A stretch of 64,000 nucleotides of DNA from the IMG/VR virus record IMGVR_UViG_3300037486_000490, positions 1 through 64,000 of that record; one strand, given 5' to 3'. Position 1 is the stretch's first letter. Each line of letters begins with the position of its first letter. Below are positions 1-64,000 of this stretch, piece by piece. This stretch comes from a virus. The notes below the pieces were generated by a model. The model did no database searches. It was not told the origin of the DNA and worked only from the letters and a program-made list of their open reading frames with translations. The position numbers were made by a program, and so were the translations under genes.

Positions 1-3000
1 CTTAGGTTGAGTTACAGATGCTTTAGATGTAATAGGTGCTTCCTCTGCCCATATGTCTGACGGATCTCCACCAGTATAACCATCTTCCATCTCCGATAAC
101 ATACGTTCACCATCACTTACAGGTTGTGGTGCTCTTGCATCAAACTCATCCCTTAAGTCCATGAGTATACGAGGAAATTCTTTTTTCCAGATACCTTTAT
201 CCTGTACATGAGTTATTGGAGTACTGCCTGTAGCAACCAGCTTAGCCACTGCTTCGGGGTTTTGCTCAAAACTCATCCTCATGATTCTTTCCATGAGTTT
301 GATATTCCAATTGTTCTCAGTCTTTGTACCTTTATTACCGGATATTTTTACAGTAGTTTTATTAGTATACTGTGAATAAGTTGCTGCATCAAACTGTCCG
401 GATTTCCATGTCTGGTAAGCATGCTCCACACTGTAGTACTTCCTACCATCTGTCGATGTGAACGGACGTTGAGCAAGATTACTCAGTATTGCATTTTCAC
501 CTGATCCGAACCATACGTTTAAAGATTTCTTATCCACTTGAACTACAGGTACTTTCGGTGCAGCTGCCTTTACAGGAGCAACTGTCTTGCCACGCTCCCT
601 CGGAGCATACTTGAACTCATCCTTCAGGCTCAGCTGCACATCTTTCTTAACAGCCTTAGGCGCACTCGTCGTAGGAGCGTTGGACTGCAAGATGGAAGCA
701 TGCATCTTATCAGCATAATGCTCCTTGAAAAACATCCCTTCACCTTTACCCATCGGAGCAACATTGTACCTATGGTAGTACTTGTCGCCAATCCTCTTAG
801 GCTCAGCTCCAAGCTCCCTTTGGTATACAAGAAGTTTCTTCGGTACAGGCTTGCCCTCTTTTTGCAGTTTCTTTTTGGTTATTGCATCGACATTGTCAAC
901 CTCATAGGTGAGTATGTCAAATGAAGACAGGTCACTGTCAGTAGCCACAAGTCCGAACGAGGTATGCAGATTTCTACCTTCTTCAGCCCGGGATGACATC
1001 TGGTAGTAGCTCATCCGCGGTACTATCTTCTTATCCCTGTAATTGGTCATCAGGAATGAGTTGAAGATATGCCGTCTCTCGGCTGATTGTTCTGCAACAG
1101 TCATGCTGCGGAGTTCGCTCTGGTAATTGTCAATGATAGCCTTGAATATGGGCTGTATAATAGTATTGGGAATAGTACTTGTAAAGCTGACAGGTGTCAT
1201 CGTGAACCCGTTCTGAACAATTGCCAGTGACGCCAGGTCTTTTGCAAATGTCCTGACCTCTTGATCTTCACTATCGAACAGTTCCTCGAAGGATGACACC
1301 AGCCTGTTCACTTCCAGTGCAGGATAGCTACGCATGAACATCTTTACGTTCTCAGTCTCGGAATTCTCTTTCCTGCGGGTTATTGCCGGATTGAATATCG
1401 GATACAGCTCCTGCAGTATGAAGTTATTGGGGAGCTTCTTACGCATTGCTACCATCTGGTTAGCTACGGAACTTTTACCTTTGATGAGTCTTTCATACTC
1501 CTCATTAAGTGGTTTCGGGAAGAACGGCTTGTCCTTAAGCTCACCACGGGTATGAACGATGTAGTTCATCATCTCCGCTTCAAACTTCTCCAGGATCTGC
1601 TCAACGTCAAACCCGTACATCCCGTCATATATATTGATGATCTTATCGATCAGGGGACTGAGTGTGCCTTTTCCGCTTAAGAAAAATCCGCCGAACAGGT
1701 TCCTGTTCTCTTTCAGAGCTTCATAGAACGGCTTAAGTTCGGTTGTGGTAAGGAACTTCTCAACATCATCCGATGAGAAGAACCCGGCTTTCTTAACCAT
1801 CTCCAGTTTATGGAGCAGGTAGATTGAACCGTTCACCGACTTCGGATAGTTACCGTCAGGTCTGGTGACCCGGTGGAAATCGTCAAGTTTCTTGGAGTAC
1901 TCCCTGTACACCAGGAACATGTCCAGTATCTGCGCATTCATCTTTCCGGACTTCTCTTTATCCTTCAGATCCTTTAATAACAGCTTCGGGTATTTAAGTT
2001 CCAGCTTCTTTGCTTTAATAGCGTCCAGCAGCTTAGCTCTCTTGGATGACTTTACAGGTTCATTGTAATAATCTCTGTACAGCTTGGCAAGTGTTCCACC
2101 ATATGCACCGGCAAACGTTCCTTCAGACTTGAACTCCTTCATAAGAGTATTGTAGATATCCTCCACACCTGCATCCGGGTTAACGGATATATCCTCCCTG
2201 AACTTGGATGCTTTCATCAGTAGCGACTGAGACTTCTCGAACTCTTCAACGAATCGCAGCACTATCGGCTGGATCATGAAAGCTGCAATGGTCTCAATGC
2301 TTTCAGGCTTGTCAACTCCAAACCTGTTAAGGAACGAGTAAACGGGAAATCCCATCTTACCTGTATTGAGATAAAAGATGAATGCCTTCTTACTGGCTAC
2401 GTCAACATATGCCGAAAGAAACTCCGCAAAGTTCTCGGATATCTCACGGTCACTCTTGTCCAGGATATGCCCCATGGAGAACTTTTTCTCATCAGTTGTT
2501 TCCTGCCCCTTGAACCACAGCTCCATAGCCGGATCAATGATCGTCACCGGCGCTTCCTGGCTGACAATATGACTCACGTTGTTTATAGCTGCAATGGAAA
2601 TCATTTCATTACTAGCCCACAACGCCTTGGATACTTCCATATTGGTAGCCCACTGTGGAATATCCGAGTACCCGTACTTGCTTTTTGTTTTGTACTCGGT
2701 CATCTCATCTGCAAACTTCTCAAGAGTAGCAGATGAGTTAGGAGTAATAAGCAACCTGAAGTTCTCAGGCTTAAGCAGTATCTCCATAGAGATCTCGTTC
2801 AACCTGTTCTCTAGTGCAGCTGTTGACTGCTCGGAAGTAGTCTTATTCTTATCCAGCTCAATATACTTGGGAACACCGTTTACCATCTCAAAATTGGGAA
2901 GATAGCAGGTGAGCTTATCAACGTCGAAGTCAGTGCCTGACTTAACAACAATCGCCGGGGAAAGGGCAATCCTGGACCCCATTGATGGTGGAAAGAATTT

Positions 3001-6000
3001 CTTAATACGGCATGCATCGAGAGCATTTAAAGCTCCTGCAGGTATACGGTTGGCACTGAATACAAACAGACGCTCATCAAGACCGAGCAGTTTATAATCC
3101 CTCTTTGCCACCAGTGCATTAAACCTGTCCAATCCGCCGGCTTTTTCAACCAATGGCAGCCATGCCATAGGGAGTGTAACCATGACCTCCATCTTGGAGA
3201 CTTGTGTCATTCCCTTGTGGTAAGTGTAGAATTTAAGGGGCTCGTCATAACCCTCCAGACTCTCCTGGATCATCATATCACCGTTTGTTTCAAGTGATAT
3301 TGCCCTATTACGGATAAGCGAATTCAGCACCTGCTGTATCTTCTTCTTAATAAATAAGGTGTCAAAGAGTACGACATCGTCCTCCAGTGCCAGCTTAAGT
3401 CCATCTATAACATTACCCGGCATCAGCCGACATTCAAATTCTCTTATAAGGAGTTTGCGCAGTCTTCCAACAGCTTCTTTATCGTCGGTATCTAAGACAT
3501 AGTTGCCCTCCTGGTTAACAAGTCCCAAGTCTTTTACAAGTTTATTAAGCTCACGCTTTGACAGCTCGTCGGTGAACTCAATCTGTTCATCCTTAAGCGT
3601 CCCTACGATAGGAGCCTGGTTAGCATCAAGTACAGCCTTGCCATGAGCAAACAGGTTCGCTGACTCAAGCTTACGCTTCTGCGTAGACATGGTGGCTTTG
3701 TTATGCACCTTGTCCGCTGTATCCTGCTGAATGCCTATATGGTCGTATGATACCTCCAAGATTTTGGACTCCGGTGTTATCACATTCATATTACCATCCT
3801 GATCGTACAGAGCTTCCGGGATGAATGACTCCATCTTGGAAGCTGAATCAAATGCCAGCAGATCGACATTGTTATTAAGCATGCTAACAAAATACTTTAG
3901 CATCGGACTATCATCGCTCAGTGTGGACGGGAATATATAAGCAACCGAAGTCTTGAGGTTGAATATACTGGTCATGAACGCTGCTTCCGGATTGGCAATT
4001 GGACCATACGCTTGTGGTTTTGTCTGCTGTATCACACCCTTATCCTCTTCACGGATCACTTCCCCGCGGAACATAGGTTTCTCAGGAACCACTCCATTGG
4101 TGTGTCTGGAGAAAATGGTAGAAAATAAACCCTTAAGTTGATTTTCCGATATCCACCCAAGTTTGAAGATGCGCTTTGCAAATGTCTGCATCTCCCACTG
4201 ATAGGTTCTTTCCTTAGCATCATTCCATGTATCTTCCTGAAGAGCCATTTGACGAGCATGGTCAAGCGTGCCTTTGGTCTGACCGTCGGCAATCTTAAAG
4301 CCCCTTGAATATGCATTGTTCTTGCCAAGCACTTCATCGTACTCCGTTGTACTCCTTTTAGACAATGGTATAGAGTCATCAGCTGCCACATGTATCCTCG
4401 TGTTCTCAAGGTACGGACCAGACCATCTTGGTCTATGTTCGGTAAGAACCGTCCGGGTCTCGGTGTCATTACGCTGAGCTTTCTTGGTAGACGATGCTGC
4501 CTTAAGTCTTTTGAAGACCTCCGAGGCACTACCGTAGCCGGCAAGATCTCCCACGAAAAGCTTCATGGACTCAATAGCTCCCTGCATGTAACGGAACGTT
4601 CCCAACTCAACGATCTTAGTGAGTTGGACTTCGTCCATTTTGGTGATCCTCTGCCCGAGTATCTTCTCAACCGTTTCAAGGCTGAAGCCTACCGGGACGT
4701 ACTTATCATCTTTCTTCTGCACCACTCCTGACTTCATCAGTCTTTGCTTGCTGATCTCAGTATTGGAAGTTATCATAGTATCAAACAGCTTGGCAACCTT
4801 GTCACGATTGAACCGAATGAATCCGTCAGCCATAGCTACGAGATTTTCAGACTGTGAGCCACTTACGGACACGCCATTTGTCGCTTTCTGCTTATCAAAG
4901 TAGTCCTGTAGATCCTTGTCAGTGATAATATCATCGATATTGAATATACGTAGTGAACCACCATTCTTTGAAAAGTTCTTAAGGGTTTTGCCCATCCCGT
5001 CCTTGTGTGCGAACACGGTAGCCACCTCGCTCACCAGGCACCTGTATAGATAAGCGTACATCTCCTTGCGGGTCATCCGGTACAAAGCCTTCTGCTCGTC
5101 CTGGGTGAGCCTAAGGTCAATCAAGTTCTCAAGTGTACGATCACCGGCACGCATCATCGGGAACCGTCCGTCCAGAACAACGCCGAAGCTCGTAGACTCA
5201 AGGTCGGTAATGCTCAATGAAGATGTGCTTTCATTCTCGTCAGACTCGGTCTTGGTAGAAACAAGCAACTCTATCTTTGGTATAAGACCCTTATCCACCC
5301 GGTCTATTATCATGCTTCCAACTGTGGACAGGTTTTGTCCACCCTTGTCAGCAGGACGCAGATATGCGGGAACTCCGCTCTCTGCAAATAGGTTACCCAG
5401 CTGAGTAATGTATGAGTTAAGCGCAATACTGTGCTGCACCTTATTATCTGCATTCAGGAACTGCAGTGCCTGTGTATCAGTAGAGAGATTGACAGCTGTC
5501 TTAAGGACCGCTTTTATCTCCGCATTCATCTCCATACCATCCTTGGCATAGAACCCATCGAGTGTTGTTTCGGCAGTTGCGTTATTGATGATCTGGTCTC
5601 TCAGTTCAGCAAGCTCCTTGTTGTTGGTAACATCCTCGGGTTTCTCGCTCACCACTATCCCGAATGCACGGAGGAAATCAAGATTCTCCTTAATAGATAA
5701 GTTGCTCCAGAGACTTTTGGTTGTCCTGAGTTGCTCAACGGAGTATTTATTATCACCTATCTTAACAGGCTTGGTAATATCAATAAGTATCTCACCCCTG
5801 GAATTGGTCTTATAAGCCGATTTAGCGGTACCTGCCTCAGTACGGGCATTGTTTCTCCAGTCGGTGCTTATCCTGTCCTCCAAAGCGCTTACAACCGCAT
5901 CTATGAAGAGTATATCACCGCTGTTCTTCAAGTAAGTTATTATAGGTACGTTCTTGGTCTTGCAAAACTGAACGTAGAAGGCAGTTTGCAATGCCCATTC

Positions 6001-9000
6001 CTCATAAGTAGGAGTGTAGTTATCCAGCCATCCGCGTAGTTTCTCGATGACATAGCGCATCTCCGGTTTACTTGCCTCAAGGGTCTTAAGCTTCTCTACC
6101 ATCGAATGAAAAGTGCTGAGACCGGACAAATTGTTATGAAGGAAATCAACAGTCTTATTATACTGCTGCATGGCACGGTACTCAAACCCTTCGCCTTGCT
6201 GCCAGGTCGACTGGTACTTGTCGCCCACCTTTTCTCCAACAGGTATGCCCATCAGCAGGAGCTTAACCTTGGTAGGCATGGTAACCTTGACATCAATCAA
6301 ATGTGATTCAAAATGATCCCAAGGAGTTCTTGACTCTGCCTTACTCTCCGGAGTCTCTTCATTCTCATCTCCCTTTTCCAGCACATCACTTACCTTAGCG
6401 TTTACTTCGGCAACGTTTATACCGTTCTGACGAAGAAACTGTAAATGACGCTGATAGAGTTCTTTCCAGTTGCCAAGCGTCTTCCACACCATATTATACT
6501 CGGCTGTATTGACATCAGTACTTGGATTCTGCACCCACTCTGCCATGGAGAGATTAATATTCTTGTATATCCCCAGCAGCATGGTATTATCCGATGCCAA
6601 CCGGTCGTAATCGAAATTCTCATTGCTGAGTATCACATCGAAGAACTCGTAGTTCAGGTTCTCCAATAGTGCGTTAGTAGCCATCTCGGACAGTGTACCT
6701 ATCTTCTTTTTGAATGTACCCTTGACAGCGTCTCTGCGATCCTTGCTTAGGTACGGCTTTGCATCAAGCGTACTGAACGTGTCCTCGATTGAGGTCGACA
6801 GTCCGAGCTTGTGCATGAGCCTGGTAAGAAGTGATAGCAATTGCCTGAACCAGGTTTTCTTAGCCGGTTGCCCGGCAGGGAACTTATAATTACCGTTGGA
6901 GAGCTTGAAGATTCTGAATTCTTCAGCCAGGAACTCTTCAGCCTCGACATCAGTCATTTCCCTACCAGTACGTTTGCGTGCCTCATTATAAAGCTTATCA
7001 CGCTGGACTTTGGTCATGAACGCCAGGGAGACCATATGGTATGCCTCATGAAACTGCGTTCCTACAGCTGCCATTGGAGCCATCATTATCTTCATGGCAT
7101 CCACAACCTGACCTCCGGTCATCCCATCAAGAGGGAGACTCTGTACATCTTCCTCAGGAAACAAGTCCTTGAGGTACTTCATACCTTCCGTGGTATCCAC
7201 AAGTGGTTCAGACGGCAGATTCATACGCCTGCGACTATGGACTACTGCATTCGGGTTGAGTTTGGCGTTAAGTATTGCCTTAAATAAATCAACTGTTACA
7301 TTACTTCTAAACTCAATAAAGTTTTTAGCTTCTTTTACTGCTGAATTGAATTCAATGGAATTAAACTTATCCCCCAATTCTGTCATTGTCTCCGCCTTTA
7401 CCTCTTCAATTGCCTGCTCGAGTTCTGCATTGGACAATGAAGCAGTTACCGGCGGTTGCGCTATATCTATTCTTTTCTCAACAATATCGAGTTTAGCACC
7501 AGCATCAGAATAAAACTTCTTCATGCCCTCTACCGTCTTGTCATCCTGTTTTGTAAAGTACTCATTCAGACCTTTCCTGGCAGCTGCTATTTCCTTAGGA
7601 GTACCTTCGTACTTGAACTTCTTGCCATCCCAGAATATAGTAACACCGTCCCAGGAACCCTTCTGTCCATCGGGACGCACCAGTGTAACCACGTACACAT
7701 GATCTTTTTCAAAAAACTCGTACTTCTTCTTTTCAACTTCCGGTTCCAGTTCAATAACTACAGGTTCTGCCTCTTTCGTCACACGTTCTCCGTAGGGCTT
7801 GAACCCTACTTTGGGATTGATGTACTGCGGTGTCTGAGCATTGGTAACAGGATCTGCAGCAACCATAGGACGCACCTTACTGTCAATCTTGGCAGTACGG
7901 TTATCCTTTGTAGAGAGAATGAATGCCTTGTATCCTCCCTGTTCCCTGGACCAGGTGATTGCTTCTACACCACCTTCAACGTCTTTGAACTCAGTGAAAT
8001 TATCGTTGATGTTGAGCCAGTCGTAACTTACACCATGCCACTTATGAGTAAGGAACTCTCTAAGAGCTTCAAGCTGTGGTCCACCTTTAAGTCCCTCAGC
8101 AGTTAGTTTTTGATCACCAAACTTGATATGATTAAATGTTCCATCAGCCTTTTTTGTGCCTATATGAAACTGAAAGGGACTATCTTCTTTGTTGTTCCAT
8201 GATACTGTAAGCTCCAGGTACTTAAGGATATCTCCACGGTCAACTCTATTTATCTTATGTGTTTTACCATTAAGAGTGATATTAACATCGTTTACCAATG
8301 CCTTACATAGTTCTATATAAGTATTAATCTCTGCGGCATTAAGGTTGCGATAGTGCAGTTCTTCAAGAGAACTCGCTCTTTTATTCCATAAATACACCCT
8401 AAACGGTTGCATAAACTGTGTTTTTCCATGCACTTCAACTGGAAAACGCTCTGTAGATTTACCTTTATTGGTAAAGTGGAATTCTGCATCTGGTATCTCT
8501 TCCTCAGTGAGGATAGAGCCCACTACAGAAGAAATCGTCTGTCCCTCAGGCAGCGGCGCACGTACGCCCGGCTGTTTTACAGCTATGTAGTATTGCTGAG
8601 AGGTAGTATGATAAACTTCCCTGCGCTGAGCATGTACCTTGACAGCTTCATCTATTACTTCTTTTACCTGACCATCGACTTTCTTACGAATTGCAAGATC
8701 AGCATCTGATCCTTTTACAGGTTCCTGACCACTATGAATATTTGATACCTCATCCTGATATAGTTTATCCTTCAGGTTGTCTACGGAGAACCGGTCAAAT
8801 AACAGGTCCGTCTTCCAGTTAGCCTTAGGTAGCGATGACCAAACAATCCGGGTATCTGCAGTATAGGGAGTGATAAGTTCTTTTCCATTATCATCTACCC
8901 AGTTATGTACAACAAGTTTAATATCCTCTGTAGCAGCCTTTTGATTCTCATCTGACTGGGCAGCAAGCTCATCCACGGTAAGGCTGTGCTTAAGAGTCGG

Positions 9001-11796
9001 CACCCAAAACCTCAATTGTTCTCGTATGATATTTCCTTTATCCAGTTTCTGCACCTGGCTTACACTCATTGTGATAACAAGTTTGCTTGGCTTACCTGCC
9101 TCAACCTCATAAGAATTGAGAAAATCGTACCAACGGAGAGCATTAGTAGCATCCCGCTTTGCTTCCATGGATGCAGTAGGATCACCATCGATCCTAAGAG
9201 CAGCTTCATGACTCCCGGTAGAGGTCTCAAATGACTCAGGTCCAACAAGTACAGTATGGCTGGCTTCCCTACCGGACGATATCACTATCTCCTCAGCAGG
9301 AGCCTCTTTAACAACCGGCTGTATGCGTTTTGTCTTGGATACTATCGGAGAAGCATCCTCACCCAGTTGCAACTCTACAGAACCGTCCGGTCTAAGAGTG
9401 ACCAGGTGACCTGTCTCAACGTTCCGGAACACCAGTCCCCTGCGTGAACGTTTGGCTATCACATACTTATTAGACAGTGGCTTCATTCCCTTAGCAGCAT
9501 CCTCTTCATCTACAGGTACCTCAGTGACGATAGGCTGATCCTTGTCGTCAAGTAAGTCTATCTCAAACTCATCGCTGATGGTCTGCTCGTGTTCTTCACC
9601 GTTGATTATGGACCGTTCCTTATGGGTATTGTTTGTAAGGATACCTTCAATCTCCTCGGATGTTTCGGGAGCACTCTCATCCGGCTTGTTCATCTCTTCA
9701 TTTAGCTTGGCTGCCTCAGCTGCCATGTTATTGAATGCTTTCTGTTGCTCGCTCTTGTTGAAGATGAGTTTCTGGGCTTTGGCAGCGTCTGCCTTGCGCC
9801 CTTCCATTATCTCTATCTGCTTGCCAAGCTTCTCGATGATAGGCTTGCTGGCTTCCGAATCCATCAGGTTCAGTCTGTCGATCTCCCCGTTCTTTTTTGT
9901 TATCTGCTCGTCATAGTACAACTGCCTGGATGCCTCGATCATCGCATTGTAATGCAGGCGCTGAATGAACTCGTTGCGCTTTGCCTTCTCCTCTGGAGTC
10001 TTGGCTTCTATCTGAAAGAAATCCTGGTTGTAGTTGGATATCTGATCGTATGTCTTCTGAAGCTTGGCTGCACGTTGTTTCCATTCACGCTTGAACTCGG
10101 CGACATCTCCTTTACCGCCCACCTTGGCTAACTGGGCAGCTGTCTTCTCTTCAAGCTCCTCAAGCTTCTGAGCCATGACTTCCATCCCACCTTCCTGCTG
10201 GAAGTAGGGTAATGCAAATCTTGTAAGCACATCGTTGGTGAGGGCGTAATACTCTTCCTTCTGACCGGTCTGTGCGTAATGGTCCAGCAGATGTGAGGTG
10301 ACCTCTTCTCCGAAGTTGTTCTTCAGTGCTGCTCCCAGCTTTGAGTAATCCGCCTTGGGAAATCCATTCTCATCTATGGCAACCGTACCGTCTTCATTGG
10401 TCTCGTACGCACCCATGAATGATGCAAGTGTACTCTCGAAGTTCTTGTTCAGCAGATCTGTGAGGTTGGCAATGCCTTTCTTCTTGGCACTCTGTTCACG
10501 GATACCTCCTACAACACCGCCCAGACCGCCCAAGAGTGCACCAAGCATCACGCTTTTCTGACCGTCGGTGGTGGTGATCATGTCTGCATACTCATCAGCC
10601 AGACCTGCTATAAGTCCGTCTTCTCCTGACCGTTCGCCCTTAGCTATGTTTGTAAATAAACTTGATGTCGCAGTTTGCGACCCCTCTTCCCAGAACCCCT
10701 CGGATACAATTGATCCTACCAGGCGTTTCATTAACTCATTGCGCGTCTCGCCTTTTGTAACAGCTCCCGCACCCTCTTTCATTACAGCCCGGGTGATTAT
10801 ATTATCCGCGGTACGTTTGCCCATAGAGAATGCTCCAAGGATATTCTTGTTCATTATGTAGTTAGGACCAAGGAGTATAGCCGCGTTAGTAAGAAACGTA
10901 TTCCGACCGGCTAATCCTATTGCTTCGTCAGCATCCTGACTGTTATAAGGCACCCCTGTTGAAGGATTTATCAATCCTTCTGCAATTGCCATCTTATAGA
11001 ATTTCTTAAGATCCTGCACAACACCACCAGCTTCAGCAGCTGCTTCAAGTACAGTATTGGTAAGCGTAGCAGCTCCCAGGTCCAGACCTGCACCAAATGC
11101 TTTAGTAGCTTTTATGCCCCTGGCAAGTTTTGCACCTATACCCAATGCTTTAACACCAGCTCCTGGTACGAGATAAGAAGCAAGAAACCCAAGTCCGTCA
11201 GCAGCATCAGTTGCCCAGAACTCCGGAGATATTAACTGACGCCATATATTTCCGTCAGCTACAGCTTTACGGGTATACACAGGAAGAATGCTTTTAAACT
11301 TTTCATCTATGGAATCCATTGCCTGAGTCCAAACATTGTCAACCATCATATCAATGTGCTCTTTCTTGAAACCCTCTTCAACTCCCCATGCAACAGCTCC
11401 TCCTACGTAACCCGGCATCTTACCTATCTCGGTAAGCGTCTGACCGATAAAGTTTGGAACAAAAGCAGCGAGCTTGGCACCTTTGCTTTGTGCCTGAGCT
11501 CTGCTCTCATTCATTGTATCAGGGTCATTGATAAAGAACTCATCGTTCTTATTGGATAAGTACTTTTTATAAGATTTAGAGTCTGGAAGCTGTGTATCGG
11601 TTGAAGAATAAAACGACTCCCCTTCAGGTTTTGTAAACCGAATGGGAGAGTAATCTCCCAACTTTTCAGTTACATCCTTTGCTACTTCAGAAAAATTAAA
11701 TTTCAATGGGGAGTAGCCTGGGGTGCCTGAGGGAGTATTGGAGTTCTTCGGATCTTCCGGGAGTTTAAATTCCGCAGAATTGTTTATTTCGCTCAT
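1..11796 (-). CDS. Giant virion protein: zincin motif, RNA-polymerase-like DPBB core, C-terminal NADAR domain (partial)
   Basis: The frame is open from an ATG at 11796 to the window edge, giving at least 3,932 residues; the C-terminus lies outside. Around residue 417 is a glycine-rich hydrophobic stretch (GALLGGLGGVVGG). Residues 1583-1587 read HEAYH, with acidic residues about 35 further on, a zincin metallopeptidase pattern. Residues 2916-2919 read NRIP and 2956-2960 read DFDVD; the spacing closely matches the NRxP...DFDGD active site of RNA polymerase beta-prime, with all three metal-binding Asp kept. Residues about 3760-3885 form a NADAR/YbiA-like domain (FGSGENAILSN, SVEHAYQ, then an FEQNP and TG segment). 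Position after the ring, muzzle and cargo genes matches the crAss-like virion RNA polymerase. Inference: it is packaged, injected and transcribes early genes. Domain borders are approximate. Confidence 0.85.
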   Translation of the reverse strand, partial: MSEINNSAEFKLPEDPKNSNTPSGTPGYSPLKFNFSEVAKDVTEKLGDYSPIRFTKPEGESFYSSTDTQLPDSKSYKKYLSNKNDEFFINDPDTMNESRAQAQSKGAKLAAFVPNFIGQTLTEIGKMPGYVGGAVAWGVEEGFKKEHIDMMVDNVWTQAMDSIDEKFKSILPVYTRKAVADGNIWRQLISPEFWATDAADGLGFLASYLVPGAGVKALGIGAKLARGIKATKAFGAGLDLGAATLTNTVLEAAAEAGGVVQDLKKFYKMAIAEGLINPSTGVPYNSQDADEAIGLAGRNTFLTNAAILLGPNYIMNKNILGAFSMGKRTADNIITRAVMKEGAGAVTKGETRNELMKRLVGSIVSEGFWEEGSQTATSSLFTNIAKGERSGEDGLIAGLADEYADMITTTDGQKSVMLGALLGGLGGVVGGIREQSAKKKGIANLTDLLNKNFESTLASFMGAYETNEDGTVAIDENGFPKADYSKLGAALKNNFGEEVTSHLLDHYAQTGQKEEYYALTNDVLTRFALPYFQQEGGMEVMAQKLEELEEKTAAQLAKVGGKGDVAEFKREWKQRAAKLQKTYDQISNYNQDFFQIEAKTPEEKAKRNEFIQRLHYNAMIEASRQLYYDEQITKKNGEIDRLNLMDSEASKPIIEKLGKQIEIMEGRKADAAKAQKLIFNKSEQQKAFNNMAAEAAKLNEEMNKPDESAPETSEEIEGILTNNTHKERSIINGEEHEQTISDEFEIDLLDDKDQPIVTEVPVDEEDAAKGMKPLSNKYVIAKRSRRGLVFRNVETGHLVTLRPDGSVELQLGEDASPIVSKTKRIQPVVKEAPAEEIVISSGREASHTVLVGPESFETSTGSHEAALRIDGDPTASMEAKRDATNALRWYDFLNSYEVEAGKPSKLVITMSVSQVQKLDKGNIIREQLRFWVPTLKHSLTVDELAAQSDENQKAATEDIKLVVHNWVDDNGKELITPYTADTRIVWSSLPKANWKTDLLFDRFSVDNLKDKLYQDEVSNIHSGQEPVKGSDADLAIRKKVDGQVKEVIDEAVKVHAQRREVYHTTSQQYYIAVKQPGVRAPLPEGQTISSVVGSILTEEEIPDAEFHFTNKGKSTERFPVEVHGKTQFMQPFRVYLWNKRASSLEELHYRNLNAAEINTYIELCKALVNDVNITLNGKTHKINRVDRGDILKYLELTVSWNNKEDSPFQFHIGTKKADGTFNHIKFGDQKLTAEGLKGGPQLEALREFLTHKWHGVSYDWLNINDNFTEFKDVEGGVEAITWSREQGGYKAFILSTKDNRTAKIDSKVRPMVAADPVTNAQTPQYINPKVGFKPYGERVTKEAEPVVIELEPEVEKKKYEFFEKDHVYVVTLVRPDGQKGSWDGVTIFWDGKKFKYEGTPKEIAAARKGLNEYFTKQDDKTVEGMKKFYSDAGAKLDIVEKRIDIAQPPVTASLSNAELEQAIEEVKAETMTELGDKFNSIEFNSAVKEAKNFIEFRSNVTVDLFKAILNAKLNPNAVVHSRRRMNLPSEPLVDTTEGMKYLKDLFPEEDVQSLPLDGMTGGQVVDAMKIMMAPMAAVGTQFHEAYHMVSLAFMTKVQRDKLYNEARKRTGREMTDVEAEEFLAEEFRIFKLSNGNYKFPAGQPAKKTWFRQLLSLLTRLMHKLGLSTSIEDTFSTLDAKPYLSKDRRDAVKGTFKKKIGTLSEMATNALLENLNYEFFDVILSNENFDYDRLASDNTMLLGIYKNINLSMAEWVQNPSTDVNTAEYNMVWKTLGNWKELYQRHLQFLRQNGINVAEVNAKVSDVLEKGDENEETPESKAESRTPWDHFESHLIDVKVTMPTKVKLLLMGIPVGEKVGDKYQSTWQQGEGFEYRAMQQYNKTVDFLHNNLSGLSTFHSMVEKLKTLEASKPEMRYVIEKLRGWLDNYTPTYEEWALQTAFYVQFCKTKNVPIITYLKNSGDILFIDAVVSALEDRISTDWRNNARTEAGTAKSAYKTNSRGEILIDITKPVKIGDNKYSVEQLRTTKSLWSNLSIKENLDFLRAFGIVVSEKPEDVTNNKELAELRDQIINNATAETTLDGFYAKDGMEMNAEIKAVLKTAVNLSTDTQALQFLNADNKVQHSIALNSYITQLGNLFAESGVPAYLRPADKGGQNLSTVGSMIIDRVDKGLIPKIELLVSTKTESDENESTSSLSITDLESTSFGVVLDGRFPMMRAGDRTLENLIDLRLTQDEQKALYRMTRKEMYAYLYRCLVSEVATVFAHKDGMGKTLKNFSKNGGSLRIFNIDDIITDKDLQDYFDKQKATNGVSVSGSQSENLVAMADGFIRFNRDKVAKLFDTMITSNTEISKQRLMKSGVVQKKDDKYVPVGFSLETVEKILGQRITKMDEVQLTKIVELGTFRYMQGAIESMKLFVGDLAGYGSASEVFKRLKAASSTKKAQRNDTETRTVLTEHRPRWSGPYLENTRIHVAADDSIPLSKRSTTEYDEVLGKNNAYSRGFKIADGQTKGTLDHARQMALQEDTWNDAKERTYQWEMQTFAKRIFKLGWISENQLKGLFSTIFSRHTNGVVPEKPMFRGEVIREEDKGVIQQTKPQAYGPIANPEAAFMTSIFNLKTSVAYIFPSTLSDDSPMLKYFVSMLNNNVDLLAFDSASKMESFIPEALYDQDGNMNVITPESKILEVSYDHIGIQQDTADKVHNKATMSTQKRKLESANLFAHGKAVLDANQAPIVGTLKDEQIEFTDELSKRELNKLVKDLGLVNQEGNYVLDTDDKEAVGRLRKLLIREFECRLMPGNVIDGLKLALEDDVVLFDTLFIKKKIQQVLNSLIRNRAISLETNGDMMIQESLEGYDEPLKFYTYHKGMTQVSKMEVMVTLPMAWLPLVEKAGGLDRFNALVAKRDYKLLGLDERLFVFSANRIPAGALNALDACRIKKFFPPSMGSRIALSPAIVVKSGTDFDVDKLTCYLPNFEMVNGVPKYIELDKNKTTSEQSTAALENRLNEISMEILLKPENFRLLITPNSSATLEKFADEMTEYKTKSKYGYSDIPQWATNMEVSKALWASNEMISIAAINNVSHIVSQEAPVTIIDPAMELWFKGQETTDEKKFSMGHILDKSDREISENFAEFLSAYVDVASKKAFIFYLNTGKMGFPVYSFLNRFGVDKPESIETIAAFMIQPIVLRFVEEFEKSQSLLMKASKFREDISVNPDAGVEDIYNTLMKEFKSEGTFAGAYGGTLAKLYRDYYNEPVKSSKRAKLLDAIKAKKLELKYPKLLLKDLKDKEKSGKMNAQILDMFLVYREYSKKLDDFHRVTRPDGNYPKSVNGSIYLLHKLEMVKKAGFFSSDDVEKFLTTTELKPFYEALKENRNLFGGFFLSGKGTLSPLIDKIINIYDGMYGFDVEQILEKFEAEMMNYIVHTRGELKDKPFFPKPLNEEYERLIKGKSSVANQMVAMRKKLPNNFILQELYPIFNPAITRRKENSETENVKMFMRSYPALEVNRLVSSFEELFDSEDQEVRTFAKDLASLAIVQNGFTMTPVSFTSTIPNTIIQPIFKAIIDNYQSELRSMTVAEQSAERRHIFNSFLMTNYRDKKIVPRMSYYQMSSRAEEGRNLHTSFGLVATDSDLSSFDILTYEVDNVDAITKKKLQKEGKPVPKKLLVYQRELGAEPKRIGDKYYHRYNVAPMGKGEGMFFKEHYADKMHASILQSNAPTTSAPKAVKKDVQLSLKDEFKYAPRERGKTVAPVKAAAPKVPVVQVDKKSLNVWFGSGENAILSNLAQRPFTSTDGRKYYSVEHAYQTWKSGQFDAATYSQYTNKTTVKISGNKGTKTENNWNIKLMERIMRMSFEQNPEAVAKLVATGSTPITHVQDKGIWKKEFPRILMDLRDEFDARAPQPVSDGERMLSEMEDGYTGGDPSDIWAEEAPITSKASVTQPK

Positions 11797-11805
11797 AAAC
11801 TTATT

Positions 11806-13845
11806 TTAAAATCTTGTCCAAACTTCTGGGGTATTCATAAACAATTTCATCTGAAGGTCATTAGCGTTAGCAGCTCTTACAGGTTCTCCGGATTTATCGG
11901 TATACTGAGCAACAAAACTATTGTCTTCAGGATCAACGAGGTAAAGATTATAGACATCAGAATCCTCTTCTCGCTCATAACCGATTTCGTAAGTTTTACC
12001 ATCACGCTCAACTTCAAATCCCTGTAACTTACCATAAGCCTGTCTTCCAAATCCTGACCGTTCAACCATTGGTGCAAAAGTTACAGCAGCTGCAAGTTGG
12101 ACGCCTTGTGCCTGATTACTCTCATTGGTCTTGTCCCGTAGAAATTCTCTTGCTGCTTTTATCATATCGGCAATATAAGCAGCCTGGTCTTTGGGTGCAA
12201 TAAACACCGATTGTTTCTTGGGTGCTTTGCTCTTTTCACCACCCGGTATAGTAACTTCCAGAACTTTTTGGAAGTTGCCGTCTTTATACATAGAACTCAG
12301 ATATACTTTGTCCTTAGTAGCATCCCGTTTAAGCTCATTGAGATATTCGTTAGCCTGTAGTTCATTACCCTTGTACTGTACAGTATAATTCTCAACATTC
12401 TCCGAGAAGTTCTCAGTAGTAAATTTATTGTACTCGCCGGTAAAAGATCTCATAGCTTCAGACCCCTCGGTACCATAGAAAATGGTAGCTTCCCGTTCCG
12501 TAGAGAGTTTTTTGGTTCCCTTCTCTATTTCCTTTTTTAGCTTTTTTGTAGCTCTTCGTATTGCCGGATTATTTTCATTAACTGCATCACCAAGGACATC
12601 AGTCACTTTCATTTTGTAATCCGGATCATCATATATATTACTCACCAATATCTCCTTGAACTGTTCCCGGGTCAACGGAGCATCGCCCTTGTTGTATGTT
12701 TTATTATCTTCATACATTCGGTAATAACGATCTACAGTATCCTCAAACTCAGGTAATACCTCCTGTATCTTATAAGAAACCTCCTGTTGCACACCCCTTA
12801 ACTCCAGTTCCATATCCGCTTTTTTCTTTGGATCTGGCTCCCTGGCTATTGAGGTACGAAGTTCATCAACCTTTTTCCCATGTTCCTTAAGATTAGCAGT
12901 TCCTACGTCCAATGCAGGAGTTGTACCAGTAGATATAATAGCACCTTCTCCCATAGTTGAACCGCTCTTACTATCATCTTTCTTAGGTTTTATATAGTTC
13001 TTGAACCATGTCTTTTCAACGGCAAAATCAATTGCAGGTTTGATAATGTTAGCTTCAAAATCCACATCATCCTTAAGCAATTGCTGATTCATCTGCTCCT
13101 GTGTCATCTGTCCGCTCTTAACCTGAGCAGCATACTTCCTGCCATTGATGTCAAGCATATCCTGTTTGTAGGCAATAAGACGCGGATCGCCTTTCAAAGC
13201 TGCCGGAAGAGTATTCATGACCTCTTCTTTTGTAATGCCCGTATTGGCAGCATTCCATCCCTTTACAAGGTCGAGAGCAATAGCGTTCGCATCTGCGGTA
13301 CCTGAGTACAACCTTGATGCATATGTCTTCTTAATAGGAATACCCTTTTCATCGTACTGGACTCCCTGGTAACCCATGTTGATATCATCGATAGCCCTCT
13401 GCTGATCCTGTACGGACATGTCCGTCCTTGCACGTATGCCTGCAATATCCTTCTCGATAGCAGCACGCTCCTCAAGAGCAGGCTGAACCCTGATGGTATA
13501 ATCATTGGCAAGCTTACGTATCTCCTTGGACATGTTATGGAAATCGCCTGCCTTAGTCATTGCATCCAGTTTTGCCTGGACTGCTTTGTTATATTCGCTT
13601 ATGAGCCCTGCATCCTTCTCATGAACAGCCATAGCCACATTGCCAAGGGAGTTTCCGAGTTCATCAGCAGCTGCCTGGTTGATATCCCACCGTCCCTGCA
13701 TAGCATTGCCGGCTTCACGCATCTCACCGAGAGGAAGCTCATTGCGGAACGATACATAAGGTGTATCCTGGATATTGGCAAAAGGATTTGTGGACGAACC
13801 TGTCCAAGGTGCCCTGCGCCGGTCGTTATATCTGTTATTAGCCAT
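11806..13845 (-). CDS. Putative virion cargo protein, 679 aa
   Basis: I recognise no domain. The protein is soluble, rich in charged residues and mostly helical in appearance, with Lys/Glu-rich stretches around residues 270-480 and no signal peptide or membrane segment. It starts at an ATG that overlaps the stop of the upstream 350-aa gene by one base and ends 10 bases before the giant gene, so the genes are probably translated as a coupled set. Lying between the muzzle-like gene and the giant polymerase-like gene is where crAss-like phages keep internal cargo proteins. Cargo function is inferred from position only. Confidence 0.75.
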   Translation of the reverse strand: MANNRYNDRRRAPWTGSSTNPFANIQDTPYVSFRNELPLGEMREAGNAMQGRWDINQAAADELGNSLGNVAMAVHEKDAGLISEYNKAVQAKLDAMTKAGDFHNMSKEIRKLANDYTIRVQPALEERAAIEKDIAGIRARTDMSVQDQQRAIDDINMGYQGVQYDEKGIPIKKTYASRLYSGTADANAIALDLVKGWNAANTGITKEEVMNTLPAALKGDPRLIAYKQDMLDINGRKYAAQVKSGQMTQEQMNQQLLKDDVDFEANIIKPAIDFAVEKTWFKNYIKPKKDDSKSGSTMGEGAIISTGTTPALDVGTANLKEHGKKVDELRTSIAREPDPKKKADMELELRGVQQEVSYKIQEVLPEFEDTVDRYYRMYEDNKTYNKGDAPLTREQFKEILVSNIYDDPDYKMKVTDVLGDAVNENNPAIRRATKKLKKEIEKGTKKLSTEREATIFYGTEGSEAMRSFTGEYNKFTTENFSENVENYTVQYKGNELQANEYLNELKRDATKDKVYLSSMYKDGNFQKVLEVTIPGGEKSKAPKKQSVFIAPKDQAAYIADMIKAAREFLRDKTNESNQAQGVQLAAAVTFAPMVERSGFGRQAYGKLQGFEVERDGKTYEIGYEREEDSDVYNLYLVDPEDNSFVAQYTDKSGEPVRAANANDLQMKLFMNTPEVWTRF

Positions 13846-14897
13846 TACTTAACTGCTTTATTCTTCTTAATAAGTTCCATGAGTTTCGATACATTTCCAC
13901 TATCGAATGCTGCCATGACATCGCTGCTTACCGTAGGATCATACTGCTTCATAAGCAGGTCCCATTTAGTCATCTCAGAGTTACTGTCCCTGGTATCACG
14001 TATGACATTTGATGTATTTCCCAGAAGAGTGCTTGCTGCACCCTGGCGAGCGGCTATCCTATTATTGTTGAAGTCATTCAACCCATAGTTGTAAGCATTC
14101 TGCTGATAGACATTGTCAGCCATTATCTGGCTGTTCATTGCAGTTTCCGTATTCTCCATCTGAGTAGCGAAGTTCTGCTCCTTATCATAGATACCACTGA
14201 GTTGATTCAGGTAATTCACCCCGGCTTTCTGCTTAAGTGCAGTCCCTGCCTGCTGTCCTGGTATCTGGTCAGCCATACGTTCCTGGCTGATGCGGTTACG
14301 TGATACTGCATTACGCTCTGCGCCTGTGTTCAGATTCTTATTTAACCACATCATAGGAGAGCTGATAGGTTTGGGCGGAGCTTGCATCTTGCGTATGGCA
14401 GCCATCTTGGAGAAGTAGTCTAATCCATTGACAACTGTATTACCCAGCGCTGCATTCTTATTTCCTTCCTTCCAGCTGTCCAACCCGGGAGCAGTAGGAG
14501 CACCGGGAGCATTGGACGAAAATTGTCCGCCTACAATTGATTTGCTTCCCAGTGAAAGGGGAGATACTGCAGTAAGACTATCCTTCATAAGATCGCCGGT
14601 AAATGAAAAATTGTTGGCATACCGTTTGCGTGAATCAGCAAGCAGGTTACCTGAGTAATTCAATGAGAGATTCTTAAGTATGTCAAGTCCAGCACCAGCC
14701 TTGGGTAAACTATCGTTTACTTTCTCGGCAGGCTTCTGAGATTCCTGTTCAGCGAACAAGAGATTCTCGGCGTTCACCGCACGAGAGTACATCATCATTG
14801 CAGCAGTGCGCTCAGCCATATTCGGAGATTTCAAAAGCTTTTCATACTTAGCTTTCTTCCGGGCTATCTGTAATTGTGTTTCAGCAAAGGTTGCCAT
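13845..14897 (-). CDS. Putative virion internal/cargo protein, 350 aa
   Basis: No recognised family. The first 50 residues are a basic helical segment. The middle is rich in Asn, Gln, Ser and Gly, and the region from about 180 to 330 is Gln/Asn-rich, as in proteins that sit inside phage heads or line an ejection channel. It starts two bases before the stop of the 231-aa gene and shares one base with the next gene. A role as an injected or internal virion protein is inferred from position and composition. Confidence 0.7.
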   Translation of the reverse strand: MATFAETQLQIARKKAKYEKLLKSPNMAERTAAMMMYSRAVNAENLLFAEQESQKPAEKVNDSLPKAGAGLDILKNLSLNYSGNLLADSRKRYANNFSFTGDLMKDSLTAVSPLSLGSKSIVGGQFSSNAPGAPTAPGLDSWKEGNKNAALGNTVVNGLDYFSKMAAIRKMQAPPKPISSPMMWLNKNLNTGAERNAVSRNRISQERMADQIPGQQAGTALKQKAGVNYLNQLSGIYDKEQNFATQMENTETAMNSQIMADNVYQQNAYNYGLNDFNNNRIAARQGAASTLLGNTSNVIRDTRDSNSEMTKWDLLMKQYDPTVSSDVMAAFDSGNVSKLMELIKKNKAVK

Positions 14898-14899
14898 GA

Positions 14900-15595
14900 T
14901 TATAATTTTTTAAGCATTTTAGAAAAGTCCTTGGAGACTTTCAGTTTAGGATTGTCAGAGAAGATCCTGCTGCCACCGGTCATACCCACACCCTCTGAAG
15001 GATCGGTATGCTTGGCACCTTGTATAAGGCTGGTAGAGGAGTTAATGCGGTTCAATTTACCGTACTTGTCTGTGGCTGGCTGTTCACCTGGATTGTACTG
15101 GATGGTTTCTCCACCCTCGGCAAGATACTCTGCCTGGCTGGGAACTATCTTTTTATCCGTAGGGGGCACTTCTCCACCCTTGTTCATACGTGGACGATCG
15201 ATGCCTGACGTAGGATAATTCCTCAGGATACCTCTTGTAACATCATTATTTACAGCTGCTACACTCTGAAGACGTTTCTTCTCTGCCTCGGCAGCCATCT
15301 CCTCAGCCTTACGCTCCTGAGCCTTCTGAGTGAACAAACTGATGATGCCACCACCTACGGCGCCTATTGCAGTACCGATAGGTCCGAACATCGAACCCAT
15401 GCCCGCACCCTTGATTGCTCCACCAAGTACATTCATACCGGGCTTATCCTCAGGGTTAAGTGAGTTGACACCTGCACCTGCTATGTTCAAGCCGGCGCCT
15501 ATATTTTCGGAGTTTGCTGCAAACCAATCCCCATAACCCTTTTTAGGAAGGTTCAGAGGATGGTTGGAGTAATTGAATTTTCTTACGGGGTTCAT
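14900..15595 (-). CDS. Glycine-rich hydrophobic virion protein, 231 aa
   Basis: Residues about 28-90 alternate Gly, Ala and Ile (IGAGLNIAGAG, then GSMFGPIGTAIGAVGGG), a pattern of membrane-inserting or pore-forming ejection proteins. A charged helix follows (KAQERKAEEMAAEAEKKR). Residues about 135-165 carry an EYLAEGGE segment like short motifs I recall in Bacteroidetes phage structural proteins. It is the first gene after the 1,279-aa muzzle-like gene. A role in forming the ejection channel is an inference from sequence character and neighbours. Confidence 0.7.
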   Translation of the reverse strand: MNPVRKFNYSNHPLNLPKKGYGDWFAANSENIGAGLNIAGAGVNSLNPEDKPGMNVLGGAIKGAGMGSMFGPIGTAIGAVGGGIISLFTQKAQERKAEEMAAEAEKKRLQSVAAVNNDVTRGILRNYPTSGIDRPRMNKGGEVPPTDKKIVPSQAEYLAEGGETIQYNPGEQPATDKYGKLNRINSSTSLIQGAKHTDPSEGVGMTGGSRIFSDNPKLKVSKDFSKMLKKL

Positions 15596-15648
15596 TATAT
15601 ATACGAATTTGATACATGATCCGAAGGGCGTTGTATAAACTCTGTATA

Positions 15649-18600
15649 TTATCTGACTACCGGACGCCCTGATGTTTCCAAATCATATAAATATACTATG
15701 CCGGCATTGGTATTCGTGTGTTCAAGGCGTATGATGCAGTACGTATCTATAAACCTTTTGCGCTTGTTCCAGAGCTTGACAGAATCGACGTTTACGGGGT
15801 CTCCATTGCTATCCACAAGAAGCTCATAGTTCTCCTGGACGGGACTGTTGACAGGTGGAATAGTGCCCGTTACGGTTGTCATGTCCCTGAAATCATTGAA
15901 GTGCCAGCGACCACCAGTGAACCGTGCGTTCCTGCTGGCTCCTGCTGAGTCTATGGTTCTCCATCCACTCACCTGATGAGTGTTGTACACGCATAATCTG
16001 TCCCAGGTCTTATAAAAGTCCGGATTACCCACAGCATCCAAGAACCCACTGGTCCAACTGATAGAGGATGTAACCGATTGAGATTGGTTTTTATCAGGCA
16101 AGGTAACATCAATCCATGAGGATTCTAATGTTTGCCCCATGTAGTAACCGTTATAATGATCCTCATTGAATCTGTATACCCGGTTGATACCTAACCTTGA
16201 TCCATAGAAGTTCTTCTTTGTGTTAAAGAGAAACACCGGAAGGTAGGAATGGAAGCTTGCCCATCGCTTACTGGCTATATCGTAACTGATAGTAAATGAG
16301 TTATCGGTAAGATAGGTCGACAGTACAGCCAGTGTCTGTGGAGTGGATGTTGCTTTGTCACAGACATATCCCCCTGACAGTTTATACAATGTGTTGAAGT
16401 TGCTCTCCTGAGCTACTATTGTTGTGAAGTCACGCTTGGTTATGATCAGTCTCAGGTATCGGTCATCGAATGCTACCGCATATCCAACACCGTAAGGGGA
16501 GAACGGAGTATCCGTAAACAACGATACTCCATCATTCGTTACTAAAACTCTGTTCAGATCCTTCACAAGTTGGAACTGTAGGTTCTCTTCAAAGAAATTA
16601 CGCAGACCCGTGTTGGATATCTCCTCCAGGCTCTCACGCATCATAAACATCTTGGCAGCCTTCTCATCGATAAAAAAGTATCCTGCTTTGGAAACAATTG
16701 CAGCGTAGGGATTCCTGCATCCTGCATATCCGTTGGGGACGGTGAATATCTCCGTAGGCTCTATGTCAAATATGTCTCCCGATCCTATTACCACCGCTTC
16801 CGCATCTGTCTGCAACTGTACTTTGCCAACAGTTTTATAAAGTGAATCCTCTGTATGTATCAATAGCATCCCATTGAATCCTTCAAGGTTTGTGATAGGA
16901 CCACGATTCTTAGGCATCTCATAGTAGTCCAAAGGAAGGAACTTACGCAGCGTACCGCCGTTATCCTCAGCCTGTATAGGCTTGGAAGAGATGATGCGGT
17001 TAGGGAAATCATTAACGTTAATATCGTTACGTGCGTACGGGTAGACCATATTCAGTTCACCTGACTTGGAATAATCATCGTATACTTTCAAGTAGTTATC
17101 CACCGTATATTCGGGATCCATCACACCAGACGGAGCCGTATCGTAATCAATATACATAACAGGTGAAGTGCCGTAGGTTGATTCTGGCATAAACCTTTCC
17201 CCGTAGTCAGTGCCCTTTACTCTTAAATCAAGGTTGGAGTAGGAATAATATACAAACCCAAAGTACTGTTTCCAGACACCTCCCAGATAATTGTGGTTCT
17301 TAAAGTGATATACCTTGTTCATATAGGTATCCCCGCCGAACACCGCAGGAGAGTAACCTCCTACGCCCATAAATAGACAGTCCACACCATCTCCATCCAC
17401 TCCGGGAAAGTAAGATGCACTGTCCCTGGTGAAGAACTGCTTACCTGTTCCTACAAGCTGCTGAGAAGATAATCCCGCATAGCAGTTAACCCTATAAGAA
17501 CATATTGTAGCCGGCATCGTAAGGTAATTAGCTGCACCTATGGCAGCTGTATATGTCCAAAATCCAACCACCTTGGATTTTATTTCAATCGCAGATTCAC
17601 GATATTCATCAGGAGTAAAAGGGTCATACTCGGCAGTATTGATTGCTATGATAGGACGGTACGGTTCACTTAAGCCAGTACTTACCATTGAAGCCACTGA
17701 GAGTTCAGGCAAACTGACTACAGAATGTAGTGCAATAGTTGAATCTACCTCTATTTCTCCTTCCAGCCTGAGATAATTTGCACTTATAGCCGGCGTCTCG
17801 CCGTTCTTCTGCAAATCCGGAGCAAATATCCGCCATGTGCGTGTACTGGTGCCCAGTATAGGATTAATCATAAAACTTCCGGCATCAGTCTGGCTCGTTC
17901 GCAACAGATATGTCATGCCGTTTACAATGCTGTTGGAATAGCTCCTCTTGGCATAAAATATCTCGAATCCCTGCACAAGATCGGCTATGCTCGCCGGTAT
18001 AGGGACATTCATAAGCTTGATGCCAAGTATGATGGATTCTGAGTCTGTAGGGTTAGTTATAGGATCAACCCCATGCTCCCATAAACTGGCAAGAGTAGGG
18101 AATTTATGATGACGGATAGGAAGCCCGGCAAGATCCGGGAACCCTGTAGGATATAATTCTTCATTCTCCCAGTAGCTCATATCGCCAGCTACGGTGGAAG
18201 TATCCCGCATTTGAAAATACTTAGCCGCACCATTTACGTACAGATCCATTTCAACATCCGAAAAACTAAATCCGTTTGCTACTCCAAGTGAAATAATAGA
18301 TATGTCTTCACTGAATGCATCATTGGCTGCCCTGGGATTGATCGTGCGCTTCACCCGCCCTGGAATATGAAATGCATCGGTATATGATCCATCGTTAAGT
18401 ATCCAGGAGATGTAAAAAGCATATACCTCGCCGGGCATAAACGCCTTGTCCTTGACGCAGATGTCCCCATTTTTATAAGTAACAGAAGGAGATCCCTGAT
18501 TATTCATATAGTCATAAGTCCAGGTTACCTGGATGTCATTCGCATACTGCTGGTAGTCTGGAAAAGGAGTTGTTGTGAGACCTCCCATATACAACTTGCG

Positions 18601-19488
18601 GTTCTCATAGGTCAATGTTTTCGCTGTCGCGTAATTCGCACGGTTGATAGTAACGTCTTCCAGGAGTATGTCCGTGGTTCCGTCTATGCCCGTTATAGTA
18701 ACCTCAGTGGTTGCCTGAAGAGCGTATGAAGGAGTCTCATAAGCGGTGTACACACCGTTGGAGTAAGCTACTATGGCAACCCGGAACTTGTCGTAACGGG
18801 TATCCATGTCCGTGAGAGCAAGCTTAACCCCCTTAGCAGTAACTACACCCGGGGTACCGCCTCCCTGCCAGGCATTGTCACCTATCTCAGGGGTAAATAT
18901 CGGTATAGGGTTGCTTATAGAAAGGTAGTCCGTGACAAACCCATCAGACATCTCGTAAGCTATAGCAAAGTAGTAAGAACCTGCCAGGAGATTGCCTGAT
19001 GCTTCTGCAACGGTTATCGCCATTTCAGGCACTACAACCTCAGGAAACAGATCCATCATCGATGCATCTGCAAACGGATGATCAAAATTATATATCTTGG
19101 GAGAGATGTTATTATCGGTCCATACGATGATGCGGTCATCCCTGTAATTACGATACGAGATCATCTTGATAGGATGCTCCAGTGACAAACCGAGAGTAGC
19201 AGACGCATAGAATGTCGTATACACCTTCGTTATTTCGCTGTAGATGCCTATCTCGCCAGCAGTGGTTCCTGCAAAGTCTGTTGAGAGCACGGCAACACTG
19301 TCCGCATCAAGCATCACTGATGCAACCGGAACATATCCCGTAGGAACGGAGAAGTATGCAGATGTTCCGCCTTCAACCGCCACTGCATCTTTGAGCCGAT
19401 TAAGAACAATATTCAGCGCACGACGATAGGTGCCAGACGGCTGGTCAGCCGGCGCACAGTCCAGAAACATTCCGCCTATAGGTTTCAT
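15649..19488 (-). CDS. Muzzle/nozzle-like tail protein, 1,279 aa
   Basis: A very long beta-rich protein starting MKPIGGMFLDCAPADQPSG, a start typical of the large tail tube/nozzle proteins of podoviruses, which begin by setting many parameters of a beta-propeller-like body. Residues 100-400 contain repeated short beta motifs with DNNISPKIYNF and DTRYDKFRVAIVAYS. Length and position (after two ring-like proteins, before cargo genes) match the crAss-like muzzle protein. It starts at an ATG overlapping the stop of the 246-aa ring gene by one base. It would sit at the distal end of the short tail. Family call is from recall. Confidence 0.75.
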   Translation of the reverse strand: MKPIGGMFLDCAPADQPSGTYRRALNIVLNRLKDAVAVEGGTSAYFSVPTGYVPVASVMLDADSVAVLSTDFAGTTAGEIGIYSEITKVYTTFYASATLGLSLEHPIKMISYRNYRDDRIIVWTDNNISPKIYNFDHPFADASMMDLFPEVVVPEMAITVAEASGNLLAGSYYFAIAYEMSDGFVTDYLSISNPIPIFTPEIGDNAWQGGGTPGVVTAKGVKLALTDMDTRYDKFRVAIVAYSNGVYTAYETPSYALQATTEVTITGIDGTTDILLEDVTINRANYATAKTLTYENRKLYMGGLTTTPFPDYQQYANDIQVTWTYDYMNNQGSPSVTYKNGDICVKDKAFMPGEVYAFYISWILNDGSYTDAFHIPGRVKRTINPRAANDAFSEDISIISLGVANGFSFSDVEMDLYVNGAAKYFQMRDTSTVAGDMSYWENEELYPTGFPDLAGLPIRHHKFPTLASLWEHGVDPITNPTDSESIILGIKLMNVPIPASIADLVQGFEIFYAKRSYSNSIVNGMTYLLRTSQTDAGSFMINPILGTSTRTWRIFAPDLQKNGETPAISANYLRLEGEIEVDSTIALHSVVSLPELSVASMVSTGLSEPYRPIIAINTAEYDPFTPDEYRESAIEIKSKVVGFWTYTAAIGAANYLTMPATICSYRVNCYAGLSSQQLVGTGKQFFTRDSASYFPGVDGDGVDCLFMGVGGYSPAVFGGDTYMNKVYHFKNHNYLGGVWKQYFGFVYYSYSNLDLRVKGTDYGERFMPESTYGTSPVMYIDYDTAPSGVMDPEYTVDNYLKVYDDYSKSGELNMVYPYARNDINVNDFPNRIISSKPIQAEDNGGTLRKFLPLDYYEMPKNRGPITNLEGFNGMLLIHTEDSLYKTVGKVQLQTDAEAVVIGSGDIFDIEPTEIFTVPNGYAGCRNPYAAIVSKAGYFFIDEKAAKMFMMRESLEEISNTGLRNFFEENLQFQLVKDLNRVLVTNDGVSLFTDTPFSPYGVGYAVAFDDRYLRLIITKRDFTTIVAQESNFNTLYKLSGGYVCDKATSTPQTLAVLSTYLTDNSFTISYDIASKRWASFHSYLPVFLFNTKKNFYGSRLGINRVYRFNEDHYNGYYMGQTLESSWIDVTLPDKNQSQSVTSSISWTSGFLDAVGNPDFYKTWDRLCVYNTHQVSGWRTIDSAGASRNARFTGGRWHFNDFRDMTTVTGTIPPVNSPVQENYELLVDSNGDPVNVDSVKLWNKRKRFIDTYCIIRLEHTNTNAGIVYLYDLETSGRPVVR

Positions 19489-20228
19489 CAGATGTCAGGA
19501 TCAATGTCGTAATCAAGTTCAAAATGAGCATCGGTGTTCCAATCCTCATGTGGTATAAGTCTCACCCACATCTCACGGAACCTTTCTGCCTTATCAGGTG
19601 AAGGGAACATTACATCATTTCCAGCCTGTACGCAAGCATGTTCCCATATCATCTTGGCATCGGAGAATGTGAACTGACCCACCAGGTTTCCTCCCTGAGC
19701 CATCATCATTGCAACGTACCATGAGAGTGCCTTCTTAACGTAGATGTTGTCTGGGATGAGCGGAAGCCCATCCTTGTCAATTGGGTACCGGTAGTACTTG
19801 ACTATTATGTCTCCAGTTTCAAAGGATGTCTGTATATAGTTCGGGTTAATCAGGTAATAGTCTCCAGTCCAGTGATCAGGATCTACCCTGGTAACATTGT
19901 TGGGATCGATGACATCATTCTGTGTGAGAGGAGGAGCGACCTCAATTGCAAAGTAGTTCCGGTCGTTTACAAAGTCCCCGCCGTAGGGTAAAGGTTCATC
20001 CTCATACTCCACACCTCTTAAAGTATAGAAGTTTGCAGGAAGTGCTGCCCTATGATTGTATACGGGTATCGACTCCGAATGCATCTCAAATCCGGCAGAG
20101 CATCCTATATAGTCAAGCGCTTCACCCATCCATTCGATAGCGTCTGCTTCCCATCCGGAGTAGCCGGGTTTGAAATCCCGGTATATCTTAGCCAGGACAG
20201 CTTTGCTGGATATGTTTTTGTAAACCAT
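19488..20228 (-). CDS. Tail ring/connector protein, 246 aa
   Basis: The N-terminal half (KAVLAKIYRDF, then WEADAIEWMGEALDYIG) is a helical bundle of the kind seen in P22 gp4-like tail accessory factors and in the crAss-like 'tail stabilisation' ring proteins. The middle contains a beta domain and a conserved ISYVKKALSWYVA-like helix (residues about 170-185). It lies directly upstream of the muzzle-like gene with one-base overlap on both sides, so it belongs to the same translational unit. Predicted to form a ring between portal and muzzle. The assignment rests on pattern memory and synteny. Confidence 0.7.
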   Translation of the reverse strand: MVYKNISSKAVLAKIYRDFKPGYSGWEADAIEWMGEALDYIGCSAGFEMHSESIPVYNHRAALPANFYTLRGVEYEDEPLPYGGDFVNDRNYFAIEVAPPLTQNDVIDPNNVTRVDPDHWTGDYYLINPNYIQTSFETGDIIVKYYRYPIDKDGLPLIPDNIYVKKALSWYVAMMMAQGGNLVGQFTFSDAKMIWEHACVQAGNDVMFPSPDKAERFREMWVRLIPHEDWNTDAHFELDYDIDPDI

Positions 20229-20668
20229 TATTCCTGAAAGTTTATATGTGCAAATTCATCTGTTTTAAGAGTACGTACCAACCGCTTTTTATTTCCATTT
20301 TCCCCGCCCGTAGGACGAAAGCTGTAAACACTCTTGTTAGGTATCGTACAAGTACGTTTTTCCCAGTACCAGCGGTACCAAAAATCATCAGTGAAAAATA
20401 CAAGTTTCCTTATACCTCTGGACTGAAGCTTATTGGTCTCAGCCCAATCGACCGTTTTAGTGTTGAAGTTCCTTCTGACTCTTTGGATCCTTATTTTACC
20501 CAGCCTGTTATGTAGGTTAAGCGTTTTGCCGGCAAGTATCTGCTCTACAGCTTTCTTGTTGAACAGGCTCAGTACATATTTAAACTGGGTATAGGTTACA
20601 TATGTACCGGGGTTGTTCTTGGCATAGTACTTATAAATGTCAATTGCTGTGTGGTTAAAGTTATCCAT
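20228..20668 (-). CDS. Conserved small tail-region protein, 146 aa
   Basis: Residues 20-65 contain a helix, then LNLHNRLGKIRIQRVRR, and TVDWAETNKLQ; the C-terminal half is Trp/Tyr/Phe- and Lys/Arg-rich (FWYRWYWEKRTC). I recall a similar protein with an LG...iDW..T pattern in the tail-ring cluster of crAss-like phages, where its function is not settled; it has an HU/IHF-like flavour but lacks the full HU signature. It overlaps the downstream ring gene by one base and the upstream ring gene by eight. It may bind DNA in the tail channel or be a small structural adaptor. Confidence 0.65.
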   Translation of the reverse strand: MDNFNHTAIDIYKYYAKNNPGTYVTYTQFKYVLSLFNKKAVEQILAGKTLNLHNRLGKIRIQRVRRNFNTKTVDWAETNKLQSRGIRKLVFFTDDFWYRWYWEKRTCTIPNKSVYSFRPTGGENGNKKRLVRTLKTDEFAHINFQE

Positions 20669-21299
20669 CTATCTTTACTTCATTCGTTTTCTGATCCTGC
20701 AGGAATTTCAACTCCCCTGAAAGCAGACCCTGGGTAATTCCCTGGATCATATCATCAGGTAAAGGAAAATCCATCTCCTCGGTATAGGCAAGCGTACCGT
20801 CAGTGCGTGTGTATTTCTCCAACTCAGTAGGGTCCTCGAACACCGCTTCAACCAGAATCTGCGAAGGCTTCTTATTTACAACATAAAGATTGCCTCTACG
20901 AAGATATACCCTTGGTATTCTCTTTGTGAATTGTGTAAACTGGACGTATTGAGCTTCCCGGGCTGAGATAATGCTGAATGGATCTATTCCATCAATAGGA
21001 CCAATGAACTCAAAAGCATCCCTACTCTTAAGTCTGACCACGGACGGGATTGCTTCTTTTGTCTTGGAGATCTCAACGCCCACCTTTACTCCCGGAATTT
21101 CGGTAGCCCTGACCACAACCATTTCGCATACAATCTGCTGGATAGCTTTGGAAGGAAGTTGCTTATTCTTCTCCTGATCCCTGCGTATGAACATTGACCG
21201 GTAATGAATATAGTTGAACCTTGCAAGTTCTATGAACTGCGGGTCATTCTCCTTCTCCATTATCTGGGCAAAACTGTATGCGAGTTGGTTGAGTGTCAT
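20661..21299 (-). CDS. Tail ring/connector protein, 212 aa
   Basis: Start chosen at the ATG (MTLNQLAYSFAQIME); a TTG two codons earlier is also open but less likely. The N-terminal helices (residues 1-60) followed by a beta domain with VYLRRGNLYVVNKKP and a C-terminal acidic helix (LPDDMIQGITQGLL) resemble the second ring protein of crAss-like tails. It overlaps the 146-aa gene by eight bases. Predicted to help join the portal vertex to the tail. No enzyme motif is visible. Confidence 0.65.
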   Translation of the reverse strand: MTLNQLAYSFAQIMEKENDPQFIELARFNYIHYRSMFIRRDQEKNKQLPSKAIQQIVCEMVVVRATEIPGVKVGVEISKTKEAIPSVVRLKSRDAFEFIGPIDGIDPFSIISAREAQYVQFTQFTKRIPRVYLRRGNLYVVNKKPSQILVEAVFEDPTELEKYTRTDGTLAYTEEMDFPLPDDMIQGITQGLLSGELKFLQDQKTNEVKIDG

Positions 21300-21301
21300 T
21301 G

Positions 21302-21784
21302 TCAATTGTTTATTATGAATTTATAAAGAGCCTCCATTACGTTAGCGTCCATTTCTCCGGGTAGATAAGCCTTTTCAAGCTGGCAGGAGTTGAACTTCAC
21401 CTTATTGTTAAGCTTTGCTTCAAATCCCTTTTGCAGTTCATCCCACTCTGCGATACTCTCCTTGTACTCTTCACGGAGCACGTTCTCCTTCTCATGTGCT
21501 TCCTTCTCACGCACTGCAAACATCTCATCCGTTTCTCCTTCTATTTTCTTAAGGGTACCATGCAGCTCATTTGCCTTCTGGTAGAACGCTTTTACTTCTT
21601 CACCCGGCTTCGGACGATCCTTTTCAAACTCGGTGAGTATCTTATATGCTCTTTCCTTATTGACAAACAAGAAGTTAAGGAACTTCCCGTGTGCTTTCAT
21701 CTTCTTTTCCATCAAGCTGTTGATGGTTGCATTGCTTGCTCCGTACAGATTGTACAGGTCATTGTAGGTAATCTCTTGTGTCAT
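21302..21784 (-). CDS. Coiled-coil protein of unknown function, 160 aa
   Basis: Start taken at the ATG (MTQEITYNDLYN). An in-frame GTG eight codons upstream would overlap a TAAGTTTG promoter-like box at 21808-21815, which argues against it. The protein is highly charged and helical, with a Glu/Lys-rich coiled-coil stretch from about residue 60 to 130 and one Cys near residue 134. It is the first gene after a 140-base gap in the late operon, so it may head its own transcript for the ring/muzzle/cargo genes. Function unknown. Confidence 0.65.
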   Translation of the reverse strand: MTQEITYNDLYNLYGASNATINSLMEKKMKAHGKFLNFLFVNKERAYKILTEFEKDRPKPGEEVKAFYQKANELHGTLKKIEGETDEMFAVREKEAHEKENVLREEYKESIAEWDELQKGFEAKLNNKVKFNSCQLEKAYLPGEMDANVMEALYKFIINN

Positions 21785-21807
21785 ACTTTCGAAAGTTTGG
21801 TTATACA

Positions 21808-21815
21808 CAAACTTA
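21808..21815 (-). promoter_or_regulatory. Candidate -7 box TAAGTTTG
   Basis: On the minus strand TAAGTTTG matches the Bacteroidetes TAnnTTTG -7 element. It lies 24 bases before the ATG of the 160-aa gene and inside the 140-base intergenic gap, the only sizeable gap in this stretch. No good -33 TTTG is seen at 19-21 bases upstream, so this could be a weak or activator-dependent promoter. Confidence 0.3.
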
Positions 21816-21925
21816 CAAGGAAAAATGTCACATTATGTGGGTGAGAATCAGAACGTTAATATCTCATTCACTACAGCAAAGACTATCAACCTTTTATATA
21901 GCAGCAATTTGCTGCGTATATACCA

Positions 21926-22249
21926 TTATTCTATGCTGCGTATCTTCTTACAGAGAGGGAACAGGCTGGTAGGAATGGCTTCTGCCTTATCCAGGTTATC
22001 CACGCCCTTCTTCATAACATCCACAAATGAATCCTCAAACTCATAATTCACCATTGCTGCCTTTTCTGAGTTCCATAATATTCTTCCATCCGGAAGATCC
22101 TTCATCTGTAGTTCTTCTATCTCTTTGGGGGAGAACCTTATCTTATCTTTGATGGATGCAATAATCTCCTGCTGGATGAATCCTCCACGCTCGGGAAGTA
22201 CTGATGGTAACTCCAATCTTTCTTTAACACTTAACTCTACTGATTTCAT
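21926..22249 (-). CDS. Hypothetical protein, 107 aa
   Basis: Unrecognised. It starts MKSVELSVKERLELPSVLP and contains a charged helical segment (IKDKIRFSPKEIEELQM) and DLPDGRILWN, a pattern seen in small phage virion-associated proteins. There is no signal peptide or membrane segment. It is followed by a 140-base gap and preceded by the 99-aa gene, so it probably ends a transcription unit that also holds the three small genes upstream. Confidence 0.6.
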   Translation of the reverse strand: MKSVELSVKERLELPSVLPERGGFIQQEIIASIKDKIRFSPKEIEELQMKDLPDGRILWNSEKAAMVNYEFEDSFVDVMKKGVDNLDKAEAIPTSLFPLCKKIRSIE

Positions 22250-22260
22250 ACTTTATATGG

Positions 22261-22560
22261 TTAATTGATTGTTTTTCTTGGACGCTTAATACACAGTTGC
22301 TTTTCTATGTTGATCAGTCTTTCCTCGTGATCTTTATAGACTCTTATCTTAAGATCACAAACATCTGTCTGCACCTCCGCAAATTTCTTGTAGAAAGGAG
22401 CCAATACTTCTGCTATAGCTGCATCCTGCCTGTCGAATAACCGCTTGATGAAGACCAGGTCGTCTACCGTAAGATGCATGTTCTTATAGTTTAACTGGTA
22501 GTCCTTATCATCGAGGATCTTGTCCAGTTTTTCGTTATTGTTCATCTTATAATTCTCCAT
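22261..22560 (-). CDS. Hypothetical coiled-coil protein, 99 aa
   Basis: Unrecognised. It is strongly charged and helical: DKILDDKDYQLNYKN at the start, a central amphipathic helix, and a basic C-terminus (KRPRKTIN). It shares one base with the stop of the 159-aa membrane protein gene, indicating translational coupling with it. It could be a cytoplasmic partner of that membrane protein. A second in-frame ATG six codons later is possible. Confidence 0.55.
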   Translation of the reverse strand: MENYKMNNNEKLDKILDDKDYQLNYKNMHLTVDDLVFIKRLFDRQDAAIAEVLAPFYKKFAEVQTDVCDLKIRVYKDHEERLINIEKQLCIKRPRKTIN

Positions 22561-23039
22561 TATTTGTTTATCTTTCTAACTACAATACTCGGATCATACA
22601 GCTCTTGTTGCTCCGGCAAGAGATCCATCTGCTGAACTATACTTTTGTTTGTTACCAACGAAAGGTCTATCAGCTCCATCATTTTCGCCCAGTCTTTCTT
22701 GCTTACAGCAGGCGATGTCTCAATATGATAATTGAATGCTTTATTGACACCCTTTACATACATATTCACTTCTTCCACATGATTGCCTATCAACATAGTG
22801 TTTTCATTTATTCCTTCCACCTGCAAATTGATATCATCCATTCTGTTTGATAATACCTCAATACTATCCTGTATAGTTGTAAGCTGATCCTGTACCCCAT
22901 GAATTACTCTGGTCTGAGAAGCAACATTATCAATGAACTTAAATCCTCCCCACATAACAGCCACAATGCCTGAGACAGCACCAATGTATTTGCTGATGTT
23001 CAGAAGCTGAGTCATGAATGTTATCTTTGGAGTTGTCAT
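22560..23039 (-). CDS. Membrane-anchored coiled-coil protein (spanin/holin-like topology), 159 aa
   Basis: One membrane segment near residues 15-32 (YIGAVSGIVAVMWGGFKFI) is followed by about 80 residues of heptad-like coiled coil (QDQLTTIQDSIEVLSNRM, INLQVEGINENTMLI) and a short C-terminal tail. This inner-membrane anchor plus periplasmic coil is the layout of i-spanin-like proteins, but such proteins are too diverse to name from sequence. It starts with an ATGA overlap with the 37-aa gene. It could belong to the lysis functions scattered around 22-30 kb. Confidence 0.55.
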   Translation of the reverse strand: MTTPKITFMTQLLNISKYIGAVSGIVAVMWGGFKFIDNVASQTRVIHGVQDQLTTIQDSIEVLSNRMDDINLQVEGINENTMLIGNHVEEVNMYVKGVNKAFNYHIETSPAVSKKDWAKMMELIDLSLVTNKSIVQQMDLLPEQQELYDPSIVVRKINK

Positions 23040-23149
23040 TTACTTCTTTTATTATGTGTACGTCTCCATTTTGAAATCATTTCAATAAGCTGTAACACGT
23101 TAATTTTAATCTGCAGTCCTCCTGCTCCTATAAGTTTGCCTATACTCAT
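23036..23149 (-). CDS. Small basic amphipathic protein, 37 aa
   Basis: Starts at an ATG two bases after the stop of the 920-aa gene and ends with a TGA that overlaps the ATG of the 159-aa gene (ATGA). The peptide begins MSIGKLIGAGGLQIKIN, with a weakly hydrophobic first half, and ends in a basic tail (KWRRTHNKRSK). Tight packing on both sides supports it as a real translated gene. Function unknown. Confidence 0.5.
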   Translation of the reverse strand: MSIGKLIGAGGLQIKINVLQLIEMISKWRRTHNKRSK

Positions 23150-23150
23150 C

Positions 23151-25913
23151 TTATCGTGTTATCACAACTAATTTTCCACTGTTCATTTCCAGCTTGCTAT
23201 CGTTAATCAGATATCTTGCCCCACGCTCGAAGGCACCCAAATCTGGAAGATAGCCTCGTAGGTAGCCATCTCCGTCTGTTGTCACACCCGTACCTATTAT
23301 TCCCCTGTCTTTGCAGTCAGAGGTAGATGCTAAATGGAGATATGTTAATAAAGGTAGATTACCATTTGTCTGCCTTGCTCCACTGACTCCTGTTGTATCC
23401 ACTGAGACAAAATCTGCCGATGTTACAGCCGGACCTGTTGGCATCCATGTAGCATGATATGATAGACTATCTGTTATAACATTGGTAAGTGCAGCAGTAT
23501 TAAAATTATACTGGTTCTCGACACTGATTAAATTCTTAAACACAAATGGGAGCCATTCAAATCCACTGACAAGAAATCCTCCATACCCATTATCGTAAGC
23601 CGTACTATGATAAAAATATATCAGACACTTTGCGTTGTTGGTTGCAAAACCGCTTTGCCTATTGAGAAAAGAAAGACAATTTACCACAGTACGTGCGAAC
23701 ACGGTACTATCTGCCGTGTCTGTCCTTCCTAATTTAAACCCATTGCCATCTCCTCCGGTAGTGGACTGATTTTCTCTATATCCATTATGCCATGTCCAGC
23801 ATTTATCTAAAGTAACCTGACCATCGCTATCCCAGCAATCGTATCCATCGTCTGAGTTATTCCACGAGCGACAACCCGTTAGTGTTACGGTTGATCCTGC
23901 GGCACTCTCCTCCATTCCAAAACCATCAGCATTACCGTAAGCTCCAGGTGATACGGTATAAGGATCAACGTTTGCATAAGAATCACAGTTTGTAAATGTT
24001 ATATTATCAGTAGCCCCATAAGCCGAGCCTATTCCCACGCCTCCATTGTGATGTGACACACATCTTGTAAGGGACATGTCGGTACTGTATAGTATGGCAA
24101 TCCCTTGTGCCCAATCTCCAGTAGAATGCTGTGGTACGTTTTTAACCTGTAACCCTATCAGTTCCCAATAACTGCAATTTATAAGCACTATCCCATAATG
24201 AGGAGCATCTGCTGACATTGTTGCACAATCCAGTACAGGCGTTTCGCCTGTATAATTCAACACTACTATCGGATTAACTGTCGTACCGTCATGATTATTT
24301 ACACTTACCGCCCTATAATCAGATCCAACCAGTGTCCCTGCTGATGCATAAGTGCCGCCTCTGATGTATAATGTATCTCCGGTAGTAAGCGTTTCAAACC
24401 CTTTCTGCCATGTTGCCCAAGGTGTATCAAAAGAACCATCTCCAGTAATATCATCTCCCCAGAGAGCAACATAATATCCACCAAGATCTATAGCTCGTTC
24501 AAACGCTCCAATATCACAATTACTATCCACAGAAATCCCATCATAATCTGAAGTTAGATTAAGATCAAGACCTGCGTTAATACAGGGAGAGCTTGACTGA
24601 AGATGAAAGTCTGTCGTTGAAACAAAGTCGGGATTATCATTTATCGAACTGGCTTCATCAGATATTGCAGTCTGCCATGCGGCTAATGTTACATAGAATG
24701 TCCCTTCATCCTGTTCGGCAATAGTGTCAATATCATAATACAAGTTATAATCCATATTGAATTTAATCGTACTGGTATAACCTATTAATATTGCCTTGCT
24801 TCTCGATCCGTAATATATATTATTCAAAACATCGCATCCTGTTATTATACCCGATGTTGACCATGAGATAAAATGACAGTCATTGCCATCATCAGGACGT
24901 TGGTCATAACTAAAAGAATATCCTGAATTGATACAGGTATTATTTACAAAATCAACATTAGTCAGGGTATCTGTTCCTCCTGATGTACCCGACCATGTTT
25001 CAAACGAATAATGGCAGTTTGTAATTATATTATTATTTATTAAACAGTTGGTGACTGCGTAACCATCATTCCCCTGGGGACTTATTCCAGCGTCAAAACA
25101 TTGGTTTACCTTATTCCTGCGTATAATGAAATCAGAGTTATTATTCCATAAGGAAATACCATTCCCCAATCTCCTTTGATCTGATGTGCCTGGATTAATT
25201 AACCATTCTCCCCCTACCCATGAAACATCGCATAACTCAAAGATAATATGATCGCAAGCCTCAAACTCTACTCCCGCTGCTGAACTATACCTAAAATCAA
25301 GATCTTGTATATGTATATATGATGAATTGATAAACTTAAAAATCCCCTGCGCTGCACCGTAATTGCCACAAGCCTCTATATGCGAATAGAATGTTCCAGG
25401 GTTACTTGTCGAATATAGGTATAACAAATCACCAGTCCCGTTATAAAAGAACCTCCCTTGTGCGGTGAGACTATCAATATATGCAAACTTATAACCAACG
25501 CTTGCCTCACTATTAAAAACAATGTTGCTTATGTCATTCTGCTCTGTTCCAAGCGTAGCGGTTGTTTTCCAAATATTCCCCGAATGAACCTCCCAGGCTC
25601 CCGTTGCGCTTAAATCTTTTGAGCCAAGCATCAACGGTCTATTGCCTGTTCCATAAGCACCATAAAAGATATAGTCTGATGACGTACCATCCTCGTTCTG
25701 ATAGATGCTACCCCTAAATGTGTCACCGCGTTTAAATAGAATACTATCCCCGGCGGCAAAGGTTGTGGCATGAACCTTTGCGAGTGTTGCCCATGCAAGA
25801 GCCGTTGTCAGTCCACTATCACTGTCACTCCCGTCAGAAGATGACACATAATAGGTAGCCGCTGAAACCGTCAGGCTGCATATCAGTAAAAGTATTGTTA
25901 GTGCTTTCTTCAT
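23151..25913 (-). CDS. Secreted parallel beta-helix protein, two modules, 920 aa
   Basis: Starts with a Sec signal peptide (MKKALTILLLICSLTVSA, then ATYYVSS). Two pectate-lyase-like beta-helix modules follow: residues about 20-470, opening TYYVSSSDGSDSDSG, and about 475-890, opening GYYVALWGDDITGDGSFDTPWATWQKG, each with the ATW..G...L..GDTLYIRGGTY pattern of right-handed helices that bind or cleave polysaccharides. The second module is closely similar to the 511-aa protein at 30925-32460. Short C-terminal beta tail. Could be a depolymerase or glycan-binding fibre; the signal peptide is unexpected for a virion protein. No catalytic residues can be assigned by eye. Confidence 0.75.
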   Translation of the reverse strand: MKKALTILLLICSLTVSAATYYVSSSDGSDSDSGLTTALAWATLAKVHATTFAAGDSILFKRGDTFRGSIYQNEDGTSSDYIFYGAYGTGNRPLMLGSKDLSATGAWEVHSGNIWKTTATLGTEQNDISNIVFNSEASVGYKFAYIDSLTAQGRFFYNGTGDLLYLYSTSNPGTFYSHIEACGNYGAAQGIFKFINSSYIHIQDLDFRYSSAAGVEFEACDHIIFELCDVSWVGGEWLINPGTSDQRRLGNGISLWNNNSDFIIRRNKVNQCFDAGISPQGNDGYAVTNCLINNNIITNCHYSFETWSGTSGGTDTLTNVDFVNNTCINSGYSFSYDQRPDDGNDCHFISWSTSGIITGCDVLNNIYYGSRSKAILIGYTSTIKFNMDYNLYYDIDTIAEQDEGTFYVTLAAWQTAISDEASSINDNPDFVSTTDFHLQSSSPCINAGLDLNLTSDYDGISVDSNCDIGAFERAIDLGGYYVALWGDDITGDGSFDTPWATWQKGFETLTTGDTLYIRGGTYASAGTLVGSDYRAVSVNNHDGTTVNPIVVLNYTGETPVLDCATMSADAPHYGIVLINCSYWELIGLQVKNVPQHSTGDWAQGIAILYSTDMSLTRCVSHHNGGVGIGSAYGATDNITFTNCDSYANVDPYTVSPGAYGNADGFGMEESAAGSTVTLTGCRSWNNSDDGYDCWDSDGQVTLDKCWTWHNGYRENQSTTGGDGNGFKLGRTDTADSTVFARTVVNCLSFLNRQSGFATNNAKCLIYFYHSTAYDNGYGGFLVSGFEWLPFVFKNLISVENQYNFNTAALTNVITDSLSYHATWMPTGPAVTSADFVSVDTTGVSGARQTNGNLPLLTYLHLASTSDCKDRGIIGTGVTTDGDGYLRGYLPDLGAFERGARYLINDSKLEMNSGKLVVITR

Positions 25914-25915
25914 GG

Positions 25916-27640
25916 TTAGTTATTTGATCTGCAAATCTCAACCCAGTCGCCTATCGTACCCTCATATAAGAGTGTGATATTATCACCAATACCTATCACC
26001 ATCTGACCCGTCAGTCGTAACCCTGCGCTGTCATCAAGCGTCAATGTATTAGTATCACTGCTACCAATGATTGTTATTATCTGCCCCGTAGTACCGTTAG
26101 CTATCTGCGGATCTACACTTATGTCTATTGCCGCCGCTGTATTGAAATACATAAACCTTGACAGCATAACCGTTGTTATACCTGTCCCTGCTACCACTGT
26201 TCCTGTACTCTCTATTGATACAATTCCATTCTCATAATCAGTAAGCAAAGGAGCGACATCTCCAAGTTCCTCAGTCTCAAAGGATACTGTATCCGCAAAT
26301 GCGGCATCTACTTCTGCTTCCCGGATGTACGGAGTAAGCATTGATGCCGTATCACTCCTTGCTATATACCGGGTTAACATAGAAGCTGTATCTCCTCTGG
26401 CTATGTATGGCGTAAGCATGGAAGTGGTGTCCGAGATATTTACCTTTAGAGCTACGTTCGCTGTTGTAGCAAGTGTTCCTGATACTGGAAGGGTTATTGC
26501 TGTTGTTCCCGTAGTAGTGGCAGTTATGCCATGTCCACCCGATAAGGTTAATGACCCTGAGTTTCTTGTATAACCCGTTACAGTAGCCGCGTTACCCGTG
26601 ATACTACCCGCAATAGCATTGGTTACTTCAAGGTCGGTGAACCATCCCTTTGTCACTCTTGTACCTGTTACTCCTATAGAGCCTGTCATAGAAAGGTTAT
26701 TTGCTCCCAGAGCTAAATCTCCTCCACCTAATGTAAGAACGTTAGAAGAATGAGTAAGCGTTATATCTCCATTATTAAAATTAACTACTCCCCCTGATGC
26801 AAGAAACAAATCGCTCCACATTACAGAGGTAGTGCCCAGGGCAGCTCCATCGTTTGTGTCAGCGGTAATAGCCGTAGCTACGGTCGGGGTTCCTGTAAAA
26901 GCAGGCGAAGTAAACATTGTTGCCTTGCTCTCATTGGTTACGTTGCCTAATGATACATCTGTTGCTGTTAAAGAAAGCGCTGTCTTAAGGTTTGCAGCAC
27001 TGAGAGCCGTTATAGTATTATCCGCATTAAACCGAGGAAAGGTAACTGCACTGGGATTAACAAGGGTAAACATGCTTTGCCCTATAGTTGTACCACCAAG
27101 ACTTGTTCTACCCGTGGCTGCTACAAGACTGGTAGTACCACCATCCCACCTTAATCTCGCAACATAAGAACTATCCCAGTTGACAGAGTTATTGGTTATA
27201 CTTGTATTCCATGCGGCACCTGTGGATAGTGCTATACCGGCGGCAGGATACAGCATTGAACCCCCGCCCCCTACAATGGTCATATCACCGGAGCCAAGGA
27301 TAGGTAAGCCATTAATTGTTTTTATAGTTACACCTGACTCCAGTGAATCTTGCTTACCATCCAATTGAGCCTGAACAGATAACAGAGTATCAATCCCTAC
27401 CAGCATGTTCATCTCTGTAGCAGTTGCCAAAACACCATCGAGTACGGCAAGTTCTTCAGCATTAAAATCATACAGTCTTAAATCATTTAACAACACAATT
27501 GCACTGTTGGTCTTTATCGCTATTGTCCTGGGAGAATCTCCTACCGCACTAATAGCTGATGGAATAACAATCGTGGGGAGCTGTCCGAAAACAATTGTCC
27601 CCACTAATATCAGTAAAAGAGAAATTAGTATTTTTTTCAT
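25916..27640 (-). CDS. Tail-fibre-like protein with signal peptide, 574 aa
   Basis: Sec signal peptide (MKKILISLLLILVGTIVFGQ) followed by a low-complexity, Thr/Ser/Gly-rich, beta-structured body with phage-fibre phrases (VLDGVLATATEMNMLVG, LGNVTNESKATMFTSPAF, ALGTTSVMWSDLFLA). It is a paralogue of the 707-aa protein at 33344-35467, with which it shares the start of the mature region and the LGNVTNESKATMFTSP segment. Repeats of DTASMLT.YI occur near residues 405-440. It shares an ATGA overlap with the metacaspase gene and is two bases from the beta-helix gene. Probably a trimeric adhesin or adaptor fibre. Confidence 0.7.
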   Translation of the reverse strand: MKKILISLLLILVGTIVFGQLPTIVIPSAISAVGDSPRTIAIKTNSAIVLLNDLRLYDFNAEELAVLDGVLATATEMNMLVGIDTLLSVQAQLDGKQDSLESGVTIKTINGLPILGSGDMTIVGGGGSMLYPAAGIALSTGAAWNTSITNNSVNWDSSYVARLRWDGGTTSLVAATGRTSLGGTTIGQSMFTLVNPSAVTFPRFNADNTITALSAANLKTALSLTATDVSLGNVTNESKATMFTSPAFTGTPTVATAITADTNDGAALGTTSVMWSDLFLASGGVVNFNNGDITLTHSSNVLTLGGGDLALGANNLSMTGSIGVTGTRVTKGWFTDLEVTNAIAGSITGNAATVTGYTRNSGSLTLSGGHGITATTTGTTAITLPVSGTLATTANVALKVNISDTTSMLTPYIARGDTASMLTRYIARSDTASMLTPYIREAEVDAAFADTVSFETEELGDVAPLLTDYENGIVSIESTGTVVAGTGITTVMLSRFMYFNTAAAIDISVDPQIANGTTGQIITIIGSSDTNTLTLDDSAGLRLTGQMVIGIGDNITLLYEGTIGDWVEICRSNN

Positions 27641-28419
27641 GTCAGTGCCTTTTTATCAAGCAGTTTGTCACTTCCTTCCTGTACAGGATGCTGTGTAAAT
27701 TCTTTATTTGGCAGGTACAGACTCATCATTTCAAACCATTGCCGATACGTTAAGTCCCGGTGGAGTGTCTGTGCCCAATAGTAAGTGAAAATTCCACCAC
27801 CACTGGTGCCTATCTGGGCTTCTGTGGCAGTTTCGTTCTCTGCACAGGCACTTACCACTATCCGATTCAATCCTGGTTCTACGACCCTGCGAATGCGCTT
27901 ATGAGTGATTAATTCCTTACCCTCCGCAGGTGGCATAAACCTTGCCTTGTGGTAATGGGGATTATGCAGTTCCTTTGTAGCTGATCCTGAGTGGCAACTA
28001 TCAAGCACTACCACGAGTGTAACGCCTTCAGGTACATTCTCACATGCTGTATTAAGGTCATCGTCTATAAGGTTACCGTCATACAAGTACAGCGTTTCAT
28101 CGTACCCGTCAATCTCATCCCCGGATACATCTCGTACATAACTCCCGTGTCCGCTGTAGTGAAGATATATTACATCGCCTGCTATGGAATGCTCAATAGC
28201 GTAGCGCAGCTGGTCAATGAAGTTCTTCTTTGTTACCTGCCAATCAATGAATTCCCGTATCTGAAAGTCTGGCATCTTGGCTTTCATACGGTTGATGTCT
28301 TCATTACAGTAACGTAAATCGTTGCTGCTGCCCGGATAATTATTAATCCAGAACAGCAGCGCGATTTTACTATTATGTTCCCAGTTGGTTTTCACCGACT
28401 TTCGTTTGAAGCACATCAT
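27637..28419 (-). CDS. Metacaspase-like cysteine peptidase (C14 fold), 260 aa
   Basis: Start taken at the ATG; a TTG one codon earlier is open but unlikely. The core shows both catalytic motifs of the caspase/metacaspase family: LHYSGHGSY with His at about residue 91, and VVLDSCHSGSA with Cys at about residue 142. GDEIDGYDETLYLYDG between them matches the metacaspase loop. The rest fits a p20 core with a short p10-like tail. There is no signal peptide or prodomain, so it should act in the cytoplasm. It lies between a 162-aa exported protein and a signal-peptide fibre gene, with an ATGA overlap with the latter. Target and timing are unknown. Confidence 0.85.
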   Translation of the reverse strand: MMCFKRKSVKTNWEHNSKIALLFWINNYPGSSNDLRYCNEDINRMKAKMPDFQIREFIDWQVTKKNFIDQLRYAIEHSIAGDVIYLHYSGHGSYVRDVSGDEIDGYDETLYLYDGNLIDDDLNTACENVPEGVTLVVVLDSCHSGSATKELHNPHYHKARFMPPAEGKELITHKRIRRVVEPGLNRIVVSACAENETATEAQIGTSGGGIFTYYWAQTLHRDLTYRQWFEMMSLYLPNKEFTQHPVQEGSDKLLDKKALT

Positions 28420-28426
28420 CAAATTG

Positions 28427-28915
28427 TTAGAATGTTACAGTAGGACCCCAGCCAATATACCAGTTAGCTTTGGCGGGATTGTTCTTTACAAAATCATAGC
28501 CGGCTACCATACTCAGCGAAAGTCCTTTTACATCGAGTACCGATGCTGAAAGAGCAACACCTGCATAAGGTTGTTCGACGGTTGCCACACTTATCATAGC
28601 TGCAAATGAGTAATCATTATAAGGTTTGTCACTCACAAGCTTGTAATGGGAATAGCTTAAGCCGAATCCTGCGCGTGATACGAACGTGCTTTCAAACTGC
28701 AAGAACTCACCAAGCTCATTATAAGACGACTTCACCACTTGAGCCATTATCAGCATCTCAGGACGGAACAGGAACGAGCTTACTGCATCTTTGGATCCGC
28801 TTACACTCTGGATACGTTCAACCGTTACCGGTTCAAGAAATCCTTTAAAGAGACCCTGGGCGTTAGCCATTGTCATAGACAACAGCAGAACTGCGAGAAA
28901 TAGAAGTTTTTTCAT
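28427..28915 (-). CDS. Exported beta-rich protein, outer-membrane-like, 162 aa
   Basis: A cleavable signal peptide (MKKLLFLAVLLLSMTMANAQ) is followed by short alternating beta strands (AGFGLSYSHYKLVS, PYAGVALSASVLD) and ends in an aromatic residue (WGPTVTF), the layout of a small outer-membrane beta-barrel or exported sheet protein. It begins one base after the 119-aa membrane protein and is followed by the metacaspase gene. If it reaches the outer membrane it could change the cell surface, for instance in superinfection exclusion or lysis; this is inference. Confidence 0.6.
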   Translation of the reverse strand: MKKLLFLAVLLLSMTMANAQGLFKGFLEPVTVERIQSVSGSKDAVSSFLFRPEMLIMAQVVKSSYNELGEFLQFESTFVSRAGFGLSYSHYKLVSDKPYNDYSFAAMISVATVEQPYAGVALSASVLDVKGLSLSMVAGYDFVKNNPAKANWYIGWGPTVTF

Positions 28916-28916
28916 G

Positions 28917-29276
28917 TTACTTTCCTTTATTAATTATTTGTTTTTCACGGTACATCCTGGTGTTAATCTCCTTGGATTTAACTACATCGACTTTCTTGAA
29001 CAGGAACTTCATTACCGTATTCACAAGCCAGGCTACCATAGATCCTTCTTTGATCTTGCCTGTCTGACCGAGCCATGTCTCAATAGGTATGAGAATTACC
29101 AGAGCAACCATTGCCCAGTTGGCTTTCACAAGTCCCAGGAGAAACTGGAACATATCATTGAATGTCATGCCTTGATGCACAACCGTGCTGTCCACTGGTG
29201 TGGAATCAACAACCTGTCCCGATACGACCATAGCCGTAATCAGGAGTACTGTCATAAGTAAAATACTCTTTTTCAT
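28917..29276 (-). CDS. Exported/membrane protein, 119 aa
   Basis: N-terminal signal sequence (MKKSILLMTVLLITAMVVSGQ), a short Val/Thr/Ser linker, then one strong membrane segment at about residues 57-75 (MVALVILIPIETWLG) and a basic C-terminus. I cannot name the family; the topology (signal plus one membrane span, basic tail) is compatible with a holin or an o-spanin-like partner. It is two bases upstream of the 162-aa exported gene. It belongs to a run of small membrane proteins at 28.9-29.9 kb that is the best candidate lysis area. Confidence 0.55.
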   Translation of the reverse strand: MKKSILLMTVLLITAMVVSGQVVDSTPVDSTVVHQGMTFNDMFQFLLGLVKANWAMVALVILIPIETWLGQTGKIKEGSMVAWLVNTVMKFLFKKVDVVKSKEINTRMYREKQIINKGK

Positions 29277-29298
29277 GTTTAATTATTATTTAAGTGAT

Positions 29299-29406
29299 TC
29301 AAATACAATACTCTACAAAAATGTAGCTGCCAAAAGCTATGCAACCCAGAAGTCCAAGTTCTATGACTCTCATTGCAATGACGATTAATACTACTGCTGT
29401 TCTCAT
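29299..29406 (-). CDS. Very small membrane protein, 35 aa
   Basis: ATG to TGA with no other gene in the stretch. The peptide is almost wholly hydrophobic, with a single membrane span (start MRTAVVLIVIAMRVI, then LGLLGCIAFGSYIFV). It sits between two membrane protein genes. Small spanning peptides of this size occur as phage holins or holin regulators. The gene could be spurious, but length, hydrophobicity and context favour it. Confidence 0.45.
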   Translation of the reverse strand: MRTAVVLIVIAMRVIELGLLGCIAFGSYIFVEYCI

Positions 29407-29464
29407 GGATATTACTTTTTAGCAAGTTAATTCCATGAATATTCAACCGACACCAGACTGCCGG

Positions 29465-29509
29465 AAAGGGTTATTATATCTATAACCCTTTTACAAGGAA
29501 AGGTTTATA
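29465..29509 (-). terminator. Duplicated intergenic hairpin, copy 1, with two alternative stems
   Basis: Directly downstream of the 100-aa gene. TATAACCCTTT at 29481-29491 can pair with AAAGGTTTATA at 29499-29509 (one mismatch), or its ATAACCCTTT part can pair perfectly with AAAGGGTTAT at 29465-29474. The two pairings exclude each other, as in terminator/antiterminator switches. A closely related sequence occurs at 37753-37781, also just after a gene stop. Confidence 0.5.
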
Positions 29510-29517
29510 AGATGCGT

Positions 29518-29820
29518 TTAGGGAAGAGGCGGAAAAGTATTCGGTACCCAGGGCATCAGTTCTGCAACAAGTTGAACGAATATCCATCCGAGTATGCCTG
29601 CTGCGTTCCATGCCATATCCCAGGCACTGATAAATTCTTTATCATGATATTTATCCCATAATTCTTTACCCACAGCAACCAGCCCTGCAATTCCCATTGC
29701 AAGCAACCTGGGAATAAGTGTCTGCCAATATTCATTTCCGCCTATAGAAGGCGAGAGAAAATTGTACGTTACATCTGTTATGAAGTAACATGCCAGAAAA
29801 TGTAAGAGTGCTTCTATCAT
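29518..29820 (-). CDS. Small integral membrane protein, holin-like, 100 aa
   Basis: Three hydrophobic segments are visible: residues 4-18, 35-50 and 70-88. Between the second and third lies GKELWDKYHDKEFISAWD, then a WNAAGILG helix, a pattern I recall from small phage and bacterial membrane proteins of the YfiM/DUF2279 type. There is no cleavable signal. A duplicated hairpin follows its stop. The size, spans and the cluster of small membrane proteins support a holin or lysis regulator, but this is not proven. Confidence 0.55.
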   Translation of the reverse strand: MIEALLHFLACYFITDVTYNFLSPSIGGNEYWQTLIPRLLAMGIAGLVAVGKELWDKYHDKEFISAWDMAWNAAGILGWIFVQLVAELMPWVPNTFPPLP

Positions 29821-29830
29821 CTTTTATTAT

Positions 29831-30922
29831 TTAATTACCATCCCATCCAGCAATTCTTGCAAGCATCCACCACATAGCTTTACCAAGTCTTAATTCTCCA
29901 GCAGCAGAAATATGCCCTTCTATTTCTGGATCATTATTTGTATTTGTTATAGAAGGATAAGTATGTCCATCCCATGTTGTAGTAGTGGGTGTCCCGTTGT
30001 CATCATAACATAAAATATCAGCATAATCAAAAAGTATTACACTCTCTTGAGAATCAACCCAATCTCTAAGGTGTTCATACTTGAGATAAGCCTGGTACAT
30101 ATTTTCAGCGTTGAGATTTCCATTATAATTATCTACTGGTCCTGTTGTGAAAAATACTTTTGTAGGAATACTATTGGTAGTACAATAATCAACATATTCT
30201 TGTGTGACACTTATATATGTATCCATACTCACACCATTGCCTGTAATTGAAAAATCAGAAGCATCTAATCCCCATGCTCTGTCACCATTTGGACCACTAA
30301 CAGAAGAACCCCACCAATGAACTCCATAAATAGGATCAGCAGTTTCAGTAGCACCAGTTCCCATTGGATCCCAACACCATCCAAATCCAATAGCTGAAAC
30401 AGTCAGATTGTTTGCATAACAATAAGAGATACTTGCTTTTGTTCTTGTAATAGCAGTAGCATTGGTCCACCAATCTTCTTCACCATGCCAATATATCCAA
30501 CCTGTAGTATTATCATAATCGCCCCATCTTGCCCCACTTGCTCTTAGATGAGAAGTAGTATATGCTTCTGGGTTTGGATCTGTACCTACCCAGGGAATTC
30601 CATCAGTAACATTAACTGCAAACTTAGCATCCAATGCCTGTAATAAAATTAATCCATATCTTACTCCATAAGAATGCGATTCTCCTGCATTTACCATCCA
30701 CATTTTTTTTACCTCATTAATGTACACCTGTGGAATATCGTTATATAAATTTACTACAGTATGATCAGCTATTATCTTAGGAGACGTTGATTGTTGTTCA
30801 ACTGTATAATTAATAGGAGTAAATCCGCCATTATTAATAGGAATTCCATTATGGACTAACAGTGATTGTGCAGATATACCGAAGCTAACTAATAATAATA
30901 TTATTGTAATATTTTTCTTCAT
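29831..30922 (-). CDS. Secreted SGNH/GDSL-hydrolase-like protein, 363 aa
   Basis: Signal peptide MKKNITIILLLVSFGISAQ. The mature part shows motifs that could be the SGNH blocks: VNAGESHSYG near residue 78 (block I Ser), VFFTTGPVDNYNGN near residue 255, and a C-terminal DPEIEGHISAAG (candidate Asp/His), followed by a helix. This suggests an esterase or deacetylase acting on surface glycans, as found in some phage tailspikes, but the GDSL signature is weak. The gene is markedly AT-rich, unlike the head genes. Neighbours are a beta-helix protein and a lectin-like protein. Confidence 0.55.
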   Translation of the reverse strand: MKKNITIILLLVSFGISAQSLLVHNGIPINNGGFTPINYTVEQQSTSPKIIADHTVVNLYNDIPQVYINEVKKMWMVNAGESHSYGVRYGLILLQALDAKFAVNVTDGIPWVGTDPNPEAYTTSHLRASGARWGDYDNTTGWIYWHGEEDWWTNATAITRTKASISYCYANNLTVSAIGFGWCWDPMGTGATETADPIYGVHWWGSSVSGPNGDRAWGLDASDFSITGNGVSMDTYISVTQEYVDYCTTNSIPTKVFFTTGPVDNYNGNLNAENMYQAYLKYEHLRDWVDSQESVILFDYADILCYDDNGTPTTTTWDGHTYPSITNTNNDPEIEGHISAAGELRLGKAMWWMLARIAGWDGN

Positions 30923-30924
30923 AG

Positions 30925-32460
30925 CTATTTTACTGGTATTCCTTGATATATTATAAGTTTACTTCCGTTTACTATTGGCAATACTATATTACTATCCCCA
31001 CTTTCATACCATCCAAGATCAGGAGCAGAGCCATTATAAATAATCCCAAGACTTGACATATTATCATCAGTTACACCTCCATCAATCAAATCTGATGTTG
31101 GATCAAGTTTTCCAAAATCAACATCAGGCAATGAACCATCTGTCTTTCTTGATGCTAAAAGTTCATTAACATCCAAACTTATAAAATCATCAGCTGTAAC
31201 AGTAAATGAAGGATTGTCTTGCCAAAAAGGACTGCTACCATAACTTTGGAAAGTATTATGGTCCAGCGTAAAAACCCAACTCATATTATCTTGAGCCCAA
31301 GGAATATTAAACCAAGGGTAATCAGAATCAAGATAAGATATATTATTTCTATAAATACACCATGAAGCTGCAAGTGGACTTTCAGTACAATTCTGTACAA
31401 GATATCCTATTTTATTATTATATGATATGTTATTATATGTCCAAGCTCTCGTCCATTCATCTCCTAAAGCATTATTAGGATCATAACTAAATCCCATATT
31501 ATTAGCAGATATATTATTATGTGTAATTCTTGAAATATAATCTGGTGTATGAGGAGGAGGATCACCTATCTTAAATCCATTACCCTCTGATGCTGATAAT
31601 GTTGGATCGCCATTATTAAATGCCCAACAGTTACGCATTACTGTAAGACATAATTGATCTAAATTAATACCATCATCAGCATTACCCCATGCTCTACATC
31701 CTTCTAATAATCCATAATTTGTAGTAAAATCATCATACTGTTGTAGAAAAAATCCATCTGCTCCATTACCAGCTTGTCTTAACCATGTCACACCAAGGTC
31801 AAGTGTATAGGTACTAAGACTATCAGCATTATCATAAGCATCACAATTTATCCACATACTTGTATCTACTATTGATAAATTATAATTGAATATGTTAAAT
31901 CCAGCACCACCATTATGATGTGAATGACATCTATCAAAGATTAAATTTGTGCAATCACTACTTGTCCATCCAGGAGTTTTATGACCATATTCTCCATAAT
32001 TTACCAAGTCTATACTTCTTTGGTCTTGTCTTACATTACATATAGTTAATCCAACAAACTTGACATAATTACAATTAGAAAATTCTAATCCATTATTATA
32101 TCCTTGAGGTGATGCAACTTGATATCTGCAATCAAGAACAGCGGAATCTCCTACAGCAAGTTCTGGCGGATACAGTGAAATAACCAATGGAGCTGCACGT
32201 GAAGATGTCATACCATCTAAATAAACATACGCTGATCTTGTGGTTTCATTTGCTGGTGTATATCTTCCTGCTCTAATATATAACGTATCACCAGCTGATA
32301 ACATTTCTACCCCATGCTTCCATGTTGCCCATGGTGTTGAAATACTTTGTGCTTGAGTTGTAGTTCTACTATCATTACCATTTGTTGCAACATAGTACGT
32401 AGTAGCTGATACATTTAATGATATTAAAATCAATAATAATATAATAAATCTTTTTATCAT
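30925..32460 (-). CDS. Secreted parallel beta-helix protein, 511 aa
   Basis: Signal peptide MIKRFIILLLILISLNVSA, then TTYYVATNGNDS, the usual opening of right-handed beta-helix (pectate-lyase-like) proteins, and STPWATWKHGVEMLSAGDTL. Rungs with Asn/His/Ser and NGGAG/NNISYN repeats fill residues 100-420. It is a paralogue of the second module of the 920-aa protein at 23151-25913. It is AT-rich and overlaps the 295-aa gene by four bases. A glycan-binding or depolymerising role is likely; export by Sec is odd for a structural fibre. Confidence 0.7.
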   Translation of the reverse strand: MIKRFIILLLILISLNVSATTYYVATNGNDSRTTTQAQSISTPWATWKHGVEMLSAGDTLYIRAGRYTPANETTRSAYVYLDGMTSSRAAPLVISLYPPELAVGDSAVLDCRYQVASPQGYNNGLEFSNCNYVKFVGLTICNVRQDQRSIDLVNYGEYGHKTPGWTSSDCTNLIFDRCHSHHNGGAGFNIFNYNLSIVDTSMWINCDAYDNADSLSTYTLDLGVTWLRQAGNGADGFFLQQYDDFTTNYGLLEGCRAWGNADDGINLDQLCLTVMRNCWAFNNGDPTLSASEGNGFKIGDPPPHTPDYISRITHNNISANNMGFSYDPNNALGDEWTRAWTYNNISYNNKIGYLVQNCTESPLAASWCIYRNNISYLDSDYPWFNIPWAQDNMSWVFTLDHNTFQSYGSSPFWQDNPSFTVTADDFISLDVNELLASRKTDGSLPDVDFGKLDPTSDLIDGGVTDDNMSSLGIIYNGSAPDLGWYESGDSNIVLPIVNGSKLIIYQGIPVK

Positions 32461-33344
32461 GGGATTATTCCTTTACTATTTGAATCCATATATGCTTCAA
32501 AATTATCTACAATAGCATCTCTCATTGCAGTAGTGATATGTTCAGCAACAAAAGCAAGTGATACTTGTGCTACTGAATAAAATTCCCTTGTATAATTTTT
32601 TCTTGCCAATATGTTAAATTCCATTGTAGGTAGTCCAACGCTATTGGCTGTGGCAGGATCAGAAGTACTGGTTGTTTTATTTTTATATAAGATCACAGCA
32701 CTTGAACTTGTTCTTGTTGTTATCCATAATGCAGCGTGTGCATTACTTGTAGTTTCAGTATAACTTACTGTAACATCATTAAGAGAAAAAACAATCTCCC
32801 CAGACGAATAAGGTTGCAAACAAGTATTTTGAACGCCATCAGATACACCAAGATAACATCCTTCATTTGCTGGGTTTGCAGCCGTTCTGGAGTAGACGCC
32901 TATTGCTCCACTATTCTGAGTAAAATTAACTCCATCAGTGGATGGTACAAAATCAGTGCTAATATATTGAGATGTTCCATTACCAGTAAATCCTTCAAGT
33001 GTAGTAAATGATGCACTATAGTTTGTACAATCATGATCTCTCTCAACTGCATTTCTTAAAGATGACTCTGATGTCTCATTTGCAAGAATATACATTGCAT
33101 CAAATACATCAGATAGATTAGTAATACCTAAGTCACTTTTAAGATCGGTAAAGAATGTATTTAACTTATCGAGTTGTCCACTACTTAATTCAGTAGTAAG
33201 ACCATTAATATACGTTTCAAGATCAGAGTCATATCCTCCCCCTTGCTCTGTAGCAACAGGAACATGAAACGGATGTCTTGCAATCTGCCCCTGGACTGGC
33301 AGAAGTAGTAAAACAAGTAGCCATATTGAAAATAGTCTTCTCAT
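32457..33344 (-). CDS. Secreted lectin/LamG-like receptor-binding protein, 295 aa
   Basis: Signal peptide (MRRLFSIWLLVLLLLPVQGQ). The middle and C-terminal part (GFTGNGTSQYISTDF, QNSGAIGVYSRT, then MEFNILARKN) resembles the concanavalin-like domain of receptor-binding proteins that I recall from Bacteroidetes phages, including the end segment AFVAEHITTAMRDAIVDNFEAY. It shares one base with the 707-aa fibre gene and four with the beta-helix gene. Probably recognises a surface glycan. AT-rich like the two genes downstream. Confidence 0.55.
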   Translation of the reverse strand: MRRLFSIWLLVLLLLPVQGQIARHPFHVPVATEQGGGYDSDLETYINGLTTELSSGQLDKLNTFFTDLKSDLGITNLSDVFDAMYILANETSESSLRNAVERDHDCTNYSASFTTLEGFTGNGTSQYISTDFVPSTDGVNFTQNSGAIGVYSRTAANPANEGCYLGVSDGVQNTCLQPYSSGEIVFSLNDVTVSYTETTSNAHAALWITTRTSSSAVILYKNKTTSTSDPATANSVGLPTMEFNILARKNYTREFYSVAQVSLAFVAEHITTAMRDAIVDNFEAYMDSNSKGIIP

Positions 33345-35467
33345 TACCAGTTCCTTATTTTATAACCAGACATTGTTAAACTTAGCAAACTTGGTTTATT
33401 GCCAGCCGATACTGCTGAAATAGTACACCATACCCAGACATTAGGTGGTATTTCATTATTTGTAAAACTCGTATCTTCATCGCCAGTAGTAATACTGGTT
33501 ATAGTATAAGCCGCAGAATTGAGGTTTGTGGCAGAACCACTCTTAAATGTACCATGCCAACTGATCTGAACCCCGACTGTTTCTGTTCCAGACCCTTCAG
33601 CTAAAACTCCCCTTATAGAAGTGATATGAAGTGTATCAGCGCCAGCATTATAAAATGCTCCTGAGATAGCATTATTATTAAATACTACTGTATCTGCCGA
33701 TATTCCAGAGCCAAGTCCAAATATGAATATTGGAATGGTATCTATATTAAGTCTGGCATTAAGTGTAATTAAATCTTCAACATCCTCTTCTGTTACTGTT
33801 CCCGTTCCTCCATAGGTTCTTGCGTAAGATTGTGTAGCTAATGTATCTGTTGTACTAACTTTTTGAACTCCAGTGAAAGTTGGATTTGCAAGTGGAGCAT
33901 AAGTTGACGAAACCTCAGAACTAAGTATATAGTGAGTTAACATTGAGGTAGTATCAGATACGTTTACTTTGTTAGTTAAGCCGGTTGTTAGATCATAATT
34001 TGAAGCATAATGCCCTGGACCAGCCGTGCTATCGGCAAGCATAACTGCAATATCAGATATTTCTAATCCTGCTCCTATCCTTGCATCAAGACTATCATTA
34101 ATATTTTGTGTGGTGGAAAGAGTCCCGGATGTTGGCAGAGTTACAGTTGTAGATGCTATGGTTGTAAAGGTTAGTGCATCAGCACCCGAAAGCGTTAATG
34201 ATCCACTGGCAGGGGTGAAACCCGTCACTGTTGCAGCAGTCTCACTATCCAATAAATAATTACCCAACATAGAAGCCGTATCTGCCACCTCTATATAAAG
34301 AGGTCGTAAAACATTCAGACTATCAGCAATTTCATCCCTGACATCTCCTATTGTTACTGTACCAATACCGCCATAAGATCTTGCATAAGACTGGGTAGCA
34401 AGTGTATCAGTTGTACTATATTTAGGAAGAACACCCGTGAAAGTCGGAGATGTAAACATTGTTGCCTTACTTTCGTTGGTAACATTTCCTAAACTTACAT
34501 CAGACGATGTCAATGAGAGAGCAGTCTTGAAGTTTGCTGCACTTAAAGCATCTACGGTGTTATTTGCATTTACACGAAGAAAGGTTATTGCCGATGGATT
34601 TGTGAGAGTTAACAGGTTTGAACCAACTGTTGACTGAGCAACAAACCCCATGTTTCCATACTCGTCAATATTCAATAAATTCGTGGTTCCAGCAGAAGGT
34701 AGTGCAGCTATCGGAAGTCGATAACTCCGATTTGCAGTTGGAGCTCCTCCTTGTAGTGCTGTCCAAAATCCATTACTTCCATAAAAATAAAGTAGGCTTC
34801 CTCCATCAGATGTACCATCAAAATAAGGCGCAGCAGTACCATTACCCACAAGACCAGCTCTATCCCATACTGTTGAGTTATTGGTTATTGTAGTTCCCCA
34901 TGATGATCCGCTTGTTACAATAGGTATTCCTGAACCACTTGGATAAACCATTGAAGCTCCTTCTCCAACTTCCGTTAACAAAGCATACGTACTAAGCATT
35001 GTGGCTGTATCTGCTACGGCTACATATAAAGGTCGAAATACATTAAGACTGTCAGCAATCTCATCACGAACATCTCCAATAGCCACCCCTCCTGATCCAC
35101 CAACAAGTCTTGCATAAGCTCTTGTAGCAATAGTATCAGTTCCTATCCCCACAAGTTTGTTAAGCTCTGTATATGTGACCAGGGCTCCATCAAGGACATT
35201 TAATTCCTGACCGTTTGATGTTATCGTCACCGCATTGACCCTCCATGTAACAGGAAGTGATACCGTACCAGTGAATGTAGGTGATGCCAAAGGAGCTTTA
35301 GCTGTTTGTAAAATAGTTATTGAATCACTCGCTATCTCATCGTTAGCATTAATTATAGTTCTTGCCGTAGTCCATGTTCCTCCTGCGGGAATTGTGGTAA
35401 TAGTCTGTGCCATCAAACCTACTGAGAGTAAGACTACACCGAATATTATAAGTAATATTTTTTTCAT
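33344..35467 (-). CDS. Tail-fibre-like protein with signal peptide, 707 aa
   Basis: Signal peptide (MKKILLIIFGVVLLSVGLMAQ) and a long beta-rich body made of internal repeats: VRDEIADSLNV occurs twice, DTLATQSYAR occurs twice, and PTFTG segments recur, as in phage fibres built from triple beta-spirals. It shares the TELNKLVG and LGNVTNESKATMFTSP segments with the 574-aa paralogue at 25916-27640. It ends in a small beta domain rich in Ser/Thr. The signal peptide is unexpected for a fibre made in the cytoplasm. Confidence 0.65.
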   Translation of the reverse strand: MKKILLIIFGVVLLSVGLMAQTITTIPAGGTWTTARTIINANDEIASDSITILQTAKAPLASPTFTGTVSLPVTWRVNAVTITSNGQELNVLDGALVTYTELNKLVGIGTDTIATRAYARLVGGSGGVAIGDVRDEIADSLNVFRPLYVAVADTATMLSTYALLTEVGEGASMVYPSGSGIPIVTSGSSWGTTITNNSTVWDRAGLVGNGTAAPYFDGTSDGGSLLYFYGSNGFWTALQGGAPTANRSYRLPIAALPSAGTTNLLNIDEYGNMGFVAQSTVGSNLLTLTNPSAITFLRVNANNTVDALSAANFKTALSLTSSDVSLGNVTNESKATMFTSPTFTGVLPKYSTTDTLATQSYARSYGGIGTVTIGDVRDEIADSLNVLRPLYIEVADTASMLGNYLLDSETAATVTGFTPASGSLTLSGADALTFTTIASTTVTLPTSGTLSTTQNINDSLDARIGAGLEISDIAVMLADSTAGPGHYASNYDLTTGLTNKVNVSDTTSMLTHYILSSEVSSTYAPLANPTFTGVQKVSTTDTLATQSYARTYGGTGTVTEEDVEDLITLNARLNIDTIPIFIFGLGSGISADTVVFNNNAISGAFYNAGADTLHITSIRGVLAEGSGTETVGVQISWHGTFKSGSATNLNSAAYTITSITTGDEDTSFTNNEIPPNVWVWCTISAVSAGNKPSLLSLTMSGYKIRNW

Positions 35468-35527
35468 CGTATTATTTCTTTATTATCGTTATTCGTATAG
35501 TGTGTTTTATATTACCTAATTTCACAA

Positions 35528-36682
35528 CTACCCATATACATTAGACCAATCATTATTATAAGCACACAATGCACCACTACTTAATGCTGCCCATGCTGCA
35601 GTATTTGTAACTTCAGGTATGGCATCTCCATTGCGATACTTAGTTTCACATAAATTATCTGCCAACCACTCCTGTGTACCTATACAAATAGTTCTATATA
35701 TTCTTCCATCATTCCCCACATATACTCCATATTGACCATGTGCTAGAGTAGTGCTATTTTTTACAAACCTAATTGGTAATCCACTTTTTAGTGTATGATA
35801 TTGTGAATCTTCTATAACAAAATCCTCAAATATTACATTAATTGCTGCATGATAAGGATGAGTAGTATTTATGAGTGTTGCTGACCAATAATCGTATTCT
35901 ATCTGGAAGGCATCAAATACCCCTTCCTTTGTCCTGTAACCAGCTCCAATAGCGTTAAACCCAAGTTCATTTGTTCCTTCATTAGTAGTCCAATAATCAA
36001 GTCCCATAGTCCTTAATTTAAAACATCCATTAGGGTTTATATAGTCTCTCTTAATTACTATATCATTATATGTTGGCACATGCCATCCATTAGATGCAAT
36101 ATTTCTTGCATCATTTACAACATACCAATTATAGAAAAGTCCATACAAAGGAGGATCAGTTTCAACAAACGTCCTATTATCCTTCATGTACCCGGACTCC
36201 ATCATTGTTTCACCCCAATATTGAACCCATAACTTAAAGAACTTATTTAAAACTACTTTATCTGATTCTGTGAGAACTTCACCGGTTTTAAGAATACCTA
36301 TTGCCGATACATCATAAGGTTCGAAATCGGCATATTTGATAAATGTCCTGGTTGTAGTACTAATAATAAGGTTGGCATGTGTCTTCTGCTGAAGCACTCC
36401 GGCACCATTGAACCACCAGTCATCTGTACCATCTGCTGCCAGATAGGTTGCATTATCAGGTACAGCAAAGGTTGCCTCAGTATCAGGAGGGATATATTTT
36501 GTACTCCAGTTCTTTCCTGTAACAGTTATGACAGAAGAATCAAGATCAGAAAGCAAATCATCCCCGTCATACTTGCCGGTCCATAGGAATAGGAACTTGG
36601 CTTTTAATGCCGCAGGCAAGCCATGACTCCTGTTATAGTTGGGAGTGACCAGATTGCAACGACCTAATCCATTAAATCCCAT
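35528..36682 (-). CDS. Circularly permuted FISUMP-domain fibre tip, 384 aa
   Basis: No signal peptide. The N-terminal ~175 residues are an attachment part (NRSHGLPAALKAKFLFLW, VTGKNWSTKY). From residue 180 a FISUMP (C-type-lectin-like) domain is found in swapped order: LYGLFYNWYVVNDARNI and GWHVPTYND come first, the usual C-terminal GLPIRFVKN follows near 301-309, and the usual N-terminal half comes last (DGRIYRTICIGTQEWLADNL, YRNGDAIPEV, CAYNNDWSNVYG) ending at the stop. The chain ends with YG exactly where a normal FISUMP domain continues into LYNWY. Likely the receptor-binding tip. Confidence 0.75.
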   Translation of the reverse strand: MGFNGLGRCNLVTPNYNRSHGLPAALKAKFLFLWTGKYDGDDLLSDLDSSVITVTGKNWSTKYIPPDTEATFAVPDNATYLAADGTDDWWFNGAGVLQQKTHANLIISTTTRTFIKYADFEPYDVSAIGILKTGEVLTESDKVVLNKFFKLWVQYWGETMMESGYMKDNRTFVETDPPLYGLFYNWYVVNDARNIASNGWHVPTYNDIVIKRDYINPNGCFKLRTMGLDYWTTNEGTNELGFNAIGAGYRTKEGVFDAFQIEYDYWSATLINTTHPYHAAINVIFEDFVIEDSQYHTLKSGLPIRFVKNSTTLAHGQYGVYVGNDGRIYRTICIGTQEWLADNLCETKYRNGDAIPEVTNTAAWAALSSGALCAYNNDWSNVYG

Positions 36683-36690
36683 AACTTTAG

Positions 36691-37002
36691 TTAAACTTCA
36701 AACACATTGAATACCGTACAAATATTTGCAATACCACCAAGTACCGCAACTTTATCTCCAATAACTACAGGAAGCCAAAGCTCCCCACCGGATGGTATAA
36801 AAATAGATGTAGCAAGTGCAGTAGGATTAACTCCTGTAAGCACACGGATATCTGCATCTGTTGCCACAATACGCACAAGGTTTCCTGCAATTGCAGCACT
36901 CTGAACAGATGCAGCTGTACCATTTACATCCTGTGATGCTGTAAGTCCCATTACGGGAATTGGATTACCATTGGCATCCATCAACATAACTGCCTTCGAC
37001 AT
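36691..37002 (-). CDS. Small beta-rich virion protein, 103 aa
   Basis: Short Val/Ala/Ile-rich beta protein starting MSKAVMLMDANGNPIPVMG; no signal peptide or helix-rich part. This start and the repeated beta pattern are common in small phage decoration or head-fibre-cap proteins. It lies eight bases upstream of the FISUMP gene and after the 212-aa gene. A structural role is inferred only from composition and position. Confidence 0.55.
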   Translation of the reverse strand: MSKAVMLMDANGNPIPVMGLTASQDVNGTAASVQSAAIAGNLVRIVATDADIRVLTGVNPTALATSIFIPSGGELWLPVVIGDKVAVLGGIANICTVFNVFEV

Positions 37003-37022
37003 TGTAATTTATTTTAGTATTG

Positions 37023-37661
37023 TTAATAGGTAATGTAGGTGATGTAAACTCTCCACTCACCGTTGGTTGTGGTAGCCCAGTTTTGATCCGGATCAAATGA
37101 CAACCATACTTTTGTAGCAGCAGTGTAACTCATTACAACAGCCACTGGAAGGGCAGGGTTTATAACTCCTACCACCTCGTTCTGAGTATCACATGATGCA
37201 GCTACAATAAATTGTGCGCCTGCGGAAGCATTGCCGGCTGCTATGGTAATATCGGAAGCTCCAGCAGAGTTGACAAAGTCGTTTGAAGCAACGATCTGAA
37301 TGTCAAGAACTTTTGATCTTGCAGGTATAATTGCTCCCAAATCCAGGTTATATGCAGTATGATTGGCAGCTGCAACAGGAAGGTAAAAGTCATACCCTAC
37401 GGCATACCCTAAAAGTGCAATACCTTTCTGGATGGTATATATTCCAGCCATACTAACCCCATTCACTTCCGGAGTAACCGTAAGCAGATCAGGAGCTGCA
37501 AGTTGGGAATATACAGACTGAAAATTTTGATTGGTAACCCTCATAGCAGTACCAAGCCCATCACCGCCTGAGCCATTACGACCTTTACCGGGATTAAGAA
37601 GTACCTGACCATATCCTGAGAGTGAGAGGATGCAGAACAATAAAACAAGAAGTTTTTTCAT
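37023..37661 (-). CDS. Signal-peptide-bearing beta-rich protein, 212 aa
   Basis: Signal peptide (MKKLLVLLFCILSLSGYGQ) followed by a Gly-rich linker (GKGRNGSGGDGLG) and a beta-rich domain ending GEWRVYITYITY. No family is recognised. It is the first of the run of exported proteins in this late operon and follows a 131-base gap holding the second copy of the duplicated hairpin. A fibre, cap or exported adhesin role is possible. Confidence 0.6.
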   Translation of the reverse strand: MKKLLVLLFCILSLSGYGQVLLNPGKGRNGSGGDGLGTAMRVTNQNFQSVYSQLAAPDLLTVTPEVNGVSMAGIYTIQKGIALLGYAVGYDFYLPVAAANHTAYNLDLGAIIPARSKVLDIQIVASNDFVNSAGASDITIAAGNASAGAQFIVAASCDTQNEVVGVINPALPVAVVMSYTAATKVWLSFDPDQNWATTTNGEWRVYITYITY

Positions 37662-37752
37662 GATTTTATGATTTAAATGATATAATGTGCAACACTAAAT
37701 TAAGCCATGTCATTCTGGATAGTAAAAATATACGTACCAGAAACGTTATATC

Positions 37753-37781
37753 TATAACCCTTTTACCAGAAAAGGTTTATA
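37753..37781 (-). terminator. Duplicated intergenic hairpin, copy 2
   Basis: Immediately downstream of the BACON-protein stop. TATAACCCTTTT at 37753-37764 pairs with AAAAGGTTTATA at 37770-37781 (12 bp with one mismatch, loop ACCAG). The same stem and flanks occur at 29481-29509 after another late gene. Probably a terminator or processing site dividing the late operon; the element lacks a long T-run. Confidence 0.5.
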
Positions 37782-37792
37782 GTGACGATTAG

Positions 37793-38800
37793 TTATAAAT
37801 CCGGGTCGGTCTTTGTCACATCTATACTATACACACCACCCCCATGAACCAGGGAACTGCTACAAGATATGTTTAAGTTAATCTGATCACCATCTTTTGA
37901 AGACGTACTAACCCAACTGGTAGAGCCATCTACATGCCAGATTCTTACCCATACATAAACATCGTAAGCACCAAGTCCGGTATCAATCCTGAATGTTATA
38001 TGCTGAGATGTTGCTGAGTCAGTCAAAACTGTTGATGCATAGTTGGAAAAAGTTAATCCTGAACTATCGTAATCATTAAAATAATAGGATATTGAGGAAG
38101 AACTTGCCTGCGTTACCTCTATTGTTCTTCCGAATGAGTTATCGCTTGTAAATACCCATACTGTATCAGTACGAGATGCTCCACTATTAATTGCGTTTGG
38201 TACCAGGCGTAGTTCATCACCATCAACATAGTCTCCGGTATTCACCTGAATACCGCCTCGATAAACGCTCGGAGTAATCCAACTTGGATAACTATCAATG
38301 ATCCATGCGGATGCACTCGTTGAAATTATTGATCCCATGTAGGTATATCCACTACTTGTAAACGCCATGCTTACAACTGAAGGGTTCAGATAATCAGCAA
38401 CTACAAATGACCCAGAATTAATATACACTACTCCATCTATAGTAGCATTGGGGAGTTTATATACTGTTCCCGGTTGACTCGTAGACCATGTAAGACATTG
38501 TGTGCTGCATATAATTAACTCATATTGAAAGGTTCCTATTCCAAACGGACAATCTACATACTGATTATCTTCAAACTGAACATCAATTATAACACTTATA
38601 GCTAATGATTCATCTTGCCTGTAGCTTAATGTCTCTGCACTTGTCTTATAAAACCATGTGCCTACACCACCAGGTCTTCTTAAACGTACCCCAAAGTAAT
38701 AAGAACCCAGACCCATATCCTCCGGTCTTACCCTATCCGCAGTACCTGCATATGCAAAGTACTTGAATACTACTTGGTAAGGTGTTGTTCGTGGTGCCAT
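37793..38800 (-). CDS. BACON-domain tail/fibre protein, 335 aa
   Basis: Residues about 141-232 form a BACON domain: SMAFTSSG, then WIIDSYPSWITPSVYRGG, LRLVPNAINSGASRTDT, and FGRTIEVTQ, matching the W..P.W...G...N....R.....V.Q pattern of this Ig-like domain, which occurs in Bacteroidetes glycan enzymes and in a large tail protein of crAssphage. The N-terminal 140 residues are beta-rich with Cys 84, 98 and 102; the last 100 residues are another beta sandwich. No signal peptide. Likely binds host mucin or surface glycan. Confidence 0.75.
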   Translation of the reverse strand: MAPRTTPYQVVFKYFAYAGTADRVRPEDMGLGSYYFGVRLRRPGGVGTWFYKTSAETLSYRQDESLAISVIIDVQFEDNQYVDCPFGIGTFQYELIICSTQCLTWSTSQPGTVYKLPNATIDGVVYINSGSFVVADYLNPSVVSMAFTSSGYTYMGSIISTSASAWIIDSYPSWITPSVYRGGIQVNTGDYVDGDELRLVPNAINSGASRTDTVWVFTSDNSFGRTIEVTQASSSSISYYFNDYDSSGLTFSNYASTVLTDSATSQHITFRIDTGLGAYDVYVWVRIWHVDGSTSWVSTSSKDGDQINLNISCSSSLVHGGGVYSIDVTKTDPDL

Positions 38801-38802
38801 AA

Positions 38803-39189
38803 TTACGCTAAATATTCATTATCTACAGGATATAAAGTGGCAGGTATTGTACTTCCACCAGTACCTGAAAAAGTATAAATTGGCGGCTTTAACGTAGAGT
38901 CATGGTTATATCCTCTGAAATCTCCAAGTCTGTAATTACTAATAGGTTTAGTATATCCCCAAATAGTAGGAGAATATACACCACCTGCAAGTTCAGGTAG
39001 TGCAAAGCCACACATCCCATCCGATCCCTTCCAGAAAGTAGAAACCCCATCTGCACCTCTTGTAGGTTTAAATCTACTCCACATATTCACAAGAGTAGAA
39101 ATACACAACTCAGAGACCTGGTTGATATCCTCACCAAGAGTATTCTTAATGAGCGTAGTGGTTATATCTGTAGTTCCCAATGCTGCCAT
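38803..39189 (-). CDS. Small tail/fibre-associated protein, 128 aa
   Basis: Unrecognised. It starts MAALGTTDITTTLIKNTLGE, a helical N-terminus, followed by a Gly-rich beta half (YTFSGTGGSTIPATLYP). It sits two bases from the long fibre gene and two from the BACON gene, so it is co-translated with both. Similar small proteins between fibre genes of Bacteroidetes phages often act as adaptors or fibre chaperones; that is inference. Confidence 0.55.
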   Translation of the reverse strand: MAALGTTDITTTLIKNTLGEDINQVSELCISTLVNMWSRFKPTRGADGVSTFWKGSDGMCGFALPELAGGVYSPTIWGYTKPISNYRLGDFRGYNHDSTLKPPIYTFSGTGGSTIPATLYPVDNEYLA

Positions 39190-39191
39190 AT

Positions 39192-41252
39192 CTACGGTGT
39201 TCCGAATGCTGCTATATCATTAGCAGCTGTTAATAATCCTGCGGAGCTTAAGCTTGCAATAATGGTAGTTCCATACTTAAATACAAGTTTTCCGCTTTCT
39301 TGCATTATGGTAAAGTTTGTCATATTAAGTTCAGCATGCGTATGTGCCAGTAAACTATACCTTAAATCTCCACGCGCATCTGTATGATATATTGTATGAT
39401 CGTCATCGAGCAATCCTGTCAATGAACCATGGTCAGTAAGTATCGGAGCAGTGCCTGATAACTGTGGATTGCCCCTGAGATCCTGAGCCTCAGCGTATGT
39501 TCCACTTGAAGAGGTAGCATCGACTATTACCTTGTATAATACCTTGAACTCCGGAGAGGGCAATGTTCCAAAAGACAATCCCGAGTATGTTGCTGCCCTT
39601 GCTGCAGCTAATGTGCCATATGCAGCCTGACCCATAAGTGAAATAATAGGTGACACCGTATCATTGGTTGCTACCAGGTAATACACCCCATATTCATTCG
39701 ATGCAAGCTCTGCCAGCGTTCCGGCATTATCATACTGGGGTCTTCCACCAGTTCCTGCTTTCCACCAACTATTTTGAAGTGAAGTCCATAACCAATTGAG
39801 ACTTACATCCCTGTAAACAACTGATACCTGGTATGGATTTGCTCCCGTAATGCTGTAAAAAAGATCCTCATCCGCATACTGTCCACCTAAAAGGTTAATG
39901 GATGTGTCAGCAAAAGCTGCTGTAAGCCCTGAGATATATGCTGTACCCCTTGTAAGATGCAGATAAGCATGCGTAGAAGAAGTCATGTTAGTCCCGTGAC
40001 GCTCGTCATATAACCGGTAATTCGCACCGTTCTTGTAAACAATGCATATAGGAACTGCGGTAAATATGCTCCAGGATACTTGCAGTCTTGTTAGTACTCC
40101 CGAACTATTATAGTACACATACCATATTCCATTAGCAGATGCAGAAAAATCTAACGTCTGCGTTGTCTTGGCATATGCTGTTCCCTTATACCATGCAGTA
40201 TGTACCCCTGTAATATTCAATACTCCTGCAACAACAGACAATGTAGGAGTGGGATACAATCCCGTAGGCTCCTCTATAGCATCAACAGGGTTATTTGTTA
40301 TATTATCCCAGTGAACCTGAGCAGATCCTGAGGTCTGTACCTCTGTTTTGGTGTATACGCTTGTTGCAGCTGCATAACCGGCGGATGCATGGTTGCCCCA
40401 TCCATAAGCGGTATTCCAGTTAGCTGAGTTATTTGTTATTGATGTTCCCCATCCAAGTCCTGTAGAAAGTCCAATCCCTGCCCCGGGATATACCATACTC
40501 ACAGAACCACCTCCAGCCGGTTGCCAGGTACCGTCCTCACGAAGAAACAACGTAGCGCCGGTACCGAGTATAATACCACCCATAACAGTCGGCGTGGCAA
40601 CAGGCATGCTTTCCCAGATAGTAGGAGGAAGCCATCCGGTAGAAGACCATGCCTGGATTTCATAATCACCGGCAAAAGACTTCTTGCATCTCAAATATTC
40701 ATTCGGGAGACCGGAATTCATAATCTCAAACCAGTCACTGACATCTGTTCCACCAGAAGTAGCAGGTATCCATGACCTGACGCCTGCCGTAGTAGAACTT
40801 AAGACATATCCACTCACAGCGGGGTTGCCAAGAACAGGCTCATATACTCCGGCATGCGTATGTGCAACAGGAGAATAGACTCCCGTATGAGTATGCGCCA
40901 GCAGAGAATAACGTGCATCCCCGCGTGTCTGGTTATAATATATCGTATGATCGTCCACCCCAAGATCAAGCAGATCTCCATGGGATACGATAGCACTATC
41001 GGTATCTATCACCAACTCCCAGTTGACAGCCTGGTATGCCCCGGTAGAGTCCGCGGTACAAACGTATAGTTTACCAGTAGTGAGGTAAAGGTCGTTAATG
41101 AAGTAAGGATGAGTGGGTTCTGAGTAAAATACCTGTGCCCTGGAATTCTGCAGGTCTACCAGGCTATTATTTACATGAATGAATGCATCACGGAGCAGAT
41201 CCCCTGTACCGTCATCAGCTGCAAGTCCAACATTTATAAGTTCTATAGCCAT
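39192..41252 (-). CDS. Long tail fibre protein, 686 aa
   Basis: The start MAIELINVGLAADDGTGDLL, then RDAFIHVNNSLVDL, is the common N-terminal motif of phage tail fibres (DGTGD..RDAF..VN), used to attach to the tail. The body has fibre-type repeats: AHTHTGVYSPVAHTHAGVY, ILTDHGSLTGLLDDDHTIYH and a second GDLRYSLLAHTH near the C-terminus. No signal peptide. It overlaps the 94-aa gene by one base. Probably the main adhesion fibre, joined with the BACON and FISUMP proteins downstream. Confidence 0.8.
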   Translation of the reverse strand: MAIELINVGLAADDGTGDLLRDAFIHVNNSLVDLQNSRAQVFYSEPTHPYFINDLYLTTGKLYVCTADSTGAYQAVNWELVIDTDSAIVSHGDLLDLGVDDHTIYYNQTRGDARYSLLAHTHTGVYSPVAHTHAGVYEPVLGNPAVSGYVLSSTTAGVRSWIPATSGGTDVSDWFEIMNSGLPNEYLRCKKSFAGDYEIQAWSSTGWLPPTIWESMPVATPTVMGGIILGTGATLFLREDGTWQPAGGGSVSMVYPGAGIGLSTGLGWGTSITNNSANWNTAYGWGNHASAGYAAATSVYTKTEVQTSGSAQVHWDNITNNPVDAIEEPTGLYPTPTLSVVAGVLNITGVHTAWYKGTAYAKTTQTLDFSASANGIWYVYYNSSGVLTRLQVSWSIFTAVPICIVYKNGANYRLYDERHGTNMTSSTHAYLHLTRGTAYISGLTAAFADTSINLLGGQYADEDLFYSITGANPYQVSVVYRDVSLNWLWTSLQNSWWKAGTGGRPQYDNAGTLAELASNEYGVYYLVATNDTVSPIISLMGQAAYGTLAAARAATYSGLSFGTLPSPEFKVLYKVIVDATSSSGTYAEAQDLRGNPQLSGTAPILTDHGSLTGLLDDDHTIYHTDARGDLRYSLLAHTHAELNMTNFTIMQESGKLVFKYGTTIIASLSSAGLLTAANDIAAFGTP

Positions 41253-41536
41253 CAGATCTGTATTGCATCAGAAGATATAAAAGTCATGTCTGCTGTTAGA
41301 GGAATGGTAACAGGTATTGTTGATCCCGGGGTGGTAAGACTGCTTGCGTCATAGTCCACTTCATAGACAAAACGAAGCAGATATTCCTCAAGCACATCCT
41401 GAAAGATATTCTCATGCTCAATACCCAAAGCCATAGCGGTTGCCATAAGCTGGCATTTATGACTTATTGAACTATCGAGGGCAACGATAAAATCGGTGAC
41501 ACTTGGATAGTCAAGGTAATTGAGCGAGAATGGCAT
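41252..41536 (-). CDS. Structural protein, 94 aa
   Basis: No family recognised. A mixed alpha-beta protein with a helical middle (CQLMATAMALGIEHENIFQDVLEEYLL) and a beta end. It starts at an ATG sharing one base with the 234-aa gene and ends sharing one base with the fibre gene. Position between neck-region genes and the fibre suggests a small tail or neck adaptor. Confidence 0.5.
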   Translation of the reverse strand: MPFSLNYLDYPSVTDFIVALDSSISHKCQLMATAMALGIEHENIFQDVLEEYLLRFVYEVDYDASSLTTPGSTIPVTIPLTADMTFISSDAIQI

Positions 41537-42240
41537 TAGTGTCCGGGTTTAAAAATATAAATACCAGTATCAACAATGGACTTAAGCGCTATGGCTTTCT
41601 CGTTTGCATTCGAGAAATACCCGTAGTCAAAGTCATATCTTATACCATATTGGATAATCATAAGCTTAAGAACGCTGTCCTTAAGGATATCAACATCCTG
41701 TTTATAAGCAGTCTCATCTGCCTTCAATTCAAGATAGGCAGTTATCGATGTGGATAAATACTCATCAGATACCTTTGTAGTAAGTAACCTACAGGTATAG
41801 TTCACCGCTACGGCTCCCGGATTGGTATCCCCGTTAGTTACAATCTTGTAAACGCCGTCTGGGAACGTGACATAATCAAACGCCAGGGCAACACCATCGG
41901 CATCCGTATATGTGAACTTGGCTGCGTTTGCCGCCAGTTTGATATCATCCACCGACAGGTGCAGAAATTTGTCTGCAATATCCGTGTCATATCCCCACTT
42001 TACCATGTCTACCAATAGATTGGTAGCATAATATGCTGTAAGTTTTGTTGCTATTTCATCTATTCTTATATAGTACGGATCGATAAAGAACGTACTCTTA
42101 ATGGTAAGAATGGACAGATCCGGAAATGTAATTACAAAAGCATCGGGATCGGCTGTAAAATCAGTATACACCCCGGTTGATAGTATCTGAAGCACCAGGG
42201 CTTCGCCTTTACGTATTACAGTTTTTGCTATTACAGCCAT
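41536..42240 (-). CDS. Structural protein, 234 aa
   Basis: No family recognised. It begins MAVIAKTVIRKGEALVLQIL and is beta-rich in the first half (TFFIDPYYIRIDEIATKL); the last 60 residues are helical, with DILKDSVLKLMIIQYGIRYDF. It follows the 304-aa gene across a strong terminator (42258-42284), so expression may depend on readthrough or a promoter nearby. Likely a neck or tail component by position. Confidence 0.5.
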   Translation of the reverse strand: MAVIAKTVIRKGEALVLQILSTGVYTDFTADPDAFVITFPDLSILTIKSTFFIDPYYIRIDEIATKLTAYYATNLLVDMVKWGYDTDIADKFLHLSVDDIKLAANAAKFTYTDADGVALAFDYVTFPDGVYKIVTNGDTNPGAVAVNYTCRLLTTKVSDEYLSTSITAYLELKADETAYKQDVDILKDSVLKLMIIQYGIRYDFDYGYFSNANEKAIALKSIVDTGIYIFKPGH

Positions 42241-42257
42241 GGCATAATAAGATAAAA

Positions 42258-42284
42258 GAAAGGGGAGGTGAATTCTCCCCTTTC
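42258..42284 (-). terminator. Rho-independent terminator
   Basis: Perfect 10-bp stem: GAAAGGGGAG at 42258-42267 pairs with CTCCCCTTTC at 42275-42284, loop GTGAATT (read on plus). On the minus strand the stem is followed by TTTTATC. It ends the transcript of the 304-aa gene. Confidence 0.75.
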
Positions 42285-42294
42285 AAGTGACTAA

Positions 42295-43209
42295 TTAAAT
42301 ACCCAGGTTAGTGGGGAAAGCGGCTTTCAGAAGATCGCCGAAAGAGTTTGTTGCACCGGCAGTCTCAACGATGTACAGTTTCAGCGGGTTATTAGCCTGC
42401 ATCTTGCTACCGTCAACGGGACTAAATGGATTAGCAATCTCAAGAATGTACTGGTCGAAGGTGGTCTGCGAAGGCTGCATTTTTGAAGGAGCAGTCTTGG
42501 GGAAGAGAACCTTGTTGTACACACCATACTGATAAGAATTGCACTCCTGTTCCAGAGCAGTGATCTTAGCGAGAGTTCCGGTTGACGGAATCATCTTGGT
42601 TGTAAGAACGGTTGTAAAGACAGATGCAAGATCATCAGTTGCAGTTGCAAGAGTATAATCCTTACTGAGTGTAAGTATCAGGGTAGTTGTACCTGTAGCA
42701 ACAACAAAACTGAAATCTTCGTCAGCATTGATCAGAGTCCTGAATGCATCCATGACCGTGGTGGTCGTGAAATCAGTACCAACATGAACAACCTGGAACG
42801 TCTTGCGAAGCATCGGCTGTGTACCGGTTGTAAGATCGATCAGTTTGATCGAATAGACATCACCTGTGTACTGAGTGGCAGGAAGGACTGGGGTGATCGT
42901 GGTAACCTGTGCGGTACCTGCGCTGTACGGTACGTAAGAGTACTTGGTGATCTGTGAAAGACTGAATGCCGGTGAGCAATAGAAGTTCAGATCAGTGGAT
43001 GATCTCCTTGTAACAAGTTTGAACTTAAGTGCTTCAAGGGAAGGATCAGTAGCGCCACCTACACCGATATACCCAGTCAAGTCAGTTGTAAAACCGTCAG
43101 TTGAGATCATGGAAGAAGTTGCAGGGACTATGCCCCACTCTGCTGCAGCAAGAGTGCTAAGAGCGCCCGCTGTGCCCCTGGTTATGCCAGGAAAATAACA
43201 TTGTTTCAT
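42295..43209 (-). CDS. Phage structural protein, 304 aa
   Basis: Starts MKQCYFPGITRGTAGALSTL. The body is beta-rich with long Thr/Ser stretches (TGTTTLILTLSKDYTLATATDD, VFTTVLTTKM) and a C-terminal NPFSPVDGSKMQANNPLKLYIVE. I recognise no named family; abundant beta content, position after the neck protein, and its own terminator suggest a highly expressed virion component such as a capsid auxiliary or tail-tube-like protein. No enzymatic motif is visible. Confidence 0.55.
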   Translation of the reverse strand: MKQCYFPGITRGTAGALSTLAAAEWGIVPATSSMISTDGFTTDLTGYIGVGGATDPSLEALKFKLVTRRSSTDLNFYCSPAFSLSQITKYSYVPYSAGTAQVTTITPVLPATQYTGDVYSIKLIDLTTGTQPMLRKTFQVVHVGTDFTTTTVMDAFRTLINADEDFSFVVATGTTTLILTLSKDYTLATATDDLASVFTTVLTTKMIPSTGTLAKITALEQECNSYQYGVYNKVLFPKTAPSKMQPSQTTFDQYILEIANPFSPVDGSKMQANNPLKLYIVETAGATNSFGDLLKAAFPTNLGI

Positions 43210-43230
43210 TTTTTTGTTTTTTAAAGGTTA

Positions 43231-44271
43231 TTATTCGTTTTTGAGTGATTCCTGATTAGAGCTTTGATACCTTTGACTTTCTATAACCTCTAAAATGCGG
43301 TTGACAACTGAATCTACTATCTCCAAATGTGTATGCTCAGGTAGTTCACAATTCAACAACGAAGTTATACTCACCGCCCTTGGTTTGCGAATGTACGTCA
43401 TGAATAGGTCTTTTAATATAAGCCTTTCACTGTGAAGCACCCTCAATGAGTTCTCACGGACAACTGCCAGAGGGGATCTTTCGGTGGATTTTGCAAATGG
43501 ATTTGTTTGATCCCTGAAGACATCTTCGTGCTCGCTTACCCTTACTGGAGAGTTATATACCGGGAAATTGAAAACGGGTAGGGCTCTTATTGACCATGCC
43601 GATCCATCATAGTACAGGATATTGTTCCTGGTAGGGGAAAGAGCAAAGTTTGTGTATGAACCGGTGGTATTGGCAATATAGAAATCGCCTCTTACAGGCG
43701 TGGGAGTTGCCGGGTTGGTAGTTGTAACAGCCATTCCCAGGTAACGCGTGGTGATCCCCTGCTCAATTGCAAGCGGTTTAGCATTCACTACCAGGTTTAT
43801 ACGCGAGGATACATGTATGAAATAGTCATACAGCGTTACAGTTCCTGTACCGGTACCAGCAGCAGAAGCGATGAACACCGTTCCTACCTCGTTATTGGGA
43901 GCGCCAATTGTCGTAAAAGTAGTATTACCTACGGATACTATCTGGTATAATGAACCGGCAGCAGCTGCTGTAACAAGTATGGGAGTAGCCGATCCGAGCA
44001 GATACCTGCGATAATCCGGATTGGTATTGTCTATTACGGGAAGAAGACTGACTTCCTTTACAATACTCTGCAAATCGGCAAGCCGCTTTGAAGTATCCTC
44101 AAACCCCCGGCGTTTCGGATTTGAATCCGGGTAAAGCCGCTGCTTGATGAATGTCTCCTGAGCCTCGTTGATGAACAGGTCGATCTCTTCGGGCTGGAAG
44201 TTCTCAAATACATAGGAGTTTAAGTTCTGAAGCTTCTGCTCTATGGCAGTATGCATATTTTGTATGGTCAT
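43231..44271 (-). CDS. Neck/head-completion structural protein, 346 aa
   Basis: N-terminal helices MTIQNMHTAIEQKLQNLNSY and FQPEEIDLFINEAQETFIKQR match a recurrent opening of Bacteroidetes-phage neck (ring) proteins, where a PEEIDL.LN.AQ..F segment is conserved. The middle is beta-rich (residues 95-230) and the end is helical with SERSPLAVVRENSLRVLHSER. Lies between the amidase and the 304-aa gene. Probably sits at the portal-tail junction; assignment is by motif memory. Confidence 0.65.
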   Translation of the reverse strand: MTIQNMHTAIEQKLQNLNSYVFENFQPEEIDLFINEAQETFIKQRLYPDSNPKRRGFEDTSKRLADLQSIVKEVSLLPVIDNTNPDYRRYLLGSATPILVTAAAAGSLYQIVSVGNTTFTTIGAPNNEVGTVFIASAAGTGTGTVTLYDYFIHVSSRINLVVNAKPLAIEQGITTRYLGMAVTTTNPATPTPVRGDFYIANTTGSYTNFALSPTRNNILYYDGSAWSIRALPVFNFPVYNSPVRVSEHEDVFRDQTNPFAKSTERSPLAVVRENSLRVLHSERLILKDLFMTYIRKPRAVSITSLLNCELPEHTHLEIVDSVVNRILEVIESQRYQSSNQESLKNE

Positions 44272-44282
44272 TGCCGCTTGTA

Positions 44283-44876
44283 TTAAATTATGCCTTCGAC
44301 TTTAAGGATCCCCAATATGTGCATATTTGCAACACGTTGCCGGAACCCGCTGGTCATCATCATCCTGCATTCCTCTTCATTATCGTAGAAGAAGTTCTCC
44401 GTGAGTATTGCCGGACAGATGGTATTTTTCAATATGGTGAAATTGGCTTCCTTATGTGGTTCATTCACCGATGTCCCCACCCTCATATGGCTCTCAGGAA
44501 ACTCCTTACAGGCTTCTGCAAAGAACACCTTGGCTACCCTGTCAGCTGCACTTATGGCAGAACTTACTGCGGTCCATACTTCCCAACCATGTCCTCCTCC
44601 CGCGTTAGCGTGAATGCTTACGAGAATAGAATTGAAATTGGTCTTCACCAGCGTATTCACGCGTTCAACCCTTTCCGAAAGGCTGATATCATTTTCCTCG
44701 GGTACCAGCACATGGAAACGTATGTCGTTTCTACAACTCAAGGTATATGCTATTCTGTCTACTATGTCACGATTGAACTCCCATTCAAAGAGCTGGGAAC
44801 CATCTGACCACACCGGAGAACGTTTTCCGGGAGTATTGTTCCCATGCCCGTTGTCCAATATCCATAGTCTGTTCAT
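44283..44876 (-). CDS. N-acetylmuramoyl-L-alanine amidase (Amidase_3 type), 197 aa
   Basis: The zinc-amidase motifs are in order: LDNGHG at residues 7-12, a Glu in LFEWEFN near residue 31, SIHANAGGGHG near 87-97, and LTENFFYDN near 157-165 with the catalytic Glu. This family cuts the amide bond between MurNAc and L-Ala in peptidoglycan. There is no signal peptide, so release needs a holin or use as a virion-bound lysin. It lies inside the head gene cluster rather than next to the small membrane proteins at 29 kb, which would fit a role in entry or in lysis. Confidence 0.85.
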   Translation of the reverse strand: MNRLWILDNGHGNNTPGKRSPVWSDGSQLFEWEFNRDIVDRIAYTLSCRNDIRFHVLVPEENDISLSERVERVNTLVKTNFNSILVSIHANAGGGHGWEVWTAVSSAISAADRVAKVFFAEACKEFPESHMRVGTSVNEPHKEANFTILKNTICPAILTENFFYDNEEECRMMMTSGFRQRVANMHILGILKVEGII

Positions 44877-44884
44877 CCTTATGT

Positions 44885-44908
44885 AAAAGTACCGGGTTGC
44901 CCCGGTAC
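44885..44908 (-). terminator. Rho-independent terminator after the 269-aa gene
   Basis: GTACCGGG at 44889-44896 pairs perfectly with CCCGGTAC at 44901-44908, loop TTGC. On the minus strand the stem is followed by TTTTACAT. It lies between the 269-aa gene and the amidase gene. Confidence 0.7.
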
Positions 44909-44914
44909 CCTTAT

Positions 44915-45724
44915 TTATGATTTGAACTCAGAAAGTCTTGCCTTCAAGACAGTCACAGTCTCGCTGTGAGTTTTATCCTTGAAGTACTCTATCGCTTCAT
45001 CGATTGTCCCGCCCAGGCGCTCGTCCCCGTTCAGGATCGATGTACCCACCCGGCGAAGTACGCTGTGACGTACGCAATTTTCAATGAACGCCTTGTGTTC
45101 AAGATTAGGATCCTTAAGGATTGCAATAAACTTAGCAGGGTTGTCAACGACGAATTTCTCCATCTGAAGTTCCCTGGTCTTCTCATCCATCTTGGAAGAG
45201 TCTATGCCGCAGACATTCATGACCATTGTCAACTTGTCCTCATTGGCACTGAGTTTGATGAACTCCTTATAAGCATCCTTCTTACCCTTGAGCTGTTCAA
45301 AGTCAGCTTCCAACTTGGCAGTGGCATCATGTATGAAAAACATGTACTTAACACTTCCGCTGCTTGCTTCGTCGGGAGCAACTTCGGGGTTCTTTGCACA
45401 AAACTTATACTTTAACCAGTCATTCAGATTTAATGGTTCACCTTCCTCGTCCAATCCTACCTCAAGTGATGTGCCTGCTGCAAGTACTTCTACTGTCAGA
45501 TTGGCAAAATATTCTTTAACCAGCTTGTGATAAGTAACGTCCGAGGCGGTTATTCCAAGAATCCGTGGCATGTACTTACGCTCTTCCTCGATGGTAAGCC
45601 CGCTGCCTATGTCTCCCGTGGGAGTGAAATATGAACCGATTTTTTTCTTGCTTTCTTCGTAAAGGTTTGCAGGGATGTTCGATGTATTCCTGCGACGTTT
45701 GATTGCTACAATCTTAGAACTCAT
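44915..45724 (-). CDS. Capsid-cluster protein of unknown function, 269 aa
   Basis: Starts MSSKIVAIKRRRNTSNIPAN, a basic N-terminus, then helical and mixed segments (ILGITASDVTYHKLVKEYFANL, YMFFIHDATAKLEADFEQLKG). Similar proteins sit beside the major capsid gene in other Bacteroidetes phages, so it may decorate or stabilise the capsid, or bind DNA inside the head. It is separated from the capsid gene by a terminator, and a second terminator follows it, indicating separately tuned expression. Confidence 0.6.
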   Translation of the reverse strand: MSSKIVAIKRRRNTSNIPANLYEESKKKIGSYFTPTGDIGSGLTIEEERKYMPRILGITASDVTYHKLVKEYFANLTVEVLAAGTSLEVGLDEEGEPLNLNDWLKYKFCAKNPEVAPDEASSGSVKYMFFIHDATAKLEADFEQLKGKKDAYKEFIKLSANEDKLTMVMNVCGIDSSKMDEKTRELQMEKFVVDNPAKFIAILKDPNLEHKAFIENCVRHSVLRRVGTSILNGDERLGGTIDEAIEYFKDKTHSETVTVLKARLSEFKS

Positions 45725-45759
45725 ACTTTTATCTTATATAGTTAATAATGAAAAGGAAG

Positions 45760-45782
45760 AGAGGTCACAATCTGTGACCTCT
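45760..45782 (-). terminator. Rho-independent terminator after the capsid gene
   Basis: Perfect 10-bp stem: AGAGGTCACA at 45760-45769 and TGTGACCTCT at 45773-45782, loop ATC. On the minus strand it is followed by a CCTTTTCATT run. It directly follows the major capsid stop and limits readthrough into the 269-aa gene. Confidence 0.8.
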
Positions 45783-45795
45783 TCTCCTCTTTTAT

Positions 45796-47250
45796 TTACG
45801 ATGCAACACAACGCAGGTGAACGCAATTGGTAGCACGTTTGATCTGTATACCGCCGGTCTTCATGAAATGAACTGAAGCTCCGTCGATGTCATTTGCCCT
45901 GAGAGCGTTTCCGGAGAATCCCGGAGGAACTGTAGCACCCGCAACAGCCCATCTGAGCATATCGCGTCCGGTCTGTACAACCATCTGGATGTTAGGTTCG
46001 CCATCATAGACTGAATGATCAAGGAAGAACATCCTGTATGATTCCAGGGGTAAGCCTGTGCGTGGATGTTTCGCTGAGTTGAGTGCACGAGCACCCGTGT
46101 CAAGAAGCGGGAGATGTCTTACGGTGATCGTATGACCATCAATGTGCTTGTAGGAAGTGAAGAATCCGCCAAACGTCATCGAGTTTCCTGAACCGGTTAT
46201 GAATGAACTCGGGTCTGTGTTCTTGATGTATGAGCCAACGCTGATCTCAGATTTGATAGCATTGTCAAACTCTTCAAGCCCACCGAGTCCTGTGTACAGG
46301 ATGATGTTCATTGACTGTGCATCCGAAGCTCCGTAGAGTGCATCGCGAACGATGTTCTTCAGTTTGGATGTAGTCAGGACCGTGTAAGAATCTACGTTAG
46401 GAATCTGCTCCATAACGCCGGATCCCATTGGGATAGGTTTGCCGTTCTCATCGCGCAGGTTGATAACGCCATTGGCGTCCCTGTTATATTTCGAGAACCA
46501 CAGAAGGTATTCAGCTTCCTCTTTCCAGCGGAGTGAATGCTGATACTCTTCGAAGTCATACCACAGCTTGGTCATCTTGCCGTTGACATTGAATTCAACG
46601 TTGACAACTTTATTGGGCATGTTACCTTCATACCTGTAAGACTTACGGATCTGTGTGATCTGGTTGCGCAACCTCGAGGGTGCTACCCAGTTCGACTCGT
46701 TTCCGCGTGATCCGGAAGCAGCAACAGGAGCAAACAACTGAACGAACAACTTATTAAGCAGGTCGGTTGTGCTAACTGTAGCAGCAGGATCGGTGGTGAT
46801 CAGGTGGGTGGTATAAGTCCATGCACCACTTGCTGTTTCAAAACCATCGTCATCAATACGGAACTGTGTTCCATCGGGTGATTCGATGATGTACTGACGG
46901 TTGAACCACTTTTCAGTGAACGTCAGTTTAATAGGTGCAAAGCCTGCACCAAGGGTAACACCGGCAGTTGTGCCTGTGTTAACCGCAGTACACATAACAG
47001 CCTTGTTGAGTCTTCCCATCACGGGATAATCAAATTCGAACCCATTGATGTAACGGGTGTTTCCAAGACCTTCAGTTAAGAAAGACAGTGGAAATCTTTT
47101 GTCTTCACGCCCCGCGAGGTGTGTAAGAACCGGTGAGAGAACATCTGGCTGTGTAAGCAGCGCGTTAGCCAACGAGTTCTCGTCGGTCATCCCCTGCGGG
47201 TTCCAGATGTCTGCATATAACCGGAGTTTTGAAATGTTGTCAGCAGCCAT
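45796..47250 (-). CDS. Major capsid protein (HK97-type), 484 aa
   Basis: Starts MAADNISKLRLYADIWNPQG and carries FPLSFLTEGLG near residue 53, a segment I recall from crAss-like major capsid proteins; length (about 490 aa) also fits. There is a long extended region and a C-terminal beta end. It follows the scaffold-like gene (100-base gap) and ends at a strong terminator, as expected for the most abundant virion protein. HK97 fold is inferred; the delta domain is not separately visible, so scaffolding is probably by the upstream gene. Confidence 0.85.
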   Translation of the reverse strand: MAADNISKLRLYADIWNPQGMTDENSLANALLTQPDVLSPVLTHLAGREDKRFPLSFLTEGLGNTRYINGFEFDYPVMGRLNKAVMCTAVNTGTTAGVTLGAGFAPIKLTFTEKWFNRQYIIESPDGTQFRIDDDGFETASGAWTYTTHLITTDPAATVSTTDLLNKLFVQLFAPVAASGSRGNESNWVAPSRLRNQITQIRKSYRYEGNMPNKVVNVEFNVNGKMTKLWYDFEEYQHSLRWKEEAEYLLWFSKYNRDANGVINLRDENGKPIPMGSGVMEQIPNVDSYTVLTTSKLKNIVRDALYGASDAQSMNIILYTGLGGLEEFDNAIKSEISVGSYIKNTDPSSFITGSGNSMTFGGFFTSYKHIDGHTITVRHLPLLDTGARALNSAKHPRTGLPLESYRMFFLDHSVYDGEPNIQMVVQTGRDMLRWAVAGATVPPGFSGNALRANDIDGASVHFMKTGGIQIKRATNCVHLRCVAS

Positions 47251-47351
47251 TTTTAATTGGTTTTAGTTAAGACAATTGATTTTATGTCCTTCATCCGAAG
47301 GGCGTACTTTGCTCCTGACATTACTGTAATATGCTTTATAATACTGCGGGT

Positions 47352-48386
47352 CTATAAAAGGTCTTTAAAACTTGGCAGCGTATCCGGCTTGCGTGCCGGT
47401 GCGGTGCCTGTACCACTCAGTTTTTTACTCGACGTACTTCCGGCAAGTCTTTCCCTAAGCTCTTTAGCCTGGAGAGTGTTGGCTTTTGCCATTACCAGTT
47501 TGCCAAGATCGAAGTTCTTGTAGAGAAGGTACTCAAGAGCTACTATGGATTCGGTATCCATTTTTTCCCTTGCGATCTCTCTTGCAGACCTTCCCTGCTT
47601 GTCCACCGGCTTCGCCATCCACTCAAAAAATTTCTTCTTTTCAGCTTCCGGAACCTGTATGCCCCTGATCACACCTGTTGTAATGGTGGTCTCGACATCG
47701 TTCCATAGCTTCCTTGTATCTTCCATCTCCTTGTCCTTGAGCTTCTGCGTGTCTGCGATCACTCTTTGATGCTCGGCTTCGGAGTATTTTGTAAGTTTTG
47801 TCTGTGCAGATTTTGCCTGCTTGAACAGAAGACCAGTGTTAGCGTAGTCATCTATCATCTCTGTAATCTCGGCTTCCTCAAACCCCTGTTTAACCAGGAA
47901 CTTGTTAACAACCGCCCTCTGTGTGGCTTCATCATCTTCCTTGAGAACGACCTTTTCTATCGTTCCTCCGGACACTGCCTCGAAGTATTTTGCCGGATCA
48001 CCACCGTTTATGCGATACCTGGCAAACTCTTCCACCTCGGGGAACTGTCCGAAGAACTCGAGCAGCTGTGCGCCCGCCATCTTCTCGGTGGCTTTTGTCA
48101 CAAAGGACTTCAAGCCGTCTTCATCATCGGGGTATTCCTCACCCTCTTCAAAAGTGTACCCAAGGCTCTCTGCAATGCTTGTGATTATCCTTGGTTCGTC
48201 TGCTTCAGTCTTTTCTTCCGGTGCAGCTTCAGGTTCTTTAACCTCTTCAGGTTCCGGCTTTGCCTGCTCTTTAACAGGAGCCTCTTCTTTCTTTTCTACT
48301 TCAGGAACTTGTTCCTGGACTTCTTCAACTGTTTCCGGAGTCTCACCGAGTAAATCCGTAAACTTCAGGTTTTTCAAATCTATCAT
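47352..48386 (-). CDS. Scaffold-like protein, 344 aa
   Basis: Start taken at the ATG (MIDLKNLKFTDLLGE); a TTG three codons earlier is also open. Residues 15-75 are highly acidic and Pro-rich (repeats of PE, EE and KE), and the rest is helical with charged segments (TKYSEAEHQRVIADTQKL). The C-terminus is Ser/Thr/Lys-rich. Location between portal and capsid genes with this helical, acidic composition is the normal scaffold arrangement. No protease domain is seen. Confidence 0.7.
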   Translation of the reverse strand: MIDLKNLKFTDLLGETPETVEEVQEQVPEVEKKEEAPVKEQAKPEPEEVKEPEAAPEEKTEADEPRIITSIAESLGYTFEEGEEYPDDEDGLKSFVTKATEKMAGAQLLEFFGQFPEVEEFARYRINGGDPAKYFEAVSGGTIEKVVLKEDDEATQRAVVNKFLVKQGFEEAEITEMIDDYANTGLLFKQAKSAQTKLTKYSEAEHQRVIADTQKLKDKEMEDTRKLWNDVETTITTGVIRGIQVPEAEKKKFFEWMAKPVDKQGRSAREIAREKMDTESIVALEYLLYKNFDLGKLVMAKANTLQAKELRERLAGSTSSKKLSGTGTAPARKPDTLPSFKDLL

Positions 48387-48389
48387 ACT

Positions 48390-48400
48390 GTACAAATTTA
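48390..48400 (-). promoter_or_regulatory. TAAATTTGTAC box before the scaffold ATG
   Basis: Minus-strand TAAATTTGTAC ends four bases before the scaffold ATG at 48386. TAAATTTG matches the Bacteroidetes TAnnTTTG -7 element. The same 11-base sequence is repeated before the portal gene. Any transcript would be nearly leaderless, so a non-promoter role is also possible. Confidence 0.35.
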
Positions 48401-48451
48401 ATTTCTCACTTATGTATCCTAATTCACTATGCTATAGTGTTATTATATCAA

Positions 48452-50815
48452 CTATTTCTTCTTTGCAGCAGGCTTCTTGGCTGCTTTTGCCTTAATACGG
48501 TCAACCACGAGCTTCTTCTCAGCTACCCTTAGTTTATCTTTTTCAATGCGTTCCTTGGATGCCAGTTCACTCTGCCGCAACTCAATATCGGCTACCCGTG
48601 CAGCACGTTGCTCAGCCAGGGAAGAGTAATGCTTTTCACGGTCCAGGTCAAGCTTCTCCAGTTCTACTGAGTTGTCCTCAGGAGCTTCCACGCTCTCAAC
48701 AGCCATGGACTCTGCGTTGAGTTTGAGGAGCAGAAGTTTTTCATCGGCAAGTCTCTGGAGTTCGTTCTGTTCTGCAGTGAATGCCTGGTTGTCTTCACGC
48801 TCGTTTATCTTGTTCTGCAACTCCATGGCTTTCATCTCCTGTTCAGCCTGACTCATCTGCTGTTCCATTTGAGCAGCTGCCGTCTCAACCTCACCAAGTT
48901 TCATCTTGATCTTGGAGAAACTGTTGCTGTCCAATATTTCTGCAATAGTAGACGGGTTGGCTTTATTCTGTGCAAATTCAAGGGCAAGCGATTTAAGTGC
49001 CTGGAGTTTGTCCTGCTCTTCACCACTCTTCATCACAAATACACCAAAGTCAGAATTGCAGTACATCTCCGGATTTATCTGCAGATATGCCTGGCGGTAG
49101 TCACTGGCGATGTAGGTAGCTTTTTTACCATTAACCCATGCTATCTGGGAGATATCCAGCAGACCCTGCAGGTCACGTTGTTCGACGGTTTCGAACTTGC
49201 GGAACATATCCTCAGTCATGATGGCGCTCTGGTATACAGCCCTTTCAGTTGTACCCTGACCGTCGGATGCCATCACGTTGCCTTTCCTCTGGCGACTGAT
49301 GCCCAGCATCTCTTCCCATTCAGTCTTTACTGCTACAAGCAGTTCGAACTGAGCAGCTATGTATTGACCCAGCGACATATCCAGAACCTGGTAGTTGTTG
49401 AAGGTCACACGCTCCTTGTCCTTGCCTTCGGCAGTGGAATCGATAAATGCAAACCCGTTAGCATCGGCATGGTACATGAATTTCTCCTCGTCCCATCCGT
49501 GACGCTTGGGTATGGTATTGATCTCAATGAGCGCAATCTTGTCCTTGTTCTTTGCTATTGAGAGCTCAAGGCGATAATGGAAGATATTGTACAGGACCTG
49601 GTAGGGAATGCCTAATGAGACAATGCTCACCGGATCGGAGTTTCGGTTTGAATATACTCTTCCATTGTATGGGAGTTTGCAGATGGACGGATTGTTCATC
49701 CTGTTACGCTGCTCCACGATGGGTTTTATGCCCAGATAAATATCCTTGTCAATGCGGTATCCTTCATAGACCTCGTTGATCCAGAACCACTCCACCCATT
49801 CACCAGCATCGGTGTCAGGTTTGTAGATATCGGATACCCTTGTTTCTTCTTCCTGTCCTGTCTGTGGATCCTGGTAATGCAGGATGCCTTCTCTCTTGAA
49901 GGACTTCCACACACCATGATAAACATCTATTAGTTCGCCTGGGAGAGAATTCTGCCCAGCCCTGTTAAGGAAAAAACCATCGGTAGTCCCAGTGTAGAAC
50001 CCACTGCCGGGGCTCTCGAGGTAATCGATTTGCGAGGGTGTGAGCTCATCGTAGAACTTATCCACGATGTCATTGGCGGTCATTGACGATTTCCTCACGC
50101 ATGAGGGAAGATCCTCAATGAACCGTACGTTAGGTACATCCGGGTAGGACAGGTCCATCGGATTGACAATCTCGTAATACGGCTCCTCATGATCTATCGC
50201 CTTATAGGTACAGACTACTCCGGTGACCAGCCAGTCAAAGAATGCAGTCATCAGGTTGTCCGGTATCTCCAGGTAGGACATCATGTACTCCAGAGCTTCA
50301 CCGCCCATAACAGCACGCATGTCCCTGTAGTTCTGCTGGAACTCCTCCTGCACTTTGGCAGGATCCTGCGTCTCTTCGCTCGGATTGCCTGTTGGCAAGC
50401 CTGCTTCATTAAGCTGGTTGATAAACTGCTGCTTGAGGGTTCCCATAACAGCCTGCTGCATCTCTTCTTCTTTCTGGGTGACGGCATCCGCATTCTTTAC
50501 CACAACATGGTAATTCAGCGGACGCTTCGTCTTTTCACCCAGCAGCAGATCAATGATAGGACGTATGATATTGTAATTTCTTACCCTCGAAGGGAGTTTG
50601 TATGTTTTGTTGGTGTTTTTATAGGGGTCTGTAACGTACTTGTATTCAGACGGATCAAGTATTCCATTGTATGAGTCGTAGTATGTTTTGTATGCCGTGT
50701 AGTTGGCAGTGGTTACAAAAGCTGCCGCTATGACTGCATCCAGTGAATCAATACCCCAGTTCTTATCCTTGGAGCCCCTGGATAATTTCTGTTTTGGAAA
50801 ATTTGGAATACTCAT
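48452..50815 (-). CDS. Portal protein, 787 aa
   Basis: The N-terminal third has the conserved LPSRVRNYNIIRPIIDLLLGE segment near residues 75-95, followed by a long helical/beta portal core. From about residue 640 to 780 there is a strong coiled coil (MEQQMSQAEQEMKAMELQNK, then a long Glu/Arg-rich helix) and a Lys-rich C-terminus (KAAKKPAAKKK). Length and the NYNII motif fit crAss-like portals. The ring of twelve portal subunits forms the DNA entry vertex. It lies between TerL and the scaffold gene. Confidence 0.85.
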   Translation of the reverse strand: MSIPNFPKQKLSRGSKDKNWGIDSLDAVIAAAFVTTANYTAYKTYYDSYNGILDPSEYKYVTDPYKNTNKTYKLPSRVRNYNIIRPIIDLLLGEKTKRPLNYHVVVKNADAVTQKEEEMQQAVMGTLKQQFINQLNEAGLPTGNPSEETQDPAKVQEEFQQNYRDMRAVMGGEALEYMMSYLEIPDNLMTAFFDWLVTGVVCTYKAIDHEEPYYEIVNPMDLSYPDVPNVRFIEDLPSCVRKSSMTANDIVDKFYDELTPSQIDYLESPGSGFYTGTTDGFFLNRAGQNSLPGELIDVYHGVWKSFKREGILHYQDPQTGQEEETRVSDIYKPDTDAGEWVEWFWINEVYEGYRIDKDIYLGIKPIVEQRNRMNNPSICKLPYNGRVYSNRNSDPVSIVSLGIPYQVLYNIFHYRLELSIAKNKDKIALIEINTIPKRHGWDEEKFMYHADANGFAFIDSTAEGKDKERVTFNNYQVLDMSLGQYIAAQFELLVAVKTEWEEMLGISRQRKGNVMASDGQGTTERAVYQSAIMTEDMFRKFETVEQRDLQGLLDISQIAWVNGKKATYIASDYRQAYLQINPEMYCNSDFGVFVMKSGEEQDKLQALKSLALEFAQNKANPSTIAEILDSNSFSKIKMKLGEVETAAAQMEQQMSQAEQEMKAMELQNKINEREDNQAFTAEQNELQRLADEKLLLLKLNAESMAVESVEAPEDNSVELEKLDLDREKHYSSLAEQRAARVADIELRQSELASKERIEKDKLRVAEKKLVVDRIKAKAAKKPAAKKK

Positions 50816-50817
50816 AG

Positions 50818-50828
50818 GTACAAATTTA
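50818..50828 (-). promoter_or_regulatory. TAAATTTGTAC box before the portal ATG
   Basis: Same 11-base sequence as before the scaffold gene, here ending three bases before the portal ATG at 50815. It lies in the 67-base TerL-portal gap. Read as a -7 box it would give a nearly leaderless transcript; no -33 TTTG is seen at the usual distance. Confidence 0.35.
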
Positions 50829-50882
50829 TCGTTGACAAAGGGGGATCGGCTGTAAGTGCATATACCTTATATTATATACTAT

Positions 50883-52928
50883 TTAGAAGAAGCTTCTGTC
50901 CCAGAATGATCCTTCGGATGTCTCCTGGGCTTCGATCACCTGTTTTTTATACAAATCCTTCATATGGTACATTCCCACTATCATAGCGGAAACCCTGTCG
51001 AAGTTTCCTTCGCCGTAACGTATCAGTTCGTCCAGCAGCTGTAGGTCGTAGATATAATGCAGGTTCAACTTGTCCTTGCCATCATCGCCCTTTCCGCGGT
51101 GCATTATCAACCAGTCCCTGAGATAAATCTGTCCCTGACCCTTGCGCTCCTTGTTTGAGATGCTCATGCCGTAGGTACGTCCGAGCTTGCGAATGTTGAT
51201 GTTTTCCCGCTTGTCTATTATCTCCACCTCTTCCAGCAGCCAGCGCAGCTTATGCGTGCGCTTGGCATACTCCACCACGTTACCACGGTCATTTTCAAAT
51301 CCTATGCGTGCGTTGTAATACTCAGCCAGCATAAAGAGTACTTCGTTGTACTCGTCCTGCGACCCGGGTCTACCCACCCATGAGGCGACTATCATATCGT
51401 CAGGCTTGGATAGGGGGTTAATACGCTTTAAGACATACGCTGCACCGAGGGAGTTGCCACCGGAATCATCCTGTGCATAAGGGTCGCAGCATATAATGTA
51501 CATGTTATCGGGGATAACTCCGTCTGAGGAATAGAAGGGAGCCTGGTACACGGTCACGCATCCATGGATATTGTCTCCCTTTTCATGGGGGAACTTGGCT
51601 ACGGGACGAGCACTGTCCGAAGGTTTAAAGATCGTCTTGGCTTCAACACTCGTAGTAAGGAATCCGTTGACAGCCACGTTCTTATACAGCCCATGGGTAA
51701 AAATGTGGTTACGCCATTCAGAGATTGCCACCGTGGGGAATATATTCCCCGTTGTCCGAAGAAATGCTTCCCGAGGGGAGAAGGGACGTTCGGTAACATA
51801 CTTGTCAAGGATCGCCGGTGACTTGGCGGTAGTGCGTATATTCTCACGTTTTGCTTCTTCATATTCGCGCGCTGTCTGCCTATTGGAGTTTCCGTTGGAG
51901 TCTATGAACCCCTTTTTGTTTTGGTAATCAGGAAAGAAGAACCCGCAGTAAGTGCCGCGCGCATCATCGTCCCATATGTTCTCAACCGGGTAAAGGTTGT
52001 AAGGCTCGGGGTTATAGAACATCGACTCGAAGTCAATGGTACCACCTTCCATGTCACCACCAGTACCGTACAGCAGTATCTGACCGGTGATCAGCGCCCC
52101 ATCTTCTACAGCTGACTGGGTCGCCAGGTAAGAAGCCTTAAGGTTGTTGAATTTACCGCACTCCTCAAATAGGATGAGAGATGCATCCTTACCACGGGCG
52201 GCGTCCGGGTTATCAGCGAATGTGGTAGCGATTATCTGCGACCGGTAGCCTTTTTCGACATAGATCCCATTTATTTGTTCCAGATATGATGCCTTCACAT
52301 GCTCCATACGGTTGGTCACACCCCGGCGCTTTGTCCAGGCGGTATGCTCGTTCATGAAGTTCAGGTTGTCCACGATCATGCTCATGGTACCGTTGGGATA
52401 GAGGTACTTCTTATCGAATGCACCCACGAGCGTTATGGAGTCCCTGATAGTGTTGTACTTATTGGCTGCCTTGTCCGCATTCTTATAGGAATATCCTTTT
52501 CTTCGTGCCTTGCCGCAGATGACATGGTGACCACCATCTATCCACAGGGGTTTCTGATCCAGCAGTAATGCCTTAAGCTTTTCAGGGTCAATGCCCTTTT
52601 CCGCTATCTCGATGTGCCAGTAGTACTCATAATCTCCGTCCCAGAAGTCCGGGAAAGTCACGGTCTTTGTCTTGTACCGGGTCTTGCGCTTGGTAACTCC
52701 CGGAATCTCATCCACATCTTCGGTGAGTTTGATCTGCCCGAAGTTCAGGTAATGGTAATGATCGCCTGTAATCTGTTTTCCACCCGAGCTGTATCCATTA
52801 ATACACCGGCGCAGCTGCTCGTTCCAATATTCCATGTAACCCATGGAACTTGGAGGATCGTCGCAGTATCGCCCGTATTTGAGGAAAGTCTTGGCTTCCT
52901 CACGGAACATCTCGGTGTTAACCCACAT
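50883..52928 (-). CDS. terL: Terminase large subunit, 681 aa
   Basis: N-terminal ATPase: a P-loop-like CGKARRKGYS near residues 138-147 (atypical Walker A) and LILFEE near 251-256 (Walker B with catalytic Glu). The C-terminal nuclease part holds IICCDPYAQDDSGGN (first catalytic Asp) and RIGFENDRGNVVEYA. The N-terminal GDHYHYLNFGQIKL element is shared with crAss-like terminases. It drives DNA into the head through the portal and cuts it. It shares one base with the metallophosphoesterase gene and is 67 bases from the portal gene. Confidence 0.9.
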   Translation of the reverse strand: MWVNTEMFREEAKTFLKYGRYCDDPPSSMGYMEYWNEQLRRCINGYSSGGKQITGDHYHYLNFGQIKLTEDVDEIPGVTKRKTRYKTKTVTFPDFWDGDYEYYWHIEIAEKGIDPEKLKALLLDQKPLWIDGGHHVICGKARRKGYSYKNADKAANKYNTIRDSITLVGAFDKKYLYPNGTMSMIVDNLNFMNEHTAWTKRRGVTNRMEHVKASYLEQINGIYVEKGYRSQIIATTFADNPDAARGKDASLILFEECGKFNNLKASYLATQSAVEDGALITGQILLYGTGGDMEGGTIDFESMFYNPEPYNLYPVENIWDDDARGTYCGFFFPDYQNKKGFIDSNGNSNRQTAREYEEAKRENIRTTAKSPAILDKYVTERPFSPREAFLRTTGNIFPTVAISEWRNHIFTHGLYKNVAVNGFLTTSVEAKTIFKPSDSARPVAKFPHEKGDNIHGCVTVYQAPFYSSDGVIPDNMYIICCDPYAQDDSGGNSLGAAYVLKRINPLSKPDDMIVASWVGRPGSQDEYNEVLFMLAEYYNARIGFENDRGNVVEYAKRTHKLRWLLEEVEIIDKRENINIRKLGRTYGMSISNKERKGQGQIYLRDWLIMHRGKGDDGKDKLNLHYIYDLQLLDELIRYGEGNFDRVSAMIVGMYHMKDLYKKQVIEAQETSEGSFWDRSFF

Positions 52929-53890
52929 TACAGAGTGATAACTTGTCTTTTCTGTGATTCGGGCGTATAAAGGACCTCATGGAACGCATAACGCCCGTCT
53001 GCAAAAATATCCACATATCCGTACCCCCAATGAACTACTTTCGACATGCGCAGAGATCCATACTTGGTCATAGCCCCTTGCAGGGCAGGAAGCACCACCG
53101 CTGTCCGGAACCCGTCATCTATACGAATGAACGTATGGGTATGAGAACGGACTACTATGTCAGCGGTAGGGTTGTTCTCCAGCTGCGCCCAGAGGTCGCT
53201 CCAGAGAGCATCCTTAAGCAAAGGAGTTGCAGCTCCGTAAGGTGTTGAAGACCCTCCGGTATGATGCTTTACGTTGAAGATCACCCCGCCTATACTCAGC
53301 AGGTTCTCAGCATTAAGCATTGCACCAGTCTGCTGGGCAATGTTATACTCAAAAGCTTCCCCATCACCCGTATGATACGGAGTGCCATAGGTGATAACAT
53401 TGATCTTGGCTCCTACGGTGTCTATCACCTTAACAGCCATATCCACCTGGATATTCCGGTCAGTGGTAAGCAGTTCCGTACCTTTGCTCTTCTTACCGTC
53501 CCCGTCAATGAGATCGCCGTTGAAGATCGCATGTGTAAACGGTCTAAGACTATCGATGGATGCCGTAAAGAAGTCCCAGGACTCCCTTTCGAATTCTGCA
53601 AAGATCTTGTCTACTGCAGAATCCAGCGGAAGCTGGTACCCCTGTGGGGTGAGACCTGCCTTATGCCCGCAGTGAAAATCACCGGCAAGCAGTACCCTGT
53701 ACTTGGGTCGCTCCCTCAGTGCCTCCCTCATTGGCTCCTCGTTCAGAAGAACAAAGTTGAGCATGGTGGCTTCCCTGAGGGAAATGCCAAGCAGTTTAAT
53801 CAGTTCAGGATTACCTGCCTTAGGATGCATCCTTTTATAAGCGAATATTTTTGCCAATTCAATCGACGAGTATTTCCTTGGTATAGCCAT
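52928..53890 (-). CDS. Metallophosphoesterase (calcineurin-like), 320 aa
   Basis: The metal-binding motifs are present in order: LLAGDFHCGH (D71, H73), AIFNGDLIDGDG near residues 121-132, GTPYHTG as a variant of the usual NH[ED] motif, VKHHTGG, and VVRSHTHTF near the C-terminal third. These bind two metal ions and cut phosphate esters. The N-terminal 55 residues are a helical segment without an obvious motif. Its place between TerL and the small-terminase-like gene suggests a packaging-linked or DNA-end-processing role, but the substrate is unknown. Confidence 0.75.
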   Translation of the reverse strand: MAIPRKYSSIELAKIFAYKRMHPKAGNPELIKLLGISLREATMLNFVLLNEEPMREALRERPKYRVLLAGDFHCGHKAGLTPQGYQLPLDSAVDKIFAEFERESWDFFTASIDSLRPFTHAIFNGDLIDGDGKKSKGTELLTTDRNIQVDMAVKVIDTVGAKINVITYGTPYHTGDGEAFEYNIAQQTGAMLNAENLLSIGGVIFNVKHHTGGSSTPYGAATPLLKDALWSDLWAQLENNPTADIVVRSHTHTFIRIDDGFRTAVVLPALQGAMTKYGSLRMSKVVHWGYGYVDIFADGRYAFHEVLYTPESQKRQVITL

Positions 53891-53892
53891 AA

Positions 53893-54489
53893 TTAGTTTT
53901 CAAATGAATTAATATCACCACCGCCACGGATCTTGCGTCCGTTGCTCTGTTCCATTTTTACCTTTTCCTCAAGGTCCTCAAGCGTGCCTATTGCCTTTGG
54001 CAGCTTATCGGCAAGCACCAGGAGACTGGAAACAGACTGCACAATACTGTTAATCTCTTCTATATCGGATTCATCCTCACCTTCTGCAGGCGGAGTATTG
54101 AATGCAACCAGGCGATCCTCGATGCGCGAGCGCAGTGTTTCTATAACCTTGGTTGATGTCATCAGCGATTCGCGAATTGCGATAAGGGTACTGATGGAAG
54201 GGGTACGCTGTAGCTCGTCGTACTTGAGCTGAGCATCTATTACACCCTTGTCCGGTGTCCAGTCGGGGGACAGACCAAGCTCCCGCTTGACCCTCTGGAT
54301 GCGTTCGTCCTTGGGATAGATGATATACGGAGACTTGTAGTCAGTGACGAAGTAGATGAATGCAAGTTCCTGGAACGAGCGTTTCTTCTCCGGGGTCTTA
54401 TCTCTGCGAATAAGAGCAGCAAACTCCGGGATCACCTTGACCTCCGGAGCTATGACTATTTGGTGGTTTTCTTCTGAGAAGACTCCCAT
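53893..54489 (-). CDS. Small-terminase-position protein, 198 aa
   Basis: Helical protein with basic segments: ALIRRDKTPEKKRSFQEL and RIQRVKRELGLSPDWTPDKG near residues 28-80, and a leucine-rich second half. It lies two genes upstream of TerL and overlaps the IHF-like gene by 34 bases. Small terminases are too diverse to name by motif, but this position and DNA-binding-like composition suggest the TerS role. Alternative: a packaging or structural factor. Confidence 0.55.
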   Translation of the reverse strand: MGVFSEENHQIVIAPEVKVIPEFAALIRRDKTPEKKRSFQELAFIYFVTDYKSPYIIYPKDERIQRVKRELGLSPDWTPDKGVIDAQLKYDELQRTPSISTLIAIRESLMTSTKVIETLRSRIEDRLVAFNTPPAEGEDESDIEEINSIVQSVSSLLVLADKLPKAIGTLEDLEEKVKMEQSNGRKIRGGGDINSFEN

Positions 54490-54737
54490 GTCTGAGTTTG
54501 TTCATCCAGCCGACGATTAGCCATCGACTCATTAAGCTTCTTAAGCCTACCAGGTTTCACATGGAACTTCCCGAGGTACGGGAGACTGACGGTCTCAAAG
54601 CCGCTGTGTTCCATCATGTAAGTTGTATACTTGCTCTGGGTGCGCACGATGGACATTATCTCTTCCACAGGTGCACCTATCTCTTTACTGATCTCCCTGC
54701 ATATCTGCACTTCAAGATCACTCTTGGGGTATGCCAT
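54456..54737 (-). CDS. IHF/HU-like DNA-binding protein, 93 aa
   Basis: Residues 45-66 carry FETVSLPYLGKFHVKPGRLK, which matches the HU/IHF beta-arm with its GxF signature; the N-terminal half is the helical dimerisation part (LEVQICREISKEIGAPVEEI). Crassvirales encode two related small proteins annotated as IHF subunits near the packaging genes. It may bend DNA for packaging initiation or transcription control. It overlaps the 198-aa gene by 34 bases and the 110-aa gene by one. Confidence 0.7.
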   Translation of the reverse strand: MAYPKSDLEVQICREISKEIGAPVEEIMSIVRTQSKYTTYMMEHSGFETVSLPYLGKFHVKPGRLKKLNESMANRRLDEQTQTWESSQKKTTK

Positions 54738-55069
54738 CAGCGCTTAATGAACTTAAAGCAAAGACCATTGCGAAAGTTTTCGGGATCAAGCACCGGGTTA
54801 TAGGAGTAGAGCCCTATGCCGTTTACCAGGAGAACGCCCTTATCCTTGAACTTCTTAATGTAGTTGTTCAGAACTGCGACATTCTTCATTGCGCATTTTT
54901 TCACAACCGCTTCCTTGAACTCATGCGTACAAGGATCGGTAGTGGATGTCTGGAGAAACGCCTCCAGCACCTTAAGTTCTTTGTTTGAAAGTTTCAGAAG
55001 CCCGTTCAGGACTTCAAGGTAGGAGCTGATAAAAGTCTCCTCATGTACCTGGATGTTCAGTGTCTTCAT
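54737..55069 (-). CDS. Winged-helix-like DNA-binding protein, 110 aa
   Basis: The middle (LSNKELKVLEAFL, then AVVKKCAMKNVAVLNNYIKKFKDKGVLLVNGIGLYS) reads as a helix-turn-helix followed by a small wing. It lies at the upstream end of the packaging cluster, overlapping the IHF-like gene by one base and the 100-aa gene by 29. Likely a transcription regulator or a packaging cofactor. No sensor domain is visible. Confidence 0.55.
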   Translation of the reverse strand: MKTLNIQVHEETFISSYLEVLNGLLKLSNKELKVLEAFLQTSTTDPCTHEFKEAVVKKCAMKNVAVLNNYIKKFKDKGVLLVNGIGLYSYNPVLDPENFRNGLCFKFIKR

Positions 55070-55343
55070 TATGCTGTTTTACATTTTGTACTTTGCGTGC
55101 GAGTCGCTTCTTCAGAAGCCGTCTGATGCTTTTAAGAAGGAAGATGGTGTTCTGGTTCTCTGCCGAGTACCTTACCTTCTGCAGGTGGTAGAAGCGCTCG
55201 ATCATCATGTCGATCACTTCTTCGTTGGTAGTACCGTTGCTGTAGCCGCCGGCGGGTAGTTTCTCCGTAAATCTCAATTGTTGTGAACTGTCCCCGTTAA
55301 AGTTGAGTAGTTCGAACTCTGCACCCTCTTTAATTACTTTCAT
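55041..55343 (-). CDS. Hypothetical protein heading the late operon, 100 aa
   Basis: Start taken at the ATG (MKVIKEGAEFELLNFNGDSS). A TTG 15 codons upstream is open but overlaps two TATATTTG boxes, which argues for the ATG. Content is helical with a basic C-terminus (SIRRLLKKRLARKVQNVKQ). It is the first gene of the leftward cluster, directly below the candidate late promoter boxes. Function unknown. Confidence 0.6.
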   Translation of the reverse strand: MKVIKEGAEFELLNFNGDSSQQLRFTEKLPAGGYSNGTTNEEVIDMMIERFYHLQKVRYSAENQNTIFLLKSIRRLLKKRLARKVQNVKQHNEDTEHPGT

Positions 55344-55372
55344 AGTAACAGAATAATATATCGTATATGCAA

Positions 55373-55398
55373 CAAATATATTACTCAATGCAAATATA
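55373..55398 (-). promoter_or_regulatory. Two TATATTTG boxes upstream of the late cluster
   Basis: Minus-strand TATATTTG occurs at 55373-55380 and again at 55391-55398, both matching TAnnTTTG and lying 30-55 bases before the ATG at 55343. They are placed to drive leftward transcription of the late cluster. No TTTG at the usual -33 distance is seen for either, so activation by a phage factor is possible. Confidence 0.4.
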
Positions 55399-55752
55399 AT
55401 CAGAATAATGTTCTGTTTAACCGCTGGTATATAGACTTTTTGTATTTAGTTATCAACTTCTTACGTCAAACGGAATATTATGTAACTTTGGGTAAACAAA
55501 ATGTCCCCCGAGAGGGGGTCATCCGTACTTCTTCCGTACTCGTAATGTACTTTGTTCTCGTAACTTGTTGATAATCAATCTAAGCGGCGGTGCGGACGGG
55601 ACTCGAACCCGCGACCCTCGCAGCGATTTTGAAGGGTATAACCTTAAATTCTTCTCCAAAGTATCAGGGTATACCTTTATAAAGTTCCGAATAAAAGTTT
55701 TCCGAGTACGGATCAAGTACGGGAAGCCGTACTCCAATCTAAAATCTAAACC
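55399..55752. other. Gene-free attachment and control region
   Basis: About 350 bases without a gene between the leftward late cluster and the integrase. It holds the tRNA-like half described separately and candidate recombinase arm sites: TTAGTTATCAAC at 55446-55457 is the exact inverse of GTTGATAACTAA at 57909-57920, and a related TTGTTGATAA lies at 55565-55574, just beside the tRNA half. This mixture is typical of an attP region. Confidence 0.5.
55588..55633 (-). other. Candidate attP core: 3' half of a tRNA
   Basis: Read on the minus strand, this stretch has an anticodon loop (TTCAAAA), the 3' strand of the anticodon stem, a variable segment, a T-arm GCGGG/TTCGAGT/CCCGT, a CCGCACC acceptor strand and a discriminator base. 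The 5' half of the tRNA is absent, as in phage attachment sites that restore a host tRNA 3' end on integration. The loop would read CAA (Leu) or be part of another class II tRNA. It lies 120 bases from the integrase start. CCA is not encoded. Confidence 0.6.
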
Positions 55753-56949
55753 ATGCCCAGCATTAAAGTCAGAAAGTATGGAAACTCGGTTTACGTGATC
55801 TATGTTCATCGTAACCAAAAACTGAAAGTTTACACCGGGGTAAAGGTCGATGACCTGCATTGGAACCTGTCTGTCCCGAGGAAGAGCTGTCCCAACTACG
55901 ACAATGTGCTTGCCCAAATTAACCAGATGGAAACACGCCTTCTGAACGCTTCCATGAAGGTACGTACGATGGGTATAGACCCGACAGTTGACAGGGTGAG
56001 GATGGAGCTTAAAGCACAGGAGGTGGTAAAGGAAGCGGAGAAACCCTTCTGGGAAATATACAACACCTATCTCCTTACGCGCACCTTCAAACCTCCGACA
56101 CGCCAAAAGGTGGAGATCCATAAGAAGATGCTGCAGTTCTTCTGCACCTGGTCGGGCTATGAGTTCGATATAAAGACCTGGGACAAGCTCGCCTTTGGCA
56201 GGTTGATACAATACCTATTGTTCACACAGAAGATGGCAGACTCAACTATAGACCGGTTGGTAAGAGGTGTGAAAGCTTTTCTCCGGTTTGCTTATCCTAC
56301 GGTTGACCTGTCGTGGATGAAGTACAAACTCCTGAGTACTGAAGAGACCGTGGTGGCACTTTCGGATGGGGAGCTTAAGTATCTTATCGACGCTGACCTC
56401 GGCGGTTACCTGGAGAAGACCAGGGACCTATTCGTGTTCCTCGCCACTACCGGTATGCGCTTTTCAGATAGCCAGCTGTTCAATCCGACCTGGGTAACCG
56501 AGGAACAGATACTGGAATTCAACCAGCATAAGACCGGCGGGAAAGCTTATCCTCCCTTATACGAGGTATCCCGCAGGATCCTCTCCAAGTACAACGGTAT
56601 ACCTCCCCAGATCTCCAACCAGAAGTTCAATGATTACCTGAAAGTCCTGTTTGAGGAGCTTAAGTTCTCCAGATCCATTACCTCTAACATCGTCCGCAAT
56701 AAGGTTGTATTCACCTCAGTTGCCCCATTAAGTGAGGTAATCTCCTCACATACAGCGCGTCGTACATTTATTTCTCTCTGCCTGTCCCATGGAATACCGA
56801 TCCAGGATGTGATGAAAATGTCTGGTCACGCCGATTATAAGTCCATGAGACCCTATATCCGAGTCACCCGTCAGCACCTTCGTACAGTAGCCGATAGGTG
56901 GAATCCCGGGGCAACTGTAGAAGGATCAGGAAGTTCGGGAGGTTTGTAA
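55753..56949 (+). CDS. int: Tyrosine recombinase/integrase, 398 aa
   Basis: N-terminal SAM-like DNA-binding part, then the catalytic domain with TTGMRFSDS (R236), HKTGGKAYPP (K260), HTARRTF (H333, R336), MSGHADYKS (H359) and RPYIRVT (tyrosine Y368), i.e. the full R-K-HxxR-H-Y set. It is of the Bacteroidetes phage/ICE type by length and by the basic beta-rich N-terminus. It is transcribed away from the late cluster, with the tRNA-like half immediately upstream. Probably integrates and excises the phage genome. Confidence 0.9.
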   Translation: MPSIKVRKYGNSVYVIYVHRNQKLKVYTGVKVDDLHWNLSVPRKSCPNYDNVLAQINQMETRLLNASMKVRTMGIDPTVDRVRMELKAQEVVKEAEKPFWEIYNTYLLTRTFKPPTRQKVEIHKKMLQFFCTWSGYEFDIKTWDKLAFGRLIQYLLFTQKMADSTIDRLVRGVKAFLRFAYPTVDLSWMKYKLLSTEETVVALSDGELKYLIDADLGGYLEKTRDLFVFLATTGMRFSDSQLFNPTWVTEEQILEFNQHKTGGKAYPPLYEVSRRILSKYNGIPPQISNQKFNDYLKVLFEELKFSRSITSNIVRNKVVFTSVAPLSEVISSHTARRTFISLCLSHGIPIQDVMKMSGHADYKSMRPYIRVTRQHLRTVADRWNPGATVEGSGSSGGL

Positions 56950-57074
56950 AAGTTAATATCATTGTTAATAAATATAAGGTAAAATGCTTGTTATTCAAAT
57001 TTTTTTTTATGTCAATGTATATTAACTAATATATGAATATATCTATACCTTATGATGTACAAATGTACATGTCT

Positions 57075-57515
57075 CTAATCCTCCTCGTCCTCCTCAAAAT
57101 CTTCTTCATCATCATCATCGAAAGGTTCCTCAGGCTCACATCCGGGTATAGTATCCAGGCGGGACAAGTCTATATATCGGGGATTGGTAATCTGGAATCC
57201 GCCGGATATCTCATCGATTTTCATCATCGTTGAGAGTATGGTGATAGGGGAGAAGATGATTATGGGAAAGGTGAGCAGAGTACGGTTCTTATCTCTTATT
57301 ACGCTATAGATGGCATCTTCCTTAATGAATGGGGCTGGAAAGTAGGGTAAGGAAGAGGATACCCAGTCCAGGATAGAATCGTCAGGTCTGCCATTACGCA
57401 TCAGCTGATCCTTGATAGTCTTACCCATATTACGAGAAACCTGGATAGCTATCGTAAAGTTCTTACGATTGAGGATATCCTGCGCATTCGCCATCACAAT
57501 CTTACTTGCTCGCAT
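57075..57515 (-). CDS. Hypothetical protein with acidic tail, 146 aa
   Basis: Unrecognised alpha-beta protein. The last 15 residues are almost only Asp and Glu. A helix (DILNRKNFTIAIQVSRNMGKTI) and a hydrophobic beta segment (TLLTFPIIIFSPITILSTM) lie in the first 105. It overlaps the wHTH gene by 14 bases on the same strand, so the two form one leftward unit. An acidic tail of this kind can mimic DNA or bind a basic protein; inference only. Confidence 0.6.
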   Translation of the reverse strand: MRASKIVMANAQDILNRKNFTIAIQVSRNMGKTIKDQLMRNGRPDDSILDWVSSSLPYFPAPFIKEDAIYSVIRDKNRTLLTFPIIIFSPITILSTMMKIDEISGGFQITNPRYIDLSRLDTIPGCEPEEPFDDDDEEDFEEDEED

Positions 57516-57882
57516 CTGTTATAGAGAATTTACCAAAAGGTTTTTCCAAATAGTATTTCAACTTATACTCAAAGGCTTTCCGGTCCTTATTGACGTAATA
57601 CCGCTCAAGTATTATCGGGATATCCGCGATGCTATAGTCTAACCTTCCTACAAGGATTATAAGCCCCGCGCGCGTGAGGCGGTCAAGGGACTTGTCCAAC
57701 GTCCTTCTCCCCAGTCTCAACTCCCTCTCCAGCGCTCTCTTGCACAGGGAGATCCTGTTCTTTCTACTCCTTCCTACCAGCAGCAGCATCTTCTCAAATA
57801 CTGCTGCATCATCGAGCGTCCATTGAGATTGAACATGCTGAAGCTCACTGAAAGCTATAGACAAATTTAAGCTTTTATGCAT
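57502..57882 (-). CDS. Helix-turn-helix regulator, 126 aa
   Basis: Start taken at the ATG (MHKSLNLSIAF); the frame is open further upstream from a TTG. Residues about 43-77 form a winged helix-turn-helix (RISLCKRALERELRLGRRTL, then DKSLDRLTRAGLIILVG). It is transcribed divergently from the RHH gene across a 109-base gap that holds a well-formed promoter. Candidate repressor or switch protein beside the integrase. Confidence 0.65.
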   Translation of the reverse strand: MHKSLNLSIAFSELQHVQSQWTLDDAAVFEKMLLLVGRSRKNRISLCKRALERELRLGRRTLDKSLDRLTRAGLIILVGRLDYSIADIPIILERYYVNKDRKAFEYKLKYYLEKPFGKFSITDASK

Positions 57883-57941
57883 AATATTATGTTGAATAAA
57901 CAACCATTGTTGATAACTAACGCAATTTAAACAGAATAATA

Positions 57942-57973
57942 TTTGGTTTGTATAAACCTATCGTATATATTTG
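57942..57973 (+). promoter_or_regulatory. Bacteroidetes-type promoter for the rightward genes
   Basis: TTTG at 57942-57945 and TATATTTG at 57966-57973 are separated by 20 bases, which fits the Bacteroidetes -33/-7 consensus. The ATG of the RHH gene is 19 bases further. GTTGATAACTAA just upstream (57909-57920) repeats, inverted, near the attP core, and may be an operator. Confidence 0.7.
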
Positions 57974-57991
57974 CAACGTAAAAATTGATGA

Positions 57992-58240
57992 ATGGACATA
58001 CCAATTAAAGAAAAAAGAAACAGTCTCCTGGTGATAAGACTCACCGAGAGCGAAATGCAAATAGTACGAGCTTTTAAAAAGTCCAATCAGTTGATCAATA
58101 TATCTCATATTGTTCGTGAACATCTGCTTAAGGTAATTGCCGAGTGTACAAATGTACAACTTTCCGAAGAGAAATCCTCAACAGGAAATTCCAAGGACTG
58201 GATATGGATCAATCCTATCGAGGTAGTAGCCAATAAGTAG
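57992..58240 (+). CDS. Ribbon-helix-helix-like DNA-binding protein, 82 aa
   Basis: Starts with LVIRLTESEMQIVRAFKK, then INISHIVREHLLKVIAE, the beta-strand plus two-helix pattern of Arc/MetJ-type RHH regulators and relaxosome accessory proteins. The C-terminal 35 residues are a charged tail. It is the first gene of the rightward region, directly behind the promoter and divergent from the wHTH gene. Likely an early regulator. Confidence 0.6.
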   Translation: MDIPIKEKRNSLLVIRLTESEMQIVRAFKKSNQLINISHIVREHLLKVIAECTNVQLSEEKSSTGNSKDWIWINPIEVVANK

Positions 58241-58261
58241 AAGTACGGTTGCCATTCAGTT

Positions 58262-58380
58262 CTTTGACATGTGGGTATCGGTTGTCTCGCTCTTGAGTGA
58301 GCGAGGGGACCAGGAGGACAAACCGGTGCGAAGACCACCGCAGCGCAAATAGGGCGAAACCCTTCAATACCGAACGATGA
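58262..58380 (+). ncRNA. Candidate structured RNA with three hairpins
   Basis: Gene-free stretch with an outer pairing GGTAT (58274-58278) to ATACC (58367-58371) enclosing CTCGCTC/GAGCGAG (58286-58292, 58299-58305), CGGTG/CACCG (58324-58328, 58336-58340) and AGGG/CCCT (58351-58354, 58360-58363) around the loop CGAAA. A strong terminator follows at 58407. Nothing matches an RNA family I can name. The multibranched layout and terminator suggest a discrete small RNA or a 5' control element of the next gene. Confidence 0.45.
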
Positions 58381-58406
58381 TGCTAATTAACGAAAATTTA
58401 TACAAG

Positions 58407-58435
58407 AGAGGGGGTTAACTCCCCCCTCTTCTTTA
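58407..58435 (+). terminator. Terminator or attenuator before the KOW-like gene
   Basis: AGAGGGGG (58407-58414) pairs with CCCCCTCT (58422-58429), followed by TCTTT. It ends 11 bases before the ATG at 58446, so it either ends the RNA upstream or attenuates the following gene. Confidence 0.65.
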
Positions 58436-58445
58436 AAAGATTCTG

Positions 58446-58718
58446 ATGGTAAAAACCTTATTGACAATAGGCAACCGGGTCATGGTAACCTGGGGACAAC
58501 CCCACTTCGATTACCTGGAACCAAACAAACTTAAGGACCTTAAGCCGGAGCTGGTAGGGAAGGTTGGAACTATTCTGGACTTTCACCCTATGAAGGGGTA
58601 CAAGGTGCTGATAGACACTTCTCTTCCGATAGCAGGCAATAACCTCTTCTGGTTCAACGCGAACTGTATACGTCGACTCTCCTTCATAGAGAGCGTTATC
58701 GACTGGATAAAAAACTAA
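58446..58718 (+). CDS. KOW/SH3-like small protein, 90 aa
   Basis: Residues 8-15 read IGNRVMVT and residues 38-57 read GKVGTILDFHPMKGYKVLID, the beta-barrel pattern of KOW/SH3-like domains that bind nucleic acid or protein. The C-terminal part has NNLFWFNANCIRRL. It lies right after a terminator-like hairpin and nine bases before the 89-aa gene. Exact role unknown. Confidence 0.5.
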   Translation: MVKTLLTIGNRVMVTWGQPHFDYLEPNKLKDLKPELVGKVGTILDFHPMKGYKVLIDTSLPIAGNNLFWFNANCIRRLSFIESVIDWIKN

Positions 58719-58727
58719 ATCAATACA

Positions 58728-58997
58728 ATGACTGAAGATGCATTTACAAAACCCCGGGTCATCATCTTCCCGGGGATCCCCGATAAGACCGGCGGATACC
58801 GAACCTTGAACAACAAGCCTCTTGCGCACAGGACGGCTTTTTATTGCAAGGTCATAAAAGGTGATGAGAACATGGGCGAAGTGTTCACTCCCGAAGAGAT
58901 AGACTATATCATTAAGGACTATGTAGTGAACAAGCTCAACAAGGAATTGGTGAGTAAATCTTTGAGGGATATTATCGTCCATATAAACAACTCATGA
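58728..58997 (+). CDS. Hypothetical early protein, 89 aa
   Basis: Unrecognised. A beta N-terminus (PRVIIFPGIPDKTGGYRTL) is followed by a helical end (FTPEEIDYIIKDYVVNKL). The start is preceded by the AACTAAATCAA leader that also precedes two other genes of this region. It overlaps the next gene by four bases (ATGA), indicating coupling. Confidence 0.55.
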   Translation: MTEDAFTKPRVIIFPGIPDKTGGYRTLNNKPLAHRTAFYCKVIKGDENMGEVFTPEEIDYIIKDYVVNKLNKELVSKSLRDIIVHINNS

Positions 58998-59263
58998 GTA
59001 TCAAACATCTTATGAAAGATCTACTTCCTTCCGACCTTCCTTTTCCAAAAAAAGCTGACGACCTCATTGGGCGGGTTATTCCATGTCCCCACCCCAATTG
59101 TGGTACGATGCTGGATATAGGAAGCGGAGGAGTAGAACATTTTGGACATCGTCACATATTCAAGATGAGTCTGGAGGAGCTGTTTCAGATGACCTTATGG
59201 GGTAATAAGATAGATCGCCTGCTATGGTTTGGCAATAAAACACAATCTCATAATAACACTTAA
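58994..59263 (+). CDS. Zinc-binding-like small protein, 89 aa
   Basis: Residues 31-36 read CPHPNC, a CxxxxC pair, followed by GHRH near residue 51; this could bind one zinc ion. The C-terminal half is helical (MSLEELFQMTLWGNKIDRLL). No family name can be given. It overlaps the upstream gene by four bases (ATGA) and is followed closely by a very small basic ORF. Confidence 0.5.
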   Translation: MSIKHLMKDLLPSDLPFPKKADDLIGRVIPCPHPNCGTMLDIGSGGVEHFGHRHIFKMSLEELFQMTLWGNKIDRLLWFGNKTQSHNNT

Positions 59264-59265
59264 AG

Positions 59266-59310
59266 ATGGCAAAGAAAACAAAAGGCAAGGGTAAAGGCAA
59301 AAGTTGCTGA
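59266..59310 (+). CDS. Lysine-rich micro-ORF, 14 aa
   Basis: ATG to TGA two bases after the previous stop: MAKKTKGKGKGKSC. Seven of fourteen residues are basic and there is one Cys. Such peptides bind nucleic acid in several phages, but at this length translation cannot be proved from sequence. It ends 12 bases before the tRNA-Met. Confidence 0.3.
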   Translation: MAKKTKGKGKGKSC

Positions 59311-59322
59311 CCCTTTGGTAAA

Positions 59323-59396
59323 TGCGGGGTGGTAGTAGTGGTTAACTCGCGAGCCCCATAAGCTCGAGATCGTAGATTCGAATTCTACCCCCGCAA
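59323..59396 (+). tRNA. tRNA-Met (CAT)
   Basis: Full cloverleaf: acceptor TGCGGGG/CCCCGCA with discriminator A, anticodon stem CGAGC/GCTCG around CCCATAA (anticodon CAT at 59357-59359), and T-arm GTAGA/TTCGAAT/TCTAC. CCA is not encoded. Position 33 is C rather than the almost universal U, and the D-stem is only three pairs. It could be elongator Met, or Ile if modified at the anticodon C. Confidence 0.8.
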
Positions 59397-59411
59397 CTAA
59401 GATAAATATGT

Positions 59412-59915
59412 ATGAGTAAACGAGCAGCAAAAATAGCAATAGAAAAAGGATTTTACATTGATGATGCTGGGGAGGTATGGATCAATGGACGTCCTAAAGT
59501 CACTTCCCTTCGTAAAGGGTATAAGCGATTTACTATTAGGGATGCAGAAAGCAGAATGATTCCAGTTTTAGTACATCAACTACAAGCACTCCAGACGTAC
59601 GGAGATGAGTACTTAAAACTTGGTGTTGTAGCCAGACATCTTGATAATAATCCTCTTAACAATTTTAAAGCAAATATTGCCATTGGCACTGCCCACGATA
59701 ATGCAATGGATAATCCAAAGGAGGATAGGATAGCCCGGGCAACTCATGCTGCGTCTTTTAATAGGGCATTCACTGATAGCATAGTTGCTGATATCAAACG
59801 GGATAGAATAGACGGTATGACCTACAGACAACTCATCTTGAAGTACAATACTTCAAAGGGTACGTTGTCTTTCCTGTTTAACTTTTCAAGTTACTACAAA
59901 CGAATAGAAGTATAA
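59412..59915 (+). CDS. HNH endonuclease (homing type), 167 aa
   Basis: Middle residues show VHQLQALQTYGDEY, then RHLDNNPLNNFKANIAIGTA and HDNAMDNPKE, the HNH_3-type core with its D-N-N segment. The last 45 residues (SIVADIKRDRIDGMTYRQLI, then LKYNTSKGTLSFLF) are a helix-turn-helix used for target recognition. It lies between the tRNA-Met and the aberrant tRNA-like sequence. Typical free-standing homing endonuclease of phages. Confidence 0.75.
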   Translation: MSKRAAKIAIEKGFYIDDAGEVWINGRPKVTSLRKGYKRFTIRDAESRMIPVLVHQLQALQTYGDEYLKLGVVARHLDNNPLNNFKANIAIGTAHDNAMDNPKEDRIARATHAASFNRAFTDSIVADIKRDRIDGMTYRQLILKYNTSKGTLSFLFNFSSYYKRIEV

Positions 59916-59920
59916 TGGTG

Positions 59921-59988
59921 ACCCTCTTAGTTTAATGGTAGAATCCCGGTTTAGCTGGGAGATGCGAGTCCGACTCTCGCAGAGGGTT
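59921..59988 (+). tRNA. Aberrant tRNA-like sequence, possible anticodon TTA
   Basis: Acceptor ACCCTCT/AGAGGGT and T-arm GCGAG/TCCGACT/CTCGC are clear, but the molecule is only 68 bases and the T-loop is unusual. The anticodon arm is TCCCG-GTTTAGC-TGGGA; with a 7-base loop the anticodon is TTA (59951-59953), which would read the stop codon UAA. The D-arm lacks one or two bases and the variable loop is three bases. It may be an ochre suppressor, a degenerate tRNA, or a tRNA-like mimic. Confidence 0.45.
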
Positions 59989-60006
59989 CTAACTAAATCA
60001 ACAAAA

Positions 60007-60543
60007 ATGCAAATTTTACTTGACATGGATGGAGTCCTCTCGGACTTTACATCCGGCGCACTTGATGCGCTGAATAAGAAATACAACAAGCGCCATACAA
60101 TTGTCTCCTACGCTGCTGATTATGGCAAGTGGGACATAGCATCGCTATACGGTATAACGGACAAAGAGTTATGGTCAGTTATTAAACAGACCGAGGGGTT
60201 CTGGATGAGCTTAAAGCCACTTCCATGGTTCAGGGAGCTCTACGCTGCTCTTGCAGAGAGGGGAGAGGTGACCATACTCACTACCCCGTCCTGGGATCCT
60301 GATTGTGCTAAACAGAAGCTCCAGTGGTTGAAGATGTATCTGGGAGTGAACTCTGAGGCGGTGATGATGGGTGCTCGCAAGGAGCTACTGGCTGGTAATG
60401 GGTTACTGATAGATGACAGCGAGGCTAACTTCAAAAGGTTCATCATTGCCGGTGGTGATGCGGTGTTGGTACCGAGCAACTGGAACACGATAGAGATAAG
60501 TTTCCTTGATGTGTGGAACGAGATTGAAAGGGTGATGGGATGA
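60007..60543 (+). CDS. 5'(3')-deoxyribonucleotidase (HAD/NT5C), 178 aa
   Basis: Start taken at the ATG (MQILLDMDGVLSDF) after the AACTAAATCAAC leader. DMDGV is the HAD motif I with the nucleophile D6 and acid D8; ILTTPSW near residue 97 is motif II, K near residue 104-110 motif III, and LLIDDSEANF near 137-146 motif IV. This family removes phosphate from dNMPs, and in phages adjusts nucleotide pools. It overlaps the next gene by four bases (ATGA). Confidence 0.8.
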   Translation: MQILLDMDGVLSDFTSGALDALNKKYNKRHTIVSYAADYGKWDIASLYGITDKELWSVIKQTEGFWMSLKPLPWFRELYAALAERGEVTILTTPSWDPDCAKQKLQWLKMYLGVNSEAVMMGARKELLAGNGLLIDDSEANFKRFIIAGGDAVLVPSNWNTIEISFLDVWNEIERVMG

Positions 60544-60830
60544 GCGCAGAATTATACAGACCTATAGAATTAACTTTTCCAGGGTATCGTGATCCTATTA
60601 CCGGATTGTGCTACACCTTGGATGGTAAGAGACAATTGACTCCTGGAACTAACAAGTACACTTTGTATTTTGGAGAAGGCATAGTGCTATCTCCGGAGGA
60701 GACGAGTTTCCTTGTTAAAAAGGTAACAAGACTTGAATCGCACTACAGAGCTATAAATCATGACGTTCAGAGACTCGCAACATTATTGCGGGATAATGAA
60801 TATAACGGTATGAGGGATATTTTGCTATGA
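60540..60830 (+). CDS. Hypothetical protein, 96 aa
   Basis: Unrecognised. The N-terminal half is beta (IELTFPGYRDPITGLCYTLDG) and the rest helical (TSFLVKKVTRLESHYRAINHDV). It is joined to the nucleotidase gene and the next gene by ATGA overlaps, so it is part of a coupled early cluster. Function unknown. Confidence 0.5.
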   Translation: MSAELYRPIELTFPGYRDPITGLCYTLDGKRQLTPGTNKYTLYFGEGIVLSPEETSFLVKKVTRLESHYRAINHDVQRLATLLRDNEYNGMRDILL

Positions 60831-61072
60831 GCTGGTTCATTATTACTACCGACACTGGTACGATATATATGGGTGAGGAGAACATGAGATTGTTTGATAA
60901 GGCTTGTAAAGAGTATGTTGCTCAATTAAAACAAGAAGAGGAGATGAAGAACTATACAGGAGTGAAGCAGAAAGCAGAGTTGGAGAAGATGATAAGAGAG
61001 TACGGTCAGTCTGCCTGGTATAGAAGGTTATGGAGATATATTCAAATGAGTTTAAAAATACACAAGATATGA
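60827..61072 (+). CDS. Hypothetical charged helical protein, 81 aa
   Basis: Unrecognised. After a short beta start (WFIITTDTGTIYMGEE) it is a long charged helix (KACKEYVAQLKQEEEMKNY, KAELEKMIREYGQSAWYRR). No motif is visible. ATGA overlaps on both sides place it in the same translational unit as the neighbouring small genes. Confidence 0.5.
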   Translation: MSWFIITTDTGTIYMGEENMRLFDKACKEYVAQLKQEEEMKNYTGVKQKAELEKMIREYGQSAWYRRLWRYIQMSLKIHKI

Positions 61073-61308
61073 GCACAGTAGAAGAATTAAAGCGGGAGTA
61101 TGTAGAAGATCTGATAAGTAGACCGCATACAGCGATAGAGTACAGGGTAGCTCTGGACGATCTGCTGCATAAGCTGCTCCCGAACTCTCAGGAGACTGAG
61201 GAGTTTGCACGGAAGAGATATCCTGCGGGAGCAAGTATGTATATGTTAGGCAAGCAGGTAGGTATTATGAGGGGAGCCTCATGGATACGGGAAAAGATAT
61301 TCGGTTAG
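61069..61308 (+). CDS. Hypothetical protein, 79 aa
   Basis: Start taken at the ATG (MSTVEELKREYVEDLIS) that overlaps the upstream stop (ATGA), not the in-frame ATG 13 codons earlier. Mostly helical, ending QVGIMRGASWIREKIFG. Function unknown. Its transcript ends at the terminator 25 bases downstream. Confidence 0.55.
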   Translation: MSTVEELKREYVEDLISRPHTAIEYRVALDDLLHKLLPNSQETEEFARKRYPAGASMYMLGKQVGIMRGASWIREKIFG

Positions 61309-61332
61309 TTTCATAGTTGTTGATTAGTTGGA

Positions 61333-61361
61333 AAGCGCCCTCAGAGATGGGGGCGTTTTTT
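61333..61361 (+). terminator. Rho-independent terminator
   Basis: CGCCC (61336-61340) pairs with GGGCG (61351-61355), followed by TTTTTT at 61356-61361. It ends the coupled cluster that starts with the nucleotidase gene. Confidence 0.75.
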
Positions 61362-61637
61362 ATCTTCATTTGTCACGTTATTGATGACAGAAACGTGACA
61401 TTCATGATGCAGAATGTAGTTTACAAAGTGTTATACCCGAAGTGGTATAAGTGTGGGGGATTGTGGAAAATCTATACCCGATCGGGTGAGGTGGTGGAAA
61501 AAATTATCCGGAAAATTTTTAGTGGAAAAATTTGTAGTCGGGGAGTGTGTTGAGAGGGTACCTCCTTCCCGACTCCCCCCCTTTAGTTTGAGAGCGGATA
61601 CCCCGTCCTCATTCTAAACCACGCTAAAATTACGACC
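61362..61637 (+). other. Gene-free stretch with inverted repeats and GTGGAAAA repeats
   Basis: About 275 bases without a convincing gene. It holds TGTCACGTT (61371-61379) with AACGTGACA (61392-61400); a TTATACC/GGTATAA pair around 61430-61450; short repeats of GTGGAAAA between about 61462 and 61535; and AGTCGGG/CCCGACT near 61535-61583. The mix could be a replication origin, an operator region, or a structured RNA leader. A 78-codon frame across part of it starts at TTG inside the preceding terminator and is probably not real. Confidence 0.35.
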
Positions 61638-61916
61638 ATGTCAAAAATCTATTCAGTTATTCAGATTGAAGCTGCACGCAGCTTTGAAAACGGTTCAATG
61701 CAGAGAGCTATCCTTATGGATGCAGAAGGCAACACCACGCATAAGTACTATCCTGAAGGCACACGCACTGTAGGAGAGATAGTCATGCTGCAGGATAGCA
61801 CATACGAAGGAGCACCATGCTTAAAGCACGTTGCAGTCGTTGATGCCGCTCTGCTCACAGCTATGAAGGCTGCCAAGGGTAACCTGACCAAGACAGCAGC
61901 ACAGCTCGTCTTCTAA
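61638..61916 (+). CDS. Hypothetical protein, 92 aa
   Basis: Unrecognised small beta-rich protein starting MSKIYSVIQIEAARSFENGS, with one Cys near residue 62 and an Ala-rich helical end. A perfect stem follows its stop. The upstream stretch is full of inverted repeats, so it may be separately regulated. Function unknown. Confidence 0.55.
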   Translation: MSKIYSVIQIEAARSFENGSMQRAILMDAEGNTTHKYYPEGTRTVGEIVMLQDSTYEGAPCLKHVAVVDAALLTAMKAAKGNLTKTAAQLVF

Positions 61917-61921
61917 CATAC

Positions 61922-61963
61922 AGCACACAAAGCAAGCGCTTCGCGCTTGCCTTGCTGTGTGCT
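61922..61963 (+). terminator. Strong hairpin after the 92-aa gene
   Basis: Outer stem AGCACACA (61922-61929) with TGTGTGCT (61956-61963), and an inner stem GCAAGCG/CGCTTGC around CTTCG. Very stable, but it is followed by ACACCATACC rather than a T-run, so it may protect or process the mRNA rather than terminate it. Confidence 0.45.
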
Positions 61964-61984
61964 ACACCATACCACTAATCACAT

Positions 61985-62056
61985 ATGGAACGCTGGATCA
62001 TTTACCTCGGACTTTACATGACATGGGCAGATTATCTGCTCTGGGACAGAACTTAG
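61985..62056 (+). CDS. Hydrophobic micro-ORF, 23 aa
   Basis: ATG to TAG: MERWIIYLGLYMTWADYLLW, then DRT. It is aromatic and hydrophobic with a charged end, enough for a short membrane-associated peptide. There is no other gene in this stretch and it is flanked by hairpins. Low confidence because of its length. Confidence 0.25.
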   Translation: MERWIIYLGLYMTWADYLLWDRT

Positions 62057-62083
62057 CTGAGTGTTTGAGTAACGCTCTGTAAC

Positions 62084-62166
62084 AAATGGGAGACACACCG
62101 CAACCGGGCGACGGATGGGTGTGACCGAGTGGTGCGCAGGTCTGGACAACCTGTGTTCTCCCATTT
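62084..62166 (+). ncRNA. Candidate three-way-junction RNA
   Basis: A perfect 10-bp closing stem, AAATGGGAGA (62084-62093) with TCTCCCATTT (62157-62166), encloses CACACC/GGTGTG (62094-62099, 62118-62123) and CGCAGGT/ACCTGTG (62135-62141, 62149-62155) with a 7-base loop. It begins right after a short hydrophobic ORF. The compact closed shape is tRNA-like in size but lacks a T-loop consensus. No family can be named. Confidence 0.45.
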
Positions 62167-62239
62167 TATATTACCAGTCCAAACATCACATATTTATATC
62201 ACTCTAATACTATTTTATCCAATTATGTCAAAATAGTAT

Positions 62240-62297
62240 CATTGATAACCGTACAGTCGGTACACCCTGGGTGAAGAGCTTGAGCCACTTATCAATG
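62240..62297 (+). ncRNA. Candidate compact multi-hairpin RNA
   Basis: A perfect 9-bp stem, CATTGATAA (62240-62248) with TTATCAATG (62289-62297), encloses CCG/CGG, CACC/GGTG and a GAGC hairpin. It ends 30 bases before the ATG of the small membrane protein. It could be a leader control element or a small RNA. Confidence 0.35.
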
Positions 62298-62327
62298 TTT
62301 CCTTTGCAACCAACTAAATCAACTAAT

Positions 62328-62549
62328 ATGATAAAGTTCTTAAAAATAACACTTGTAGTATTAATTGTAGCTCTGATACTGCTTACAATTAATATGCTGG
62401 TAACAATTCTCAATCCCAGCAATTACCAGCGTATAGAAGCAGCCAAGAAAGATGGACGCTGGGAGAAATTTGAAACATGTATTGAGTATCATCCAAGCGA
62501 CTACGTATGTGACAGCTGTTGGAATGCTATCATACTCCAAAAGAAATAA
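62328..62549 (+). CDS. Small membrane protein, 73 aa
   Basis: Start taken at the ATG (MIKFLKITLVVLIVALILL) after the AACTAAATCAAC leader; an upstream in-frame GTG would begin inside the structured stretch. One membrane segment spans residues 5-28. The cytoplasmic or periplasmic part ends CIEYHPSDYVCDSCWNAIIL, with three Cys, including CDSC. It could anchor a metal- or disulfide-dependent partner. Function unknown. Confidence 0.6.
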   Translation: MIKFLKITLVVLIVALILLTINMLVTILNPSNYQRIEAAKKDGRWEKFETCIEYHPSDYVCDSCWNAIILQKK

Positions 62550-62551
62550 TC

Positions 62552-62677
62552 ATGGAAGAGATTAAGTCACAGTTAACCCACCTAACAGTAGGGGAGCTTG
62601 AAGAGCTTGTAAAGTTTATCAACAAAATGCTCATAGCTCGTATCTTCCAAAGACAATCGCCCTTGCATCAGCTCTAA
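62552..62677 (+). CDS. Small helical protein, 41 aa
   Basis: ATG two bases after the previous stop: MEEIKSQLTHLTVGELEELV, then a basic-hydrophobic end ending FQRQSPLHQL. Reads as one or two amphipathic helices. The tight spacing supports translation, but the length limits certainty. Confidence 0.45.
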   Translation: MEEIKSQLTHLTVGELEELVKFINKMLIARIFQRQSPLHQL

Positions 62678-62772
62678 TGCGTCACGCGTAGTGATAGCCA
62701 CTGTCTGGTGTAGGGCATTTATACCAGGTCGATGGGCTCATAACCATTGTAATGACGAGATCCTGGTAACAT
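62678..62772 (+). other. Short gene-free stretch with a closed stem-loop
   Basis: TACCAGG (62722-62728) pairs with CCTGGTA (62762-62768) and encloses ATGG/CCAT (62732-62735, 62744-62747) around a loop containing CTCATAA, a tRNA-Met-like anticodon loop sequence. It lies directly before the tRNA-like element. A related ACCAGGG/CCCTGGT closing stem occurs at 63313-63372. Confidence 0.3.
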
Positions 62773-62906
62773 GTTGAGATGGCGAAATAGGGAACCGCTA
62801 ATAATGATGTATGTCAGACCCAGGACAAGGTGATAGCTTGAACTCATTATTAATTATCTGAAAGTCTTAAAGATAAATGCAGGTTCGAATCCTGCTCTCA
62901 ACACCA
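62773..62906 (+). tRNA. tRNA-like element with enlarged anticodon arm and encoded CCA
   Basis: Acceptor GTTGAGA (62773-62779) pairs with TCTCAAC (62896-62902), then discriminator A and encoded CCA (62904-62906). The D-arm (GCG/CGC) and T-arm GCAGG/TTCGAAT/CCTGC are canonical. Instead of a 5-bp anticodon arm there is a 9-bp stem TAATAATGA/TCATTATTA (62799-62807, 62844-62852) enclosing 36 bases, followed by a 26-base variable arm with TTATCT/AGATAA. Total length 134. It could be an intron-bearing tRNA or a tRNA-like RNA; no anticodon can be assigned. Confidence 0.5.
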
Positions 62907-62926
62907 ACTAACTAAACTAATATGCG

Positions 62927-63091
62927 ATGGAAAAAGAAGTAATCAAGCTTGTCACCATATCCCTGTGTGACAGCTGCACCAAGAGTGAAATATGTGCACT
63001 CACACCTGAACAGCAGGAATTAATACCAGTACGTACATGCTCATCACATGTAGCAATACCTGAAATTGATGATGATACTGTTAAATTATAA
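62927..63091 (+). CDS. Small cysteine-rich protein, 54 aa
   Basis: Starts MEKEVIKLVTISLCDSCTKS, continues EICALTPEQQ and then RTCSSHVAIPEIDDD. Cys occur at residues 14, 17, 23 and 38 with a following His, an arrangement that could bind zinc, though CxxC plus C-H is short for a named family. It follows the tRNA-like element by 20 bases. Function unknown. Confidence 0.5.
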   Translation: MEKEVIKLVTISLCDSCTKSEICALTPEQQELIPVRTCSSHVAIPEIDDDTVKL

Positions 63092-63432
63092 TTGCCATCC
63101 GACAGCCGGAACTGAAGTAAGTCGTATACTCGTATTCATCAAGAGTTTCACACTCGCTGGCAATTTACTTGGATTATTGCGAGTAATGCCTATGCTTCAA
63201 TAGCATACGGTATAGATCATAATCCTCTTTGACCACCTTGAGCTGGTGGTATATAAATAAGCTCCCAAATACGGAATGAATACCTGCCGAAATACGGATT
63301 TGTTCTGCTTATACCAGGGTAGCCTTGATATCAATGAACGGCGTTGACGTTGAAGCTTAATCTATCCCTGGTTATTTTATACCGATGCTTTAGCCATTGG
63401 TATTTTTGCTCATAGGTTAGGTTTAGGTTGGG
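63092..63432 (+). ncRNA. Candidate long structured noncoding RNA
   Basis: Gene-free 340 bases before a terminator. Visible pairings: ATTGCCA (63091-63097) with TGGCAAT (63158-63164); ACCACC (63232-63237) with GGTGGT (63245-63250); ACCAGGG (63313-63319) with CCCTGGT (63366-63372). The order of nested and separate stems, ending at a terminator, suggests one RNA, but no family can be named. Alternative: a complex 5' leader of the exported protein gene downstream. Confidence 0.4.
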
Positions 63433-63467
63433 GCATCGCATCTCCTTAGTGAGGTGCGATGCTTTTT
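63433..63467 (+). terminator. Strong rho-independent terminator
   Basis: GCATCGCATCTC (63433-63444) pairs with GAGGTGCGATGC (63451-63462, one G-T pair), loop CTTAGT, followed by TTTTT. It ends the noncoding stretch upstream and separates it from the exported protein gene. Confidence 0.85.
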
Positions 63468-63491
63468 GAAACTCATTAAACTCATATATAA

Positions 63492-63902
63492 ATGAAAAAA
63501 ATATTACTGATCGTAATGCTGGTTACGGTAACACTTGTTACAATAGCTCAACCCAAATATTTCATGGCAAATAATATCCGTGTATGGGATGGCGATACTA
63601 ATAAGGGTTACACCGAACTTCTACAGACTCTCGTCATCGAATTAGACGTAGCCAATTCCACAATTAAATTCCTTAATCAAAACTGGTATGAAGGCTATAG
63701 TGTACTCGGTACCCGGGACAGCTATGATATTACTGATGAAGAAGATGGTACTACCGGTCAGGTGTTTACCTATATAACTACAGATCTTCAATCATCAGTA
63801 TGTACCGTTGAATTTGTCTATTACTCAGACGACTCAATCTATATGTTCTGTGAAAAGATCAAAGAGTGCAGACGCTGGGCTTATAAACTAACAGAATTAT
63901 GA
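63492..63902 (+). CDS. Exported protein, 136 aa
   Basis: Signal peptide MKKILLIVMLVTVTLVTIAQ, then a mature part with mixed beta strands (NSTIKFLNQNWYEGYSVLG, SSVCTVEFVYYSDDSIYMF) and three Cys. Unrecognised; 25 bases after a terminator, so it probably has its own promoter. It overlaps the lipoprotein gene by four bases (ATGA). Likely periplasmic or surface-exposed. Confidence 0.6.
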   Translation: MKKILLIVMLVTVTLVTIAQPKYFMANNIRVWDGDTNKGYTELLQTLVIELDVANSTIKFLNQNWYEGYSVLGTRDSYDITDEEDGTTGQVFTYITTDLQSSVCTVEFVYYSDDSIYMFCEKIKECRRWAYKLTEL

Positions 63903-64000
63903 AAAAAGCATTTCTCCTATCCCTTCTAACAGTCTTATTCACATTCTCCTGTGATAAACCTGCCATTATCTGCTATCACTGTAGAATCTATGTAATAAAA
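63899..64000 (+). CDS. Lipoprotein, partial
   Basis: Runs off the right edge. It starts with an ATG overlapping the previous stop (ATGA). MKKAFLLSLLTVLFTFSC fits a lipoprotein signal with the lipobox Cys at residue 18. Two further Cys (ICYHC) occur within the next 15 residues. Coupled to the exported protein upstream; phage lipoproteins often act in superinfection exclusion or lysis, but this one cannot be assigned. Confidence 0.5.
   Translation, partial: MKKAFLLSLLTVLFTFSCDKPAIICYHCRIYVIK

Follow-up and report, generated by a model that had tools for sequence, protein, structure and literature searches.

We found that a crAss-like phage encodes an intact metacaspase (C14) with p20 and p10 and a modelled caspase fold, at 27637..28419 on the minus strand of the stretch of DNA analysed here (the window, 64,000 nucleotides of a 92.5-kb IMG/VR record). 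We propose, with a probability of roughly 0.4, that this protein is an active, late, cytoplasmic protease of a swappable host-exit cassette, that is, one serving lysis and release. Bacteria and giant eukaryotic viruses are known to encode proteases of the caspase family, whereas for tailed phages there seem to be essentially no reports of them. Together, the cassette and the unrelated cysteine protease in that of a sister phage point to proteolysis as a step of host exit, late in infection, which is undescribed for such phages. The metacaspase would also bear on the origin of viral metacaspases and on how phages deal with caspase-based bacterial immunity.

The open reading frame runs from an ATG at 28419 to a TGA at 27637, with a TTG one codon farther upstream, and encodes 260 amino acids. 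Pfam Peptidase_C14 matched residues 18-248 (E = 3.9e-22, 79.5 bits), exceeding the curated cut-off of 21.4 bits. A phmmer search against the PDB returned GSU0716 (3bij) as the top match (3.4e-20), followed by metacaspases 4 and 1, MCA2 and metacaspase 9, and a profile aligned with yeast Yca1 over both p20 and p10. The AlphaFold2 model had a pLDDT of 79.7 and a pTM of 0.79, with a low-confidence segment at residues 147-180, between p20 and p10. When this model was searched with Foldseek, solved metacaspases ranked first, with E values of about 1e-15 (2.4e-15) and TM-scores of 0.6-0.7; the top matches were plant, bacterial, fungal and trypanosome metacaspases. A chance motif was rejected on the Pfam match, the model and the Foldseek result, which are far beyond chance. 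The first-pass annotation had called a cytoplasmic metacaspase with an intact His/Cys dyad, while allowing that a model might lack a caspase fold. The family and structure searches confirmed the assignment and the fold was predicted; HYSGHGSY, DEIDGYDET and VVLDSCHSGSA were all found in this order from the N-terminus, and no signal-peptide-like N-terminus was detected by a simple hydrophobicity rule, in agreement with the cytoplasmic location. No second C14 gene was present in the 92.5-kb record. The GC content of the gene was 0.45 and that of both neighbours 0.44, and a foreign base composition was rejected on these values.

The catalytic dyad consists of His91 in YSGHG and Cys142 in DSCHSG. 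The proposed S1 pocket of TbMCA2 comprises Cys92, Asp95, Ser156 and Asp211 (PMC4357240), for which the alignment gave Cys38, Asp41, Ser89 and Asp140 as equivalents in the window protein; because these residues are present, the enzyme is predicted to cleave after Arg or Lys. Calcium in CgMCA-I of Candida glabrata is bound by Gly196, Asp198, Asp214, Thr242 and Asp245 (PMC9622860). Alignment with the PDB relatives placed Gly105, Asp107, Asp119 and Ser146 at the first four of these positions. Calcium control is plausible and not secure, because Lys149 occupies the position of the remaining acidic ligand, Asp245.

These features place the protein near the type I-like metacaspases of MEROPS C14B (GSU0716/3bij, TbMCA2, Yca1 and CgMCA-I), with which it shares the p20-then-p10 order without a long linker, the dyad, the S1 residues, the DEIDGYDE and IDDD segments and the predicted fold. 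In type I enzymes p20 and p10 are separated by at most 66 aa (PMC6426788), and the linker of the window protein (the low-confidence residues 147-180) lies within this distance. Most orthocaspases lack p10 (PMC6426788), which is present here. Unlike the C14B enzymes, the window protein is phage-encoded in a late cassette, carries Lys149 in place of the calcium-ligand Asp and has almost no N-terminal prodomain: the Pro-rich/zinc-finger prodomain of eukaryotic type I enzymes is absent and the first strand begins at residue 18.

The record was identified as a crAss-like virus by its Crassvirus major capsid protein (45796..47250, minus strand; Pfam Crass_capsid 1.5e-85, PHROG 3.2e-97), accompanied by portal and terminase (Pfam, PHROG). 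Capsid identity to the nearest annotated crAss-like phages is only about 34%. At 1-11796 on the minus strand, an ORF that runs off the window encodes more than 3,900 aa, includes a DFDVD motif and resembles the giant crAss-like phage proteins of RNA-polymerase type. The window virus thus shares capsid, portal, terminase and this type of ORF with known crAss-like phages, and differs from them in its metacaspase, which C14 queries found in no catalogued crAss-like record. The metacaspase gene is tightly packed between phage genes, the upstream neighbour ending at 28427 and the downstream gene starting at 27640, where it overlaps the metacaspase stop. The placement in a phage late operon, also claimed by the first-pass annotation, stands, and the contamination by a bacterial contig that it had considered was rejected, since crAss capsid, portal and terminase lie on the same record, the phage genes are closely packed and the flanks are conserved.

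The cassette spans 23.1-39.2 kb. It encodes beta-helix or fibre-like (spike-like) proteins together with small membrane proteins of the kind seen in lysis modules, and all genes named in this paragraph lie on the minus strand. Directly upstream of the metacaspase is a 162-aa signal-peptide protein (28427..28915; called from the ORF and the hydrophobicity rule), followed by a 119-aa protein with a signal peptide and one more hydrophobic segment (28917..29276), a candidate lysis-module membrane protein matching no family in Pfam or NCBIfam. Farther upstream are a 100-aa membrane protein with weak DUF2279/YfiM similarity (29518..29820; Pfam 0.0014 and NCBIfam 0.002, below cut-offs), a 363-aa exported protein not assigned to a family (29831..30922), a 511-aa signal-peptide beta-helix protein (30925..32460; Pel9A-like, Pfam 1.8e-11) and a 707-aa fibre-like protein with a signal peptide (33344..35467). 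The conserved upstream flank is a tail-fibre-like protein (39192..41252; 62% identity over 312 aa in the sister phage). On the downstream side, the gene overlapping the metacaspase stop encodes a 574-aa tail-fibre-like protein with a signal peptide (25916..27640), whose fibre repeats are also found in 33344-35467 and 39192-41252. Next come a 920-aa protein with a signal peptide and a Pel9A-like beta-helix of polysaccharide-lyase or spike type (23151..25913; Pfam 3.1e-22) and the conserved downstream flank, a 159-aa membrane and coiled-coil protein that is spanin/XhlA-like by architecture only (22560..23039; 63% in the sister phage).

Signal peptides in these genes were called by the same hydrophobicity rule and not by SignalP. 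Sec-type signal-peptide-like starts occurred in 9/13 cassette genes at 23151-37661 vs 0/28 other late genes tested, and the metacaspase is among the few cassette genes without one. Signal peptides are unusual for tail-type proteins, which suggests that spike-like or polysaccharide-degrading proteins are exported during infection. Outside the cassette, an Amidase_3 N-acetylmuramoyl-L-alanine amidase (44283..44876, minus strand; Pfam 9.2e-22; 76% in the sister phage) is the likely endolysin. Holin- and spanin-like genes of the window were recognised by architecture only; its small membrane proteins gave no good match in Pfam or NCBIfam, and none was a confident holin. A 36-nt intergenic repeat, 94% identical between its copies and weakly hairpin-forming, was observed at 29474-29509 and 37746-37781, upstream of two cassette gene groups (two copies in the window, none expected); it is possibly a transcription-unit element.

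The closest sister phage was IMG/VR contig G001 (92,245 bp), whose capsid and TerL are 91% and 84% identical to those of the window virus (G000). The two phages are conserved at 19.5-23.0 and 39.2-55.4 kb and largely different at 23.1-39.2 kb. No C14 gene was found in G001; its block (L126) instead carries a Peptidase_C1 papain-family protease (L126:1876-2841; Pfam 1.2e-8, over the cut-off) with intact Cys, His and Asn motifs. Beside this gene lies a homologue (28% identity) of the membrane protein at 28917-29276, and after that homologue comes the conserved 22560-23039 gene. The two proteases are both cysteine enzymes, share the cassette position between conserved flanks and are each next to a small membrane protein of one type, but they differ in fold and family, and the gene order inside the block is different. 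Among 28 crAss-like records, many of them fragments, C1 occurred only in G001 and C14 only in G000. The metacaspase was rejected as a conserved crAss-like gene and would not be essential to the group, because 0/27 relatives (many likewise fragments) carried it. The exchange is suggestive of a functional interchange of metacaspase and papain, as seen in the one pair G000/G001.

The closest homologue of the window metacaspase (42-44% identity) was found in L003, a phage-like contig, which together with a second contig, L031, had been binned with a small-genome bacterium. No metacaspase match was detected in 286 other genomes of that phylum; on this result and the phage-like character of the contigs, the genes were rejected as belonging to the binned bacterium. 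A search for a crAss capsid in the bin found none, although no control gave a signal. The metacaspase ORF of L003 overlaps both of its neighbours: upstream the gene for a coiled-coil membrane protein, and downstream that for a small protein with two helices, whose Holin_SPP1 similarity (E = 0.0025) is below the Pfam cut-off; DUF5675 and then signal-peptide proteins follow. The L031 neighbourhood contains the same kinds of genes. Homologues of the 162-aa neighbour of the window metacaspase were also present, with 47% identity by the metacaspase region of L031 and a weaker 27% in L003. The metacaspase ORF of L031 (1099-1911) is rearranged: the segment with the His motif is gone from its usual place and instead forms the in-frame C-terminal end, reaching the stop. 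A short GTCAT(C)AGGG match is common to the junctions. This block order is either a real rearrangement or an artefact; the AlphaFold2 model of the rearranged protein (pLDDT 55.6, moved segment below 50) is of low confidence and uninformative.

Profile scans of IMG/VR detected metacaspases in 13 phage contigs, the largest of 485 kb; single-sequence scans with the metacaspase, its 162-aa neighbour and the 22560-23039 protein returned nothing and were insufficient for detection. Counting these contigs, the window and L003, His and Cys are kept in 14/15 phage copies, and the S1-pocket residues are present in nearly all of the phage relatives. The exception is L163 (7989-8885), where both catalytic residues are replaced, by Asn and Ser; this homologue is likely a pseudoenzyme. 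The metacaspase was the only gene common to all 11 contigs of the second scan, and a shared neighbour gene was rejected. On the unrelated phage contig L158, the gene directly upstream of the metacaspase encodes a papain-family protease with a signal peptide; the observed order (L158:6274-8822) is papain, metacaspase, coiled-coil membrane protein, signal-peptide protein and polysaccharide-deacetylase fibre. In L159, a C93 cysteine protease and lipoproteins lie near the metacaspase.

The host-exit proposal draws on the predicted fold, the dyad, the S1 residues, the missing signal peptide, the position in the cassette, the papain in the sister's cassette and the recurrence in other phages; activity, the Arg/Lys preference, late timing, cation control, the substrates and an effect on lysis are what we infer. 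The metacaspase would accumulate together with the spike and lysis proteins. Divalent cations would enter once the inner membrane has been breached by membrane proteins of the phage, and would render the enzyme fully active. It may then cut host, and perhaps phage, proteins after Arg or Lys, and this proteolysis would help to dismantle the cell and free the progeny. The first-pass annotation had listed use near lysis beside virion protein processing and action against a host defence; the first of these options gains support from the nearest homologues, L003 and L031, whose genes are surrounded by DUF5675 and membrane-protein genes of the kind found in lysis modules. That annotation did not include the replaceable cassette, the papain of the sister phage or the recurrence in 13 IMG/VR contigs. 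Several observations weigh against the host-exit proposal: one calcium-ligand Asp is replaced, which makes calcium control uncertain, the gene is missing from 27 crAss-like relatives, the window has no confident holin and the L003 holin match is below the cut-off, several large-phage metacaspases (L156, L161-L163) are not beside recognisable lysis genes, the papain-for-metacaspase swap comes from a single phage pair, and a protease without a signal peptide would meet its exported cassette-mates only before export or after lysis. A bolder version, which we regard as doubtful, is that host-exit cassettes reserve one slot for a cysteine protease of the cytosol, of caspase or papain fold interchangeably, acting as a timed execution protease at membrane breach. 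If true, viruses would possess, in this slot, an equivalent of the cell death that caspases drive in bacteria.

The chief rival, to which we give clearly lower odds than to the host-exit role, is a processing protease matched to the cassette's own fibres and spikes, maturing or releasing them during or after assembly. Protease and fibre genes were replaced together between G000 and G001, and spike-like or beta-helix proteins lie near the metacaspase in L033, L036 and L157 (judged from sequence and weak Pfam matches), with a Pfam Beta_helix near that of L003 (below the cut-off) and L031. Against such matching, nine cassette proteins carry Sec-type signal peptides and the protease does not, and papain and metacaspase specificities differ.

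Somewhat less probable than fibre processing is counter-defence, under which the protease would either cleave an immune protein of the host or serve as a decoy during abortive infection driven by caspases. Caspase-like proteases of bacteria have defensive roles, one example being those that work with gasdermins (PMC9079055); the window protein matches the PADLOC 'caspase' model at 1e-10, and its retained catalytic residues and patchy distribution fit an arms race. The PADLOC model is, however, a generic caspase. With bacterial orthocaspases and caspase defence proteins the window enzyme shares the caspase fold and the expected basic P1 preference; unlike them, it was seen with no sensor, TPR, CHAT or gasdermin partner. 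It is a single-domain protein, and a PADLOC scan of part of the neighbours found no gasdermin or sensor gene in the cassette. The gene is also surrounded by fibre and lysis-type genes and does not lie in an early counter-defence region, and replacement by a papain in a lysis-type cassette would not be expected. For metacaspases of giant eukaryotic viruses, an action on the death of the host cell has been proposed (PMC6450098). The enzymes of Medusavirus, Heterosigma akashiwo virus and mimivirus relatives are likewise virus-encoded and gave the best viral fold matches, although these are nucleocytoplasmic viruses of eukaryotes, unlike the window phage.

The first-pass annotation had also held caspase-fold peptidases to be rare in phages, and for catalogued phages the surveys bore this out. 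C14 searches with three kinds of query gave one match in 50,697 catalogued phage genomes, an uncultured 485-kb megaphage record, and the 24 matches at E <= 1e-3 in a viral structure library came mostly from giant viruses of eukaryotes, with no tailed phage among them. An open-access literature search (subscription papers lay outside its scope) found no paper on a phage-encoded metacaspase; the metacaspase family itself is known, and a phage copy in such a cassette, replaced by a papain in a sister phage, is undescribed in the literature searched. The tree paired the window and L003 copies with full support (100/98), apart from the bacterial rows, and put three large-phage copies in a separate supported group; the number of acquisitions is not settled because deeper branching is weak. 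A host origin is plausible because Bacteroidota chromosomes often carry homologues (70/395 genomes, with best identities of about 34-47%). One set of small Bacteroidota genomes frequently encodes standalone metacaspases of about 275-300 aa (L134-L151), which over p20 share 36-47% identity with the phage protein. That the gene is accessory cargo of bacterial origin with no role in the phage cycle, for example competing with other phages or host factors and kept transiently, would fit these common chromosomal homologues and its absence from all 27 relatives, but we consider it improbable, as the window and L003 copies group apart from the bacterial ones, keep dyad and S1 residues at about 43% identity and are tightly embedded in both G000 and L003.

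A tRNA with anticodon TTA, for which the scanned parts of G001 gave no counterpart, was predicted by ARAGORN at 59921-59989 on the plus strand of the window; it would read UAA, yet some genes end in TAA.
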